Shown in pieces: positions 1-44,979 of a DNA stretch of 44,979 nt; the first letter of the stretch is position 1; each line of letters starts with the position of its first letter. Made by a program: the position numbers and the translations under genes. The notes beneath the pieces were generated by a model, which was not told where the DNA came from, did not search any database, and saw only the letters and a list, made by a program, of their open reading frames with translations. The DNA comes from an uncultured Pelagibacteraceae bacterium (GTDB lineage: Bacteria; Pseudomonadota; Alphaproteobacteria; Pelagibacterales; Pelagibacteraceae): the NCBI GenBank assembly GCA_902628305.1, contig CACOMK010000001.1, forward strand, positions 1 to 44,979, read 5' to 3'.

Positions 1-1171
1 CAAGACGCACTTGCGCTATTGTTGCAGATGTAAAGTAGGCAACACCAACAGGTGGTGTTACTGATCCTATCAAAAATCCTACTATTACAACCATAGCCGC
101 TTGTACCTCAGGAAAGCCTGCTTGAGACATAACATTTACAAGCACTGGACCAACAATGATAATGTTAACTGCTGAGTCCATTACCGTTCCAAGAAGAAAA
201 ATAAATAATATTAAAGCTAAAATAAATAATATTGGAGAATCCGCTAAGCCTAAAAGCCAAGCTTCAAGATCACCAATTGCTCCTAGAGAAGTAAGTAACC
301 AACTAAAAGGTCCTGAAGCAGCTATTATAATAAAAACCATTGCTGAGTTACGGAATGCTCGTCGGAAAGCTCCTGTGCAATCTTTCCATTTGATAGTTCG
401 ATAAACAAATACACCTGTAAACAATGCAACCAAAGCCGTGATGGCTCCTGCCTCAACAACGGATGCGACACCTCCCATTACTGAACCCACTAAAACTAAT
501 GGTATTAAAAGAGCAAATGAAGAACGATATAATTCTTTACCAGCTCGACGTACTGAGAATGGTTCATCGCTACGCTCGAAGTTATATTTAACTGCAAAGT
601 AATGGTTGATTACCATTATCACAACACCAATCAAAATCCCTGGTATAATTCCAGCTGCAAATAATGCTGCAATCGAAATCTCAGTTGCATTAGCAAGAAC
701 AATCATCATGATACTAGGTGGAATAATCCCTCCTATAGTGGAACTTACTCCTGTAACAGCAGCTGAAAATGCAGCAGGATAACCTGCTTTTTTCATTGCT
801 GGTAAAACTAGTGCTCCGACTGTTGCGGTATCTGCTACAACAGAACCGTTCATGCCAGCAAAAAACATACTCACCAAAACATTAACTTGGGCTAACCCTC
901 CTCGTATACGTCCAATTAATGCCCTACTCAAAGCAACTAAACGGTCAGTGATTGTTGCACTTGTCATTAATTCACCTGTTAACATAAAAAATGCAATGGC
1001 AGTCAATGGGACTGAGTCTATAGCGGTAAACATTTGACTGGGAATTAAAACAAGAGGAACAGCATCTGTTAATAGAATATAAACAAATGGTATCAGTATT
1101 AGTATAAATCCAATGGGAGCTCCTAATAGAATTAGAAAAAGGAGTACCACGAGTAAAATAATACTTTCCAT
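1..1171 (-). CDS. dctM: TRAP transporter large permease DctM, 3' end cut by window edge
   Basis: Reading the minus strand from ATG at 1171 gives an open frame of 390 codons that leaves the window without a stop. It is a very hydrophobic protein with DctM hallmarks: a start of the MESIILLVVLLFLILLGAPI type, the conserved FAGMNGSVVADTATVGA segment near residue 110, and GGIIPPSIMMIV near residue 150. DctM is the 12-13 helix sodium-coupled membrane subunit that moves the solute delivered by DctP. Complete family members are about 425 residues, so roughly the last 35-40 are missing. It lies 90 bp downstream of dctP on the same strand. No small permease DctQ lies between them and the N-terminus is not a DctQ fusion, so dctQ should be downstream, outside the window. 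Plus-strand frames at 156-404 and 852-1037 are shadows of this gene. Confidence 0.93.
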   Translation of the reverse strand, partial: MESIILLVVLLFLILLGAPIGFILILIPFVYILLTDAVPLVLIPSQMFTAIDSVPLTAIAFFMLTGELMTSATITDRLVALSRALIGRIRGGLAQVNVLVSMFFAGMNGSVVADTATVGALVLPAMKKAGYPAAFSAAVTGVSSTIGGIIPPSIMMIVLANATEISIAALFAAGIIPGILIGVVIMVINHYFAVKYNFERSDEPFSVRRAGKELYRSSFALLIPLVLVGSVMGGVASVVEAGAITALVALFTGVFVYRTIKWKDCTGAFRRAFRNSAMVFIIIAASGPFSWLLTSLGAIGDLEAWLLGLADSPILFILALILFIFLLGTVMDSAVNIIIVGPVLVNVMSQAGFPEVQAAMVVIVGFLIGSVTPPVGVAYFTSATIAQVRL

Positions 1172-1203
1172 AAATATTAATAAGTTATGATTTTTTTTTG
1201 GTA

Positions 1204-1240
1204 AAGACCATCTAATTCTAAAATAGAACTAAATGGTCTT
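1204..1240 (-). promoter_or_regulatory. Intercistronic stem-loop between dctP and dctM
   Basis: Arms 1204-1220 and 1224-1240 form a 17-bp stem with a 3-nt loop. In minus-strand RNA every position pairs, two of them as G-U wobbles. In plus-strand RNA the same two positions would be A-C mismatches. That asymmetry indicates the structure works in the dctP-dctM transcript. No U tract follows (the RNA continues with ACC and an A run), so a processing or 3'-end-stabilising hairpin favouring dctP mRNA is more likely than a terminator. Confidence 0.7.
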
Positions 1241-1261
1241 CACATAGTTTTCTTTGAAGAT

Positions 1262-2302
1262 TTATAAAGCTCCAGCTTTCTCTAACTGAGCTACAAATCC
1301 ATCCATACCTTGTTCTAGAAGTACTCTCTTAGCTACTTCTGGTTCAAAAGTACCCTTAGCGTCTAACCAAGCACCGATTGCACCTGCTCTCCACTTAGTC
1401 ATTTCCGCTTCTGTTGGTACATACCACTCTTTAGCAGATGCTTTAATTGCATCTTCACCATTTTTAATCCAAGCGTTATCCAACTCGTTTACTTTTTCTC
1501 CATAAGCATCAGCTGCTTCGTGTAACCATTTTCTTTGTTGGTCAGACAATGCATTGTACTGTTTAGCATCCATCGCTAAAATATTTCCAGACCACATTCC
1601 ACCGATCTCAGTGAAATATTTTGCAACTTCATGAAGTTTTGCTACATGCTGCCATGGAGTAGCAACATATTGACCTTCAACTACACCTGATTGAAGACCT
1701 TGATATAATTGACTCCAGTCATAAGGTGTTGGTGTTGCACCCCAATTTTTAACAAGCATGAACTCAACTGGACTTTTAGTAGTTCTCCATTTAAGTCCTT
1801 TCATATCATCTGGTTCATGTACAGGTTTAGTTGCATTTCCAAGTTGTCTAAATCCTCCACTTGAATATACAGAAAGGCAAATGTGACCAGCATTCTCAAG
1901 AGCTAGTTTACACTGTCTTTCAGCTAACCATTCATCAGATATTCTTTTAGCATCCTCTAGTGATTTGAAAATAAAGGGCAAATCAAAGATTGCTAATTCA
2001 GGCCCAAAGTTACCATAGTTTGCAGTAGAACTAGTCCATAAAGCTATAAGTCCTTGGTTAGCTTGTTCACCACATTTTTGCTCTGCACATAAGCTTCTTT
2101 GATAGTGTGGCTCAATTTTCATCTTACCACCAGATGCTTTTTCCATAGCTGGTATCAACGCCTGATCTATTGCGTCACCAATTGGCATACCCAATCTTCC
2201 AGTAGTTCCAAGCTTAAGAGTTATTTCTGCATAAGCAGCTTGTGCGAAGAAAATAATTGCAACCACTTTAATAAGTGTCTTGCTAATTGTTTTAATAAAC
2301 AT
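1262..2302 (-). CDS. dctP: TRAP transporter periplasmic substrate-binding protein DctP
   Basis: The 346-residue protein captures a carboxylate-type solute in the periplasm and hands it to the DctQM membrane complex. A Sec signal peptide is evident: positively charged start, hydrophobic stretch to about residue 20, and an AYA cleavage motif at 23-25. The mature protein has typical DctP features, including the segment around GLKWRTTKSP carrying the arginine that usually contacts the substrate carboxylate, followed by the characteristic YQGLQSGVVEGQ block. The start is supported by an AGGAG ribosome-binding site just upstream. dctM follows after a hairpin. The solute cannot be read from sequence. 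The divergent aldehyde dehydrogenase/epoxide hydrolase operon at 2527 may process it, which is inference. Confidence 0.95.
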   Translation of the reverse strand: MFIKTISKTLIKVVAIIFFAQAAYAEITLKLGTTGRLGMPIGDAIDQALIPAMEKASGGKMKIEPHYQRSLCAEQKCGEQANQGLIALWTSSTANYGNFGPELAIFDLPFIFKSLEDAKRISDEWLAERQCKLALENAGHICLSVYSSGGFRQLGNATKPVHEPDDMKGLKWRTTKSPVEFMLVKNWGATPTPYDWSQLYQGLQSGVVEGQYVATPWQHVAKLHEVAKYFTEIGGMWSGNILAMDAKQYNALSDQQRKWLHEAADAYGEKVNELDNAWIKNGEDAIKASAKEWYVPTEAEMTKWRAGAIGAWLDAKGTFEPEVAKRVLLEQGMDGFVAQLEKAGAL

Positions 2303-2460
2303 TTTTTTCTCTCCTCTTAGTTAATTTAAAGTATCAATTTAAATTAATTAAAGCCTAATTAAGTTTCCAATGCAAGTACACACACAAAAAAAAACTTCTC
2401 GAATCAAAATGGGATTACAATTTAAAGTTGTATTAATAATTTGATAGTTAATATATTTAT

Positions 2461-2487
2461 TTTAGTCTCAAGGTATCTTAGACTAAA
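2461..2487 (+). promoter_or_regulatory. Long dyad in the leader of the aldehyde dehydrogenase operon
   Basis: TTTAGTCT (2461-2468) and AGACTAAA (2480-2487) are exact inverted repeats. The inner AAG (2470-2472) and CTT (2477-2479) also pair, leaving one bulged C and a GTAT loop, for 11 bp in total. It lies 40 bp before the ATG at 2527, in the 224-bp divergent gap with dctP. It could be a repressor operator or a leader RNA hairpin. Nothing else recognisable was seen in the gap. Confidence 0.45.
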
Positions 2488-2526
2488 TTTAGAAATAAAA
2501 TAAATACAATTTATAGGAAAAATTTT

Positions 2527-4014
2527 ATGAGTTCAGGTAATAAATACAAAATAATAGCCAATAAACTTAAATTTGAAGGAAGAGCATTTATTAATGGGAA
2601 ATATGTAAATGCTATTGATGGCAAAAAATTTGAAACAATCAATCCAGCAACTGGTAAGAAACTATGTGCTGTTGCAAAATGTAATCATAAAGATGTTAAC
2701 TTAGCAGTTAAGGTTTCAAGAAAAGCTTTTAATAGTGGAGTTTGGTCTAAAAGCTCACCTGAACATAGAAAAGAAGTTTTATTAAAATTTGCTGAATTAC
2801 TTAGAAAACATGGTGATGAAAATTCAGTTTTAGAAAGTGTTGATACAGGTAAACTTATCACGGATTGTATTAATGAAGTTGCAAATGATGCCCCAATGCA
2901 CTTTCAGTGGTATGGAGAATTAATTGATAAAGTATTTGGAAAAGTTGGTCCAACAGAACCATCTATAACTAGTTTAATTGTTAAAGAACCAATCGGAGTT
3001 GTTGCTGGAATTGTTCCTTGGAACTTTCCTTTAATGATGGCAGTTTGGAAAATGGCTCCAGCTCTTGCAGCTGGTTGTTCAGTAATAATTAAACCAGCAG
3101 AGGACACGCCTCTTACAGCAATTAGAGTTGCTCAAATTGGAAAAGAAGCTGGGATACCAGATGGAGTTTTAAATGTACTTCCAGGTTATGGTGATGTTGG
3201 TGAAGCTTTAGGTCGTCACAAAGATGTTGATGCAGTTTCGTTTACAGGTTCAACTGAAGTCGGTGGTTATTTTTTAAAATACGCAAGTAAAAGTAATTTA
3301 AAACCTGTTGCATTAGAGATGGGGGGAAAAAGTCCATTTATAGTTTTAGAGGATGCTAAAATCACTGACGATTTGATTGATAATGCTATGAATTCTGCAT
3401 TTTGGAACGGTGGACAGAACTGTTCAGCAAATATGAGACAGATAGTTCATAAAAAAGTAAAAGATGAATTTTTAGATAAAATTTTTAAAAAAGTTAAAAA
3501 ATTAAAAGTAGGAGATCCATTAGATCTAAAATCGAATATGGGATCAATGATTTCAAAAGGACATTTACAAACTGTTGATGGATACATCCAAAAAGGAATC
3601 GATGAAGGGGCAAAACTTTTATCTGGAGGAGTTTCAGATAATAAGCAAAAAGGATTTTATGCAAAACCAACTTTATTTGATGGATTAAAAGAAAATATGA
3701 CCATCGCTCAAGAAGAAATATTTGGACCAGTGCTTGGTGTTTTAACGGTTAAAAATGATGAAGAAGCTCTAAAAATTGCTAGTAATTCTAAATATGGATT
3801 ACATGCAAGTGTATTTACTCAAGATATAAATAGAGCATTCCATTTAGCTAAAAGTTTACCTTGTGGAACTGTATCAGTGAATACTTTTTCTGAAGGAGAC
3901 ATCAAAACTCCATTTGGTGGATATAAACAATCTGGTTCACTAAGTAGAGATCAAGGTACAGAAGCTTTAAATTCATTTCTTCAAACAAAAACAATCTGGA
4001 TAAGTCATAATTAA
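2527..4014 (+). CDS. NAD(P)-dependent aldehyde dehydrogenase, PuuC/betaine-aldehyde-type
   Basis: The 495-residue full-length ALDH superfamily enzyme oxidises an aldehyde to a carboxylate. Visible motifs are VPWNFPL in the cofactor-binding half, FTGSTEVG at the Rossmann turn, general base Glu264 in LEMGGKSP, nucleophile Cys299 in NGGQNCSAN, and the C-terminal PFGGYKQSG. Length, N-terminal FINGKYV block and C-terminal KTIWIS closely resemble gamma-glutamyl-gamma-aminobutyraldehyde dehydrogenase (PuuC), but no putrescine pathway genes are nearby, so the substrate is uncertain. It is first gene of a tight operon with the epoxide hydrolase (3 bp gap) and the Ldh2-type dehydrogenase, and divergent from the TRAP genes. 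Class confidence is high and substrate confidence low. Confidence 0.93.
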   Translation: MSSGNKYKIIANKLKFEGRAFINGKYVNAIDGKKFETINPATGKKLCAVAKCNHKDVNLAVKVSRKAFNSGVWSKSSPEHRKEVLLKFAELLRKHGDENSVLESVDTGKLITDCINEVANDAPMHFQWYGELIDKVFGKVGPTEPSITSLIVKEPIGVVAGIVPWNFPLMMAVWKMAPALAAGCSVIIKPAEDTPLTAIRVAQIGKEAGIPDGVLNVLPGYGDVGEALGRHKDVDAVSFTGSTEVGGYFLKYASKSNLKPVALEMGGKSPFIVLEDAKITDDLIDNAMNSAFWNGGQNCSANMRQIVHKKVKDEFLDKIFKKVKKLKVGDPLDLKSNMGSMISKGHLQTVDGYIQKGIDEGAKLLSGGVSDNKQKGFYAKPTLFDGLKENMTIAQEEIFGPVLGVLTVKNDEEALKIASNSKYGLHASVFTQDINRAFHLAKSLPCGTVSVNTFSEGDIKTPFGGYKQSGSLSRDQGTEALNSFLQTKTIWISHN

Positions 4015-4017
4015 TTG

Positions 4018-5172
4018 ATGATCAAACCATTCAAAATAAGTGTGCCTAAAAGCACACTTAATAATATTTATAAAAAAGTAAAAAACTATCCTTGGAAGAT
4101 GATTGAAAATGTAAATGGATGGGAATATGGAACTAATTATAATTTTCTTAAAAAAATATCTCAATACTGGGTTTCAAAATATAATTGGAAGAAGTTTGAG
4201 AACAAAATTAACTCTTTTAAAAACTATAAGACAAATGTTGATGGTATAAATTTACATTTTATAATTGAAAAAAGTAACAACCATAAATCCAGACCATTAT
4301 TACTTTTACATGGTTGGCCAGGTAGTATAATTGAGTTTTTTGATATCATTCCAAGACTTGCTCATCCTGAAAAATTTGGTGGAAAAATTGAAGATGGATT
4401 TGATGTAATTGTTCCATCTTTACCTGGATTTGGTTTTTCAACACCACTTAAAAAGGCTTTAGGTCCTAGAAAGATTGGCAAAATACTAAATAAATTTATG
4501 GTTAAAAATCTAGGATATAAAAATTATGCTGTACAAGGTGGAGATTGGGGAGCAACTATTGCATCTTGGATTGGTCTTGATAGTGCCAAAAATTGTAAAG
4601 GAATTCATATTAATTGCTTGCCGATTAGAAATCCAAAAGGTCCAAAAAATAATAAAGAAAAAAAATGGGAAAAAAAATTTAATTTCGATCAAATAATGCA
4701 AGAAGGATATAGAACTCAACAAGCTACAAAACCCCAAAGTTTATCTTATGCAATGATAGATAGTCCAGTTGGAACCGCAGCATGGATTTTAGAAAAATTC
4801 CACGGTTGGTCTGATCTAAAAAAAGGTAGAATTGAAAAAACTTATTCAAATGATGAATTAATATCAAATATAATGATCTACATAATAACTAAAAGTTTTA
4901 ATACAGCTGCGTGGATATATTTTGGTAGAAGAAAAGAAGGTGGTCGATCTTTTCCAAAAAATTTCAAAAAAATAAAAGTTCCAACAGCGATAGCTGAATT
5001 TCCAAAAGAAATGCTTAAATGGCCTCCAAAATCATATGTTAAAAGAATATTTAATATTAAAAGATGGAAAAAATTCTCTAAAGGTGGTCATTTTGCTGCT
5101 TTAGAGGTTCCAAATTTATTAATAAATGATATTAAAAATTTTTTTAATCAAGATATAAAAATATTCAAATAA
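4018..5172 (+). CDS. Epoxide hydrolase (EHN domain plus alpha/beta hydrolase)
   Basis: The 384-residue protein has the N-terminal epoxide hydrolase domain (about residues 1-105) followed by an alpha/beta hydrolase core. HGWPGS supplies the oxyanion hole, Asp176 in QGGDWGA is the expected nucleophile that attacks the epoxide, and His358 in KGGHFAALEVP is the catalytic histidine. The family hydrates epoxides to vicinal diols, as in microsomal-type and bacterial EHs. I chose ATG at 4018. An in-frame TTG lies just before it at 4015, directly after the upstream stop. The gene ends one base before the TTG start of the next gene, indicating translational coupling across all three genes. The natural substrate is unknown. 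A physiological role other than epoxide hydrolysis is possible because the family is broad. Confidence 0.92.
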   Translation: MIKPFKISVPKSTLNNIYKKVKNYPWKMIENVNGWEYGTNYNFLKKISQYWVSKYNWKKFENKINSFKNYKTNVDGINLHFIIEKSNNHKSRPLLLLHGWPGSIIEFFDIIPRLAHPEKFGGKIEDGFDVIVPSLPGFGFSTPLKKALGPRKIGKILNKFMVKNLGYKNYAVQGGDWGATIASWIGLDSAKNCKGIHINCLPIRNPKGPKNNKEKKWEKKFNFDQIMQEGYRTQQATKPQSLSYAMIDSPVGTAAWILEKFHGWSDLKKGRIEKTYSNDELISNIMIYIITKSFNTAAWIYFGRRKEGGRSFPKNFKKIKVPTAIAEFPKEMLKWPPKSYVKRIFNIKRWKKFSKGGHFAALEVPNLLINDIKNFFNQDIKIFK

Positions 5173-6177
5173 TTGAAAATACTTTTACTAAAAAAACAAA
5201 TCATTAAGATTTTTCAAAAGTTTGGTCTAAGTAAAGATCATGCATTAATTTCAGCAAATGCATTAATTAATGCAGAATTGGTTGGCGCATATGGACATGG
5301 TTTATCAAGACTTAAAATGTACTGTGATCGAATTTCAAAAAAAGTAATTAATCCAAAACCAACAATTAAAATTAAAAAAATTTCTCCTTCTATTTCTCAT
5401 ATTGATGCAAATAATAGTATTGGTTTTGTTGCTGCAGATTTAGGAATAAAAACTGCAATTAAACATGCAAAAAAAACAGGAATAGGAATGGTGGCAGTTA
5501 AAAATAGTGGTCACTATGGTTTGTCGGGTTATTATGCTGAACAGGCTGTAAAGAAAAATTTAATTACAATGATCTATACAAATGCACCCCCAGCAGTTGC
5601 TCCACACGGTGCATTAAAAACTTTGTTTGGAACTAATCCAATTTGTTTTGGATCCCCTACTGGTTCTAAAATTCCATTTATTTTAGATACCTCAATCTCA
5701 ATGATTAATAGAGGAAAAATTAGAGTTGCAGCAAGAAACAATCAACCTATTCCTTTAGGTGTTGCTTTAGATGTATTTGGTAAACCAACCACTGATGCAA
5801 AAAAAGCATTAGCTGGAGTTCAATTACCAATTGCAGGTTTTAGAGGTTCTGGACTTGCCTGGATGGTTGATATTTTAAGTGGAGTGTTAACAGGTGGAAA
5901 TCATGCAGGTAGAGTTAAAGACCCTTTTGACGATTTTTCGGGACCACAGAATATAGGTCATTTATTTATAACATTTAAAGCAAATTTGTTTCAAAAAAAT
6001 TATAACCAAAGAATAAAAGACAATATTAAAACAATTAAGAAACTTCCTAAAATTAAAGGTATTAAAGAAATAATGTATCCTGGGCAAAATAAATTTAATC
6101 GATATAAAAAAAACTTAAAAAAAGAGATTTCTATAACGAGTATAATAAAAAAAGATTTGAAAACTTTAATAAGTTAA
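5173..6177 (+). CDS. Ldh2/AllD-family malate/L-lactate/ureidoglycolate-type dehydrogenase
   Basis: The 334-residue protein belongs to the NAD(P)-dependent 2-hydroxyacid dehydrogenase family of type-2 malate/lactate dehydrogenases. Seen in order are GHGLSRL near residue 42 (family His-Gly-hydrophobic-Ser-Arg element), KNSGHYGLSGYYAE with the second conserved histidine, NAPPAVAPHG, GTNPICFGSPTG, and GFRGSGLAWMVDILSGVLTGG near residue 220. The start is TTG at 5173, immediately after the epoxide hydrolase TAA, with no better ATG before the conserved helix. The C-terminus is lysine-rich. The gene overlaps the convergent small protein gene at 6166-6363 by 12 bp. In context it could oxidise the 2-hydroxyacid produced by its operon partners; which acid is unknown. 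Confidence 0.9.
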   Translation: MKILLLKKQIIKIFQKFGLSKDHALISANALINAELVGAYGHGLSRLKMYCDRISKKVINPKPTIKIKKISPSISHIDANNSIGFVAADLGIKTAIKHAKKTGIGMVAVKNSGHYGLSGYYAEQAVKKNLITMIYTNAPPAVAPHGALKTLFGTNPICFGSPTGSKIPFILDTSISMINRGKIRVAARNNQPIPLGVALDVFGKPTTDAKKALAGVQLPIAGFRGSGLAWMVDILSGVLTGGNHAGRVKDPFDDFSGPQNIGHLFITFKANLFQKNYNQRIKDNIKTIKKLPKIKGIKEIMYPGQNKFNRYKKNLKKEISITSIIKKDLKTLIS

Positions 6178-6363
6178 AAAAGTAAGAGCACCAAGGGAAA
6201 CTACAACTGAAGATAAAATTATTGTTCTTTTAACTTTTTCTTTCTTTTTTTCCTCTAAAAGTCTTTGCTTAAGAACATCCACATTCACTCTAGTTGGAGC
6301 TTCAGAATTCTGAGAAGGGGTCTCTAAAATTTCGGATGTTCTATTTAAGCTTTCTGTACTCAT
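6166..6363 (-). CDS. Small tail-anchored membrane protein, function unknown
   Basis: The 65-residue protein has a polar N-terminal half rich in Ser, Thr and Glu, then a charged Lys/Glu helix (about 29-45), and a single C-terminal hydrophobic segment (about 46-64) ending at the last residue. That layout implies insertion by the C-terminus with the N-terminus in the cytoplasm. I do not recognise the family. The frame is likely real because it starts with ATG facing an operator-rich 99-bp divergent region shared with the regulator at 6463, and it ends inside the 3' end of the Ldh2-type gene, a compaction seen throughout this window. Function is not assigned. Confidence 0.65.
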   Translation of the reverse strand: MSTESLNRTSEILETPSQNSEAPTRVNVDVLKQRLLEEKKKEKVKRTIILSSVVVSLGALTFLTY

Positions 6364-6372
6364 AACCTACAT

Positions 6373-6453
6373 AACCATTGGTTGAGTTGAAATTAAACCT
6401 CAGTATTGTCCAAAATGGGTTGACTTTGATAATTCTGTTGTCCATATTGGGTT
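6373..6453. promoter_or_regulatory. Three operator-like sites before the double-HTH regulator
   Basis: AACCATTGGTT (6373-6383) is a perfect palindrome around a central T. Two direct repeats, TTGTCCAAAATGGGTT (6406-6421) and TTGTCCATATTGGGTT (6438-6453), match at 14 of 16 positions and start exactly 32 bp apart, about three helical turns. All three contain a CCA-N1/3-TGG core. They fill the gap between the small membrane protein gene and the regulator at 6463, so autoregulation of one or both genes is the simplest reading. Confidence 0.55.
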
Positions 6454-6462
6454 TTTTAGATT

Positions 6463-7425
6463 ATGGCCAAATTACCCAGTATTTCGTCACAAATTGATGA
6501 GCAAATAATTCATAAAGTTATAAAAAAAAATTTTGCTCAACTTGCCCCCTATTTTTACTCTTTAATAAGTAACTGGCTCATTAGAGCATACGAGCATTAC
6601 AAAGACATCGATAAATTTATAATTATTATCTATCTAATTAACAAAGACCTCATATTTTTTAGAAAAAATGGCATAAAAATTGATTATGAAACTTTCTATA
6701 AAGATAAAACATTAGAAATAGAAAAGATTAATATATCAGATATCGCTAAAGATCTTCAAATACCAAAGGAAAGCGTTAGACGAAAAGTCTTAGAATTAGA
6801 AAAAAAAGGAGTTATTAAAAAAACAGGAAAAAAAATATTTGTTGATAGATCTGCCTTCTATGCCGCTCAAGCAAAAAATACTCTGTCAGAATTGAGTAAT
6901 TTATTACATGAATTTAACAAATTATTAAAAAAAGATAAATTTGCAAAAGAAATTTTTGAAGTCAGCGATATTGCAAATTCAATAAAAGAAAACTTTTCTT
7001 TTTGTTGGTATCAATTCTACAAATTTTTATTTATTTATACAAACAGATGGAGAGTTGTAGTTAGGGATTTAGAAACTTTTTGTATTGGTATGCTTGTAAT
7101 CATAAATGCGATGTATAACAAAGAATTTAAACCTTCTAAATCAAATTTAAACGCTTATAGAAAAGAACTTATGGGATCCGATTCCAGGGGTGTTAATGCA
7201 ATGTCAATTTCCGAAATAACAAATATTCCAAGACCAACTGTTGTAAGAAAGTTAAAATTTTTAATAGATAACAAATTCTTGGATATAAATGAAAAAAAAT
7301 TAATTTCTTTTAACGTTAAAGGAAGTACATTTCAAACGACTGCAAGTCTACAAAATAAAAATATTGAAAGCTTAAGTAATTTTATCTACAGACTTTTTAA
7401 CCAAATTAAAATTATAAATTCTTAA
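6463..7425 (+). CDS. Transcriptional regulator with two winged-helix domains
   Basis: The 320-residue protein contains two similar helix-turn-helix segments. The first is around residues 92-130 (ISDIAKDLQIPKESVRRKVL followed by a KKGVIKKTGKKIFV wing). The second is around 245-290 (MSISEITNIPRPTVVRKLKF, then a short wing). Both have the IxxIPxxxVxRKxxxLxxxxxI pattern of MarR/GntR-like winged helices, suggesting an internal duplication. Between them lies an aromatic region (about 150-235) that may bind a ligand or dimerise. I recognise no named family. The start at 6463 follows the operator-like repeats directly, so it may control itself and the divergent small gene. It ends 4 bp into the convergent BASS transporter gene. 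Its other targets are unknown. Confidence 0.75.
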   Translation: MAKLPSISSQIDEQIIHKVIKKNFAQLAPYFYSLISNWLIRAYEHYKDIDKFIIIIYLINKDLIFFRKNGIKIDYETFYKDKTLEIEKINISDIAKDLQIPKESVRRKVLELEKKGVIKKTGKKIFVDRSAFYAAQAKNTLSELSNLLHEFNKLLKKDKFAKEIFEVSDIANSIKENFSFCWYQFYKFLFIYTNRWRVVVRDLETFCIGMLVIINAMYNKEFKPSKSNLNAYRKELMGSDSRGVNAMSISEITNIPRPTVVRKLKFLIDNKFLDINEKKLISFNVKGSTFQTTASLQNKNIESLSNFIYRLFNQIKIINS

Positions 7426-8273
7426 TTAGATCTTCTTAAAATATAAATAAAAATAAATCCTGTTATATACATAATTAACGCATAAGCAGCTGTTGGTATA
7501 GCGTATAATATATCAGTACCGAATATTTGTGTAGATACGAATATAGCTAATGTACCATTTTGTAATCCACATTCTAAGGCAATACACCTCATTTGTTTAA
7601 CTCCTGAAGTAAAAGCTTTTGCAATGTAGTACGCAATAACCAGCATTGATATATTTAATATTAAAGCAATTAGACCAGCTTGCATGATGAAACTTATAAG
7701 ATTTTCTCTTTCTTCATAAAACGCTGCAATAAAGAAAATTGCAAATAACACTATGTTAAGTTTGTTAAATATTCCAACTTTGGAAGCTATAAAATTTTCA
7801 GCAAATTTTCTAATAATCATTCCTAAAATTACAGGTACCGTTACAACTAAAAACATTTTTAGCGCTATTCCAGTCATTGAAATATTTTGAGAAACCTCTG
7901 TTATCCCTAACATATCTGCAGATGTAAAAATTATAAACGGAACTGTAATTATACTTAACAAACTAATTATAGCTGTTAAAGATATTGATAAAGCAACATC
8001 TCCGTCGGCAAATTTTGTCATAATATTAGATGTTACACCACCCGGAGCTGCGGCTATGATCATAACCCCTATAGCTATTTCTGGTGGTGTTTTTAAAATG
8101 ATAATTAATAAGTAGGCAACTATTGGAAGAATTATTAATTGAGAGATAAAGCCAACAATAAAATCTTTTGGTGATTTTATTATTCTTGTAAAATCTTCTA
8201 TCTTTAATCCCAGACCTAGGCCTAGCATGATAAGAGCCAATATAATTGGAGCGATTTTTGTTACAATTTCCAA
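7422..8273 (-). CDS. BASS-family (bile acid:sodium symporter-like) transporter
   Basis: The 283-residue inner-membrane protein has about nine hydrophobic segments. It carries the SBF/BASS signatures PGGVTSNIMTKFADGDVALS (about residues 77-96) and, near the C-terminus, ECGLQNGTLAIFVSTQIFG. Both correspond to the crossover regions that bind sodium and the organic anion. Bacterial members move bile acid-like steroids, pantoate, pyruvate or other organic anions, and the substrate cannot be told here. Length is normal for short bacterial members. It converges with the regulator gene (4-bp overlap) and is divergent from the phosphotransacetylase gene. The adjacent Pta-like and HpsN-like genes suggest an organic acid or sulfonate solute, which is inference. 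Confidence 0.9.
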   Translation of the reverse strand: MEIVTKIAPIILALIMLGLGLGLKIEDFTRIIKSPKDFIVGFISQLIILPIVAYLLIIILKTPPEIAIGVMIIAAAPGGVTSNIMTKFADGDVALSISLTAIISLLSIITVPFIIFTSADMLGITEVSQNISMTGIALKMFLVVTVPVILGMIIRKFAENFIASKVGIFNKLNIVLFAIFFIAAFYEERENLISFIMQAGLIALILNISMLVIAYYIAKAFTSGVKQMRCIALECGLQNGTLAIFVSTQIFGTDILYAIPTAAYALIMYITGFIFIYILRRSN

Positions 8274-8375
8274 TTTCTTCCCCCTCTATAGACTATGAAT
8301 ATAACTTTTTTCTTAACGTTAATAAATTTTTTTTTCTATGTACATGTTGCAGTTTTTCCCATAATTGTACCAAAA

Positions 8376-9287
8376 ATGTTGTCAAATAAAGAAATTATCT
8401 GTCCAAACAATTTATTAGATCTAGCTCATAAAAAAAAGGGAGTTAAAGTTGCAATTGTAAATGCAGGTAAACCTCTACCAATGTTGTCGGTTCAAGATGC
8501 AGTAAATGAAAACTTAATTGATCCAATATTTATAGGCCACGAAGTTGAAATACAAAAATGTGCAGAAGACATAAAATGGGATATCTCTAAGTATGAAATT
8601 ATTCATGAACCTGTTGAAAATAATACTGCAAAAATAGCATCTAAATTAGCTAGCGAGAATAAAGTACAAATAATAGTTAAAGGTCATATCCATACAGATG
8701 TACTTATGAAAGAAGTTCTAAAACGTGAATATAATTTATTAGGAAAAACTAGACTTAGTCATATTTGGCATATGACAATTGATAAAGAAGATAGACCCCT
8801 GATTATAACTGATGGAGCTTTGAACGTTTTACCAAATATAAAAACGAAAATGCATATACTGAAAAATGTTATTAATTTTTCTAATAGAATAGGTTTATCA
8901 AGACCAAAGGTTTCTGTTTTATCGGCTACTGAAGAAGTTCTAGAAAGTGTTCCAAGCTCAATTGAAGCAGCAGAAATTACTAAATTAGCTAAAAATGAAA
9001 ATTTAAATGCTGATGTTTTTGGTCCCTTAGCATTTGATAATAGTATTTCAAAAAAATCAGCAAACATTAAAGGTATCAAAAATATAGTTGCGGGAAATGC
9101 AGATGTATTGTTAGTACCAAGTGTTGAAGCTGGAAATGCTTTAGTAAAAATGCTTATTTATTTTTGTGGTGCATGTGCCGCAGGTGTAGTCATAGGTGGA
9201 AAGGTACCTGTTGTAATAACAAGTAGATCAGATGAAGCTCAAGCTAGGTTAGCTTCAATAGCAGCAGCTGTTGTGGCATTAGATTAA
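8376..9287 (+). CDS. Phosphate acetyl/butyryltransferase family enzyme
   Basis: This is a 303-residue PTA/PTB-domain enzyme that interconverts an acyl-phosphate and acyl-CoA. Characteristic pieces are VKGHIHTDVLMKEVL, RLSHIWHM, PLIITDGALNVLPN, DVFGPLAFDNSIS and the C-terminal SRSDEAQARLASIA. The same open frame extends upstream to 8295, but those 27 extra residues are a low-complexity hydrophobic stretch unlike the family. Starting at ATG 8376 gives the usual length and leaves about 100 bp for divergent promoters with the BASS gene. It precedes the HpsN-like dehydrogenase by 59 bp. Short Pta enzymes accompany sulfoacetaldehyde acetyltransferase (Xsc), which yields acetyl phosphate, so a link to sulfonate breakdown is possible, but no xsc is visible here. 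Confidence 0.85.
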   Translation: MLSNKEIICPNNLLDLAHKKKGVKVAIVNAGKPLPMLSVQDAVNENLIDPIFIGHEVEIQKCAEDIKWDISKYEIIHEPVENNTAKIASKLASENKVQIIVKGHIHTDVLMKEVLKREYNLLGKTRLSHIWHMTIDKEDRPLIITDGALNVLPNIKTKMHILKNVINFSNRIGLSRPKVSVLSATEEVLESVPSSIEAAEITKLAKNENLNADVFGPLAFDNSISKKSANIKGIKNIVAGNADVLLVPSVEAGNALVKMLIYFCGACAAGVVIGGKVPVVITSRSDEAQARLASIAAAVVALD

Positions 9288-9297
9288 ACTTATGTTG

Positions 9298-9332
9298 AAT
9301 TAAACTTAATAATATCTTAAATAGGTTTAATT
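9298..9332 (+). promoter_or_regulatory. Inverted repeat before the HisD-family gene
   Basis: AATTAAAC (9298-9305) and GTTTAATT (9325-9332) are exact inverted repeats separated by 19 bp, ending 14 bp before the ATG at 9347. The arms are AT-only except one G/C pair, so chance is a real possibility in this composition. It could be an operator or a weak leader hairpin. A GGGAAA ribosome-binding site lies between it and the start. Confidence 0.3.
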
Positions 9333-9346
9333 AATAAAGGGAAATC

Positions 9347-10633
9347 ATGACAATCATATATATAAAAAAAGCAGAAAAAACAGCATTTACAGGAGAAGAT
9401 GAAACAAGAAATAAAGTTAATACAATATTAAAAGATTTAGAAAAAACAAGAGAGGACGGGATTAAAGAGGTTCTTAAAAAATTTGATAATTATGAGGGTG
9501 ATATAATTGTAAGTAAAGATAAAATTGAACAGATTACAAAAACATTAGATCAAAAAATTAAAGATGATATAAAATTTTCTTACGACAGAGTTAGAAAATT
9601 TGCAGAACATCAATTAGAAAATTTAGGAAAAGACTCTGAAGTTGAACTTTCGCCTGGATTAATTGCTGGACAAAAATTAATTCCAGTGAATACTGCAGGG
9701 TGTTATGTGCCAGGTGGTCGTTATAACAATATTGCTTCTGCAATTATGAGTGTAACTACAGCAAAAGTTGCTGGAGTAAAAAATATTATTGTCACTAGTC
9801 CTCCTAAAGATGAAAACGGTGCAAACCCAATAATAATTTATACAGCTAATTTATGTGGAGCGGATGTTATAATGAATATTGGTGGAATTGGTGCAATAGC
9901 AGCTTTAGCATATGGTTGTTTTGAAAATCCACCAGTGGATATGATTGTCGGACCTGGAAATAAGTTCGTTGCTGAATCAAAAAGAATACTCTATGGAAAA
10001 GTTGGAATAGATTTATTTGCTGGGCCAACAGAAATTGGAATAATAGCAGATAAAACTGCTGACAAAGAAATAATAGCTTATGATTTAGTGGGGCAAGCTG
10101 AACATGGTCCTGACTCCCCAGCATGGCTTTACACAACAGATAAAGAACTTTGTAATTATGTTATGAAAAGAGTTCCAGAAATTATTAATGAATTACCAGA
10201 ACATAACAGAAATAATGCTGATGCTGCGTGGAGAGATTATGGTGAAGTAATTTTATGCAGTACAAAAGAAGAAATGGTCAAAGTAAGTGATGAATATGCT
10301 CCCGAGCATTTAGAGGTTCAAGCTGAAAATTTAGATTGGTATTTAAATACCTTAAAAAATTATGGATCACTTTTCTTAGGTGAAGAAACAACTGTTGCTT
10401 ATGGAGATAAATGTTCTGGGCCAAATCATATATTACCAACAAAAGGTGCTGGAAAATATACGGGTGGTTTGTACGTTGGAAAATTTATTAAAACGGTAAC
10501 TTACCAAAAAATGAATGAAGAATCTAATAAGGAAGTTGGCGCAGCAGCAGCAAGAATTTCTAGATATGAAGGTATGGAAGCTCACGCTAGAACCGGTGAT
10601 GTAAGATTAAGAAAATATGGATTTTCAAACTAA
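9347..10633 (+). CDS. Histidinol dehydrogenase-family enzyme, probably sulfopropanediol 3-dehydrogenase-like (HpsN)
   Basis: The 428-residue full-length HisD-superfamily NAD-dependent dehydrogenase retains the zinc and catalytic elements: Gln and His in GQAEHGPDSPAW, the Glu-His pair in YAPEHLEVQ, Asp in AYGDKCSGPNHILPT, and a late His in EGMEAHARTGD. The segment YTGGLYVGKFIKTVTYQK differs from the usual biosynthetic HisD block and matches what I recall of HpsN. HpsN oxidises (R)-2,3-dihydroxypropane-1-sulfonate to sulfolactate. No other his genes are adjacent, arguing against histidine biosynthesis, and a Pta-like gene precedes it. A different beta-hydroxy alcohol substrate cannot be excluded. 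Its stop codon abuts the convergent pcs stop without a gap. Confidence 0.78.
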   Translation: MTIIYIKKAEKTAFTGEDETRNKVNTILKDLEKTREDGIKEVLKKFDNYEGDIIVSKDKIEQITKTLDQKIKDDIKFSYDRVRKFAEHQLENLGKDSEVELSPGLIAGQKLIPVNTAGCYVPGGRYNNIASAIMSVTTAKVAGVKNIIVTSPPKDENGANPIIIYTANLCGADVIMNIGGIGAIAALAYGCFENPPVDMIVGPGNKFVAESKRILYGKVGIDLFAGPTEIGIIADKTADKEIIAYDLVGQAEHGPDSPAWLYTTDKELCNYVMKRVPEIINELPEHNRNNADAAWRDYGEVILCSTKEEMVKVSDEYAPEHLEVQAENLDWYLNTLKNYGSLFLGEETTVAYGDKCSGPNHILPTKGAGKYTGGLYVGKFIKTVTYQKMNEESNKEVGAAAARISRYEGMEAHARTGDVRLRKYGFSN

Positions 10634-11380
10634 TTAAAAATTTTTATTTATAAGACTTTTGTAAAGACTTACAGCTATAAAATAAAAGTTACTTGTTACC
10701 CAAGCAAACATAAATGATAGTTCATATATTGGATTAATTTTTGTTTGCATTGAAAGAATAAGAAGCGCTGACGTTGTAAACCAAACTATTGTAAAAAATA
10801 TTGAAATAATTCTTAACTTTTTTACTCTCAATGGGTGAATACATTTTAAAGGTGAAAATTTAAGAATTATTAACAAGATCAATATAATTAGATTTGAAAA
10901 TTGGCTACTTCCAAAAATATAAAAATAAAGAACAACCACATTCCAAATTGCTGGAAACCCATTATAATAATTGTCACTAGTCATAACGTTCAAATTTACA
11001 TAAGAATAAATAGAAACGAGAATTAAAATTGAGGGAATAAGTATTAAGAAGTTATCTGGTACTAATTTAAACCAATAAATTGTAATTGCTGGTACTATTA
11101 CATAATTAAAAAAATCAATAATGCTATCAAGCATCTTGCCATCAATATTAGGAAAGTTTTTTTTCACATTAAACTTTCTAGCAAGTGTTCCATCAACACT
11201 ATCTATCAAAAAAGCTAAACCCAACCAAAGAAATGCATTTGATTGATTATTATTCATAACCGAGATTAAAGCAAAAAAACCAGCCAATGCTCCAAAACCA
11301 GTTAATAGGTGTACGAATAAGGCAACTATTTTTTCATACTTAAATTCAGAAAATGTTTTGAAATTTTTTTCATTACTCAT
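10634..11380 (-). CDS. pcs: Phosphatidylcholine synthase
   Basis: The 248-residue multi-helix membrane enzyme has the CDP-alcohol phosphotransferase signature: Asp60, Asp63-Gly64, Ala67-Arg68, then Gly81, Asp85 and Asp89 (DSVDGTLARKF followed by DGKMLDSIIDF). The N-terminal HLLTGFGALAGFFALI and the late IHPLRVKKLR are typical of Pcs, which condenses CDP-diacylglycerol with choline to make phosphatidylcholine in one step in alphaproteobacteria and relatives. About seven to eight hydrophobic segments are visible. Its ATG lies inside the 3' end of the alternative oxidase gene (8-bp overlap), so the two are co-transcribed, an odd functional pairing. Other CDP-alcohol transferases such as PssA are the main alternative. 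Confidence 0.87.
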   Translation of the reverse strand: MSNEKNFKTFSEFKYEKIVALFVHLLTGFGALAGFFALISVMNNNQSNAFLWLGLAFLIDSVDGTLARKFNVKKNFPNIDGKMLDSIIDFFNYVIVPAITIYWFKLVPDNFLILIPSILILVSIYSYVNLNVMTSDNYYNGFPAIWNVVVLYFYIFGSSQFSNLIILILLIILKFSPLKCIHPLRVKKLRIISIFFTIVWFTTSALLILSMQTKINPIYELSFMFAWVTSNFYFIAVSLYKSLINKNF

Positions 11381-12050
11381 TTAAAAATTTTTTTTTATTA
11401 TGATTTGAAATTTTATAATTTTTATTTTGATTGTTGATTTTTCTTCCATCTAATATTGATGCGAAACTATGATTAACATCTCTATGACCAGCCTCATCAT
11501 CTCTTATTACTTTTACAACATCTTTTAGTGTTGAGTGAAGTGGTAAATTCCAATAGTTAATTGCAATTTCAGGAGCTGCTTGATCCTGTATTTTACCATT
11601 TTCTAACTCATTAAGATATTCCGAATAACTAATTACTGCCTCCTCCTCAAAATATCCCACAATTCTGTGAGCAGTTCTTTGAGAGATTATAAAAATAATC
11701 ATGTACATAATTATAAAAATAAATTGAGCTATCATTATAATTAATCTCTCTAAAAATGTTGGTTTGGCAATCTCAATAAAAGTCATAAGATGCATTCTTT
11801 CGTTTGCAGCTTCGTCTAAAAGTATTTTAATCCAACCTTTATCATCTTCCATTTTTCTTAGAGATTTTAAGTGCAAAAGCATTCCAGCTACCATTCCTGG
11901 TACTGCAGCAACAGTTTCGAGTACAACTGCTCTATGACCATATCTTTTTTTAAAAAAAGTATCAGCCAAAAGCCTTAAAAATTTAGTAAACAATAAAGCA
12001 ATCTTGTCACTAAAATTTTTGGGTTCAAAATGTTTATTTAAATCACTCAT
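11373..12050 (-). CDS. aox: Alternative oxidase (cyanide-insensitive ubiquinol oxidase)
   Basis: The 225-residue diiron membrane-bound oxidase has all four AOX signature boxes: LETVAAVPGM (Glu45), NERMHLM (Glu84, His87), EEEA (135-138) and DDEAGHRDVNH (Glu186, His189). These supply the six iron ligands of the family. AOX oxidises ubiquinol and reduces oxygen to water without pumping protons, uncoupling electron flow from ATP yield. Two hydrophobic stretches lie between boxes two and three (about 103-124) and near box one, as expected for a monotopic membrane protein. It is upstream of and overlaps pcs by 8 bp. The 74-bp region before it, after the terminator-like element of the ABC ATPase, should hold its promoter. 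Confidence 0.94.
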   Translation of the reverse strand: MSDLNKHFEPKNFSDKIALLFTKFLRLLADTFFKKRYGHRAVVLETVAAVPGMVAGMLLHLKSLRKMEDDKGWIKILLDEAANERMHLMTFIEIAKPTFLERLIIMIAQFIFIIMYMIIFIISQRTAHRIVGYFEEEAVISYSEYLNELENGKIQDQAAPEIAINYWNLPLHSTLKDVVKVIRDDEAGHRDVNHSFASILDGRKINNQNKNYKISNHNKKKFLNE

Positions 12051-12103
12051 ATGAGTATAGATAACTACAGTATAAAAAATTACTATGCGCTAAAATTGTC
12101 CTT

Positions 12104-12126
12104 AAAAAAGCTTTATTTTACAAGCT
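12104..12126 (-). terminator. Possible intrinsic terminator after the ABC ATPase gene
   Basis: In minus-strand RNA, AGCUU (12126-12122) pairs with AAGCU (12113-12109) across an 8-nt loop and is followed by a U run (12109-12104). The stem is short and starts within the ATPase stop codon. The position at the operon end, before aox, supports it. Confidence 0.45.
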
Positions 12127-13180
12127 AAGATTTAATTCTTTTTCCATTTTCATCAAAAAGAAAAATATCCTTAGAGTTAAATCCAATTATATTTTCTATT
12201 TTATTTTGGCTCGAAATTTTTGCACTAATCTCGTGATTATCTATTTTAATATATGCTATTTTTTCATTACCTAAGTTTTCAACAAGATCAATTTTTGGCT
12301 CAAATATAAATTCACTTTCTCTAGATACATTAAAATGTTCAGGTCTGATCCCAATTAAGTAATTTTTTTTCTCTAATTTAACGTCAGGTATTGTCACCGT
12401 GTTGTCTAAAAACTTAATTTGATTACTTGATAAAACATTTTCATGAGACACCTCTAAAATATTCATTTTTGGTGTACCAATAAATTGAGCAACAAAAACA
12501 TTAGCTGGATCATTATATATTTCTTCTGGAGAACCAACCTGTTCTATATTTCCATGATTTAGAATAACAATTCTATCAGCTAAAGTCATTGCCTCTACTT
12601 GATCATGAGTTACATAAATCATATTAGTTTTAATCTGTTTATGTAATTTTGAAATTTCAACTCTCATCTCTGCTCGTAAAGCAGCATCTAGGTTTGAAAG
12701 TGGTTCATCGAACAAAAATATTTTAGGATTTCTAGTAATTGCTCTACCAATAGCAACCCTTTGTCTTTGTCCACCTGATAATTGTTTTGGTTTTCTCTCT
12801 AATAATTCCTCAATCTTTAATATTTTTGCTGCCTGCATTACTTTTGTTTCAATTTCCTCTTTTGGTTTTTTTTCAATTTTTAAACCAAAAGACATATTTT
12901 CGTAAACATTCATATGTGGATATAATGCATATGATTGAAAGACCATTGCGGTTTGTCTTTTTGATGGATGAAGCGTATTAATTAATTGATCATTAATATA
13001 AATATCTCCTTCATCAATTTTTTCTAAACCAGCTATCATTCTTAGCAATGTTGATTTTCCACAACCAGATGGCCCTACAAGAACTAAAAATTCATCATCA
13101 TTTCCTTGAAGATTAAAATCAGTTATAATTTTATTTGTGCCAAAAGATTTATGAACGTTTGAAAATTTTATATTAGCCAT
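12125..13180 (-). CDS. ABC transporter ATPase of the MalK/UgpC sugar-import class
   Basis: The 351-residue ATPase has Walker A GPSGCGKST (36-44), a Q-loop at MVFQSYALYP, signature LSGGQRQRVAIGRA, Walker B IFLFDEPLSNLD and the H-loop in YVTHDQVEAMT. The remaining C-terminal third is the OB/TOBE regulatory domain typical of MalK/UgpC (IGIRPEHFNV present). This class energises import of sugars, polyols and glycerol phosphates. No other permease set is on this strand, so its partners are the two permeases at 18712-20624, on the divergent operon of the same locus. It is the second gene after the double-SnoaL protein with a 3-bp gap, which ties that protein to the transported solute. Confidence 0.93.
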   Translation of the reverse strand: MANIKFSNVHKSFGTNKIITDFNLQGNDDEFLVLVGPSGCGKSTLLRMIAGLEKIDEGDIYINDQLINTLHPSKRQTAMVFQSYALYPHMNVYENMSFGLKIEKKPKEEIETKVMQAAKILKIEELLERKPKQLSGGQRQRVAIGRAITRNPKIFLFDEPLSNLDAALRAEMRVEISKLHKQIKTNMIYVTHDQVEAMTLADRIVILNHGNIEQVGSPEEIYNDPANVFVAQFIGTPKMNILEVSHENVLSSNQIKFLDNTVTIPDVKLEKKNYLIGIRPEHFNVSRESEFIFEPKIDLVENLGNEKIAYIKIDNHEISAKISSQNKIENIIGFNSKDIFLFDENGKRIKS

Positions 13181-13183
13181 AAA

Positions 13184-14266
13184 TTATTTTATTAACTCGA
13201 ATACATCTATGTCAATTTGTTTTAGTATATGAATTATATCAATTGGCACCCAGTTTTCTCTGATCTTTCCCTCATCATGGTGATAAAAATCCATTACTCT
13301 CATCGTTACATTTTGATTGTTAGATTTATATCCCAACCAATGATCTGATCCATAAACAGCTTGTATACTATTCCAACCAGCTGTTAATGAAAATTTTCCA
13401 TCTCCTAATTCACAGTAATGTCCAAGTTTCCAATAATTTCTTTCTTTGAATGTTTTTCTAAAAGGCATTTGATGATTATTAATAAAACCTTCTAAAGATC
13501 TCGCTGTACCAATGCCACTTGGACCATACCAAATCATTTTATCATGCCAGTAATCTGATTGTGGATGATTTTTCAATTTCTCTCTAAGCTCATCATCTGA
13601 TTTACATTCAAGTTCCGGTTTAATATTTAAACTTCTCTGCATTATTAATGATTGTTCTAAACTAGCTTGTGAAATTTCAAAATTTTTTTCAAAAAAATTA
13701 ACACCATCTCTATTAATTGGCTGAAGCCAGTTTCCTTCTGCACCTCGGGATTTGTTCAATGGATACTGTCCACATTGTAACATCAAATCCAAAAGATCAA
13801 TTAATATATGGCTTTCAATAATTTTATTATTTTTGAGCTCGTGAATCTCACAACATTTAAGATTTATCATTTTATTATTTGGGGATATCCCTAACCATGA
13901 TTTCTTAAAACTGCCAGATAAAGTTGATATAGAGCCAACTTGTATTTTATCCCTAAATGTTCCTCCAATTACAATTTGTTCTCTTCTCTCAATATCTGGA
14001 AAAGAATTAAATAAAGGTTTCCAAAATTTTTCTTTAAATTCATTCAGGCCAGAAAATTCGTTAAGTGGATAAAAACAATTTACTTTAATATTGTTAGAAA
14101 ATGCATTTTCCAAATTCTCATCAATTTTAGAAATTCCATTTTTAAATATTTGTTTTAAATAACCTCTTACTTCAAGCTTATTTTTAAAATTTTCCTCAGG
14201 AGAAATAATTAATTTTTTTACATTCTCCTGTCCTTTAAGACCTGTATCAAATTGCTCTATTTGCAT
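13184..14266 (-). CDS. Large SnoaL/NTF2-like protein (two predicted cyclase-fold domains)
   Basis: The 360-residue soluble protein has no signal peptide. Two SnoaL-like halves can be read. One is about residues 45-170, with the GLNEFKEKFWKPLFNSFPDI helix and a sheet ending SHILIDLLDLMLQCG. The other is about 235-355, with MIWYGPSGIGTARSLEGF and MRVMDFYHHDEGKIRENWVP. SnoaL-fold proteins include polyketide cyclases, isomerases and hydrolases, usually about 130 residues, so this double form is unusual. It is the first gene of the minus operon, directly before the ABC ATPase. A related double-domain protein is at 15261 on the divergent operon. The reaction is unknown; a role on the imported solute is inferred from context. 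Confidence 0.75.
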   Translation of the reverse strand: MQIEQFDTGLKGQENVKKLIISPEENFKNKLEVRGYLKQIFKNGISKIDENLENAFSNNIKVNCFYPLNEFSGLNEFKEKFWKPLFNSFPDIERREQIVIGGTFRDKIQVGSISTLSGSFKKSWLGISPNNKMINLKCCEIHELKNNKIIESHILIDLLDLMLQCGQYPLNKSRGAEGNWLQPINRDGVNFFEKNFEISQASLEQSLIMQRSLNIKPELECKSDDELREKLKNHPQSDYWHDKMIWYGPSGIGTARSLEGFINNHQMPFRKTFKERNYWKLGHYCELGDGKFSLTAGWNSIQAVYGSDHWLGYKSNNQNVTMRVMDFYHHDEGKIRENWVPIDIIHILKQIDIDVFELIK

Positions 14267-14276
14267 ATATAATTAA

Positions 14277-14306
14277 TTGTTTAAATCTAGTATCACAAAA
14301 TATAGT
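14277..14306 (+). promoter_or_regulatory. Candidate promoter of the bicupin operon in the divergent gap
   Basis: TTGTTT (14277-14282) and TATAGT (14301-14306) are separated by 18 bp and fit a sigma-70 promoter. The -10 box ends only 10 bp before the ATG at 14317, implying a leader of a few bases. Both operons of the ABC locus must be driven from this 50-bp gap (14267-14316), so their promoters overlap. Confidence 0.4.
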
Positions 14307-14316
14307 GTAAAAAAAT

Positions 14317-15261
14317 ATGAATAATCGTTTAGCAAAATTTGAAGATCTAGTCCCAAGCACCCTACCATTTGTAGAAGGTAAGCTTGAGGGTCACAAAGAT
14401 AGAAAAAATTATTCAATCGTAGGTCCTGGTGTTGCAGAGGATTCAGGACAGTCTGTCAAAATAGCAATGCCACATAGTTTTAATTTAGGTGCAGTTTCTG
14501 CAAAGCCAAAAAATGGATCAGGATTGCACAGTCATACTACCGCAGAAGTATTTTTAGTTTATTCTGGAAAATGGAAATTTTATTGGGGTGCGAATGGAAA
14601 AGATCAAACCATATTAAGTGCTGGAGATATAATTTCGATGCCAACAAATATGTTCAGAGGATTTGAAAATGCAGGTGATAAAGAGGGATTAATGTTTGTC
14701 GTGCTCGGAGGTGATGATCCGGGAATAATTACTTGGGTGCCTAGTGTTTTGGAAAAAGCAAAAGAAACTGGAATGGCTTTACTTGATGACAATTCTTTAA
14801 TTGATTTATCTAATGAAAAAATACCTGATGGTAAAGAACTTTTAAAACCAATAGACTTAGAGGAAATTAAAAAGTTTGATGATTATAGATTGGATGAACT
14901 TTCAAAATTTATTTGTAAATTTGAAAATAGAAAAAATTTTGAACAAGAAATCACGCCAGGATTATTTTTAGTTCAAGTGCTTGGAAATAGCTTTAATAAT
15001 CAAAATTTTAAACCAATAATTAATCAAAATACTGGTTTTAATTTAAGTTTATTAAAGGCAAAAAATTGTAATGTTGAAAATATAAAATTTGATAAACCTA
15101 CAATATTATTTTCACAAACTGGAGATTGGAAAGTGAGAATAAATAATACTGAAATATATTTAAAACCAAAAGATACTTTTTCAGTACCTATAAATTCAAA
15201 CTTAAGTATAAAAATTGATGAACAGCAAGATTGTTTTTTAAATTGTGTGTCTCAAATTTAA
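14317..15261 (+). CDS. Bicupin protein
   Basis: The 314-residue protein has an N-terminal cupin around residues 60-130: motif 1 SGLHSHTTAEVFLVYSGKW, with two histidines and a glutamate as likely metal ligands, and motif 2 LSAGDIISMPTNMFRGFEN. A divergent second cupin-like region (about 215-310) contains LKPKDTFSVPINSNLS but lacks clear metal ligands, so it is probably structural. Cupins of this type are dioxygenases, isomerases, lyases or binding proteins. The first conserved segment resembles metal-dependent enzymes. It heads the plus operon of the ABC locus, and its stop codon overlaps the next start (TAATG), implying coupled translation with the double-SnoaL protein. Specific chemistry is unknown. 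Confidence 0.8.
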   Translation: MNNRLAKFEDLVPSTLPFVEGKLEGHKDRKNYSIVGPGVAEDSGQSVKIAMPHSFNLGAVSAKPKNGSGLHSHTTAEVFLVYSGKWKFYWGANGKDQTILSAGDIISMPTNMFRGFENAGDKEGLMFVVLGGDDPGIITWVPSVLEKAKETGMALLDDNSLIDLSNEKIPDGKELLKPIDLEEIKKFDDYRLDELSKFICKFENRKNFEQEITPGLFLVQVLGNSFNNQNFKPIINQNTGFNLSLLKAKNCNVENIKFDKPTILFSQTGDWKVRINNTEIYLKPKDTFSVPINSNLSIKIDEQQDCFLNCVSQI

Positions 15262-16223
15262 TGAAGGGATTTGATAATAAATATAGGGACTTTCCAGATT
15301 ACATTCTAAAAATTACAAAGCAAATTTGGGAGGGAAAGGATGTTAACTCAATATCGGAATTTTACTCTAAAGATATACCTGTAAGATCTCCATTTGGAGT
15401 AACTTATGGAAACAAACCAGTAATAGAAGCAACTTTTGCAACACTAAAAGAATTTCCAAATCGTCAACTTTTAGGAGAAGAAGTCATTTGGAATGGAAAT
15501 GATGAAGAAGGTTATCATTCGTCTCACAGAATACTAAGTAAAGGTACTCACTTAGGAGATGGCTTTTACGGAAAGCCAACCAAAAAGGATATTTACTATA
15601 GGGTAATTGCAGATTGTGCTTGTAAAAACAATCAAGTTTATGATGAATGGATCGTAAGAGATCAAGGTGCAATGGTTAGACAGCTTGGATACACTCCAAA
15701 AGAATTTGCTAAACAGATAATAGAAAAAGAAGGTGGAGAAACTACAGCAAAAAAAGTATTTGATTTAAGTTCCGATATGAAATCTGAATATACGCCATTT
15801 AGTTTTGAAAAAGATAGTATAGGTGAAAAATATTCTCAAATTTTAAAAAATATTTTTTCAGAAAATTATAAATTTACTGATTATGCAAGAGCTGCAAGTG
15901 TTTTCTGGCCAGGTAATAAAATAGGCCACGGAAGAGAGGAAATCTCAAAATTTTGGAATTCTATAAAAAATGCACTTAAAAATATTAATTTTTCTATTGA
16001 GCATGTTGGTTGGTTAGAGGAAGAAGGTAAAAATAGTAAGGTATCAATAAGATGGTTTTTAAATGGAATGCACGCTAATAATACCAATGAATATGAGCAA
16101 GCAACTAATAAAAATATTTTTATCATGGGAATTAATCATGCTGAAATTGTTGATGGAAATATAATTAGAGAATGGGTGTTATTTGATGAAGTTGCTATTT
16201 GGAAGCAATTATTAATGAAATAA
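15261..16223 (+). CDS. Second large SnoaL-like protein (ester-cyclase-like, two domains)
   Basis: The 320-residue protein starts at ATG 15261, overlapping the bicupin stop by one base. The open frame runs 10 codons further up, but that would overlap the bicupin gene more deeply. The first SnoaL-like domain is about residues 10-155 (FYSKDIPVRSPFGVTYGNKP, then DEWIVRDQGAMVRQLGY). The second is about 185-318 (GHGREEISKFWNSIKNAL, then VDGNIIREWVLFDEVAIWKQ). The architecture parallels the 360-residue protein at 13184, with which it probably shares ancestry. No signal peptide is present. The MetE-like gene begins 4 bp later. Function is unknown, but the position inside an importer operon suggests a catabolic step. 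Confidence 0.77.
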   Translation: MKGFDNKYRDFPDYILKITKQIWEGKDVNSISEFYSKDIPVRSPFGVTYGNKPVIEATFATLKEFPNRQLLGEEVIWNGNDEEGYHSSHRILSKGTHLGDGFYGKPTKKDIYYRVIADCACKNNQVYDEWIVRDQGAMVRQLGYTPKEFAKQIIEKEGGETTAKKVFDLSSDMKSEYTPFSFEKDSIGEKYSQILKNIFSENYKFTDYARAASVFWPGNKIGHGREEISKFWNSIKNALKNINFSIEHVGWLEEEGKNSKVSIRWFLNGMHANNTNEYEQATNKNIFIMGINHAEIVDGNIIREWVLFDEVAIWKQLLMK

Positions 16224-16227
16224 TAAA

Positions 16228-17355
16228 ATGAGTAAAATTAAAACAACACACGTTGGAAGCTTACCAAGATCAAATGATTTATCCGAACTATTATTTAAAA
16301 AAGATAAAAAGGAAGAAATAGACTCTGCTGCATTTGATGAAATAGTAAAAAGAGATGTAAATAATATTGTAAAAAAACAAATTGATATTGGTATTGATTT
16401 TGTCAGTGATGGAGAAATGTCAAAAATAAGTTATGCAACTTATGTTAAGGATAGACTTGATGGATTTTCAGGAGAGAGCGAGAGAAAAGCACCAAAAGAT
16501 TTAGACGACTTTCCCTCTTTTAAAGAAAGAATAGCAAGAACTGGTGGTACACCAACTTATACAAGACCTTGTTGTACTAGTGAGCTTAAAATTAAAGATA
16601 AGACTTCTCTTACAAAAGATATAAACAATTTTAGAGACTCTTTGAATGCTAATAATCATTCAGGTGGATTTATGAACGCAGCATCACCTGGAGTAATATC
16701 AGCATTCTTACCAAATAAATTTTATAAAACTGACGATGAATATTTAGAAAATTTGTCTAACTTAATGAAAGATGAATACGAGGAAATAACCTCTAACGAT
16801 ATTCAATTACAATTAGATTGTCCTGATCTCGCTTTAGCGAGACATATGACATTTAAAGATCTTTCAGAAAAAGAATTTCTTAAAAGAGCAGAGAAACAGA
16901 TTGAGTGTCTTAATAATGCAATTCAAAATATAGATAGTTCTAAAATAAGAATGCACATATGCTGGGGTAATTATGAAGGGCCTCATCTATATGATATTTC
17001 TCTTGAAAAAATTATGCCAATTGCTCTTAAGGCAAACGTACAAACTTATTTAATTGAATCATCTAACCCGCGACACTCTCATGAATGGCAAATTTTTGAA
17101 AATTTAAAAATTCCATCAGATAAAATAATTGCACCAGGAGTAATAGATTCCACAACTAATTTTGTTGAACATCCAGAAGTTGTAAAACAAAGAATTATAA
17201 CATATTCAAATGTAATCAATAAAGATCAGTTAATGGCTGGTACTGATTGTGGATTTAGTACCTTTGCTGGTTTTGGAAATGTAGACGAAAACATCGTTTA
17301 TAAAAAGCTTGAAGCTCTTGTAGCAGGGGCGGAAATTGCGTCAAAAGTGATTTAA
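16228..17355 (+). CDS. MetE C-terminal-domain-like zinc methyltransferase family protein
   Basis: The 375-residue single-domain TIM-barrel protein is related to the catalytic half of cobalamin-independent methionine synthase. It opens with THVGSLPRS and contains a plausible zinc site: His243 and Cys245 (HICWGNYEGP), Glu277 (YLIESSNPRH) and Cys341 (GTDCGF). These match the His-X-Cys, Glu, Cys order of MetE. It lacks the N-terminal MetE half and so is unlikely to be a full methionine synthase. Relatives include epoxyalkane:coenzyme M transferases and corrinoid-independent thiol methyltransferases. In this operon it may take a methyl or other alkyl group from the imported compound, which is inference. 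An 8-bp inverted repeat overlaps its stop codon. Confidence 0.88.
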   Translation: MSKIKTTHVGSLPRSNDLSELLFKKDKKEEIDSAAFDEIVKRDVNNIVKKQIDIGIDFVSDGEMSKISYATYVKDRLDGFSGESERKAPKDLDDFPSFKERIARTGGTPTYTRPCCTSELKIKDKTSLTKDINNFRDSLNANNHSGGFMNAASPGVISAFLPNKFYKTDDEYLENLSNLMKDEYEEITSNDIQLQLDCPDLALARHMTFKDLSEKEFLKRAEKQIECLNNAIQNIDSSKIRMHICWGNYEGPHLYDISLEKIMPIALKANVQTYLIESSNPRHSHEWQIFENLKIPSDKIIAPGVIDSTTNFVEHPEVVKQRIITYSNVINKDQLMAGTDCGFSTFAGFGNVDENIVYKKLEALVAGAEIASKVI

Positions 17356-17365
17356 TTATCACTTT
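17344..17365 (+). promoter_or_regulatory. Stem-loop at the end of the MetE-like gene
   Basis: AAAGTGAT (17344-17351) and ATCACTTT (17358-17365) form an 8-bp stem with a 6-nt loop that includes the TAA stop. No U tract follows, so partial termination or mRNA processing before the binding-protein gene is more likely than full termination. Confidence 0.4.
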
Positions 17366-17439
17366 GAATTCACTCCAGTACTAGATATAGTTTTCAAACT
17401 TAAATTATAATTTAACAAACAAATATAGAGAGATAAAAT

Positions 17440-18660
17440 ATGAGAAAAATACTAGTTACTTTATTGTTTCTACTTTTTGGTACTTCTGCATATGCAGATT
17501 GCAATATTAAAAGTGGATCAATAAATATTTTGGCTAATGATTTTCCTGCATTAAGAACTTTCGTTGAAACTTCTAAACAATGTAAAGGAAGTGCTGATTT
17601 TAAAGTGACACACTCATCAGAGCACAATAAAATCGCAGTGCCAGCACTAACTGCAAACCCTTCTGAATTCTCAGCTAGAATTGCAGCAAATAGTTCAATT
17701 GTTCCTTTAATGAACCAAGATTTAATAAGACCATTAGATGATCTTGTTAAAAAATATGGAAAAGGAATACAAGACTCTCAATTAATTACAATAGATGGAA
17801 AAGTAATGGCTGTAGCATTTATGGCTAATACTCAACACTTGTACTATAGAGAAGATGTCTTAAAAGATATGGGTATTGCTGTACCAAAAACATACGAAGA
17901 AGTTGTTGCGGCGTCTGAAAAAATTAGAGCTTCTGGAAAAATGAAATACCCTTATGCAGCTGCATATAAAGCTGGTTGGAACTTAGCAGAGGAATTTGTA
18001 AACATGTTTATTGGCCATGGAGGAGAATTCTTTAAAGCTGGAAGTGCACAACCTAATATTAACAATTCAAAGGGCGTTGCTACTTTGAACATGTTAAAAA
18101 AATTATCTGAACTAAGTAATCCAGATTATTTAACTCATGATAGCGAAGCAATTAAAGTTGAATGGGAGTCAGGTAATGTTGCTTTGATGACATTATGGGC
18201 TTCAAGATCTGGTACTCTTTTAGATGATGAAGGAGATGCCAAAATTACTGCTGCAACAAAATTAACTGGTCCTGCAACAGTTGGTGGTGGAAACATTCCA
18301 GCTGCAACTTTATGGTGGGATGGTTTTACACTTGCAAAAAATAGATCGGACGCTGACGCTGAAGCAACATTTAGAGCTTTAGCACATGCAGCCTCAAATA
18401 AGAAAATGGTTGCTGACGCTGCTGACCAAGCTGTTTGGTTAGTAGAAGGATTTGTACCAGGGCCAAAATCTATTGGTGTAATCGAAGCTGTAAAAATGGG
18501 AGCAAAACCATATCCTATGTTACCACAAATGGGTTTAATGCATGGTGCATTGGGAAGTGAAATTGTTGAGTTTTTACAAGGTAAAGAGTCAGCTGAACAA
18601 GCATTGAAAGATGTTGAGGCTGCTTACATTAGTAAAGCTAAAGAACAAGGCTTTCTATAA
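17440..18660 (+). CDS. ABC transporter sugar-type periplasmic binding protein
   Basis: The 406-residue family-1 extracellular solute-binding protein has a Sec signal peptide ending in the AYA motif before DCNIK (about residue 19-20). The fold is recognisable by the segment LYYREDVLKDMGIAVPKTYEEV (split over the hinge) and the C-terminal repeat-type helices around MGLMHGALGSEIVEFLQGK. It binds the solute in the periplasm for the permeases at 18712 and 19743. The 84-bp gap upstream probably carries an additional promoter, and a GC-rich hairpin separates it from the permeases, the usual arrangement for over-producing binding protein. The solute is unknown; related proteins bind sugars, polyols or glycerophosphodiesters. 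Confidence 0.92.
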   Translation: MRKILVTLLFLLFGTSAYADCNIKSGSINILANDFPALRTFVETSKQCKGSADFKVTHSSEHNKIAVPALTANPSEFSARIAANSSIVPLMNQDLIRPLDDLVKKYGKGIQDSQLITIDGKVMAVAFMANTQHLYYREDVLKDMGIAVPKTYEEVVAASEKIRASGKMKYPYAAAYKAGWNLAEEFVNMFIGHGGEFFKAGSAQPNINNSKGVATLNMLKKLSELSNPDYLTHDSEAIKVEWESGNVALMTLWASRSGTLLDDEGDAKITAATKLTGPATVGGGNIPAATLWWDGFTLAKNRSDADAEATFRALAHAASNKKMVADAADQAVWLVEGFVPGPKSIGVIEAVKMGAKPYPMLPQMGLMHGALGSEIVEFLQGKESAEQALKDVEAAYISKAKEQGFL

Positions 18661-18674
18661 AATCTAAAACTTTA

Positions 18675-18699
18675 TAAGTGGGGATTTATTCCCCACTTA
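18675..18699 (+). terminator. GC-rich stem-loop between binding protein and permease genes
   Basis: AAGTGGGG (18676-18683) pairs with CCCCACTT (18691-18698). One more pair is possible at each end, giving about 10 bp in an otherwise AT-rich gap. The following AATTAAATTT is a weak U tract. It probably acts as a partial terminator or 3' stabiliser, lowering permease relative to binding-protein expression. Confidence 0.65.
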
Positions 18700-18711
18700 A
18701 TTAAATTTCAA

Positions 18712-19740
18712 ATGCCTAATAAAACTTTTTTCTGGTTTTTTTTACCTACAGGTTTGGCCATGATCCTTTTTATTGGGCTACCGATCATATCAACTGGAAT
18801 ACAATCTTTTTACGCACAACATGATCAAGTTGTAAAAGAAGTTAAAAAGTGTGATCCTTTTGGATGCACTGTTTCAATTGTGGTTGATAATGAGGAAACT
18901 ACAAAAATCAGAGATGCAAAACCTCTTGGAAAGTTTAATGGATTTGGAACTTACACAGACAGAAATCATCTAGCAGTTGATGAAATAAAAAAATTTTGGA
19001 ATGAAACTGAGAGTTTTGGGGCTTTTGTGGATCAAGTAACTAATCTACCTTTTTACAAAGCTCTAATATTTACTTTAACATACTGCTTATTTGTTACTCC
19101 AAATGTACTGTTACTTGGATTTATTATTGCATTAAGTTTAAATGCAGTTGCTAGAAAAATTAGAGGACCTCTAATCTTTGGTACAATTTTACCAATGATT
19201 GTGACACCATTGGTAGGATCGTTAGTATTATTTTGGATGATTGATTCTCAGGGTATAATTGGTGCAAACATCCAAAACTTGATGAATGATCCCTATTTAT
19301 CACTAAAATCCTCTAAAACATTGACTTGGATAACCATCATAATTTATGGAATCTGGCATCATTCCCCATTCGCTTTTGTTGTTTTCTATGCAGCACTTCA
19401 AACGGTGCCTCAAGAACCTATTGAAGCAGCAATTATTGATGGTGCGTCTAGATTTCAAAGAATTAAACATATTGTTTTACCTCATATTTATCCAGTGGTT
19501 ACTTTTGTGGCTTTAATTTCATTAATGGATAATTTCAGAGTTTTCGAGCCTATAATTGGATTTAGTGCTGAAGGAAGCGCACAATCTCTTTCATGGTTAA
19601 TATATGATAATTTAGTCAACGAGGAAGTGATATTATTTGGTTCTGCCGCAGCAACTTCGATGATGACTATTATTGGTATTGCAATTCTTCTAGCACCAGT
19701 TTTGATAAGAACTTGGAAAGAATTTAAAACAGCGAGATAA
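18712..19740 (+). CDS. ABC transporter permease, MalF/UgpA class
   Basis: The 342-residue inner-membrane protein has a first helix at about 5-28, then an unusually long polar periplasmic loop (about 30-110, with Cys residues in KKCDPFGCTV), followed by five further helices. The cytoplasmic EAA loop that docks on the ATPase is EPIEAAIIDGASRFQRIKHI, ending in VLPHIYP. The gene begins 13 bp after the intercistronic hairpin and is 2 bp from the second permease gene. Its ATPase partner is encoded divergently at 12125. The long first loop resembles MalF-like permeases in which it contacts the binding protein. Confidence 0.92.
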   Translation: MPNKTFFWFFLPTGLAMILFIGLPIISTGIQSFYAQHDQVVKEVKKCDPFGCTVSIVVDNEETTKIRDAKPLGKFNGFGTYTDRNHLAVDEIKKFWNETESFGAFVDQVTNLPFYKALIFTLTYCLFVTPNVLLLGFIIALSLNAVARKIRGPLIFGTILPMIVTPLVGSLVLFWMIDSQGIIGANIQNLMNDPYLSLKSSKTLTWITIIIYGIWHHSPFAFVVFYAALQTVPQEPIEAAIIDGASRFQRIKHIVLPHIYPVVTFVALISLMDNFRVFEPIIGFSAEGSAQSLSWLIYDNLVNEEVILFGSAAATSMMTIIGIAILLAPVLIRTWKEFKTAR

Positions 19741-19742
19741 TT

Positions 19743-20624
19743 ATGGATTATGGATTAGATACAAAATCAACTCGCTTAAAAACATTCAATACTATTTTTA
19801 TTATTACTTGGTTGTTAATTGCTTGTTTTCCATTTATTTGGACTTTTTGGGGATCTTTTAAGGTAAGAGCAGACTTCTTTTCCAGATCTGATTGGTGGTA
19901 CGCGATATCTGCATTTAATACTTTAGTTGAAACAGGTGGAAAATTTACAAACAATGCCTACACAGAAGCGTGGACTGAAGGTGAATTTTGGAAAGCATCA
20001 AAAAATACAATCATTGTAACAGTATTTGTTGTTAGTATTTCTTTATTTTTAGGAACTTTAGGTGCGTATGCTCTTTCAAGATCAACTGAAAAATATGCAT
20101 TTTGGATTTTAATGATAGCTTTAATTTTTAGAGCTATGCCGCATATAACTCTAGTATCAGGATATTTGTTTCCTTTTTTTGAATTACAGATTTGGGGAAT
20201 TCTTCCAACCACAATTGTTGTATTGGTGGCAATTAATCAGCCATTTACACTTTGGTTGCTTTACTCATTTTTTAAAACGGTGCCAAAAGAGCTTGATGAA
20301 AGTGCATTAATTGATGGTTGTTCATATTTTCAAGCTTTTAGACATATAATTATGCCTGTGATGTGGCCAGGTGTAATTACTGCAGGTTTATTTAGTTTAA
20401 TGCTAGCTTACAATGACTTTACTGTAACAGCATTACTTCTTAATCAAGAAAATCATACAATGGTTCCAAAAATTCAAAGTTATTTGGGTACAAACCAACA
20501 TGAAGGAAACTTAATGTGGGCAGTTTCAGCGGTTGTGTCTGCTACTGCGCCTCTTTTTATGTTAGTTATGTTTTTCCAAAGACAAGTTATTAGTGGCTTA
20601 ACTGCAGGAGCAGTAAAAGGTTGA
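19743..20624 (+). CDS. ABC transporter permease, MalG/UgpE class
   Basis: The 293-residue inner-membrane subunit has six predicted helices, the first near 15-35 after a short cytoplasmic N-terminus. The EAA loop reads ELDESALIDGCSYFQAFRHI followed by IMPVMWPG, the MalG-type docking motif for the MalK-like ATPase. It pairs with the preceding permease to form the translocation channel. The final codons overlap the TTG start of the HAD gene (TTGA), so translation of the two is probably coupled and the HAD protein belongs to the same transport/catabolic unit. Confidence 0.92.
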   Translation: MDYGLDTKSTRLKTFNTIFIITWLLIACFPFIWTFWGSFKVRADFFSRSDWWYAISAFNTLVETGGKFTNNAYTEAWTEGEFWKASKNTIIVTVFVVSISLFLGTLGAYALSRSTEKYAFWILMIALIFRAMPHITLVSGYLFPFFELQIWGILPTTIVVLVAINQPFTLWLLYSFFKTVPKELDESALIDGCSYFQAFRHIIMPVMWPGVITAGLFSLMLAYNDFTVTALLLNQENHTMVPKIQSYLGTNQHEGNLMWAVSAVVSATAPLFMLVMFFQRQVISGLTAGAVKG

Positions 20625-21283
20625 AATATTACAAAGCACTTTTTTTTGGTTCAATTGGATCAATTGTTGAAACTTCAGATTTACAAAGAAAATCATTTAA
20701 TCAAGCTTTTATAAAATCAGATTTAAATTGGTATTGGACTAAAAAAGAATACAAGAAACTTTTAAATAAATCTGGAGGTGAAGATCGAGTCTCAAGATAC
20801 GCTAAACAAAGTAATATTAGAGTTAATGCCAAAAAAATAAGAAGTCTTAAAACAAAAATATTTAATATTTATTTAAAGAAAAAAGAACTTAAATTAAGGC
20901 CAGGAGTGAAAGATTTAATTAATTTTTGTATAAAAAATAAAATTAAATTAGGTTTTGTATCGTCAACCTCATTAAATAATATTAATTCAATTTTTTATTG
21001 TTTAAGGAGTTCAATTAAAAAAAGTTATTTTAATTTTATAGGAAATTCGAGTCTAGTTAAAAAAAATAAACCAAATCCAGATATATATTTATTTGCTCTA
21101 AAAAAATTAAAACTAAAACCTGAAGAATGCATAGCTATAGAAGATTCACAAGAGAGCCTAGATGCTGCATTTAAAGCAAAAATAAAATGTTTAATTTTCC
21201 CTGGGAAATTTCATTCAGGTAAAAAGTTTCTAAGAGCATACAAAAAAGTGTTTAACCTAAATATAAAAATTATGAGGAAATAA
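20621..21283 (+). CDS. HAD-fold protein of the CbbY/beta-phosphoglucomutase type lacking motif-I aspartates
   Basis: The 220-residue protein matches the CbbY-type HAD layout: motif I position near residue 8, helical cap (about 17-85), motif II Ser in GFVSSTS, motif III Lys in KKNKPNPDIY, and motif IV in IAIEDSQESLDAA. Motif I, normally FDxDGTL with the nucleophile and acid/base Asp, reads FFGSIGSIVET here. Both aspartates are replaced (Gly and Ile), while flanking residues align well. Phosphoryl transfer by the standard mechanism is therefore not expected. It may be a binding, scaffold or regulatory protein, or use different chemistry. Start is TTG at 20621, overlapping the permease stop, with AGGAG at 20606-20610. 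It overlaps the convergent hydrolase gene by 14 bp. Confidence 0.85.
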   Translation: MKYYKALFFGSIGSIVETSDLQRKSFNQAFIKSDLNWYWTKKEYKKLLNKSGGEDRVSRYAKQSNIRVNAKKIRSLKTKIFNIYLKKKELKLRPGVKDLINFCIKNKIKLGFVSSTSLNNINSIFYCLRSSIKKSYFNFIGNSSLVKKNKPNPDIYLFALKKLKLKPEECIAIEDSQESLDAAFKAKIKCLIFPGKFHSGKKFLRAYKKVFNLNIKIMRK

Positions 21284-22031
21284 AATCTTTTATAATTTGA
21301 TTAAATTTATCACTTTGCTCTAAATGTACATTATGGCTACAATCCTTAAATATCACTAAACGACTATTTTTTATATTTTTGTTCAAAGTATCAACTTGTT
21401 CAAAATTATATGAAGTGTCTTTGTCTCCCCAAATAATAAGTGTGGCATTTTTTATATATTCTAAATTCTCTATTCCTCTCCAATTTTTCATTGCCAGCAA
21501 TGCATTGTCAGCTGTTTCTAGTGAAACATTTTTAACTGCATTTAAGCAGAGGAAATAATTTTTGTCTTGATCCCCTTTTACGAACCATTTTTTAGGAACA
21601 CGTGAAAATGAAATAGCTGTTCCATCTTTTTTTAGTTTTTCTCTTGTTTCATCTATAGTTTCAAATCTTCCTGGAATTTCTCCAATTGAACCTGTAGCAA
21701 AACAGATTAATTTGTTTACTCTGTTACCAACTAGTTTTGTTATTTCTTGGACAATCATTCCGCCCATTGAATGACCAATTAAATTAAATTTTTCAATTTT
21801 TTTTTGATCAAGGGTTTCTATTACTTTTTTAGCCATATCATTTATTGAACTAAGCGATTTAGATTTATAGCTTTCTCCAAAACCAGGCAAGGCAGGTACA
21901 ATTACTCGACAAATTTTTGAAAAAAATTCTTTTTGATAACGCCACATTTCAGAAGATCCAAGGTATCCATGAATGAATACAAAAGGATAGCCTTTTCCTA
22001 TGTCATCAATATAAATGTCTTTATTCTTCAT
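21270..22031 (-). CDS. Alpha/beta hydrolase
   Basis: The 253-residue single-domain hydrolase has the oxyanion-hole segment FIHGYLGSSEMW, the nucleophile elbow LIGHSMGGM (Ser), the acid in IIWGDKDTSYN (Asp), and the catalytic His in FKDCSHNVHLEQ. No signal peptide is present. The family covers esterases, lactonases, carbon-carbon bond hydrolases and others, and the residues do not narrow the substrate. Its start codon overlaps the stop of the upstream LysE-type exporter gene by one base (TAATG), so the two are co-expressed. It converges on the HAD gene of the ABC locus. Confidence 0.88.
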   Translation of the reverse strand: MKNKDIYIDDIGKGYPFVFIHGYLGSSEMWRYQKEFFSKICRVIVPALPGFGESYKSKSLSSINDMAKKVIETLDQKKIEKFNLIGHSMGGMIVQEITKLVGNRVNKLICFATGSIGEIPGRFETIDETREKLKKDGTAISFSRVPKKWFVKGDQDKNYFLCLNAVKNVSLETADNALLAMKNWRGIENLEYIKNATLIIWGDKDTSYNFEQVDTLNKNIKNSRLVIFKDCSHNVHLEQSDKFNQIIKDFISS

Positions 22032-22639
22032 TAACTAAACATTTCATTAATAATAAATAAAATCAAAACACTCATAAAACTAATGATGAAAATATTTATT
22101 ATTTTCCAAATATTTTTATTTTTAGCATATTTTGATAAGTAATTGGATAGATACCCTAAAGTAAAAAAAAATAAAAATGATGCTATAGACGCACCTATGC
22201 CAAACGAAATTTTTTGATCTAGTTGATAATTTTTTGAAAAATTTCCTAAAAAAAATACTGTGTCAGAATAAACATGTGGATTCAGGTATGTAAAAGCTAA
22301 TGTTTTAAGAATGATTTTAAATTTTGATGTACCTTCAATATTGCTATTAAAACTTACTTCGATATCAAAAGATTTTATTTTTGTGTAGATAAAATAAATT
22401 AAAAAAATAATTAATAAAATATTAAAAATTAATTCAATTATAGAATTGAAAAATTGATAAAAATAGTGAAATAAAAATATTCCTAAAAATATTAAGATTA
22501 AATCTGAAATTGAACAAATTAAACAAACTAAAAAGATATATTGTTTTTTTAATCCCTGCTCTATTACAAAAATATTTTGAGCTCCTATTGCTAGGATCAA
22601 ACTAAGCCCAGTAAAGAAACCTAATACCAGGAATTCCAT
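22031..22639 (-). CDS. LysE/ArgO-family amino acid exporter
   Basis: The 202-residue inner-membrane protein has about six hydrophobic segments. It matches ArgO/LysE well: a start of the GFFTGLSLILAIGAQNIFVI type, EQGLKKQY, CSISDLILI, and the diagnostic LNPHVYSDTVFFLG near residue 125. Family members export basic amino acids (arginine, lysine, canavanine) by proton exchange. Length is typical. It is upstream of the alpha/beta hydrolase with coupled translation and 12 bp downstream of the VOC gene. No LysG/ArgP-type regulator is visible nearby. The exported substrate is inferred from family only. Confidence 0.88.
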   Translation of the reverse strand: MEFLVLGFFTGLSLILAIGAQNIFVIEQGLKKQYIFLVCLICSISDLILIFLGIFLFHYFYQFFNSIIELIFNILLIIFLIYFIYTKIKSFDIEVSFNSNIEGTSKFKIILKTLAFTYLNPHVYSDTVFFLGNFSKNYQLDQKISFGIGASIASFLFFFTLGYLSNYLSKYAKNKNIWKIINIFIISFMSVLILFIINEMFS

Positions 22640-22651
22640 TTAATTTTTTAA

Positions 22652-23062
22652 TTAATCTGGATTTGATGTAAGAGTTTTTATTTCAAGAATATTTTCGTTT
22701 GGATCTTTTACAAAAAAAGTCTCTTGCTCATATTTTGTACCTTTAAATCTTAAATACGGCTCATCATAATATTTGGTGCCGCTATCTTTTAATCTTTGTT
22801 TTAAAGCATCAAAGTCTTTTCTTGATAAATGCACACCAAAATGAGGTACTGAAACATTACCCATATCAACATCATGCCTTTCACTATCTAATTTATGCTC
22901 ACTTTTATGAAGCGTAAGCTCATTGCCCCAAAAATCAACATCAGCCCATTCTTGAGCTGAATTATCAAGTCTACATCCTAGAGTTTCGCTATAAAACTTT
23001 TTTGCAAGCTCCAGATCACCACATGGTATAGCTAAATGAAAACAGTTGGTATTTTTATACAT
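22652..23062 (-). CDS. VOC-superfamily (glyoxalase/dioxygenase-like) protein
   Basis: The 136-residue protein has two beta-alpha-beta-beta-beta modules of the vicinal oxygen chelate fold. Module one contains [20 protein letters not shown] and module two contains [18 protein letters not shown], ending [19 protein letters not shown]. Candidate metal ligands are His in FHLAIP, His in VPHFGVHL and Glu in ILEIK. Members include glyoxalase I, extradiol dioxygenases, methylmalonyl-CoA epimerase and antibiotic-binding proteins, and the subfamily cannot be chosen here. It is divergent from cysE with an 81-bp gap that must hold both promoters, and lies 12 bp upstream of the exporter gene. Confidence 0.87.
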
Positions 23063-23143
23063 TCAAACCTCTTTAATTTGAGTAATTACTTACTATATAA
23101 AGCATATTATTTTTTAATCAACAGGCACAAAAAACTTAAAAAA

Positions 23144-23722
23144 ATGAGTGATTTTTTACAATCAATAATTGATAGAGATCCAGCCGCAAAATCTAAGCTG
23201 AGTCTAATCTTAACTTACCCGGGTGTAAAAGCTGTTTTCTTTCATAGAATAGCAAATTTTTTTAGTACAGCTAAATTTCATCTTTTAGCAAGAATCATAT
23301 CTCAACTTTCAAGATTTTTAACTGGTATTGAAATTCATCCAAATGCAAAAATTGGCAAAAATCTATTTATTGATCATGGAATGGGTGTTGTCATTGGAGA
23401 AACATCGGATATTGGCGATAATGTTACTATCTATCATATGGTTACTTTGGGTGGAATTGCACCGAGCATAAATTCAGATAATCAACGTAACATAAAAAGA
23501 CATCCCACTATAAGAGAGGATGTCGTAATCGGATCTGGTGCACAGGTATTAGGTCCTGTTATTGTTGGTAGAGGCGCAAGAATTGGAGCCAACGCAGTAA
23601 TTACAAAAGACGTTGCTGAAAATTCAGTAATGGTTGGAATACCTGCTAGAAGTGTTGGAATTGCTGACAGTGAATTTAAACCTTATGGTATTACGCCTGA
23701 TAGTGATAAAAAATCAGATTAA
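23144..23722 (+). CDS. cysE: Serine O-acetyltransferase
   Basis: The 192-residue enzyme makes O-acetylserine from serine and acetyl-CoA for cysteine synthesis. A short helical N-terminus ([16 protein letters not shown]) is followed by a left-handed beta-helix of hexapeptide repeats. It includes [20 protein letters not shown] with the catalytic His pair region and [20 protein letters not shown]. The open frame extends upstream to 23036, but the family N-terminus begins at MSDFLQS (ATG 23144), and an earlier start would enter the divergent VOC gene. Length matches the short bacterial CysE form. Its stop overlaps the cysK start (TAATG). Confidence 0.93.
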
Positions 23723-24723
23723 TGAATAACATACAAAATGATTTTATATCTGGAATAGGTAATACGCCTTTAATTAAATTAAGAGCAGCTTCAGAAATTA
23801 CAGGATGTAATGTTTATGGAAAAGCAGAATTTTTAAATCCAGGTGGATCTGTAAAAGATAGAGCGGCACTTGCTCTAATAAAAGATGCTCAAGAAAAAAA
23901 ATTAATTACTAAAGGTGGAACAGTTGTTGAGGGAACAGCGGGTAATACTGGTATAGGGCTTGGTCTGCTAGGTAATTCTCTAGGTTACAAAACTATTATT
24001 GTAATGAACGATAACCAAACTCAAGAGAAAAAGGATTTACTAAGAAATCTTGGAGCTGAACTAAAATTAGTTCCACCAAAACCATATAAAGACGATAATA
24101 ATTTTGTAAAAGTAGCAGCGAGATTAGCCGAAGAACTAAGACCAACAAATAACAATGGTGTTATTTGGGCCAATCAGTTTGACAATACAGCCAATGCAAA
24201 AGGTCATTACGAAGGTACAGGTCAAGAAATTTGGGAACAAACCGATGGTAAAGTAGATGGATTTGTTTGTTCTTCTGGAACTGGTGGAACAATTTCTGGT
24301 GTCAGCAATGCTCTCAAAGAAAAGAATAAAGATATAAAAATTTATTTATCTGATCCAAAAGGATCTGCGCTTTATAATTATATTAAGAACGGTGAACTAA
24401 AATCTGATGGAGGTTCTATTACTGAAGGAATTGGATCAAGTAGAGTTACTGCAAATTTTGAAAAAGCAAAAATAGATGATGCGTATTCAATTGATGATCA
24501 TGAAGCTCTACCAATTTTATATGACTTAATACAAAATGAGGGATTAAGTCTTGGAACTAGTTGTGGTATTAATATTGCAGGAGCTATAAGAATGGGTAAA
24601 GAACTAGGACCAGGAAAAACAATAGTTACAATTCTTTGTGATAGAAGTGATAAATACGCAACAAAAATGTTTAACAAAAAATTCCTAGAAGAAAAGGGTT
24701 TACCAATACCTAATTGGTTTTAA
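23722..24723 (+). CDS. cysK: Cysteine synthase (O-acetylserine sulfhydrylase)
   Basis: The 333-residue PLP enzyme of fold type II has FLNPGGSVKDRAAL containing the Schiff-base lysine (about residue 45), the substrate loop GTAGNTGIGLGL (about 73-84), the phosphate-binding SSGTGGTISG (about 190-199) and GTSCGINIAGA near residue 274. It combines O-acetylserine with sulfide to give cysteine. It is directly coupled to cysE, forming a compact cysteine pathway. The sulfide source is not in the window; the ETHE1-like gene at 44256 is the only other sulfur-metabolism candidate. The 3' end overlaps the convergent membrane protein gene by 4 bp. Confidence 0.94.
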   Translation: MNNIQNDFISGIGNTPLIKLRAASEITGCNVYGKAEFLNPGGSVKDRAALALIKDAQEKKLITKGGTVVEGTAGNTGIGLGLLGNSLGYKTIIVMNDNQTQEKKDLLRNLGAELKLVPPKPYKDDNNFVKVAARLAEELRPTNNNGVIWANQFDNTANAKGHYEGTGQEIWEQTDGKVDGFVCSSGTGGTISGVSNALKEKNKDIKIYLSDPKGSALYNYIKNGELKSDGGSITEGIGSSRVTANFEKAKIDDAYSIDDHEALPILYDLIQNEGLSLGTSCGINIAGAIRMGKELGPGKTIVTILCDRSDKYATKMFNKKFLEEKGLPIPNWF

Positions 24724-25133
24724 TAAATTTTATCTGCTAAACCGTAACAAAGTATTCCACTAAGAAGTGTTAAAACACCTGGGGCGATTATCCCCTCATT
24801 TGAAGTTTTTTCTGTATGACCCAATTTATTAATTTTAATTGTATAAATTCCAACTAAGAATGCACAAATGTTTTGAGCAAATACTAAATTAAAAAAACCC
24901 CAAGTTCCCTGTAAACCTTCGGGTCTTATAAAACCTATCCATATAGCCATAAAAGTTGCACCAATGAATAAAGAGCCAAAAAATCTAGTCATACCTGCGC
25001 CAGTATCATCTATCTGAAATTTTTCTAAAAATTGTTTAGTAGCGAATACGCATTGATAGGCGTAAACAGCAAAAATTAGAAAATGAACAATGAAAATTAT
25101 TAAATAAAGAATACTTCCAAATTTTTCAATCAT
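24720..25133 (-). CDS. Four-helix integral membrane protein, function unknown
   Basis: The 137-residue protein has four hydrophobic segments, approximately residues 7-28, 50-68, 78-97 and 116-134. Short loops hold GFIRPEGLQGTWGFFN after helix two and a charged loop KINKLGHTEKTSNEG before helix four. I recognise no named family. ATG at 25133 leaves a 163-bp divergent gap (25134-25296) with the next gene. The 3' end overlaps cysK by 4 bp in convergent orientation. Length, start position and packing support a real gene, but no function is assigned. Confidence 0.75.
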   Translation of the reverse strand: MIEKFGSILYLIIFIVHFLIFAVYAYQCVFATKQFLEKFQIDDTGAGMTRFFGSLFIGATFMAIWIGFIRPEGLQGTWGFFNLVFAQNICAFLVGIYTIKINKLGHTEKTSNEGIIAPGVLTLLSGILCYGLADKIY

Positions 25134-25296
25134 AAGTGGATATTATCAATTTATAAATATAATTGATACATCTCAAAACACATATTTTACTTATTTTTTA
25201 AAAAAGTGCATATCTGTCACGCTAAGAAGCTAATAATAACATATATAATTAATTTACGACTATAGTTTAATAAGAACTCTTAACAACAGGAAGAAA

Positions 25297-25671
25297 ATGA
25301 AAAAAATAATACTAACTTTAATTAGTGTTCTGTTTCTAACATCTGCGTATGCAGGTATGAGTGATGACAATAAAAAGAGAACAATTAAATGTACTGGAAT
25401 TTACTATTCTAATAGCATGATTCCCCAAGGAGAACTTGAATTAGAAAAAATTGTTCATTCTTTTGCTGCCAAAAAATTTTTAAGCACATATTTAGTAAAT
25501 GAAGGTGTTAATGAAGATAATCTTAATAAAGAATTAATAAAAGTTGTTGATGAACGTTATGGAAAACCATACGACGAGAATATTACAAAAGAATGTGATA
25601 GTTTTATTTATAAGTTAATACCTAATTCAGAAAGTGAGATTGATAAACTAGTAAAATCTGGGATATACTAA
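25297..25671 (+). CDS. Small secreted/periplasmic protein, function unknown
   Basis: The 124-residue precursor has a clear Sec signal peptide (MKKIILTLISVLFLTSAYA, cleavage after residue 19) nearly identical in style to that of the binding protein at 17440. The mature part of about 105 residues is charged and mostly helical, with two cysteines (KCTGIYYS near 31 and KECDSF near 102) that could form a disulfide. No family is recognised. A GGAAG ribosome-binding site precedes the ATG. It is 22 bp upstream of the six-gene small-protein cluster on the same strand and might be co-transcribed with it. The 163-bp region before it shows no clear motif beyond AT-rich promoter-like sequence. Confidence 0.75.
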   Translation: MKKIILTLISVLFLTSAYAGMSDDNKKRTIKCTGIYYSNSMIPQGELELEKIVHSFAAKKFLSTYLVNEGVNEDNLNKELIKVVDERYGKPYDENITKECDSFIYKLIPNSESEIDKLVKSGIY

Positions 25672-25693
25672 AAAAATAAAATAAGGAGAAAAA

Positions 25694-25963
25694 ATGGTAA
25701 AAATAGTTGGATCATTTGACGTTAATGATTGGGCTCACTGGAAGAAAATGTTTGATGGACATTCTGGACAAAGAGAAGCTGCGGGGATTAAAACAATTTA
25801 TGTAGGAAATGAAATAGAAAATCCCAACAAAGTTCATATTGTTATGGAAACACCTTCAACAGATACAATGCAAAAATTTATGCAAGATCCAGAGAATGCA
25901 AAAGTAATTGAACAATCTGGACATAAACAAGAGACAACAGTAATGGCTGTTTGTTCTGATTAA
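25694..25963 (+). CDS. Small ferredoxin-fold-like (dimeric alpha-beta barrel) protein, first of six-gene cluster
   Basis: The 89-residue soluble protein has an alternating strand-helix pattern: VKIVGSFDVNDWAHWKKMFD, IKTIYVGNEI, VHIVMETPSTDTMQKFMQD. This is consistent with the dimeric alpha-beta barrel fold seen in DUF3764-like proteins and small monooxygenase-like enzymes. I cannot assign a family firmly. It is preceded by an AAGGAG ribosome-binding site and followed 14 bp later by a protein of similar size and layout, possibly a paralogous partner. Context (cupin, GYD, SnoaL, HCCA-isomerase-like genes next to it) suggests a small metabolic pathway. No cofactor motif is visible. Confidence 0.72.
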   Translation: MVKIVGSFDVNDWAHWKKMFDGHSGQREAAGIKTIYVGNEIENPNKVHIVMETPSTDTMQKFMQDPENAKVIEQSGHKQETTVMAVCSD

Positions 25964-25977
25964 TATAAGGAGGAAAA

Positions 25978-26259
25978 ATGAAAGATATATTGGTAGTAGG
26001 AAAATTAAAAGAAGGAAAATTTGAAAAATTTATGGGTTTTATGCAATCAGATGAGGGTATGGCTGAAAGAAAAAAGGTTGCTGATGTTTCTAAAACAATA
26101 GCAAGCGTATCGCCTGATAAAAGTACAGTAATGTTTAAAATTGTTGTGCATGACATGAACGCACTACACTCCTTTATGGATGGATCAAACCCTGTTTCAA
26201 AACCTATATTTGATGAAGTTATGGAAAGTTATGAAATTTATGAGTTATCAAAAGTCTAA
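25978..26259 (+). CDS. Small ferredoxin-fold-like protein, second of six-gene cluster
   Basis: The 93-residue soluble protein resembles its 25694 neighbour in size and secondary-structure order: ILVVGKLKEGKFEKFMGFM, TIASVSPDKSTVMFKIVVHD, ALHSFMDG and a final strand YEIYELSKV. Sequence identity is low by eye, so a heterodimer or divergent duplication is possible rather than proven. A very strong AAGGAGG ribosome-binding site is placed just before the ATG, stronger than those of most genes in this window, implying high translation. It is followed by a 66-bp gap containing a weak ATGAGT/ACTCAT inverted repeat (26270-26297) and then the cupin gene. Confidence 0.72.
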   Translation: MKDILVVGKLKEGKFEKFMGFMQSDEGMAERKKVADVSKTIASVSPDKSTVMFKIVVHDMNALHSFMDGSNPVSKPIFDEVMESYEIYELSKV

Positions 26260-26325
26260 AATAACTGTAATGAGTGAAAATTTTATGATTAACTCATCAG
26301 GATAAATTATAAACAGGAGGATATA

Positions 26326-26676
26326 ATGGCTGGAGTAGAAGTAAAAAGCTTTAATAATGCAGATGAGGTAAATAATAACTTTAAAAACGCTAAAATTGAG
26401 GCAGTGAAAGTTGGAAATCAAAGGGTGATGAGACTCACCTTACAACCTGGTTGGCAATGGTCAAAAGATATAAAGCCTACAGTCGGTGGTGATAGTTGTC
26501 AGGCAACACATCTTGGTATAATTATTTCTGGTGCAGTTTGTGCAAAACATAATGATGGAACTGAAAAAACTTATAAAGCTGGAGATGCATATTCAATTCA
26601 ACCTGGACATGATGGATGGGTTGTTGGAGATGAGCCAGCAGTTGCATATGAGTTTCATGGAATGTGGGGTGAATAG
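26326..26676 (+). CDS. Small single-domain cupin protein
   Basis: The 116-residue cupin has LQPGWQWSKDIKPTVGGDSC, then ATHLGIIISGAVCAKHNDGT for motif 1 (one conserved His, the usual second His replaced), and motif 2 AGDAYSIQPGHDGWVVGDEP with His. The metal site is therefore atypical but may still use two histidines plus other residues. An AGGAGG ribosome-binding site lies upstream. Its stop overlaps the GTG start of the GYD-protein gene (TAGTG), so both are translationally coupled. Related small cupins appear as stand-alone proteins or sensory domains. Here it sits in the middle of a run of small enzyme-like genes. Confidence 0.82.
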   Translation: MAGVEVKSFNNADEVNNNFKNAKIEAVKVGNQRVMRLTLQPGWQWSKDIKPTVGGDSCQATHLGIIISGAVCAKHNDGTEKTYKAGDAYSIQPGHDGWVVGDEPAVAYEFHGMWGE

Positions 26677-26999
26677 TGTCTAAATTTTATATTATTGGCA
26701 AAATTAGTCGTGACTTAGCAAAAAGAATGCAAAGCGACCCGGACGCAGATAGAGGTGCAGCTATAAAAGCTATTTGTGAAACTGTTGGAGTTAAATTTCA
26801 TAGTTACGAATGGGTTAGAGGAAGATTTGATGTAATCAATGTAATTGAAGGAGATTACGAAAGTGTTCTTGGAATGAAAGTTGCAATTATGAATGCAGGT
26901 TTAATGGAAGATATTATGATTCATGAAGTTTTTGATTATAATAAATCTTTTAACAAAGCTGCGGACGCTGGAAAAAATTTTAAAAAACCAGGTGAATAA
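26676..26999 (+). CDS. GYD-domain-like protein
   Basis: The 107-residue protein starts at GTG 26676, overlapping the cupin stop by one base. The ferredoxin-like arrangement (FYIIGKISRDLAKRM, then VKFHSYEWVRGRFDVINVIEG, then an alanine-rich helix and MEDIMIHEVFDY) fits the GYD domain, in which the central GxYD/GRFD turn follows a strand. The biochemical role of GYD proteins is unknown. The C-terminal tail (NKAADAGKNFKKPGE) is charged and probably disordered. It follows the cupin in tight coupling and precedes the SnoaL-like gene by 15 bp. Confidence 0.7.
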   Translation: MSKFYIIGKISRDLAKRMQSDPDADRGAAIKAICETVGVKFHSYEWVRGRFDVINVIEGDYESVLGMKVAIMNAGLMEDIMIHEVFDYNKSFNKAADAGKNFKKPGE

Positions 27000-27014
27000 A
27001 TAGAAAGGAATAAT

Positions 27015-27335
27015 ATGTCTATATTAGAAAAATATAGTGCTGCTTTAAAAAATAAAGATGAAGCAGTAATGAATGATCTTTTGCATGATGATTTTAAATT
27101 CACAATGCATAAGTCAGGGAATGTTCTAAATAAAGGTGATGTTATAAAATGGGCAATGAGTGGTGACATTAATCAAGATAAGGTTAGAATTGTCTACGAA
27201 AATGATGAAGTTGGTGTTCATCATTCGTTAGTGACTTTTGATGATGGAAATGTTGAGGCAGTAATGGCAGTTTATAAATATGATAACGGAAAAATCATAA
27301 GTTTAGAAACTGGCGCTACTCCAATGCCAAAATAA
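27015..27335 (+). CDS. Small SnoaL/NTF2-like protein
   Basis: The 106-residue single cone-shaped alpha+beta domain has an N-terminal helix pair (MSILEKYSAALKNKDEAVMN, DLLHDDFKFTMHKSG) and three long strands (RIVYENDEVGVHHSLVTFDD, NVEAVMAVYKYDNGKIISLE). This is the usual form of the NTF2/SnoaL superfamily, including ketosteroid isomerase-like enzymes. Asp and His residues in the cavity-lining strands could be catalytic. It is preceded by AAAGGA and followed without gap by the GTG start of the HCCA-isomerase-like gene. SnoaL-fold proteins occur in both uncharacterised loci of this window, here as a single domain. Confidence 0.78.
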   Translation: MSILEKYSAALKNKDEAVMNDLLHDDFKFTMHKSGNVLNKGDVIKWAMSGDINQDKVRIVYENDEVGVHHSLVTFDDGNVEAVMAVYKYDNGKIISLETGATPMPK

Positions 27336-27926
27336 GTGAGTGAAATTGATTTTTATTTTTCGATAGGAAGCACTTACACATATCTATCCGTAACTAGAAT
27401 ACTTGATGTTGAAAAGCAACATCAAGTAAAATTCAATTGGAAACCTTTTTCAGTAAGAGCAATCATGAAAGAGATGAATAATATCCCTTTTCCAAAGGAT
27501 AAAATGAATAAAGTCAATTACATGTGGAGAGATATTGAAAGAAGAGCTGAAGGTTACGGTTTTTTTGCTAAAACACCAGTACCCTATCCATTATCAGAAT
27601 TTGATTTAGCAAACCAAATTGCCATACTTGGTTTTGAAAAAGGTTGGGGTGAAAAATTTGTTACTATTACTTATAAAAAATGGTTTCAGGAAGGTAAAGA
27701 ACCAGCGATTGAACCAAGTATTTCTGAAGTTTGTTCAGAATTAAACTTAGATAAAAATAAAATCATCTCTGAAGCAAAATCCTCAGATATAGAGACAACA
27801 TATAACGAAAATACAAACTCAGCTCGTGAAAATAAAATATTTGGTAGTCCATCTTTTGTTACGAAAAATGAACTCTTTTGGGGTGATGATAGAATGGAAG
27901 ATGCTATTAATTGGTCACTTAAATAA
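27336..27926 (+). CDS. 2-hydroxychromene-2-carboxylate isomerase / GST-kappa-like DsbA-fold protein
   Basis: The 196-residue protein has the thioredoxin-like DsbA/GST-kappa fold. The N-terminal DFYFSIGSTYTYLS carries the active-site serine/threonine region instead of a CXXC disulfide. VKFNWKPFSVRAIMKEMNN follows, then a helical insertion, and finally GSPSFVTKNELFWGDDRMED with the cis-proline and the typical WGxDR end. Family members isomerise 2-hydroxychromene-2-carboxylate in naphthalene breakdown, using glutathione, but many homologues act on other compounds. The start is GTG at 27336, directly after the preceding stop. It is last of the six-gene cluster and the only member with a moderately specific family, hinting at glutathione-dependent isomerisation of an aromatic or pyran-like compound. 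Confidence 0.85.
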   Translation: MSEIDFYFSIGSTYTYLSVTRILDVEKQHQVKFNWKPFSVRAIMKEMNNIPFPKDKMNKVNYMWRDIERRAEGYGFFAKTPVPYPLSEFDLANQIAILGFEKGWGEKFVTITYKKWFQEGKEPAIEPSISEVCSELNLDKNKIISEAKSSDIETTYNENTNSARENKIFGSPSFVTKNELFWGDDRMEDAINWSLK

Positions 27927-27964
27927 TTATATAAATTCTGAATAAATTCATTTAAAGTCTTTGC

Positions 27965-28297
27965 ATGAGTCTTGCTACTTCGTATTTATTTTTAGGTATT
28001 GCAGTTTTTTTGGGTGTTACTTCAAATAGCTTTGCAAAAAGTGCTGAGGGATTTACTCTTCTTTTTCCAAGTATAATTACAGCAATCACTATTGTATTAT
28101 GTATGTATGCTCTTTCATTGGTAATGAAAAATATTCCAATGGGAATAACTTATGCTTCCTTTGCAGGTTTAACAATTATAGCAACTGTTGTTGTGGGTAT
28201 AATTCGATTTAATCAAGTGCCTAATTTATACTCATTAATTGGTTTAGCTTTTATTATTGTTGGTGTTTTAATGGTCAACCTGCTTGGTAATAATTAA
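27965..28297 (+). CDS. SMR-family membrane protein, subunit 1, lacking the signature Glu
   Basis: The 110-residue protein has four transmembrane helices and aligns along its length with EmrE-type small multidrug resistance proteins: YLFLGIAVFLGVTSNSFAKS, EGFTLLFPS, IPMGITYASFAGLT, and a VGVLMVNLLG end. At the position of EmrE Glu14, the proton/substrate-coupling residue in helix one, this protein has Gly. The helix-three Trp63 position is Phe, while Tyr60 is kept. Transport by the standard proton-exchange mechanism is thus doubtful. It is part of a three-gene set with a DUF2798-like protein and a second SMR protein, all within 900 bp and separated by 2 bp. Confidence 0.85.
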   Translation: MSLATSYLFLGIAVFLGVTSNSFAKSAEGFTLLFPSIITAITIVLCMYALSLVMKNIPMGITYASFAGLTIIATVVVGIIRFNQVPNLYSLIGLAFIIVGVLMVNLLGNN

Positions 28298-28299
28298 TT

Positions 28300-28527
28300 A
28301 TGATTAATAAAAAATATGCTCAACCATTATTTATGATTTTAATGTCCTTAGGTATGAGTATTATTATGAGTGGTGTGGTTGTAGCTGTGAATACAGGGGT
28401 CTCGGATGGTTTCTTTTTTAGATGGGGATATTCTATAATGTTTGCGTATCCAATTGCTTTAATAGCTGCATTTACTTTAGCGCCTTTAATGAGACCATTA
28501 GTCAACAAAATTGCATCAAAAGAATAA
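28300..28527 (+). CDS. DUF2798-like two-helix membrane protein
   Basis: The 75-residue protein has two hydrophobic segments (about 8-32 and 42-66), with a SDGFFFRWGYSIMFAYPIAL loop and helix followed by APLMRPLVNKI. These are recognisable features of DUF2798, a family of small membrane proteins of unknown function. It lies exactly between the two SMR genes, 2 bp after one stop and 2 bp before the next start, so it is likely made with them. A structural or accessory role in an SMR complex is possible but unproven. The family also occurs alone in other genomes. Confidence 0.82.
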   Translation: MINKKYAQPLFMILMSLGMSIIMSGVVVAVNTGVSDGFFFRWGYSIMFAYPIALIAAFTLAPLMRPLVNKIASKE

Positions 28528-28529
28528 AC

Positions 28530-28865
28530 ATGAAACCATTATTAGGATATTTGTTTTTAGCCAATGGAATAGTGTTTGGTATTGCCTCAAATAGTTTTGC
28601 TAAAATATCTGATGGATTTACCAAACTAACACCTTCTATTTTATGTATTTTATTTATGTGTATTACAATGTTTTCAATTGCAAAAGCGATGTCAGCTCTT
28701 CCGGTTGGATTTGCCTATTCCACATACAGTGGTTTAACAGTTACAGGAGTTGTGCTTTTTGCTGTGTTAAAATTTAATCAAGTACCTAATATTTTTGGAA
28801 CTATTGGAATTATCCTTATTATTATTGGTGTAGTAATGGTTAATTATCTTGGTCGACTAAACTGA
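28530..28865 (+). CDS. SMR-family membrane protein, subunit 2, lacking the signature Glu
   Basis: The 111-residue protein has four helices and is paralogous to the SMR protein at 27965: YLFLANGIVFGIASNSFAKI, DGFTKLTPS, LPVGFAYSTYSGLTVTG, and a GVVMVNYLGRLN end. Again the EmrE Glu14 position is Gly and Trp63 is replaced (Tyr), with Tyr60 kept. The shared SNSFAK motif in helix one is where EmrE has GTTLMK. A same-frame start at 28422 would overlap the DUF2798 gene, so I use ATG 28530. Paired SMR genes usually encode obligate heterodimers of opposite topology. The 3' end overlaps the convergent DUF952 gene by 22 bp. Confidence 0.85.
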   Translation: MKPLLGYLFLANGIVFGIASNSFAKISDGFTKLTPSILCILFMCITMFSIAKAMSALPVGFAYSTYSGLTVTGVVLFAVLKFNQVPNIFGTIGIILIIIGVVMVNYLGRLN

Positions 28866-29215
28866 TAATTTTTTAAAATTTCTGGTAACTCATGAATTCC
28901 TTCATCATCTAAAGGTAGTTCAAATTCATCTACGACATAGTTAACATCTAAAGTAGAGTATAAGTGAGGATACATATCTCCATTTGATGCCTGTTCCCAA
29001 AGTAAATGTTCAAGTTTAAAAGCATTTACTTTCAGTAAAAGTAAATTTTCAACTTTTGGATAGTGTTTTTTAAGAGTTTCCTCTACTTGATCCTCTTCTG
29101 AAAAATGAATGTAACCATCTGTAATATCTTTTTTAGACCCTTCGTAAGTTCCTGATTGTTTAGATTCTTGCCATTCTTTTTTATCTATAATTTTGAAAAT
29201 AAATTCTAGATTCAT
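28844..29215 (-). CDS. DUF952-family protein
   Basis: The 123-residue cytoplasmic protein shows the DUF952 signature: FIFKIIDKKEWQESKQSGTY, then GSKKDITDGYIHFSEEDQVE, with the conserved Asp-Gly-hydrophobic-Ile-His-hydrophobic-Ser segment, and NGDMYPHLYSTLDVN with a Pro-His-Leu-Tyr element. The fold resembles a small ADP-ribosyltransferase/phosphotransferase-like domain in some classifications, but activity is unknown. It is one base downstream of the DUF924 gene on the same strand, forming with the phosphatase gene a three-gene operon. It overlaps the convergent SMR gene by 22 bp. Confidence 0.88.
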   Translation of the reverse strand: MNLEFIFKIIDKKEWQESKQSGTYEGSKKDITDGYIHFSEEDQVEETLKKHYPKVENLLLLKVNAFKLEHLLWEQASNGDMYPHLYSTLDVNYVVDEFELPLDDEGIHELPEILKNYQFSRPR

Positions 29216-29216
29216 A

Positions 29217-29780
29217 TTACCAAGAAGAACCTGAACCTTTTAAGAATTCTATCTCTTCATCAGTGGACTCTCGACCTAAAATTTGATTTCTATGTGGATA
29301 TCTATGAAACAATCTTATTACTTTTGTATGATCTTGCCAAAACTTTTTGATTTTATTATATCCCTCATGTTCTCTTAAATATTTGTTCAATAAATAATAA
29401 GCCATCTCATGGTCACTAATTTCCTCACTATGAATTAATGGCAACAACATAAAAAATCTTTGATTTTCATTCATAGCCTCGAGATAACCGGAATAAACTG
29501 CATCATTTACAATCAATCTAGTTTTATGATCTTGAGCAAAAGCCTTTTTATCGTTTCTAAACATGTTTCTTGAAAACTGATCAAACAAAATTACCAATGC
29601 TAAACAACTCATTGGATTATCTTGCCAATCATCATACTCATTTTGGCATGCAAGCTCATAATCATTTGAAAAATTATTTCTAATTTTTTGATCTAACTCA
29701 TCATTTTTTTTAAATCGCATTTCTGAAGGTGTTTCTTTAAACCAGAAGTCTAGAATTAATTGTGCTCTCTCTGATATCAT
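29217..29780 (-). CDS. DUF924-family protein
   Basis: The 187-residue all-helical cytoplasmic protein has DUF924 landmarks: ILDFWFKETPSEMRFKKNDE at the N-terminus, LALVILFDQFSRNMFRNDKK in the middle, RFFMLLPLIHSEEISDHEMA, and a late RYPHRNQILGRESTDEEIEF. The conserved DQFxRNxxR and PHRN motifs suggest a binding site, and the fold is TPR-like, but function is not established. It is coupled to the upstream phosphatase gene by a 4-bp ATGA overlap and one base ahead of DUF952. The C-terminus is normal for the family. Confidence 0.9.
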   Translation of the reverse strand: MISERAQLILDFWFKETPSEMRFKKNDELDQKIRNNFSNDYELACQNEYDDWQDNPMSCLALVILFDQFSRNMFRNDKKAFAQDHKTRLIVNDAVYSGYLEAMNENQRFFMLLPLIHSEEISDHEMAYYLLNKYLREHEGYNKIKKFWQDHTKVIRLFHRYPHRNQILGRESTDEEIEFLKGSGSSW

Positions 29781-30583
29781 TTAGCAACTGGTTTTAATAA
29801 TTTTAATACTTTTTGATGATTTTGTTTATTATTAGAAACAACTATATTCCCTCCTAACACAGGATTTTTATTATCCCATGTAGTTATAATGCCTCCTGCT
29901 GCTCTTATTATTGGTATCAATGGATGAATATCCCAAATTTTATTTGCACATTGAGCAACAATCTCTATTCTACCTTCGGCCATTTGACAATATGTTAAAG
30001 CATCAAAACATGGAAATTGCATACGTTTTATAAATTTAGAAATTTTTAATTGTTGTTTTAATGATAAGTGATGATGAAATGCAGCAGCTAATTTTGCATT
30101 TACGAAATTTACTTTTTTATTAACTGTTAATTTTTTTTTTTTATTATTTTCAAAAACGTAAGCTAAATTCTTATTTATATTTAAATAATATTTTTTCATT
30201 TGTGGAAAATTAGCTAATCCTAAAATAGGCTCTCCATTATAGTTAAGTGAAATTAAATTACTCCAACTAGGATTACCCACAACATAAGATCTGGTCCCAT
30301 CAATCGGATCAATTACCCAAGAAAATTCACTCATAGTATTTTTATGGCCAAATTCTTCACCGATAATTTGATGACTTGGAAATTTTTTAGAAATTTTTGA
30401 TCTTATAAATTTTTCAAATGCTCTATCTGATGTTGTAACTGGGTCGTAACCTTTGCCTTTCATCTTATTAGATATCTTAAAAGGTTTTTTTAACGCAGTG
30501 TTATAAAAACCTGTTAAATCTTTTGCTAATTTATTTAAAAAGCTAGCAAATATTGGATATTTTTTTATATCAAAATTTTTCAC
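29777..30583 (-). CDS. Inositol-monophosphatase-family phosphatase, possibly histidinol-phosphatase HisN
   Basis: The 268-residue magnesium/lithium-sensitive phosphatase family member has GEEFGHKNT (Glu of metal site), the signature WVIDPIDGTRSYVVGNP with two Asp and Thr ligands, and a late IWDIHPLIPIIRAAGG with the third metal Asp. SYVVGNPSW after the signature resembles the HisN type of histidinol-phosphate phosphatase more than SuhB (which has NF.HG.P). Alternatives are CysQ-like PAP phosphatase or inositol phosphatase. It is the first gene of the DUF924/DUF952 operon and is divergent from the dioxygenase gene with a 66-bp gap. Confidence 0.85.
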   Translation of the reverse strand: MKNFDIKKYPIFASFLNKLAKDLTGFYNTALKKPFKISNKMKGKGYDPVTTSDRAFEKFIRSKISKKFPSHQIIGEEFGHKNTMSEFSWVIDPIDGTRSYVVGNPSWSNLISLNYNGEPILGLANFPQMKKYYLNINKNLAYVFENNKKKKLTVNKKVNFVNAKLAAAFHHHLSLKQQLKISKFIKRMQFPCFDALTYCQMAEGRIEIVAQCANKIWDIHPLIPIIRAAGGIITTWDNKNPVLGGNIVVSNNKQNHQKVLKLLKPVAK

Positions 30584-30649
30584 AAAGAATTCTTACTATT
30601 TAATTTATATTGATTAAAGTTAATTTTTAAATAATTCTAAGTATTTAAT

Positions 30650-31753
30650 ATGAAAATCGAGCTTATTCAGAATAAAGTTTTTTTCAATAATGGGTCTGAA
30701 AAAAAAGAAATTCACCCATTCTGGCTACGTGAAAGAGTTAATGGTGAGAAATTTTTAGACAAAGGAACTCAACAAAGACTTTTTGATCCAACCTTCTTAA
30801 AAAGTGATATTTCAATCAATAAAGTCAATATTAATGAGAAATTTTTAGAAGTTGATTTTAACGATGGTGCGTATTCAAAACTTGAAATTGATAAAATTTT
30901 TTCAGAATTTTCTAAAGAAGATATTGTAATTAATTCTATAGAAAAAACTAAATGGGATTCTAGCCTAGAAAATATTAAAAATTTTGAATATCAAGAAAAT
31001 TTTTATGAAAGTAAAGAGATGCATGATTTACTTGTTTCTTTTTACAAATATGGATTTGTAATAATTAAAAATATTCCAACAACAAAAAACTATATTGTTG
31101 AATTTGCAAATTCTATTGGAAGTGTTCGAAGAACAAACTTTGGTGAATATTTTGATGTTAAATCTAAGCCTGATCCAAATGATCTTGCTTATACATCACT
31201 TGCTTTAGCACCTCATACAGATAACCCATATAGAAATCCTGTCCCTTGCATTCAACTTTTACACTGTATTGAAAGTAAAGTTTCTGGTGGATTGTCAACT
31301 TTGGTAGATGGCTATACAGTTACAGAAGATTTAAAGTATCATTATCCTGAATTTTATAAAATTTTAACTGAAGTAAAAGTTAGATTTAGATTTATTGATA
31401 AAGAAGTTATTTTAGAGACAATTTCGCCCTTAATTGAAATTAATGAGGATAAAAGTTTTAAACAAGTTAGATTTAGTCCTAGACTAGATTACGTTCCAAT
31501 TTTAGATAGAGAAAAATTAGATATTTATTATCAAGCAAGAAAAAAACTATCTGAAATGTATAATTCAGATAAATATAGAATTGAATTTAAACTAGAACCA
31601 AAAGACCTAATGATGATGGATAATCATAGATTGCTTCATGGAAGAACAGCTTATGAGACAAAGGAAGGTGAAAGATTTCTACAAGGCTGTTATATTGATT
31701 ATGATAGTACCGAGGGGAAACTTAGACACCTAAAAAGAAAATTTAATCTTTAA
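30650..31753 (+). CDS. Gamma-butyrobetaine/trimethyllysine-type 2-oxoglutarate dioxygenase
   Basis: The 367-residue Fe(II)/2-oxoglutarate enzyme has two domains. One is an N-terminal zinc-ribbon-like DUF971 region (about 8-90, with HPFWLRERV), a hallmark of gamma-butyrobetaine hydroxylases. The other is a TauD-type jelly roll (about 105-360). The facial triad is His189 and Asp191 (LAPHTDNPYR) with distal His330 (LLHGRTAY), and the following arginine (RFLQG region) should bind 2-oxoglutarate. The expected reaction is hydroxylation of a trimethylammonium substrate, linked to carnitine chemistry. Given the marine quaternary-amine theme, the true substrate could be another betaine. It overlaps the convergent azoreductase-like gene by 11 bp. 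Confidence 0.88.
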   Translation: MKIELIQNKVFFNNGSEKKEIHPFWLRERVNGEKFLDKGTQQRLFDPTFLKSDISINKVNINEKFLEVDFNDGAYSKLEIDKIFSEFSKEDIVINSIEKTKWDSSLENIKNFEYQENFYESKEMHDLLVSFYKYGFVIIKNIPTTKNYIVEFANSIGSVRRTNFGEYFDVKSKPDPNDLAYTSLALAPHTDNPYRNPVPCIQLLHCIESKVSGGLSTLVDGYTVTEDLKYHYPEFYKILTEVKVRFRFIDKEVILETISPLIEINEDKSFKQVRFSPRLDYVPILDREKLDIYYQARKKLSEMYNSDKYRIEFKLEPKDLMMMDNHRLLHGRTAYETKEGERFLQGCYIDYDSTEGKLRHLKRKFNL

Positions 31754-32330
31754 ATAAATTTTCTATTTGTGTTTCAGCGTCTTTAATTGACTTCTCGTAG
31801 TCTAGTGCCATTTGATCTGCACTAATTATATCTACTTTTTCTATTCCAAAAAAATTAAGAATAAATTTTAACCAAGGAGTTAAAAAATCCTCTGAGCTAT
31901 TTAACTTTGTTCCTCCAGAAGTTATTACCAGATAAGCTTGTTTGTTTTTTAATAAACCTTCTCTTCTACCGTTTGGTTTGAATTTAAAAGTTTCGCCAAT
32001 TCTGGCAGCCAAATCTGACCAGGCTTTAAGAGTTGCTGGAGGACCATAGTTGTAAATTGGAGCTGAAATTATTATTATATCACTCTCCTTCAATTCTTTT
32101 ACGAGCTTATTGGAAAGCTCGAACATTTTTTTATGTTCTTTTGTTTGATCTTTTTCATCTATTTTCATACCTGATTCGGTTAGTCCACTAACAAAAAGCA
32201 TCTCATCATCTAAATCTCTATAAATTACCTCATCCTCTGGCTTTTTAATCTTATTTAAAAGTTTTTTTGCTAAAGCTCTAGATGTGGAGCCTTTTTTTCG
32301 AGCGCTAGAGTCTATTTGATAAATTTTCAT
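31743..32330 (-). CDS. FMN-dependent NADH:quinone/azo reductase family (AzoR-like) flavoprotein
   Basis: The 195-residue flavodoxin-fold protein opens with YQIDSSARKKGSTSRALAKK, whose Ser/Thr-rich loop holds the FMN phosphate. The second flavin loop is SAPIYNYGPPATLKAWSD, and ITSGGTKLNSSEDFLTPWLK lies near the isoalloxazine. AzoR-type enzymes reduce quinones and azo compounds with NADH by two-electron transfer, protecting against electrophiles. Length is close to the family norm. It is 9 bp downstream of ccdA and the last gene of the large minus operon group, overlapping the dioxygenase gene convergently by 11 bp. Confidence 0.9.
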   Translation of the reverse strand: MKIYQIDSSARKKGSTSRALAKKLLNKIKKPEDEVIYRDLDDEMLFVSGLTESGMKIDEKDQTKEHKKMFELSNKLVKELKESDIIIISAPIYNYGPPATLKAWSDLAARIGETFKFKPNGRREGLLKNKQAYLVITSGGTKLNSSEDFLTPWLKFILNFFGIEKVDIISADQMALDYEKSIKDAETQIENLFKD

Positions 32331-32339
32331 TTCTAAGTT

Positions 32340-33047
32340 TTATCCGAATTTTTGCATAAAGGGAAAGATTTCGATTATATAAAACCCAATAGCTTGTAAT
32401 TGATTAGTTAAAATTAAAAAACCAGTAATTAAAAGGATTACTCCACCAATTCTCGAAATTAAATTAATATTTTTTTTAAAATTTTTTGAAAATAGTAAAA
32501 ATCTTTGGATTAAATATCCAGATAAAACGAAAGGAATAGCTAATCCTAATGAATAAAATATTAATAATAATATTGCTCTTGTTAATGTTTCTTCAATCGA
32601 TGCTAAAGCCAATATAGATCCTAAAATTGGACCAATACATGGTGTCCAGCCAAATCCAAAAGCTAATCCAATTATGTACGGAAATAATATGTTTCTAGAC
32701 TCTTTTGCATCAAATCTTTTTTCAAAATTTAAGTAGGGAATGTTTATTAATCCAATTAATTGAAGTGAAAATATAATTATTATACAACCTGCTACTATTC
32801 TTAAAAACTCTGAATTTTGCAAAAGTGTTTTTCCTAAGAAAGATGCTGAAGCTCCTAAAATCACAAATACACTTGAAAACCCCAAACAAAAAAGAATTAA
32901 AGAAAAAAGATTAATTTTTTTAGACTGTAATATATTTTGCAAGGACTGACCCGAAATATAAGAAATGTAACCAGGTATTAAAGGTAGTACGCATGGAGAT
33001 AAAAAACTAATTAGCCCTGCCCCAAAAGCAATTAAAAATTCTAACAT
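32340..33047 (-). CDS. ccdA: Cytochrome c biogenesis thiol-disulfide transmembrane protein CcdA
   Basis: The 235-residue protein has six hydrophobic helices in two related halves. Each half carries the redox cysteine in a Pro-Cys context: FLSPCVLPLIPGYISYISG (Cys near 18) and GFGWTPCIGPILGSIL (Cys near 128). CcdA passes reducing equivalents from cytoplasmic thioredoxin across the membrane to periplasmic partners that keep apocytochrome c thiols or other disulfides reduced. Length is normal for the short DsbD/CcdA family. It begins exactly where ppc ends on the same strand, with no intergenic base. The cytochrome c'-like gene at 42805 is a possible local client. Confidence 0.92.
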   Translation of the reverse strand: MLEFLIAFGAGLISFLSPCVLPLIPGYISYISGQSLQNILQSKKINLFSLILFCLGFSSVFVILGASASFLGKTLLQNSEFLRIVAGCIIIIFSLQLIGLINIPYLNFEKRFDAKESRNILFPYIIGLAFGFGWTPCIGPILGSILALASIEETLTRAILLLIFYSLGLAIPFVLSGYLIQRFLLFSKNFKKNINLISRIGGVILLITGFLILTNQLQAIGFYIIEIFPFMQKFG

Positions 33048-35735
33048 CTAACCAGTATTTTTCATAGCAGCAGAAATGCCTGCAATTGATGTAAGAAGAG
33101 CGTCGTTCAAATATTTTTTATTATTTATATTTTTATTTTTTTTAATTTTACTAATTACTATTGGTTGAATAATGTTAAGTACCTCTGAATAAATATTTCT
33201 CACAATTATTGAAGTTCTAAATTCTTTTCTTAACTTTGTAATTTCTTTGGGAGTAATTTTTTTATTAAGCTCTTTTATAACTTTAAATTGAAATCTAAGT
33301 TTTTGACCAACTCTTTTTAATTTTTCATCTGCCAAATATTCTTCATAAATTTTAGATATATCTGGATCGGCTTTTGAAATTACCATATCCAACATATCAA
33401 GCATTGAATTAAAAAATGGCCAATTTTTTTCCATATCATAAAGAGTTTTTCTAAATTGTTTTATATTTGCATATCTTAATGCTTCAGCACTTCCTAACCA
33501 AGCTGGTAACATTAATCGTATTTGTGTCCAAGCAAAAACCCAAGGTATTGCTCTTAAACTTCTAATATTATCGACGTTTTTTCTCTTTGATGGTCTTGAA
33601 CCTATAGATAGTTTCCCAAGAGCCACATGTGGAGTAACAGTTTTAAAATACTTAATAAATTCAGAGCTTTGATTTATATTCTTTCTGTAAGAACTTTTTG
33701 AAATATCTGACATTTTTTCAATTAATGTTCGCCAGTTATTTCTTGGAACAGGTGGTGGATTTAATGTTGCTTCTGTTACAGCGCCAATATAACTGCACAA
33801 ATTATATTTGGCCAATGGTTCATACCCATATTTTTGTTGAATTACCTCTCCTTGATCTGTGATTCTAATTTTTCCGTTAACAGAGTTAGGAGGTTGTGAT
33901 CTTAAAGTAGCTTGAATAGGTCCTCCACCCCTTCCAGCTGAGCCACCTCTTCCATGAAAAAAAACAACTTGAATTCCATATTTTTTTGCTAATTTAACAA
34001 TTTCTTCCTGAGCTTTATACTGGTGCCAACTTGCACAAATTTTTCCTGCGTCTTTACTTGAATCTGAGTAACCAATCATTACTTCTTGTTGATTTTTAAT
34101 AAGTTTTCTATACCAAGGTTTTGAGAATAAACTCTCCATTATTGACTTAGCATTAATTAGATCATTTAAAGTTTCAAATAAAGGAACTACTCTTAACTTT
34201 TCTTTTATTTTTGCTTCTTTTTGTAAAAAAGAAATCGTTAAAATATCTGACGCTGATGTAGTCATAGAAATTACGTATGCTCCCAAACATTCAGCGGGCT
34301 CATCAGCCAAGGTCTGAAAGGTAGACCAAACTTCCTTATTTTCTTTATTATTAAAATTATATTTATTAATAATATTTTTTTTAGATAATATTAATGATTT
34401 TAGAAGATGAACTTTTTTATCTTCTGATAATTGATTATAATTTTTATTAAATTTTCTTTTTATTATTTCATTCATTAACTGTGTGTGTCTAGAAGACTCT
34501 TGTCTAATATCCAACCTAGCTAAATTAATACCAAAACATTTTGCTCTTCTCATTAAATCAAGTAGTTCGCCACCTGCAATATTTTCATTTTGATTTTCCT
34601 CTAAGGATTCTCTTACTATTCTAAGAGGTTTTAAGATTTCTTCTTTAGTGTTCAGTAGCTTATTCTGATCTAAAGGCATATCATGAATTAAATGTTGCTC
34701 AATTAACCTGTGTGTGTTTCTCATTTTATCTCTTAAAGGTCTTAAAAAAACTCTATAAGGTTCAAAGGTATCCCCAACTTTACTAAGAATTTTTTTTGAA
34801 CAATTTTGCATTGAATACGACCTAATAATTTTAGTTAGAGATTTTTCATAGAGTTTTGCGGCCTCCCATCTAGATAGAAGTATAACTTCTTTAGTAACTT
34901 TAGATGTTACAAATGGATTACCGTCTCTGTCTCCACCCATCCATGAACCAAACTCAATTGGATTAAAATTTCTTGGTAATCCTTTTCCCATGTTTTGAAC
35001 GAATATAGAGTTTAGTCTTCGATAGACTTTTGGAATTGTATCCCACAGGCTATCCTCTATAATTGCAAGACCCCACCTTGCTTCATCAAATGGAGTTGGT
35101 CTCACTCTTTTAAGATCATCAGTATTCCAAATAATAGTAAATTCATCAAAAAGTTTTTTATCAAGTGATTTTAATTTGGTGGGAAAATTCTTTAAGAGTT
35201 CTCTCTGCTCAAGTATTTCTGTAATCGTATGATATTTTTGAATTAAAGTTCTTCGTTTAACTTCTGTTGGATGCGCAGTTAGCACAATTCCTATATTTAG
35301 ATTTTTTGCAAGATTATAAATTTTGGAGTCTGGTATTTTTTTATTTGCAAAAAGCTCCTCAAAAATTTCCTCGATAAAGATATTTTTATTAGAAATATTT
35401 TTTTTATCATTTTCGTAAATATTTAGGCTTCGAGAGGCATCAATTGACTCCGCTAAATTAATAAAGTTCATAAAATGAGTAAAAGCTCTTGTGAGTTTTA
35501 GAGTACTCTTTGGGTTTAATTTTTTAATTTCTCTTATAATTCTATTGTAAGAATGTTTAGATTTATTATTGGCTTTATTTGCCTTTGATAATTTTCTTAT
35601 TTTTTCAACTAAATTAAAAAAATTTTCACCCTCTTGTTTCTTAATAACTCTACCTAAAATATTTCCGAGATACCTAATATCTTCTCTTAAAAGTTTTGTA
35701 GGTATCCTTTCATAGTAAAGATCTTTTTTTTTCAT
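33048..35735 (-). CDS. ppc: Phosphoenolpyruvate carboxylase
   Basis: The 895-residue enzyme is full length for bacterial PEPC. Key segments are VLTAHPTEVKRRT with the catalytic His (near 155), SWMGGDRDGNPFVT, VMIGYSDSSKDAGKICASW, FHGRGGSAGRGGGP with the essential Arg-Gly-rich loop, and the C-terminal AAMKNTG, where the terminal NTG is invariant. It carboxylates PEP to oxaloacetate to refill the TCA cycle. The ATG at 35735 lies inside the 3' end of the SMP-30 gene (26-bp overlap), and no other Met suits the conserved start, so the overlap is genuine. It is immediately followed by ccdA. The enzyme could link the pyruvate made by the sugar-acid operon to anaplerosis. Confidence 0.96.
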   Translation of the reverse strand: MKKKDLYYERIPTKLLREDIRYLGNILGRVIKKQEGENFFNLVEKIRKLSKANKANNKSKHSYNRIIREIKKLNPKSTLKLTRAFTHFMNFINLAESIDASRSLNIYENDKKNISNKNIFIEEIFEELFANKKIPDSKIYNLAKNLNIGIVLTAHPTEVKRRTLIQKYHTITEILEQRELLKNFPTKLKSLDKKLFDEFTIIWNTDDLKRVRPTPFDEARWGLAIIEDSLWDTIPKVYRRLNSIFVQNMGKGLPRNFNPIEFGSWMGGDRDGNPFVTSKVTKEVILLSRWEAAKLYEKSLTKIIRSYSMQNCSKKILSKVGDTFEPYRVFLRPLRDKMRNTHRLIEQHLIHDMPLDQNKLLNTKEEILKPLRIVRESLEENQNENIAGGELLDLMRRAKCFGINLARLDIRQESSRHTQLMNEIIKRKFNKNYNQLSEDKKVHLLKSLILSKKNIINKYNFNNKENKEVWSTFQTLADEPAECLGAYVISMTTSASDILTISFLQKEAKIKEKLRVVPLFETLNDLINAKSIMESLFSKPWYRKLIKNQQEVMIGYSDSSKDAGKICASWHQYKAQEEIVKLAKKYGIQVVFFHGRGGSAGRGGGPIQATLRSQPPNSVNGKIRITDQGEVIQQKYGYEPLAKYNLCSYIGAVTEATLNPPPVPRNNWRTLIEKMSDISKSSYRKNINQSSEFIKYFKTVTPHVALGKLSIGSRPSKRKNVDNIRSLRAIPWVFAWTQIRLMLPAWLGSAEALRYANIKQFRKTLYDMEKNWPFFNSMLDMLDMVISKADPDISKIYEEYLADEKLKRVGQKLRFQFKVIKELNKKITPKEITKLRKEFRTSIIVRNIYSEVLNIIQPIVISKIKKNKNINNKKYLNDALLTSIAGISAAMKNTG

Positions 35736-36621
35736 TTTTAAGTAAAAATTTTTTTTGCAAAATCCCTTCAGTATTAGTTTTTACACTAAATAAGTAACCT
35801 GAATAACTAAATTTTCGAATATCTGATTTGGTCATACCTTTCCTAGCAGTCGTGACAAAAAGCTCACTATTCCTTTGTCCACCAAATGCACAATTAGTAA
35901 TATTTTTTGCTGGAAATTGAATTCTGTGTATCAATTTTGCATTTTTGTTAAAAACTGAAATACATGCACCATGAAAATGTGCTACCCATAAATTTTTATT
36001 TTTATCCAGAGTCATTCCATCTGGCGATCCTTCTTTAGGTGATAGTTTTTTAAATATTTTTTTACTGACTAATTTATTTTTTTTATTAATTCTTATTTTA
36101 TAAATTTTTTTTTTTGAACTATCTGTGTGATAAAAATTATACTGATCAATAAAAGCTGGTCCATTTGTAATTAAATAATTTTTATCTACTTTTGTTAATT
36201 TTAAGTTTTTATCTAATTTATACAAAGATCCTTTTGCAATCTTTCTCTCCAAATTATCCATAGTGCCAAACCAAAGATTTCCAGCGGGATCAGTCTTTCC
36301 ATCATTAATTCTATTATGTTTTAAATCTTGTTCTAGAAAAATTTTTTCTAATATTTTTTTTGATTTTAGATTTTGTATTCTTAATTCTCCTTTAAGACCT
36401 AATACAAAAATATGATCTCTAATATGTGCTAAAAAACCTATTTCTTTATTTACTTTATAAATATTCTTTTTTTTTGTCTTAGTGTTTAATGAATAAATTT
36501 TCTTTTTTTTTATATCTGTGAAATAAATTGAGTTATGTTCTTTTACCCATAATGTTCCTTCACCTAAAACACATCTTACTTTCCAAAGAATTTTGGGTTC
36601 ATGTGTTTTAATTTTAAACAT
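35710..36621 (-). CDS. SMP-30/gluconolactonase-family lactonase
   Basis: The 303-residue six-bladed beta-propeller lactonase has the metal-binding residues placed as in the family: Glu in LGEGTLWV (about 19), Asn-Asp in RINDGKTDPAGNLWFGTMDN (about 102), Asn in LITNGPAFID, and Asp in GSPDGMTLDKNKNLWVAH. Members open sugar lactones to aldonic acids. Unlike secreted gluconolactonases it has no signal peptide, so it acts in the cytoplasm, and it is rich in lysine. It is 74 bp downstream of the FAH-family gene and overlaps ppc by 26 bp. In context it may supply the aldonate used by the IlvD/Edd-type dehydratase at 39172. Confidence 0.9.
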   Translation of the reverse strand: MFKIKTHEPKILWKVRCVLGEGTLWVKEHNSIYFTDIKKKKIYSLNTKTKKKNIYKVNKEIGFLAHIRDHIFVLGLKGELRIQNLKSKKILEKIFLEQDLKHNRINDGKTDPAGNLWFGTMDNLERKIAKGSLYKLDKNLKLTKVDKNYLITNGPAFIDQYNFYHTDSSKKKIYKIRINKKNKLVSKKIFKKLSPKEGSPDGMTLDKNKNLWVAHFHGACISVFNKNAKLIHRIQFPAKNITNCAFGGQRNSELFVTTARKGMTKSDIRKFSYSGYLFSVKTNTEGILQKKFLLKNEKKRSLL

Positions 36622-36695
36622 TATAAATTATATGGTAATAAAAATAATAGCATCTTGTATACAACTATTTAAATTTTAAAGCACTTTTTTTAAAA

Positions 36696-37538
36696 TTATA
36701 TAGCAATTACTTTAGAGTTTTGTTCTCCCAAGTTTTCAATTGACAACTTCATAGTATCACCAGCTTTTAAGAACTGTTGAGGTTTCATTCCCATACCAAC
36801 ACCTGGGGGAGTTCCAGTTGTAATAATGTCACCTGCTTGAAGAGACATAAACTTACTCAAATAAGATACAATAACATCAACATTAAATATCATTGTACTT
36901 GTATTACCTGTTTGCATTCTTGTGCCATTTACATCTAAAGTCATTTTTAAATTGTTAACATCTGCAACTTCATCTTTTGTGACTAAATAGGGTCCAATTG
37001 GTCCATATGTGTCGTGTGATTTACCTTTAACCCATTGACCCATTTTTTCGATTTGCCATTCTCTTTCACTTATATCGTTAACTAAACAATAACCTAATAT
37101 ATGATCTTGTGATTGGTTTTCAGAAATATGTTTTGTTTCTTTTCCTATAACAATTCCTAATTCAACTTCCCAATCAAGTTTTTTTGATCCTGAAACTATT
37201 TCAATATCATCATTTGGCCCATTAATTGAACTCGTGGCTTTCATAAAAGTAATTGGTTCAGATGGAACCTTGGCACCTGTTTCAGCAGCATGATCAGAAT
37301 AATTTAATCCAATTGCAACAAATTTACCTGGCTTAGTAATGCAAGATCCAATTCTCTCATTTACAGATAGTTCTGGTAAAGAGAATAAATCAGCACTTTG
37401 TAATTTAGAAATAGTCCCAAAATTTAAAAAATCTGGATTTAAATCTTTAACATAAGAGCTAATATCTCTAATTTTACCGTTTTTATCTATAACACCAGGT
37501 TTTTCGTTTCCTTTTTTTCCTACTCTTAATAATTTCAT
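36696..37538 (-). CDS. Fumarylacetoacetate hydrolase-family enzyme, likely 2,4-diketo-3-deoxy-sugar-acid hydrolase
   Basis: The 280-residue protein has the FAH C-terminal fold: NYSDHAAETG, PITFMKATSSINGPND, then the metal site LDWEVELGIVIGKE (two Glu) with the Asp in CLVNDIS, and KGKSHDTYGPIGPYLVT. It ends with TTGTPPGVGMGMKP. Length and motifs match 2,4-diketo-3-deoxy-L-fuconate hydrolase-like proteins, which cleave the 2,4-diketo acid into pyruvate and a hydroxyacid (lactate for fuconate). The SDR gene 21 bp upstream would make exactly this kind of substrate. Alternatives are 2-hydroxyhepta-2,4-diene-dioate isomerase or acylpyruvase. It is followed by a 74-bp gap before the lactonase gene. 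Confidence 0.88.
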   Translation of the reverse strand: MKLLRVGKKGNEKPGVIDKNGKIRDISSYVKDLNPDFLNFGTISKLQSADLFSLPELSVNERIGSCITKPGKFVAIGLNYSDHAAETGAKVPSEPITFMKATSSINGPNDDIEIVSGSKKLDWEVELGIVIGKETKHISENQSQDHILGYCLVNDISEREWQIEKMGQWVKGKSHDTYGPIGPYLVTKDEVADVNNLKMTLDVNGTRMQTGNTSTMIFNVDVIVSYLSKFMSLQAGDIITTGTPPGVGMGMKPQQFLKAGDTMKLSIENLGEQNSKVIAI

Positions 37539-37559
37539 ATTTATCCTTTTGTTATTTAA

Positions 37560-38303
37560 TTATATTGAAATTCCACCATCTACAGAAATTGTGGTTCCTG
37601 TTGTAAATGTTGCATCATCACTTGCTAAATAAACAGCCACAGCTGCTATTTCCTCAGCGGTTCCCAATCTCCCCATAGGTTGTCTTGCGATAAAATCTTT
37701 TTTTGCTTGGACTGGATCTGGACTTTGATTAACCCTATCTTGCCAGGAAGGTGAAAATACTGTTCCTGGTGCAATTGAATTGCATCTTATATTTTTTTTG
37801 ACAAAATCTGCTGCGATTGCTTTAGTTAAACCGATAACTGCACCTTTTGTAGTTCCGTATACAAATCTGTTAGGAAAACCTTTTAAGCTAGATGCACAAG
37901 AGGAAACATTAATAATGCTTCCACTATTCTGTTTAACCATTAATGGTAAAATAGCTTTGCACATAAAGTACATCGACTTAACATTTACATTAGAGGAAAA
38001 ATCCCAATCTTTTTCATCACATTCCAATATTGTTCCATGATGAACAAATCCAACAGCATTAAACAAAACATCAACTCTATCTAAAGTTTTAGTAAATTCT
38101 AAAATTGCACTGTTATCTGTTGAATCTAGCTTTTGCACCTTAATCTTGGGATATTCTTTATTTAATTCAGCTAGAGTTTTATCATTTAAATCAGTTGCAG
38201 TAACATGAGCACCTTCTTTATGAAATGCTATTGCCGTTGCTTTTCCAATCCCTTGACCTGCAGCTGTTACAAGAATTTGTTTACCTCCTAATCTTACACT
38301 CAT
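37560..38303 (-). CDS. SDR-family dehydrogenase, likely 2-keto-3-deoxy-L-fuconate dehydrogenase-like
   Basis: The 247-residue short-chain dehydrogenase has the cofactor motif TAAGQGIGKATA (near 13), FNAVGFVHHGTILE (NAG-equivalent), catalytic Ser in NVSSCASS, Tyr and Lys in FVYGTTKGAVIG, and the C-terminal GGISI. The AAGQGIG start and FVHHGTILECDEKDWDFS closely resemble 2-keto-3-deoxy-L-fuconate dehydrogenases and their relative BDH2. The Asp after beta-2 (TDLND) predicts NAD preference. It begins 4 bp inside the upstream beta-hydroxyacid dehydrogenase gene (ATGA overlap) and precedes the FAH-family hydrolase, consistent with consecutive steps. Confidence 0.9.
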   Translation of the reverse strand: MSVRLGGKQILVTAAGQGIGKATAIAFHKEGAHVTATDLNDKTLAELNKEYPKIKVQKLDSTDNSAILEFTKTLDRVDVLFNAVGFVHHGTILECDEKDWDFSSNVNVKSMYFMCKAILPLMVKQNSGSIINVSSCASSLKGFPNRFVYGTTKGAVIGLTKAIAADFVKKNIRCNSIAPGTVFSPSWQDRVNQSPDPVQAKKDFIARQPMGRLGTAEEIAAVAVYLASDDATFTTGTTISVDGGISI

Positions 38304-39169
38304 TTTTTATTTATCCTTTCGATTTCATTATAAAGTGAGCTATGATCAGTGTTTCCATGACCATTATCGACTAAGGTTTTATACATTTCTTTCACTAAAT
38401 TAGAAATAGGTAAATGTGTATTATATGAATTTGCACACTCTAAAATGTTATTCATATCTTTTAAATGAGTAGAAGTTTTACCTTTTGGACTAAAATCTTT
38501 ATTAATCATTCTTTTTCCATGAGTTTGTAAAATTTTACTATCTGCCCAACCTCCAGAAAGAGCTTTAATTAGTTTTACTGGATTAGCACCTGCTTTTTCA
38601 CATAATGTTATTGCTTCAGCAACAGCCCCTATTGTAACTCCTACTACTATTTGATTTGCTAATTTTGAAACTTGACCACTTCCAATAGGACCTACTAAAG
38701 TTGGATTTCCCATTGCTTTTAAAATATTTACAGATTTATCAAAAACACTTTGTTCTCCACCAACCATTATGGCTAGAGAGCCTTCTTCTGCTCCAATAGT
38801 GCCTCCTGAAACAGGTGCATCCAAATAGTTGATATCTTTTGATTTAAAAATATTTCCGTATTTTATTGCTGTATTTGGTTTTATCGAACTCATATCAATG
38901 ACTGTTGATCCTGAATGTAAATTATTTAAAAAATCAGGATGACTCATTATAGCTTCTACGGCGCCATCATCTGTTAACATTGTAATTATAAAATCAGTAT
39001 CTCTAACAACACTACTTAAAGTATTTGATATTTCTGCTCCAAACTCTTTTAAAGGTTCTGCCTTACTAATTGATCGATTAAATACTTGTAACTTAATTCC
39101 TGCCTTTAATAAATTACTTGCCATTGGAAAACCCATTAGGCCAGTTCCAATAAAAGCAACTTTCTTCAT
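38300..39169 (-). CDS. 3-hydroxyisobutyrate/beta-hydroxyacid dehydrogenase family, copy 1
   Basis: The 289-residue two-domain NAD(P)-dependent enzyme has the Rossmann motif FIGTGLMGFPMA with the first strand at residues 3-8, the substrate loop DAPVSGGTIGAEEGSLAIMV, and the catalytic Lys in GSGQVSKLANQIVVG (about residue 171). FNRS after the second strand suggests NADP use. Typical reactions are oxidation of 3-hydroxyisobutyrate or reduction of tartronate semialdehyde (GlxR-like). It lies between the IlvD/Edd dehydratase (2-bp gap) and the SDR (4-bp overlap), so it may act in the same pathway. Its role there is not obvious from the standard fuconate route. Confidence 0.92.
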   Translation of the reverse strand: MKKVAFIGTGLMGFPMASNLLKAGIKLQVFNRSISKAEPLKEFGAEISNTLSSVVRDTDFIITMLTDDGAVEAIMSHPDFLNNLHSGSTVIDMSSIKPNTAIKYGNIFKSKDINYLDAPVSGGTIGAEEGSLAIMVGGEQSVFDKSVNILKAMGNPTLVGPIGSGQVSKLANQIVVGVTIGAVAEAITLCEKAGANPVKLIKALSGGWADSKILQTHGKRMINKDFSPKGKTSTHLKDMNNILECANSYNTHLPISNLVKEMYKTLVDNGHGNTDHSSLYNEIERINKK

Positions 39170-39171
39170 TT

Positions 39172-40956
39172 TTAATGTGAGTCCCTAGGTATACCTTTTG
39201 TATGAGATATATCGAAATATTTATCAATTGAATTAACACAAGCACCATCATCTAATTGACCAACAGTATTTCTAAAAATTTCTTGCCAAGGTGTTTGGTT
39301 AATCACTTTAAACTTCTTTTTATTTTTTCTTCTTTTTTTGAATTCAGATTTTGTAATCAATAAATCAACTCTCCTTTTGTTTAAGTCAATTTTCATCTTA
39401 TCACCTGTTTTAACAATTCCTAAATCTCCACCTACTGCAGATTCAGGTGATACATGAAGTATTGAGGGGCTTTCTGAAGTTCCACTCTGTCTTCCGTCAC
39501 CAAGTGTTGGCAAATGTCTAACACCCTTTTTTAATAACCTATCGGGTGGTTGCATATTTACAACTTCCGCAGATCCAGGATATCCTACAGGTCCACAGCC
39601 CCTGATAATTAAAATTGATTTTTCGTCAATTTTTAATTTTTTACTATTTAATCTCTTATGATAATCTTCAGGTCCTTCAAATACAACTGCTTTTCCATTA
39701 AATACATTTGGATGTTTAGGATCAGATAAATATCTAGCTCTAAATTCATTACTTATAACTGATGTTTTCATAATTGCAGATGAAAAAAAATTACTTCTCA
39801 TAACTAAAAATCCAGCTTTTTCCGCTAATGAAGTTTTAAATGATTTAATAACCTTTGGATCAACATCAACTTTTTTTCTTAAATTTTGACCAACAGTTTT
39901 TCCTGTAACTGTTTTTATATTAGTATGTATTTTCTTATTTTTAATTAATTCTTTCATTACAGCTGGAATTGCTCCTGCTCTATGAAAACTTTCCATGAGA
40001 TATTCACCTGCTGGCTGACAATTAACAAGTAAGGGAATGTTGTGACCTAATTTTTGCCAATCAGATAAATCAAATTTGATTCCCAAATGTTTTGCAATTG
40101 CACTCAAGTGCGTTGTACAGTTACTAGAGCCTCCAATTGCACTTGCAACAACTACAGCATTTTCAAATGCTTTACGTGTCATAATTTTTGATGGGGTTAA
40201 ATCCTCATAAACCATTCCAACAATTCTTTTACCTGTTTCATATGAAATCTGTTCTCTTTCTTTATAAGGTGCTGGTATAACAGCACCTCCAGGTAAAGAC
40301 ATCCCTAGAGCTTCAGCAACAGAATTCATAGAAGATGCTGTGCCCATAGTGTTACAATGACCTGCACTTGGTGAGGAAGATGCAACCATGTCCATGAATT
40401 CCTCATAATTTATTTCACCTTTTGCCAACATTTTTCTTGCTTCCCATACAATCATTCCTGATCCAGCTAATTTTCCCTTATAAATTCCATCTAGCATTGG
40501 CCCACCTGACAAAACTATTGCAGGAATATTTACTGTTGCAGCTGCCATTAAAGCCGCTGGTGTTGTTTTATCACATCCTGTTGTTAAAATAACTCCATCA
40601 ATTGGATATCCATACAAAACTTCAACTAATGACAGATATGATAGATTTCTATCTAGCATAGCAGTTGGTCTTTTGCCTGTTTCCTGAATTGGGTGGGTTG
40701 GAAATTCCATTGGGATTCCACCTGATTTTGTTATCCCATCTTTAATTCTTTTACTTAAAGATAAAAAATGCCTATTACACGGAGAAAGATCACTTCCTGA
40801 CTGTGCTATTCCTATAATTGGTTTCCCAGATTGCAACTCTTTTCTAGTAAGACCATAATTAAGATATCTTTCCAAATACAAAGCTGTCATATCTGGATTT
40901 TTTGGATTATTGAACCAATTTTGACTTCTAAAGATTTTTTTTCTTTTTTTAGGCAT
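39172..40956 (-). CDS. IlvD/Edd-family sugar-acid dehydratase
   Basis: The 594-residue iron-sulfur dehydratase retains the three cluster cysteines: GSDLSPCNRH, TTGCDKTTPA and AGHCNTMGTASSMN. GGSSNCTTHL (substrate region) and LPTLGDGRQSGTSESPSILH with the catalytic Ser block are also present. The sequence TALYLERYLNYGLTRKELQS at the start is typical of the sugar-acid branch (L-arabinonate, D-xylonate or L-fuconate-like dehydratases) rather than of biosynthetic IlvD. The product would be a 2-keto-3-deoxy acid, the substrate expected for the SDR two genes downstream. It is the first gene of the minus operon. The 158-bp divergent gap upstream (40957-41114) is AT-rich and holds no element I recognise. 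Confidence 0.93.
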   Translation of the reverse strand: MPKKRKKIFRSQNWFNNPKNPDMTALYLERYLNYGLTRKELQSGKPIIGIAQSGSDLSPCNRHFLSLSKRIKDGITKSGGIPMEFPTHPIQETGKRPTAMLDRNLSYLSLVEVLYGYPIDGVILTTGCDKTTPAALMAAATVNIPAIVLSGGPMLDGIYKGKLAGSGMIVWEARKMLAKGEINYEEFMDMVASSSPSAGHCNTMGTASSMNSVAEALGMSLPGGAVIPAPYKEREQISYETGKRIVGMVYEDLTPSKIMTRKAFENAVVVASAIGGSSNCTTHLSAIAKHLGIKFDLSDWQKLGHNIPLLVNCQPAGEYLMESFHRAGAIPAVMKELIKNKKIHTNIKTVTGKTVGQNLRKKVDVDPKVIKSFKTSLAEKAGFLVMRSNFFSSAIMKTSVISNEFRARYLSDPKHPNVFNGKAVVFEGPEDYHKRLNSKKLKIDEKSILIIRGCGPVGYPGSAEVVNMQPPDRLLKKGVRHLPTLGDGRQSGTSESPSILHVSPESAVGGDLGIVKTGDKMKIDLNKRRVDLLITKSEFKKRRKNKKKFKVINQTPWQEIFRNTVGQLDDGACVNSIDKYFDISHTKGIPRDSH

Positions 40957-41114
40957 AAATAATTCTAATGGTTTGTTTGAAAATAGAGTTATATAATATT
41001 TTTATAAATAATCTAATAATTTAAATAAAAATTATGAAATTAATTTTTGATAAATTTTTATTTATAACAAAATTGAATTAAAAATTCATGTATTTTTGAC
41101 TTGGTAGAGAATTT

Positions 41115-41972
41115 ATGAAAAATATTGGATTTATTGGTGTTGGTTATATGGGATACGGGATAGCCAAAAATATCTTAAAACATAAAAATAATCTTTTTGT
41201 CATTGCTAATAAAAATAGAAAACCAATCGAAAAAATTGTTGAAGATGGAGCTGAAGAGGTAAAATCTTTTGAAGATTTTTCAAGTAAAAATTTAAATGTG
41301 ATGTTCATGTGTGTTACTAATACTCCCATAGCAAAATCAATATCAGAAAAAATTTCTAAAATTTTGGATAGTAAGACTTTAATTATTGATATCACTACTC
41401 ACAATAAAACTGGCTCAATAGAGACAGAGAGAATATTCAATGCAAAAAAAATAAATTATGTTGAATGTCCTGTAATGGGGGGTCCTGTTCAAGCAGAGGA
41501 AGGTATATTAGGAGGAATTGTTGGGGCGTCAGATAAAAATTTTAAAATTGCTGAACCATACTTTAATTTTTTCTGTAAAGAATATTTTCACTTTGGACCT
41601 GTAGGAATGGGTGCAAAATCAAAGCTTTTAAATAATTTTTTATCCCTTGGAAATGCTGCATTAATTAATCATTTAGCAAAAAGTGCTACAGGGTTAGGTC
41701 TGGATTTAAAAAAAATATTTGATGTTGCTAAACTTGGTTCAGGAAATTCTGCAGCTCTAAATAGAGTTTTTGATAATTTATTGAAAGGAGATTTTACTGG
41801 TTTTAAATTTACAGCGAAAAATTCAGTAAAAGATTTAACTTATATTCAAGATTTATTAATAGATTTTCCTGATGCTGAAAAAGTTGCTGATGTAAACAAA
41901 AAATATTTTCAAAAAGCTGTAGATGATGGTTATGGTGAAAATTTTATAAGTGAATTGATTAAAAAAAAATAA
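41115..41972 (+). CDS. 3-hydroxyisobutyrate/beta-hydroxyacid dehydrogenase family, copy 2
   Basis: The 285-residue NAD(P)-dependent dehydrogenase of the same superfamily as the gene at 38300, but clearly diverged. It has Rossmann motif FIGVGYMGYGIA, substrate loop ECPVMGGPVQAEEGILGGIV and catalytic Lys in GAKSKLLNNFLSLG. After the second strand it has ANKNRKPIE instead of the NRS of copy 1, suggesting a different cofactor preference. It is transcribed divergently from the sugar-acid operon, so it may serve a related pathway or a different hydroxyacid. No downstream partner on this strand; the next 288 bp hold the structured segment described separately. Confidence 0.9.
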   Translation: MKNIGFIGVGYMGYGIAKNILKHKNNLFVIANKNRKPIEKIVEDGAEEVKSFEDFSSKNLNVMFMCVTNTPIAKSISEKISKILDSKTLIIDITTHNKTGSIETERIFNAKKINYVECPVMGGPVQAEEGILGGIVGASDKNFKIAEPYFNFFCKEYFHFGPVGMGAKSKLLNNFLSLGNAALINHLAKSATGLGLDLKKIFDVAKLGSGNSAALNRVFDNLLKGDFTGFKFTAKNSVKDLTYIQDLLIDFPDAEKVADVNKKYFQKAVDDGYGENFISELIKKK

Positions 41973-42097
41973 TTTTATTACTTTAATTAAGTTATCGGGA
42001 ATCTACTAAAGAGCTAAGTTGTATTCAATTAATTTATTTACACAAAATAATAATAAATTTATTGAAATTACATAAATTTTAATTACCTTTTTTAAAT

Positions 42098-42253
42098 AAG
42101 GAGGTTTATGTTAATACTTTCACCACCTGATACTTAGCTGAATAATTTAAATACCAGAAAACTTAATAAATATAATAAATCCACTTGGATTTAAATGCCA
42201 AAGAGGCTAAATAAGGGAGCTCTTTAGGTGTAATCTTAAAGAGCGAACCCTTA
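42098..42253 (+). ncRNA. Candidate structured RNA / short transcript in the 288-bp gap
   Basis: The gap 41973-42260 has no long ORF but several paired elements on the plus strand. AAGGAGGT (42098-42105) faces ACCACCT (42122-42128) with one mismatch. TAAATCC (42176-42182) pairs with GGATTTA (42187-42193) around ACTT. A two-part stem joins TAAGGG (42212-42217) to CCCTTA (42248-42253) and GCTCTTTAGG (42219-42228) to CTTAAAGAGC (42235-42244). The last stem has a G-U pair in plus-strand RNA that would be an A-C mismatch on the minus strand, favouring a plus transcript. Class unknown; an sRNA, a leader-like RNA or a 3' UTR element all remain possible. Confidence 0.4.
42108..42137 (+). CDS. Possible 9-residue peptide with strong ribosome-binding site
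   Basis: ATG at 42108 is preceded by AAGGAGG at an almost ideal distance, a stronger site than most genes here have, and reads MLILSPPDT before a TAG stop. The ribosome-binding site can pair with ACCACCT inside the ORF. Strong sites are rare by chance in such AT-rich gaps, but a 9-codon frame proves nothing alone. It may be a leader peptide, a decoy site within an RNA or an accident. Confidence 0.25.
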   Translation: MLILSPPDT

Positions 42254-42260
42254 AAAAAAC

Positions 42261-42788
42261 TTAATTTTTAGATTTTAATATTTCTAGTGGAAGTGGTGCT
42301 TCTGGGTATTTTTTTTTACACAACCTCTCGTAGTTTTCACAAAAACTTATAATTCTATTTTGGACTTCAGTTCTATTTTTATTTGAAAGGTTAAGTGTTT
42401 CAATTAATTCATCACAATTATTTTCCAATTCTTTTATTTGTTCTCCAGAAAAAAATTCTCCTGTTTCTATTTCCCAATAAGTATTTTCAAGATCATGATC
42501 ATTTAAATCATTAAGTTTTTTCTGTAATAATTTAATAATCTTATCATCAGTTTTTTTATGTCTCATTGGTGAATTCTTTAGTTTACCGAGACATTTATCT
42601 CTTAAACCATCAATAAAATGAAACAAAGGTTTTCCCTCTGAAAAATCTCTAAAATGATTTGTATTAAAATACTTATCTATAGCTCTATCTATTGAAACCT
42701 TTTCTTTTCCCTTAATTATAGCTATTTGGAGATACACTTCCTGACTAATATATTCTTCAATATATTCTTTTACTTTCTTGGGTATCAT
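42261..42788 (-). CDS. Uncharacterised cytoplasmic protein
   Basis: The 175-residue protein is predicted mostly helical and charged, with Lys/Glu-rich segments (LLQKKLNDLNDHDLENTYWE, FSGEQIKELENNCDELIETL) and four cysteines, without a CXXC or CXXCH motif. I recognise no family. The open frame extends upstream to 42896, but that would overlap the cytochrome c'-like gene by 92 bp, and the extension is not protein-like. ATG at 42788 (MIPKKVKEY) is the better start, 16 bp after the cytochrome gene. The shared strand and spacing suggest it is co-transcribed with the cytochrome. Confidence 0.6.
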   Translation of the reverse strand: MIPKKVKEYIEEYISQEVYLQIAIIKGKEKVSIDRAIDKYFNTNHFRDFSEGKPLFHFIDGLRDKCLGKLKNSPMRHKKTDDKIIKLLQKKLNDLNDHDLENTYWEIETGEFFSGEQIKELENNCDELIETLNLSNKNRTEVQNRIISFCENYERLCKKKYPEAPLPLEILKSKN

Positions 42789-42804
42789 TTTTTTTAAAAA
42801 AATA

Positions 42805-43272
42805 TTAATGCGGCATTCGATATTTGCTATGACAAGCTTTACAGTTACTCCACATAAGTTGCTGCAAAGTACCCCTGATATCATTTGTATTATCAATTAG
42901 TGAGGTTAGTTTTATTATGTCATCAGATGCTTTTTGCATTAATGCATTATAAGTATCTTTTTCTTCCCATATTATTAATAAAGCCTCAGTTTTAAATCCT
43001 TCTTGAGTATTTTCAGGAAAAAGATCCAATAAAACTTTATAATTTTCACTCATTTCAATCATTAATTTTTTTGCTTTTTCAAAATCTCCTTTTGTAGAAA
43101 AAGCTTGTACTCTTTTGGCTGTACTATAGTTTTTGCTAAATAATGCTTTTCTGCTTTTAATAATATCTTCTACAGTTAACTCTGCATTAACAGGAGATAC
43201 AAAAAAAACACTAAAAAATAATAATAAAGTAATTTTAATAAATTTAATAATATGATTTAATAAATAATGCAT
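42805..43272 (-). CDS. Cytochrome c'-like periplasmic protein
   Basis: The 155-residue precursor has a signal peptide (hydrophobic 12-26, VNA motif before ELTVEDII, about residue 30). The mature four-helix bundle ends with a single haem-binding motif Cys144-Lys-Ala-Cys147-His148 eight residues from the C-terminus (NCKACHSKYR), the placement seen in cytochromes c' and c-556. The opening EDIIKSRKALF and central AFSTKGDFEKAKKLM are typical of this family. Roles include nitric oxide binding or electron transfer. Its start codon is the minus-strand half of ATGCAT, shared with the divergent cytochrome b561, a likely electron-transfer partner. Confidence 0.88.
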   Translation of the reverse strand: MHYLLNHIIKFIKITLLLFFSVFFVSPVNAELTVEDIIKSRKALFSKNYSTAKRVQAFSTKGDFEKAKKLMIEMSENYKVLLDLFPENTQEGFKTEALLIIWEEKDTYNALMQKASDDIIKLTSLIDNTNDIRGTLQQLMWSNCKACHSKYRMPH

Positions 43273-43794
43273 CTATTAAATAGCCTAACAGAATATGGTT
43301 TAATTTCAAAGGTATTACATTGGCTAAGTGCTATTTTACTTTTGATTCAAATTCCTTTGGGTTTTTATCTAGTTGACTTAGATTTTGGAGAGGAAAGAAT
43401 AAATATTGAAAATATTCATGTAATCTTAGGTTTAACAATTTTTTACATTGTTATTATAAGACTTACAAACAAAATACTTAATCCTGCTCCAAAATTAGAT
43501 CCAAGTATTTTTAAAGGTCAAGTATTTTTAGCTAAAATGAATCATATACTTTTATATTTAGCAATTTTATCTATAACAATTTCAGGGATATTAAAGAAAT
43601 TATTTAATGGGGAAACTTTAATTATATTCTTTAAAGAAATTCAAATAAAAGATAACTTTGAACTTGCAGATCAATTTTATAACATTCATATTTTATCAAA
43701 TTATTTGATCATATTTTTAATTGCAATTCATTTAATGGCTGTAATTATTCACCGGTTATTTTTTAAAGATAATTTATTAAAAAAAATGCTTTAA
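43267..43794 (+). CDS. Cytochrome b561-family membrane protein
   Basis: The 175-residue di-haem membrane cytochrome has four hydrophobic helices. Candidate haem ligands are His in KVLHWLSAIL (about 18), His in NIHVILGL (about 51), His in MNHILLYLAI (about 94) and His in IAIHLMAVIIHRL (about 155-161). The typical YGLISKVLHWLSA start requires ATG at 43267. Bacterial b561 proteins pass electrons between quinol and periplasmic c-type partners or superoxide. The divergent gene encodes a cytochrome c'-like protein, an obvious candidate partner. The 5' ends of the two coding regions overlap by 6 bp, so each leader must lie within the other gene. Confidence 0.9.
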   Translation: MHLLNSLTEYGLISKVLHWLSAILLLIQIPLGFYLVDLDFGEERINIENIHVILGLTIFYIVIIRLTNKILNPAPKLDPSIFKGQVFLAKMNHILLYLAILSITISGILKKLFNGETLIIFFKEIQIKDNFELADQFYNIHILSNYLIIFLIAIHLMAVIIHRLFFKDNLLKKML

Positions 43795-43795
43795 T

Positions 43796-44233
43796 TTAAT
43801 GACAAGCAATTCCAAATTTTTTCAATCTCCAATAATTATATGGCCATGGAGTTAAAAAACCCACAATAAGCATTATAGGCACCACCCACCAAGTTAATAT
43901 TGCGCCTCCAGTTAAAATATAATCGGTTAAATTCATCATAATTTCCATGCTTATCATCGAAATTAAGCTCATACCAAAAGCAGTTTTTAAAGCGTTTATA
44001 AGGTTAAATTTTTGTATCATCAAAATTATAGTTTCCAAAATAATACTTGTAATCAACCCATTTATAATTGCTAAAATCATTATTCCTAAAACTGGAAAAG
44101 GCATTTTAGTTAATTGAAAAAATAATATTGTTCCAAAATCACCGATTGCACAACCGATTACGCACCAAGCTGTATTTTTTGCACTTCTTTTCCACGTGTG
44201 TCTGCAAGACCAATGATATGTAGAGGTATTCAT
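43796..44233 (-). CDS. DUF4396-family membrane protein
   Basis: The 145-residue protein has four hydrophobic segments. Cys-rich N-terminal SCRHTWKRSAKNTAWCVIGC leads into GDFGTILFFQ, and the end reads PWPYNYWRLKKFGIACH with a terminal Cys-His. These are features of DUF4396, a domain of unknown function also found fused to copper or heavy-metal transport proteins. The clustered Cys and His residues suggest metal binding, which is inference. It converges on cytochrome b561 (1-bp gap) and is divergent from the persulfide dioxygenase gene with only 22 bp between start codons. Confidence 0.85.
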   Translation of the reverse strand: MNTSTYHWSCRHTWKRSAKNTAWCVIGCAIGDFGTILFFQLTKMPFPVLGIMILAIINGLITSIILETIILMIQKFNLINALKTAFGMSLISMISMEIMMNLTDYILTGGAILTWWVVPIMLIVGFLTPWPYNYWRLKKFGIACH

Positions 44234-44255
44234 TATAATTTGATATTAATTATAT

Positions 44256-44939
44256 ATGATTTTTAGACAAGTTTTTGATAATAAATCTTCAACTTATACT
44301 TATATAATTGCTTCGGCAAAAGGTCGCGAGGCAGTCATAATCGATCCAGTGATAGAAAATGTAAATGTCTATATAAGATTACTAAACGAATTAGATTTAA
44401 AACTAGTTAAAGTAATAGATACACATATCCATGCTGATCATGTAACTGGTGCATCAGACTTAAAAATTAAAACAAGTTGTGCGACTGTAATGGGTGAAAA
44501 TACTCCTGCAGAAGCTGTCGATATAAAATTAAAAGATCAAGAAACTATAAAAATCGATAAATTAGAAATTAAAGCAATATATACCCCTGGGCACACCTCT
44601 GATAGTTACAGTTTCTTAATGGATAATTATTTATTTTCAGGAGATACTCTTTTAATTAATGGTACAGGTAGAACAGATTTTCAAAATGGAAATTCAAAAG
44701 AGGCATATAATTCAATATTTAATAGATTATTAAAATTACCTGAGAATACAATTTTGTATCCAGGTCATGATTATAACGGTAAAAAATCAAGTACAATAGG
44801 TTATGAAAAAAAATTTAATCCAAGATTGCAAGTCAAAGATTCTGATGAGTATGTTGAACTCATGTCGAGCCTCAATTTAGCAAAACCAAAATTAATAGAT
44901 ATTAATGTAAGTAAAAATATAAAATTAGGCGCTAACTAA
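44256..44939 (+). CDS. MBL-fold persulfide dioxygenase-like (ETHE1-type) enzyme
   Basis: The 227-residue metallo-beta-lactamase-fold protein has the motif THIHADHVTGA (His-X-His-X-Asp-His), the second histidine in YTPGHTSDSYSF, the Asp in FSGDTLLINGTGRTDF and the last His in LYPGHDYNG. GTGRTDFQNGN and the single-iron-type ligand set are characteristic of ETHE1-like persulfide dioxygenases, which oxidise glutathione persulfide to sulfite. The start is near YIIAS with FRQVFDNKSSTYTY typical of the family. The stop is inside the window; the last 40 bp show no further feature. Glyoxalase II is the main alternative but less likely. The divergent DUF4396 partner starts 22 bp away. Confidence 0.9.
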   Translation: MIFRQVFDNKSSTYTYIIASAKGREAVIIDPVIENVNVYIRLLNELDLKLVKVIDTHIHADHVTGASDLKIKTSCATVMGENTPAEAVDIKLKDQETIKIDKLEIKAIYTPGHTSDSYSFLMDNYLFSGDTLLINGTGRTDFQNGNSKEAYNSIFNRLLKLPENTILYPGHDYNGKKSSTIGYEKKFNPRLQVKDSDEYVELMSSLNLAKPKLIDINVSKNIKLGAN

Positions 44940-44979
44940 ATACTATAAATATTAAAAACCAATAAGAAATCAAACCAGC

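Follow-up and report, generated by a model that had tools for sequence, protein, structure and literature searches.

What solute might be taken up and degraded by the genes that diverge from a 50-bp gap in the genome of an uncultured Pelagibacteraceae (SAR11) bacterium (assembly GCA_902628305.1)? The window analysed here comprises positions 1 to 44,979 of the forward strand of contig CACOMK010000001.1. A first-pass annotation had described, at 12,125-21,283, an importer together with two double-SnoaL proteins, a bicupin, a MetE-like and a HAD-fold protein, arranged in two arms with coupled stops and starts, the ATPase being on one arm and the binding protein and permeases on the other. This description was confirmed: all frames are open, the families are matched above their cut-offs, and the gap and the strands agree with the coordinates (Table 1), while the stop codon of the cupin gene and the ATG of SnoB share base 15,261, and the genes for permease B and the HAD-fold protein overlap at 20,621-20,624. 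The TTG at 15,231 given in the ORF list as the start of SnoB was corrected to this ATG. The unit probably extends past these limits, to the HisD-family gene at 9,347-10,633, and two further frames are found at 10,634-12,050 of the window. The chances seem to us about even that these genes are the SAR11 form of a locus that is widespread, apparently not yet described, and dedicated to the uptake and catabolism of one class of small sugar-like solute, a diol that is probably methylated.

Table 1. Features of the locus and its neighbours, in window coordinates.
Feature	Coordinates	Strand	Supporting match or remark
Phosphate acetyltransferase-like (Pta-like) gene, adjoins hpsN; neighbour only	8295..9287	+	NF006045 300.7 bits, cut-off 282
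HpsN-like (HisD family) dehydrogenase, GRYNN; probable pathway member	9347..10633	+	match to PDB HpsN 8v35
UgpC/MalK-type ABC ATPase	12125..13180	-	NF008653 470 bits, cut-off 432
SnoA, tandem SnoaL-like, 360 aa	13184..14266	-	PF07366 71.4 bits, two stretches; PF12680 30.4 bits
Divergent gap between arms, 50 bp	14267..14316	none	presumed promoter region
Bicupin	14317..15261	+	PF07883 (Cupin_2) 38.5 bits, cut-off 27.2
SnoB, tandem SnoaL-like, 320 aa	15261..16223	+	PF07366 61.8 bits, two stretches
MetE-like single-barrel protein, 375 residues	16228..17355	+	PF01717 (Meth_synt_2) 57.5 bits, cut-off 21
Extracellular solute-binding protein	17440..18660	+	PF01547 (SBP_bac_1) 60.7 bits, cut-off 26
Permease A	18712..19740	+	PF00528 (BPD_transp_1) 51.8 bits, cut-off 26.4
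Permease B	19743..20624	+	PF00528 (BPD_transp_1) 66.8 bits, cut-off 26.4
HAD-fold protein	20621..21283	+	PF13419 (HAD_2) 83.1 bits, cut-off 23.8

The importer, comprised of an ABC_tran ATPase of the UgpC subfamily, a binding protein and two permeases, all above their cut-offs, belongs to the same class as the UgpB/SmoF-type carbohydrate importers for sn-glycerol-3-phosphate and sulfoquinovosyl glycerol. Its ATPase lies above the UgpC cut-off, whereas the permeases are UgpA- and GlcU-like yet fall under the cut-offs of those models, and the binding protein stays far under those of the named families (e.g. UgpB, 35.5 versus 411 bits). The binding protein shares 89-100% amino acid identity with those of eight SAR11 relatives. 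Together with both permeases it accompanies the enzymes in all 51 long SAR11 loci, in all ten of the long loci from other alphaproteobacteria, and in 20 of the 36 stretches drawn in class and phylum surveys, some of which are cut by contig ends; enzymes lacking the transporter in most relatives, the pattern named in the first-pass annotation as evidence against its proposal, were thus not found. A close UgpC copy (at least 75% identity) is present in 24 of the 51 long SAR11 loci and in none of the other 27, so the ATPase is not obligate to the locus and may be shared.

Among 118 genomes of the window's family, SnoB, the cupin, the MetE-like protein and the binding protein are all found in the same six, that of the window included, and in no others. 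All 51 long SAR11 loci have both a SnoA-like and a bicupin gene, and the neighbour set recurs on Roseobacter plasmids, in the drawn class and phylum genomes, and on other alphaproteobacterial contigs. Inheritance as a block, and a transporter that travels with the enzymes, sustain the earlier view of a dedicated import-plus-catabolism unit. That the stretch is instead a flexible island of unrelated cassettes beside hpsN is very unlikely: in locus L013 another importer is inserted there along with a glucosylglycerate-hydrolase-like enzyme, UgpC was gained or lost among SAR11 loci, and the window has its two extra frames, but the core genes co-occur exactly across the 118 genomes and are again found together, in other surroundings, in other taxa. 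A catabolic unit that some SAR11 share with Roseobacters and other alphaproteobacteria, and whose importer is very conserved, suggests a dissolved compound that is common and has an as yet unrecognised sink in bacteria. No published description of the locus was found in the literature searched, in line with the first-pass annotation, whose author was aware of no pathway of this composition.

The gene set proposed earlier stands as a unit but is incomplete, since its probable members include a HisD/HpsN-family enzyme and, elsewhere, in many cases also an SDR, a hydrolase and an aldolase. The versions of Roseobacters and other alphaproteobacteria often comprise, besides a histidinol-dehydrogenase-family enzyme, a LacI regulator, an SDR and an alpha/beta hydrolase, together with an aldolase of the RraA or HpaI type. 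RraA is found in Roseobacter loci, and an HpcH/HpaI-type aldolase with no RraA match in six of 13 further loci with gene-by-gene annotation (called with Pfam in one and by BLAST clustering in the rest), while a Sulfitobacter plasmid has only a TRAP carrier, an aldolase, HisD and an SDR. In the 51 long SAR11 loci, neither an SDR nor RraA, LacI or a hydrolase of the Roseobacter type was detected; RraA occurs in one of eight SAR11 genomes searched, and PF03328 proteins are present also where the locus is missing (one of two).

Both SnoaL-like proteins score well above the Pfam cut-off of 28.4 bits. The structure prediction called for earlier, as run on SnoB and the MetE-like protein, returned a SnoaL-type fold for the former (AF2 model, pLDDT 74; Z 15.5 to AclR over residues 7-146) and the MetE C-domain fold for the latter (pLDDT 71.5; Z about 25). 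The top Foldseek match of the SnoB model is the lasalocid epoxide hydrolase (PDB 3rga, E 1.5e-8), which we take to be a tandem SnoaL-fold enzyme; both have two SnoaL-type folds per chain, but they share 9% identity with an rmsd of 18 A over the whole chain, and the gene context of SnoB is catabolic. In the bicupin, motif 1 (HxHx(3)E) is intact, with H71, H73 and E77 in 120 of 120 distinct rows, and the metal-binding His of motif 2 is missing, Arg114 occupying in all 120 what is presumably its place. The HAD-fold protein reads FGSIGSI at the stretch that we assume to be the place of the DxD nucleophile motif, Gly replacing the first Asp in every one of the 77 aligned rows, window included; judged from this alignment, it is without the catalytic nucleophilic Asp.

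The protein at 9,347-10,633 matches HpsN of Cupriavidus (E 1.1e-153) far better than the best histidinol dehydrogenase (5e-71), and it keeps the catalytic Glu-His and Asp-Lys pairs (Glu318, His319, Asp352, Lys353) as EHL and GDK. HpsN has the motif GRY[A/S]H, whose His126 is reported as the sulfonate-recognising residue (PMC11382572), whereas the window protein reads GRYNN, with Asn at His126. Among SAR11, GRYNN is found in one clade, which includes the window, and the change has a single origin on the tree; it is not required, because the HpsN of 22 SAR11 locus rows and of genomes G396 and G421 keeps the canonical GRYAH. In SAR11 the locus lies next to hpsN: fifty of the 51 long locus stretches carry an HpsN-like gene, the exception (L017) being cut by a contig end. 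SAR11 hpsN has the same neighbours where the locus is missing, the Pta-like gene adjoining it in 15 of 15 such stretches, and its position beside the locus may therefore reflect no more than a site of insertion.

A second type of HisD, with the motif GK[F/Y]P[M/L/I] and thus Met, Leu or Ile in place of His126, is represented by 18 genes in 17 genomes. Sixteen of these are no more than about 10 kb away from SnoB; since the copies of G109 and G164 lie elsewhere, and close relatives without SnoaL genes exist in Rhizobium, Pararhizobium and Sulfitobacter plasmids, this clade is not exclusive to the locus. A non-SAR11 locus (L073) carries a GRYNN enzyme where 12 of 13 sister loci have the locus-type HisD, the thirteenth (L081) being cut. 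A HisD/HpsN-family dehydrogenase is probably part of the pathway.

HpsN is the R-DHPS 3-dehydrogenase of the DHPS pathway. In an alternative that we hold to be improbable, the locus would free DHPS, or some other C3 sulfonate, from a conjugated form (a sulfosugar glycoside or similar), and the neighbouring HpsN and phosphotransacetylase would complete the breakdown. The HpsN-like gene is present in all six locus-bearing genomes of the 118, near the locus except in G421, where the two are on separate contigs; in G310 about 11 kb separate hpsN from the locus HisD. The genome encodes Xsc (968.7 bits, cut-off 676.4), and the binding protein weakly matches the sulfoquinovosyl-glycerol-binding SmoF (E 2.7e-6), with other sugar-binding proteins matching better (best 1.5e-9). 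Against this stand the identical hpsN neighbourhood in SAR11 lacking the locus, the distant or other-contig position of hpsN in six of seven other alphaproteobacteria having both, and the loss of the sulfonate-recognising His in the locus-type HisD and the GRYNN protein; in the parts of the literature on DHPS use available to us, no SnoaL, cupin or MetE-like gene is named as part of the pathway. The loss of this residue in the HpsN lineage next to the locus is also of ecological importance: hpsN transcripts, those of SAR11 included, are reported to have been used for mapping DHPS use in the ocean (PMC11131964), and some of them may not report DHPS.

The MetE-like protein has a single barrel, which in most of the MetE rows aligns with their C-terminal half, and its zinc ligands H243, C245, E277 and C341 align to those of MetE and are invariant in 111 of 111 distinct rows. 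It lacks the N-terminal half of the folate site that is part of the tandem-repeat MetE of about 750 residues, and it falls far under all matched NCBIfam MetE cut-offs (best 105.5 versus 406 bits). The single barrel without an N-terminal folate domain is shared with the core-MetE of Dehalococcoides, which has the same zinc ligands (H-x-C ... C), and with the 'Mes-like' methionine synthase described for Phaeobacter (PGA1_c27430; PMC12366255); unlike either, the window protein is encoded inside a solute-catabolism locus. From the conserved zinc site, and from relatives that are encoded beside five SnoaL 'ester cyclases' in Halobellus and near a syringate O-demethylase, MTHFR and FolD in Croceicoccus, we infer that the imported solute often carries a methyl group, which the MetE-like protein would transfer to homocysteine. 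Methionine obtained in this way would be useful to SAR11, as the group is reported to lack both MetE and MetH (PMC12478193); a MetE-family protein is now placed in some of its genomes.

It is possible, though rather unlikely, that the MetE-like protein is an ordinary small methionine synthase, with methyl-THF or methylcobalamin as donor, that mops up one-carbon units while the solute has no methyl group. Core-MetE is reported to work with methylcobalamin (PMC7005905), and in Marinovum the MetE-like gene has, about 5 kb away, a DMSP cluster that includes the demethylase DmdA. The gene is present in 25 of the 36 drawn stretches, missing in 11, and absent from the otherwise similar clusters of Paracoccus alcaliphilus and Roseibium. 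A Croceicoccus relative (45% identity) with an NTF2-like neighbour lies among MTHFR, FolD, PurU and syringate O-demethylase; this methoxyaromatic/protocatechuate cluster (DesA, LigK) shares a MetE-like relative and an RraA-family aldolase with the Roseobacter clusters, but the latter, as shown, have no annotated 4-oxalomesaconate tautomerase or O-demethylase of the DesA/LigM type. Against this reading, folate or cobalamin enzymes are neither annotated in the Ruegeria and Octadecabacter stretches nor recognised among the window genes scanned, and the MetE-like gene is restricted to the six locus-bearing genomes of the 118 (E up to 1e-8).

Under our preferred reading, the ABC importer would take up a solute that ends in a vicinal diol and is often methylated. 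The SnoaL proteins and the bicupin may open this solute or isomerise it, its methyl group would go to homocysteine through the zinc site of the MetE-like protein, giving methionine, and the HisD/HpsN-family dehydrogenase would oxidise CH2OH to the carboxylate, this being the locus-type enzyme in most alphaproteobacteria and the neighbouring GRYNN protein here. In fuller versions an SDR would then form a 2-oxo acid, from which the RraA- or HpaI-type aldolase would release pyruvate. The SAR11 version would have kept the importer and the first steps, the remainder being finished by unlinked enzymes or excreted.

The boldest candidate for the solute, to which we assign a low probability, is one of the mycosporine-like amino acids or a cyclohexenone of the gadusol type. 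These structures carry a methoxy group and a C5(OH)CH2OH unit. The MetE-like protein would move the ring O-methyl to homocysteine, the HisD-family enzyme would oxidise the ring CH2OH, a cupin or SnoaL protein would open the ring, and RraA would split a product resembling 4-carboxy-4-hydroxy-2-oxoadipate; for SAR11, glycine or serine would be a further gain. The fit is chemical only, based on the methoxy group, a zinc-chelating C5(OH)CH2OH as in HpsN, and a LigK-type product. Although the named hosts of loci with MetE and tandem SnoaL genes are marine or saltern, soil relatives without the MetE-like gene exist, no genes specific to these compounds were recognised, and the Roseobacter RraA, which matches the RraA-like Pfam domain (57.6 bits, cut-off 24.5), scores just 29.4 bits with the model for CHA aldolases, which has a cut-off of 179. 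Catabolic genes for such compounds were not found in the literature searched, and the available part of a review mentions only the hydrolysis of mycosporine amino-acid substituents by Vibrio harveyi (PMC3083659). The full claim, that SAR11 and Roseobacters catabolise these sunscreens by this locus with direct transfer of the ring methyl to homocysteine by the one-barrel MetE-like enzyme and oxidation of the ring CH2OH by an HpsN-derived dehydrogenase that has shed its preference for sulfonates, is more doubtful still; if the reading were true, SAR11 would obtain methionine as well as glycine or serine from one imported molecule.

Other versions of the locus have alternative carriers, an SSF symporter (L186) or an MFS carrier (L188).

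The first-pass annotation placed the limits of the locus correctly, with the UgpC ATPase and SnoA on the minus arm and seven genes on the plus arm, encoding, as it had claimed, a bicupin, SnoB, the MetE-like protein, the binding protein, two permeases (PermA and PermB) and the HAD-fold protein. SnoB starts at an ATG that is coupled with the cupin stop, and comparison of its predicted structure with a structure library pointed to SnoaL/NTF2-type folds, the second half of the protein being barely covered by the compared rows. The orthologue search that had been proposed was carried out on 118 genomes of the window's family, the window's own included: SnoB, the MetE-like protein, the binding protein and the bicupin were detected in 6 genomes, identical for all four and all of the window's genus, and in none of the other 112. 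The locus is therefore one unit, an importer plus a catabolic operon whose single parts belong to known families. The annotation had known of no described pathway with this make-up, and a literature search, which reached few subscription papers, likewise gave no recognisable description of the locus; searches on the gene combination, HisD-like enzymes, MetE-like demethylases and mycosporine catabolism returned nothing useful. As far as the literature was searched, the gene combination, the locus-type HisD clade and the GRYNN lineage of HpsN (see below) are undescribed.

Coordinates of the locus, its neighbours and features of related stretches
Feature	Stretch	Coordinates	Strand or arm	Remark
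HpsN-like dehydrogenase gene	window	9347-10633		motif GRYNN
Two frames between hpsN and the locus	window	10634-12050	minus	resemble CDP-alcohol phosphatidyltransferase and COQ7-like protein (named by reading frames)
Frame in this interval	window	11373-12050		no NCBIfam match at 1e-10
Locus	window	12125-21283	both	
SnoB start codon	window	15261	plus	ATG
Binding protein gene	window	17440-18660	plus	
HAD-fold gene	window	20621-21283	plus	
Alpha/beta hydrolase gene	window	21270-22031		
Second ABC importer and glucosylglycerate-hydrolase-like enzyme	L013	1638-6722		between hpsN and UgpC
CysQ-, CysD- and CysN/C-like genes	L073	2916-6487		named by reading; also adjoin the locus in L080 and L129
Five consecutive SnoaL 'ester cyclases', MetE-like gene, phosphonate-type ABC transporter	L226	1747-6816		haloarchaeal plasmid

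The window comes from a SAR11 genome, and the named contigs closest to it are Pelagibacteraceae. The SAR11 form was characterized from 66 Pelagibacteraceae loci among the best 80 of 557 confirmed matches of a collection scan; 51 of these loci extended far enough in both directions; genes were counted by tblastn here and in the drawn stretches described below, as the gene-picking script preferred long wrong-strand frames in GC-rich DNA (e.g. L004, L122, L127, L130). Among the matches listed, the binding protein, both permeases, the cupin, the SnoA-like and the MetE-like protein occur in all 51 long loci, and the HAD-fold gene and a HisD/HpsN gene in 50 each, the sole locus without the latter (L017) stopping at a contig end. 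For a close UgpC copy (at least 75% identity) the listed count falls to 24 of the 51, which makes the ATPase a non-obligate part. Searches of the same 51 loci for an SDR, RraA, LacI or the Roseobacter-type hydrolase gave no match. Judged from sequence comparison, the enzymes are less constrained than the transporter genes: PermA is 85-100% identical to its counterparts in eight SAR11 relatives, with a four-fold-site identity of only 37-49% in seven of the eight, and SnoA, SnoB and the cupin are 61-78% identical, the closest relative excepted. The binding protein is near-invariant across SAR11 (89-100% at the amino acid level), and against the loci L009 and L011 its four-fold-site identity reaches 68-69%, compared with 36-52% in nine other genes, a possible sign of selection on codons or of a recent exchange.

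Much the same gene set is carried by Roseobacter plasmids (Ruegeria, Octadecabacter, Marinovum), with identities to the window of 52-54% for MetE, 42-43% for SnoB and 39-65% for the permeases; the Octadecabacter stretch has the ATPase and shows no permeases. On these plasmids the set is joined by genes for three or four SnoaL-type proteins, an annotated 'histidinol dehydrogenase', a transcriptional regulator (LacI-type or other), an alpha/beta hydrolase and a protein of the RraA family, which the Marinovum record calls 'demethylmenaquinone methyltransferase'; two of the three plasmids also carry an SDR gene. The alpha/beta hydrolase that follows the window's HAD-fold gene was ruled out as a counterpart of the Roseobacter hydrolase (20.6% identity, E 1.8e-8). 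Wider surveys detected SnoB in 26 of the 337 genomes sampled from the class and in 21 of the 378 sampled from the phylum; the two samples overlap, and 36 stretches were drawn from them. Since each was at most 20 kb and some stopped at contig ends, the gene counts are lower bounds: cupin 32/36, HisD-family 31/36, LacI 31/36, SnoA-like 28/36, SDR 27/36, MetE 25/36, Roseobacter-type hydrolase 23/36, binding protein with both permeases 20/36, and RraA 12/36. The HAD-fold gene, kept with the importer in all ten long loci of other alphaproteobacteria among the matches listed, appears in only one of the 36. The nucleophilic Asp is missing from its product in all 77 aligned rows, so the protein is unlikely to act as a phosphatase by the usual mechanism. 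MetE is missing from the Paracoccus alcaliphilus and Roseibium clusters, other carriers occur within such loci (an SSF symporter in L186, an MFS carrier in L188), and a minimal form on a Sulfitobacter plasmid comprises LacI, a TAXI-TRAP carrier, an aldolase, HisD and SDR. Putative sulfate-activation genes adjoin the locus in three non-SAR11 alphaproteobacterial stretches (see table).

The MetE-like protein retains all four zinc ligands in 111 of 111 distinct rows, as well as S11, E63 and D197, which we take to be homocysteine contacts, and its model (pLDDT 71.5) fits MetE C-terminal barrels (Z about 25). Its relatives outside the locus stand beside five SnoaL proteins in Halobellus and amid methoxyaromatic and folate genes in Croceicoccus. 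It is single-barrelled, as are core-MetE and a Phaeobacter Mes-like protein in the accessible portions of their descriptions (PMC7005905 and PMC12366255, respectively). Together, the conserved residues, barrel fit, single-barrel likeness and neighbours of the relatives make it likely that the protein moves a methyl group, perhaps one taken from the imported solute. SAR11 is stated, in the part of PMC12478193 available, to be without MetE and MetH; the MetE-family protein of the locus is present in 6 of the 118 family genomes.

HisD-family enzymes, according to the available part of PMC11382572, oxidize a CH2OH to a carboxylate when a hydroxyl or amino group stands next to it, and zinc is bound by these adjacent groups. 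Such an oxidation, followed by the SDR, could yield a 2-oxo acid. The RraA and HpaI families include pyruvate-releasing aldolases. Gene-by-gene annotation of 13 loci showed an HpcH/HpaI-type aldolase but no RraA match in six (the one scanned gave 103.5 bits with PF03328, cut-off 25, and matched the GarL and HpaI models below cut-off), and this substitution between aldolase families supports a final pyruvate-releasing step. Eight SAR11 genomes, of which six have the locus, were searched: RraA-like proteins turned up in one and HpcH/HpaI-family proteins in seven (6/6 with the locus, 1/2 without).

The SAR11 locus sits near hpsN. This neighbourhood also exists without the locus, with Pta-like and G5173-like genes near hpsN in 15 of 15 stretches and a LysE-like gene in 12, so we consider the locus to be an insertion that separates hpsN from lysE. 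The DHPS-related neighbours in the window may provide the pathway's substrate. Three stretches without the locus (L202, L203, L217) likewise have COQ7-like copies in the vicinity of hpsN. A histidine-making role for the neighbouring 'histidinol dehydrogenase' was ruled out, the window gene being HpsN-like and a separate HisD-like gene (34% identity to the window gene) being present in the genome. A tree of 69 rows, hand-picked from the collected HisD-like rows (120 including two queries and several repeats, plus rows gathered later) and built by a quick method without bootstrap, separated true HisD, HpsN, the locus-type clade and, apart from these, a fourth group of just three rows (GRYPI/GRFPL); two deep joins were flagged for long branches. 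Eighteen locus-type HisD genes were counted in 17 genomes, 16 of them within about 10 kb of SnoB and two away from it (G109:C77 and G164:C9); close relatives lie on Rhizobium, Pararhizobium and Sulfitobacter plasmids, in stretches whose annotation shows no SnoaL gene, so this clade is not confined to the locus.

In the accessible part of PMC11382572, His126 of the HpsN motif GRY[A/S]H recognises the sulfonate. The locus-type clade has GK[F/Y]P[M/L/I] at the corresponding place, and GRYNN, with this His changed to Asn, stands in 36 rows, two of which are the window itself (W, L137), leaving 34 other loci (L007, 32 other SAR11 loci and L073, a non-SAR11 alphaproteobacterium), a biased sample as all were fetched via SnoB. 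In a sample without this bias (20 stretches, hand-chosen from genomes with a match of at least 71%), three enzymes had GRYNN, all with the locus, and 17 had GR[Y/F]AH, 15 from genomes without the locus and two from genomes with it (L216 and L215; in G421, the genome of L215, the locus lies on a separate contig). All 15 SAR11 genomes without the locus that were read carry GR[Y/F]AH. GRYAH is also kept in 22 SAR11 locus rows and in genomes G396 and G421, which argues against a strict reading. GRYNN forms a single clade (SH-aLRT 99), sister to SAR11 GR[Y/F]AH, and hence represents one event, not a statistical association. In L073 the GRYNN enzyme notably occupies the place held by the locus-type enzyme in 12 of 13 sister loci (the 13th is cut), a replacement that suggests the same reaction. 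No second HpsN copy was found at E 1e-30 in G402, G434, G442 or the window's genome G000 (913,424 bases in 41 contigs, only 69.7% complete), and these four, with GRYNN in the copy found, may lack canonical R-DHPS oxidation.

Finally, the glucosylglycerate-hydrolase-like enzyme encoded with a second importer beside hpsN in the locus L013 scored 297 bits with NF047898 (cut-off 550) and matched PDB 2z07 (E 7e-95), and second-importer permeases were matched at the equivalent position of L008, L011, L014-L017, L020 and L021.
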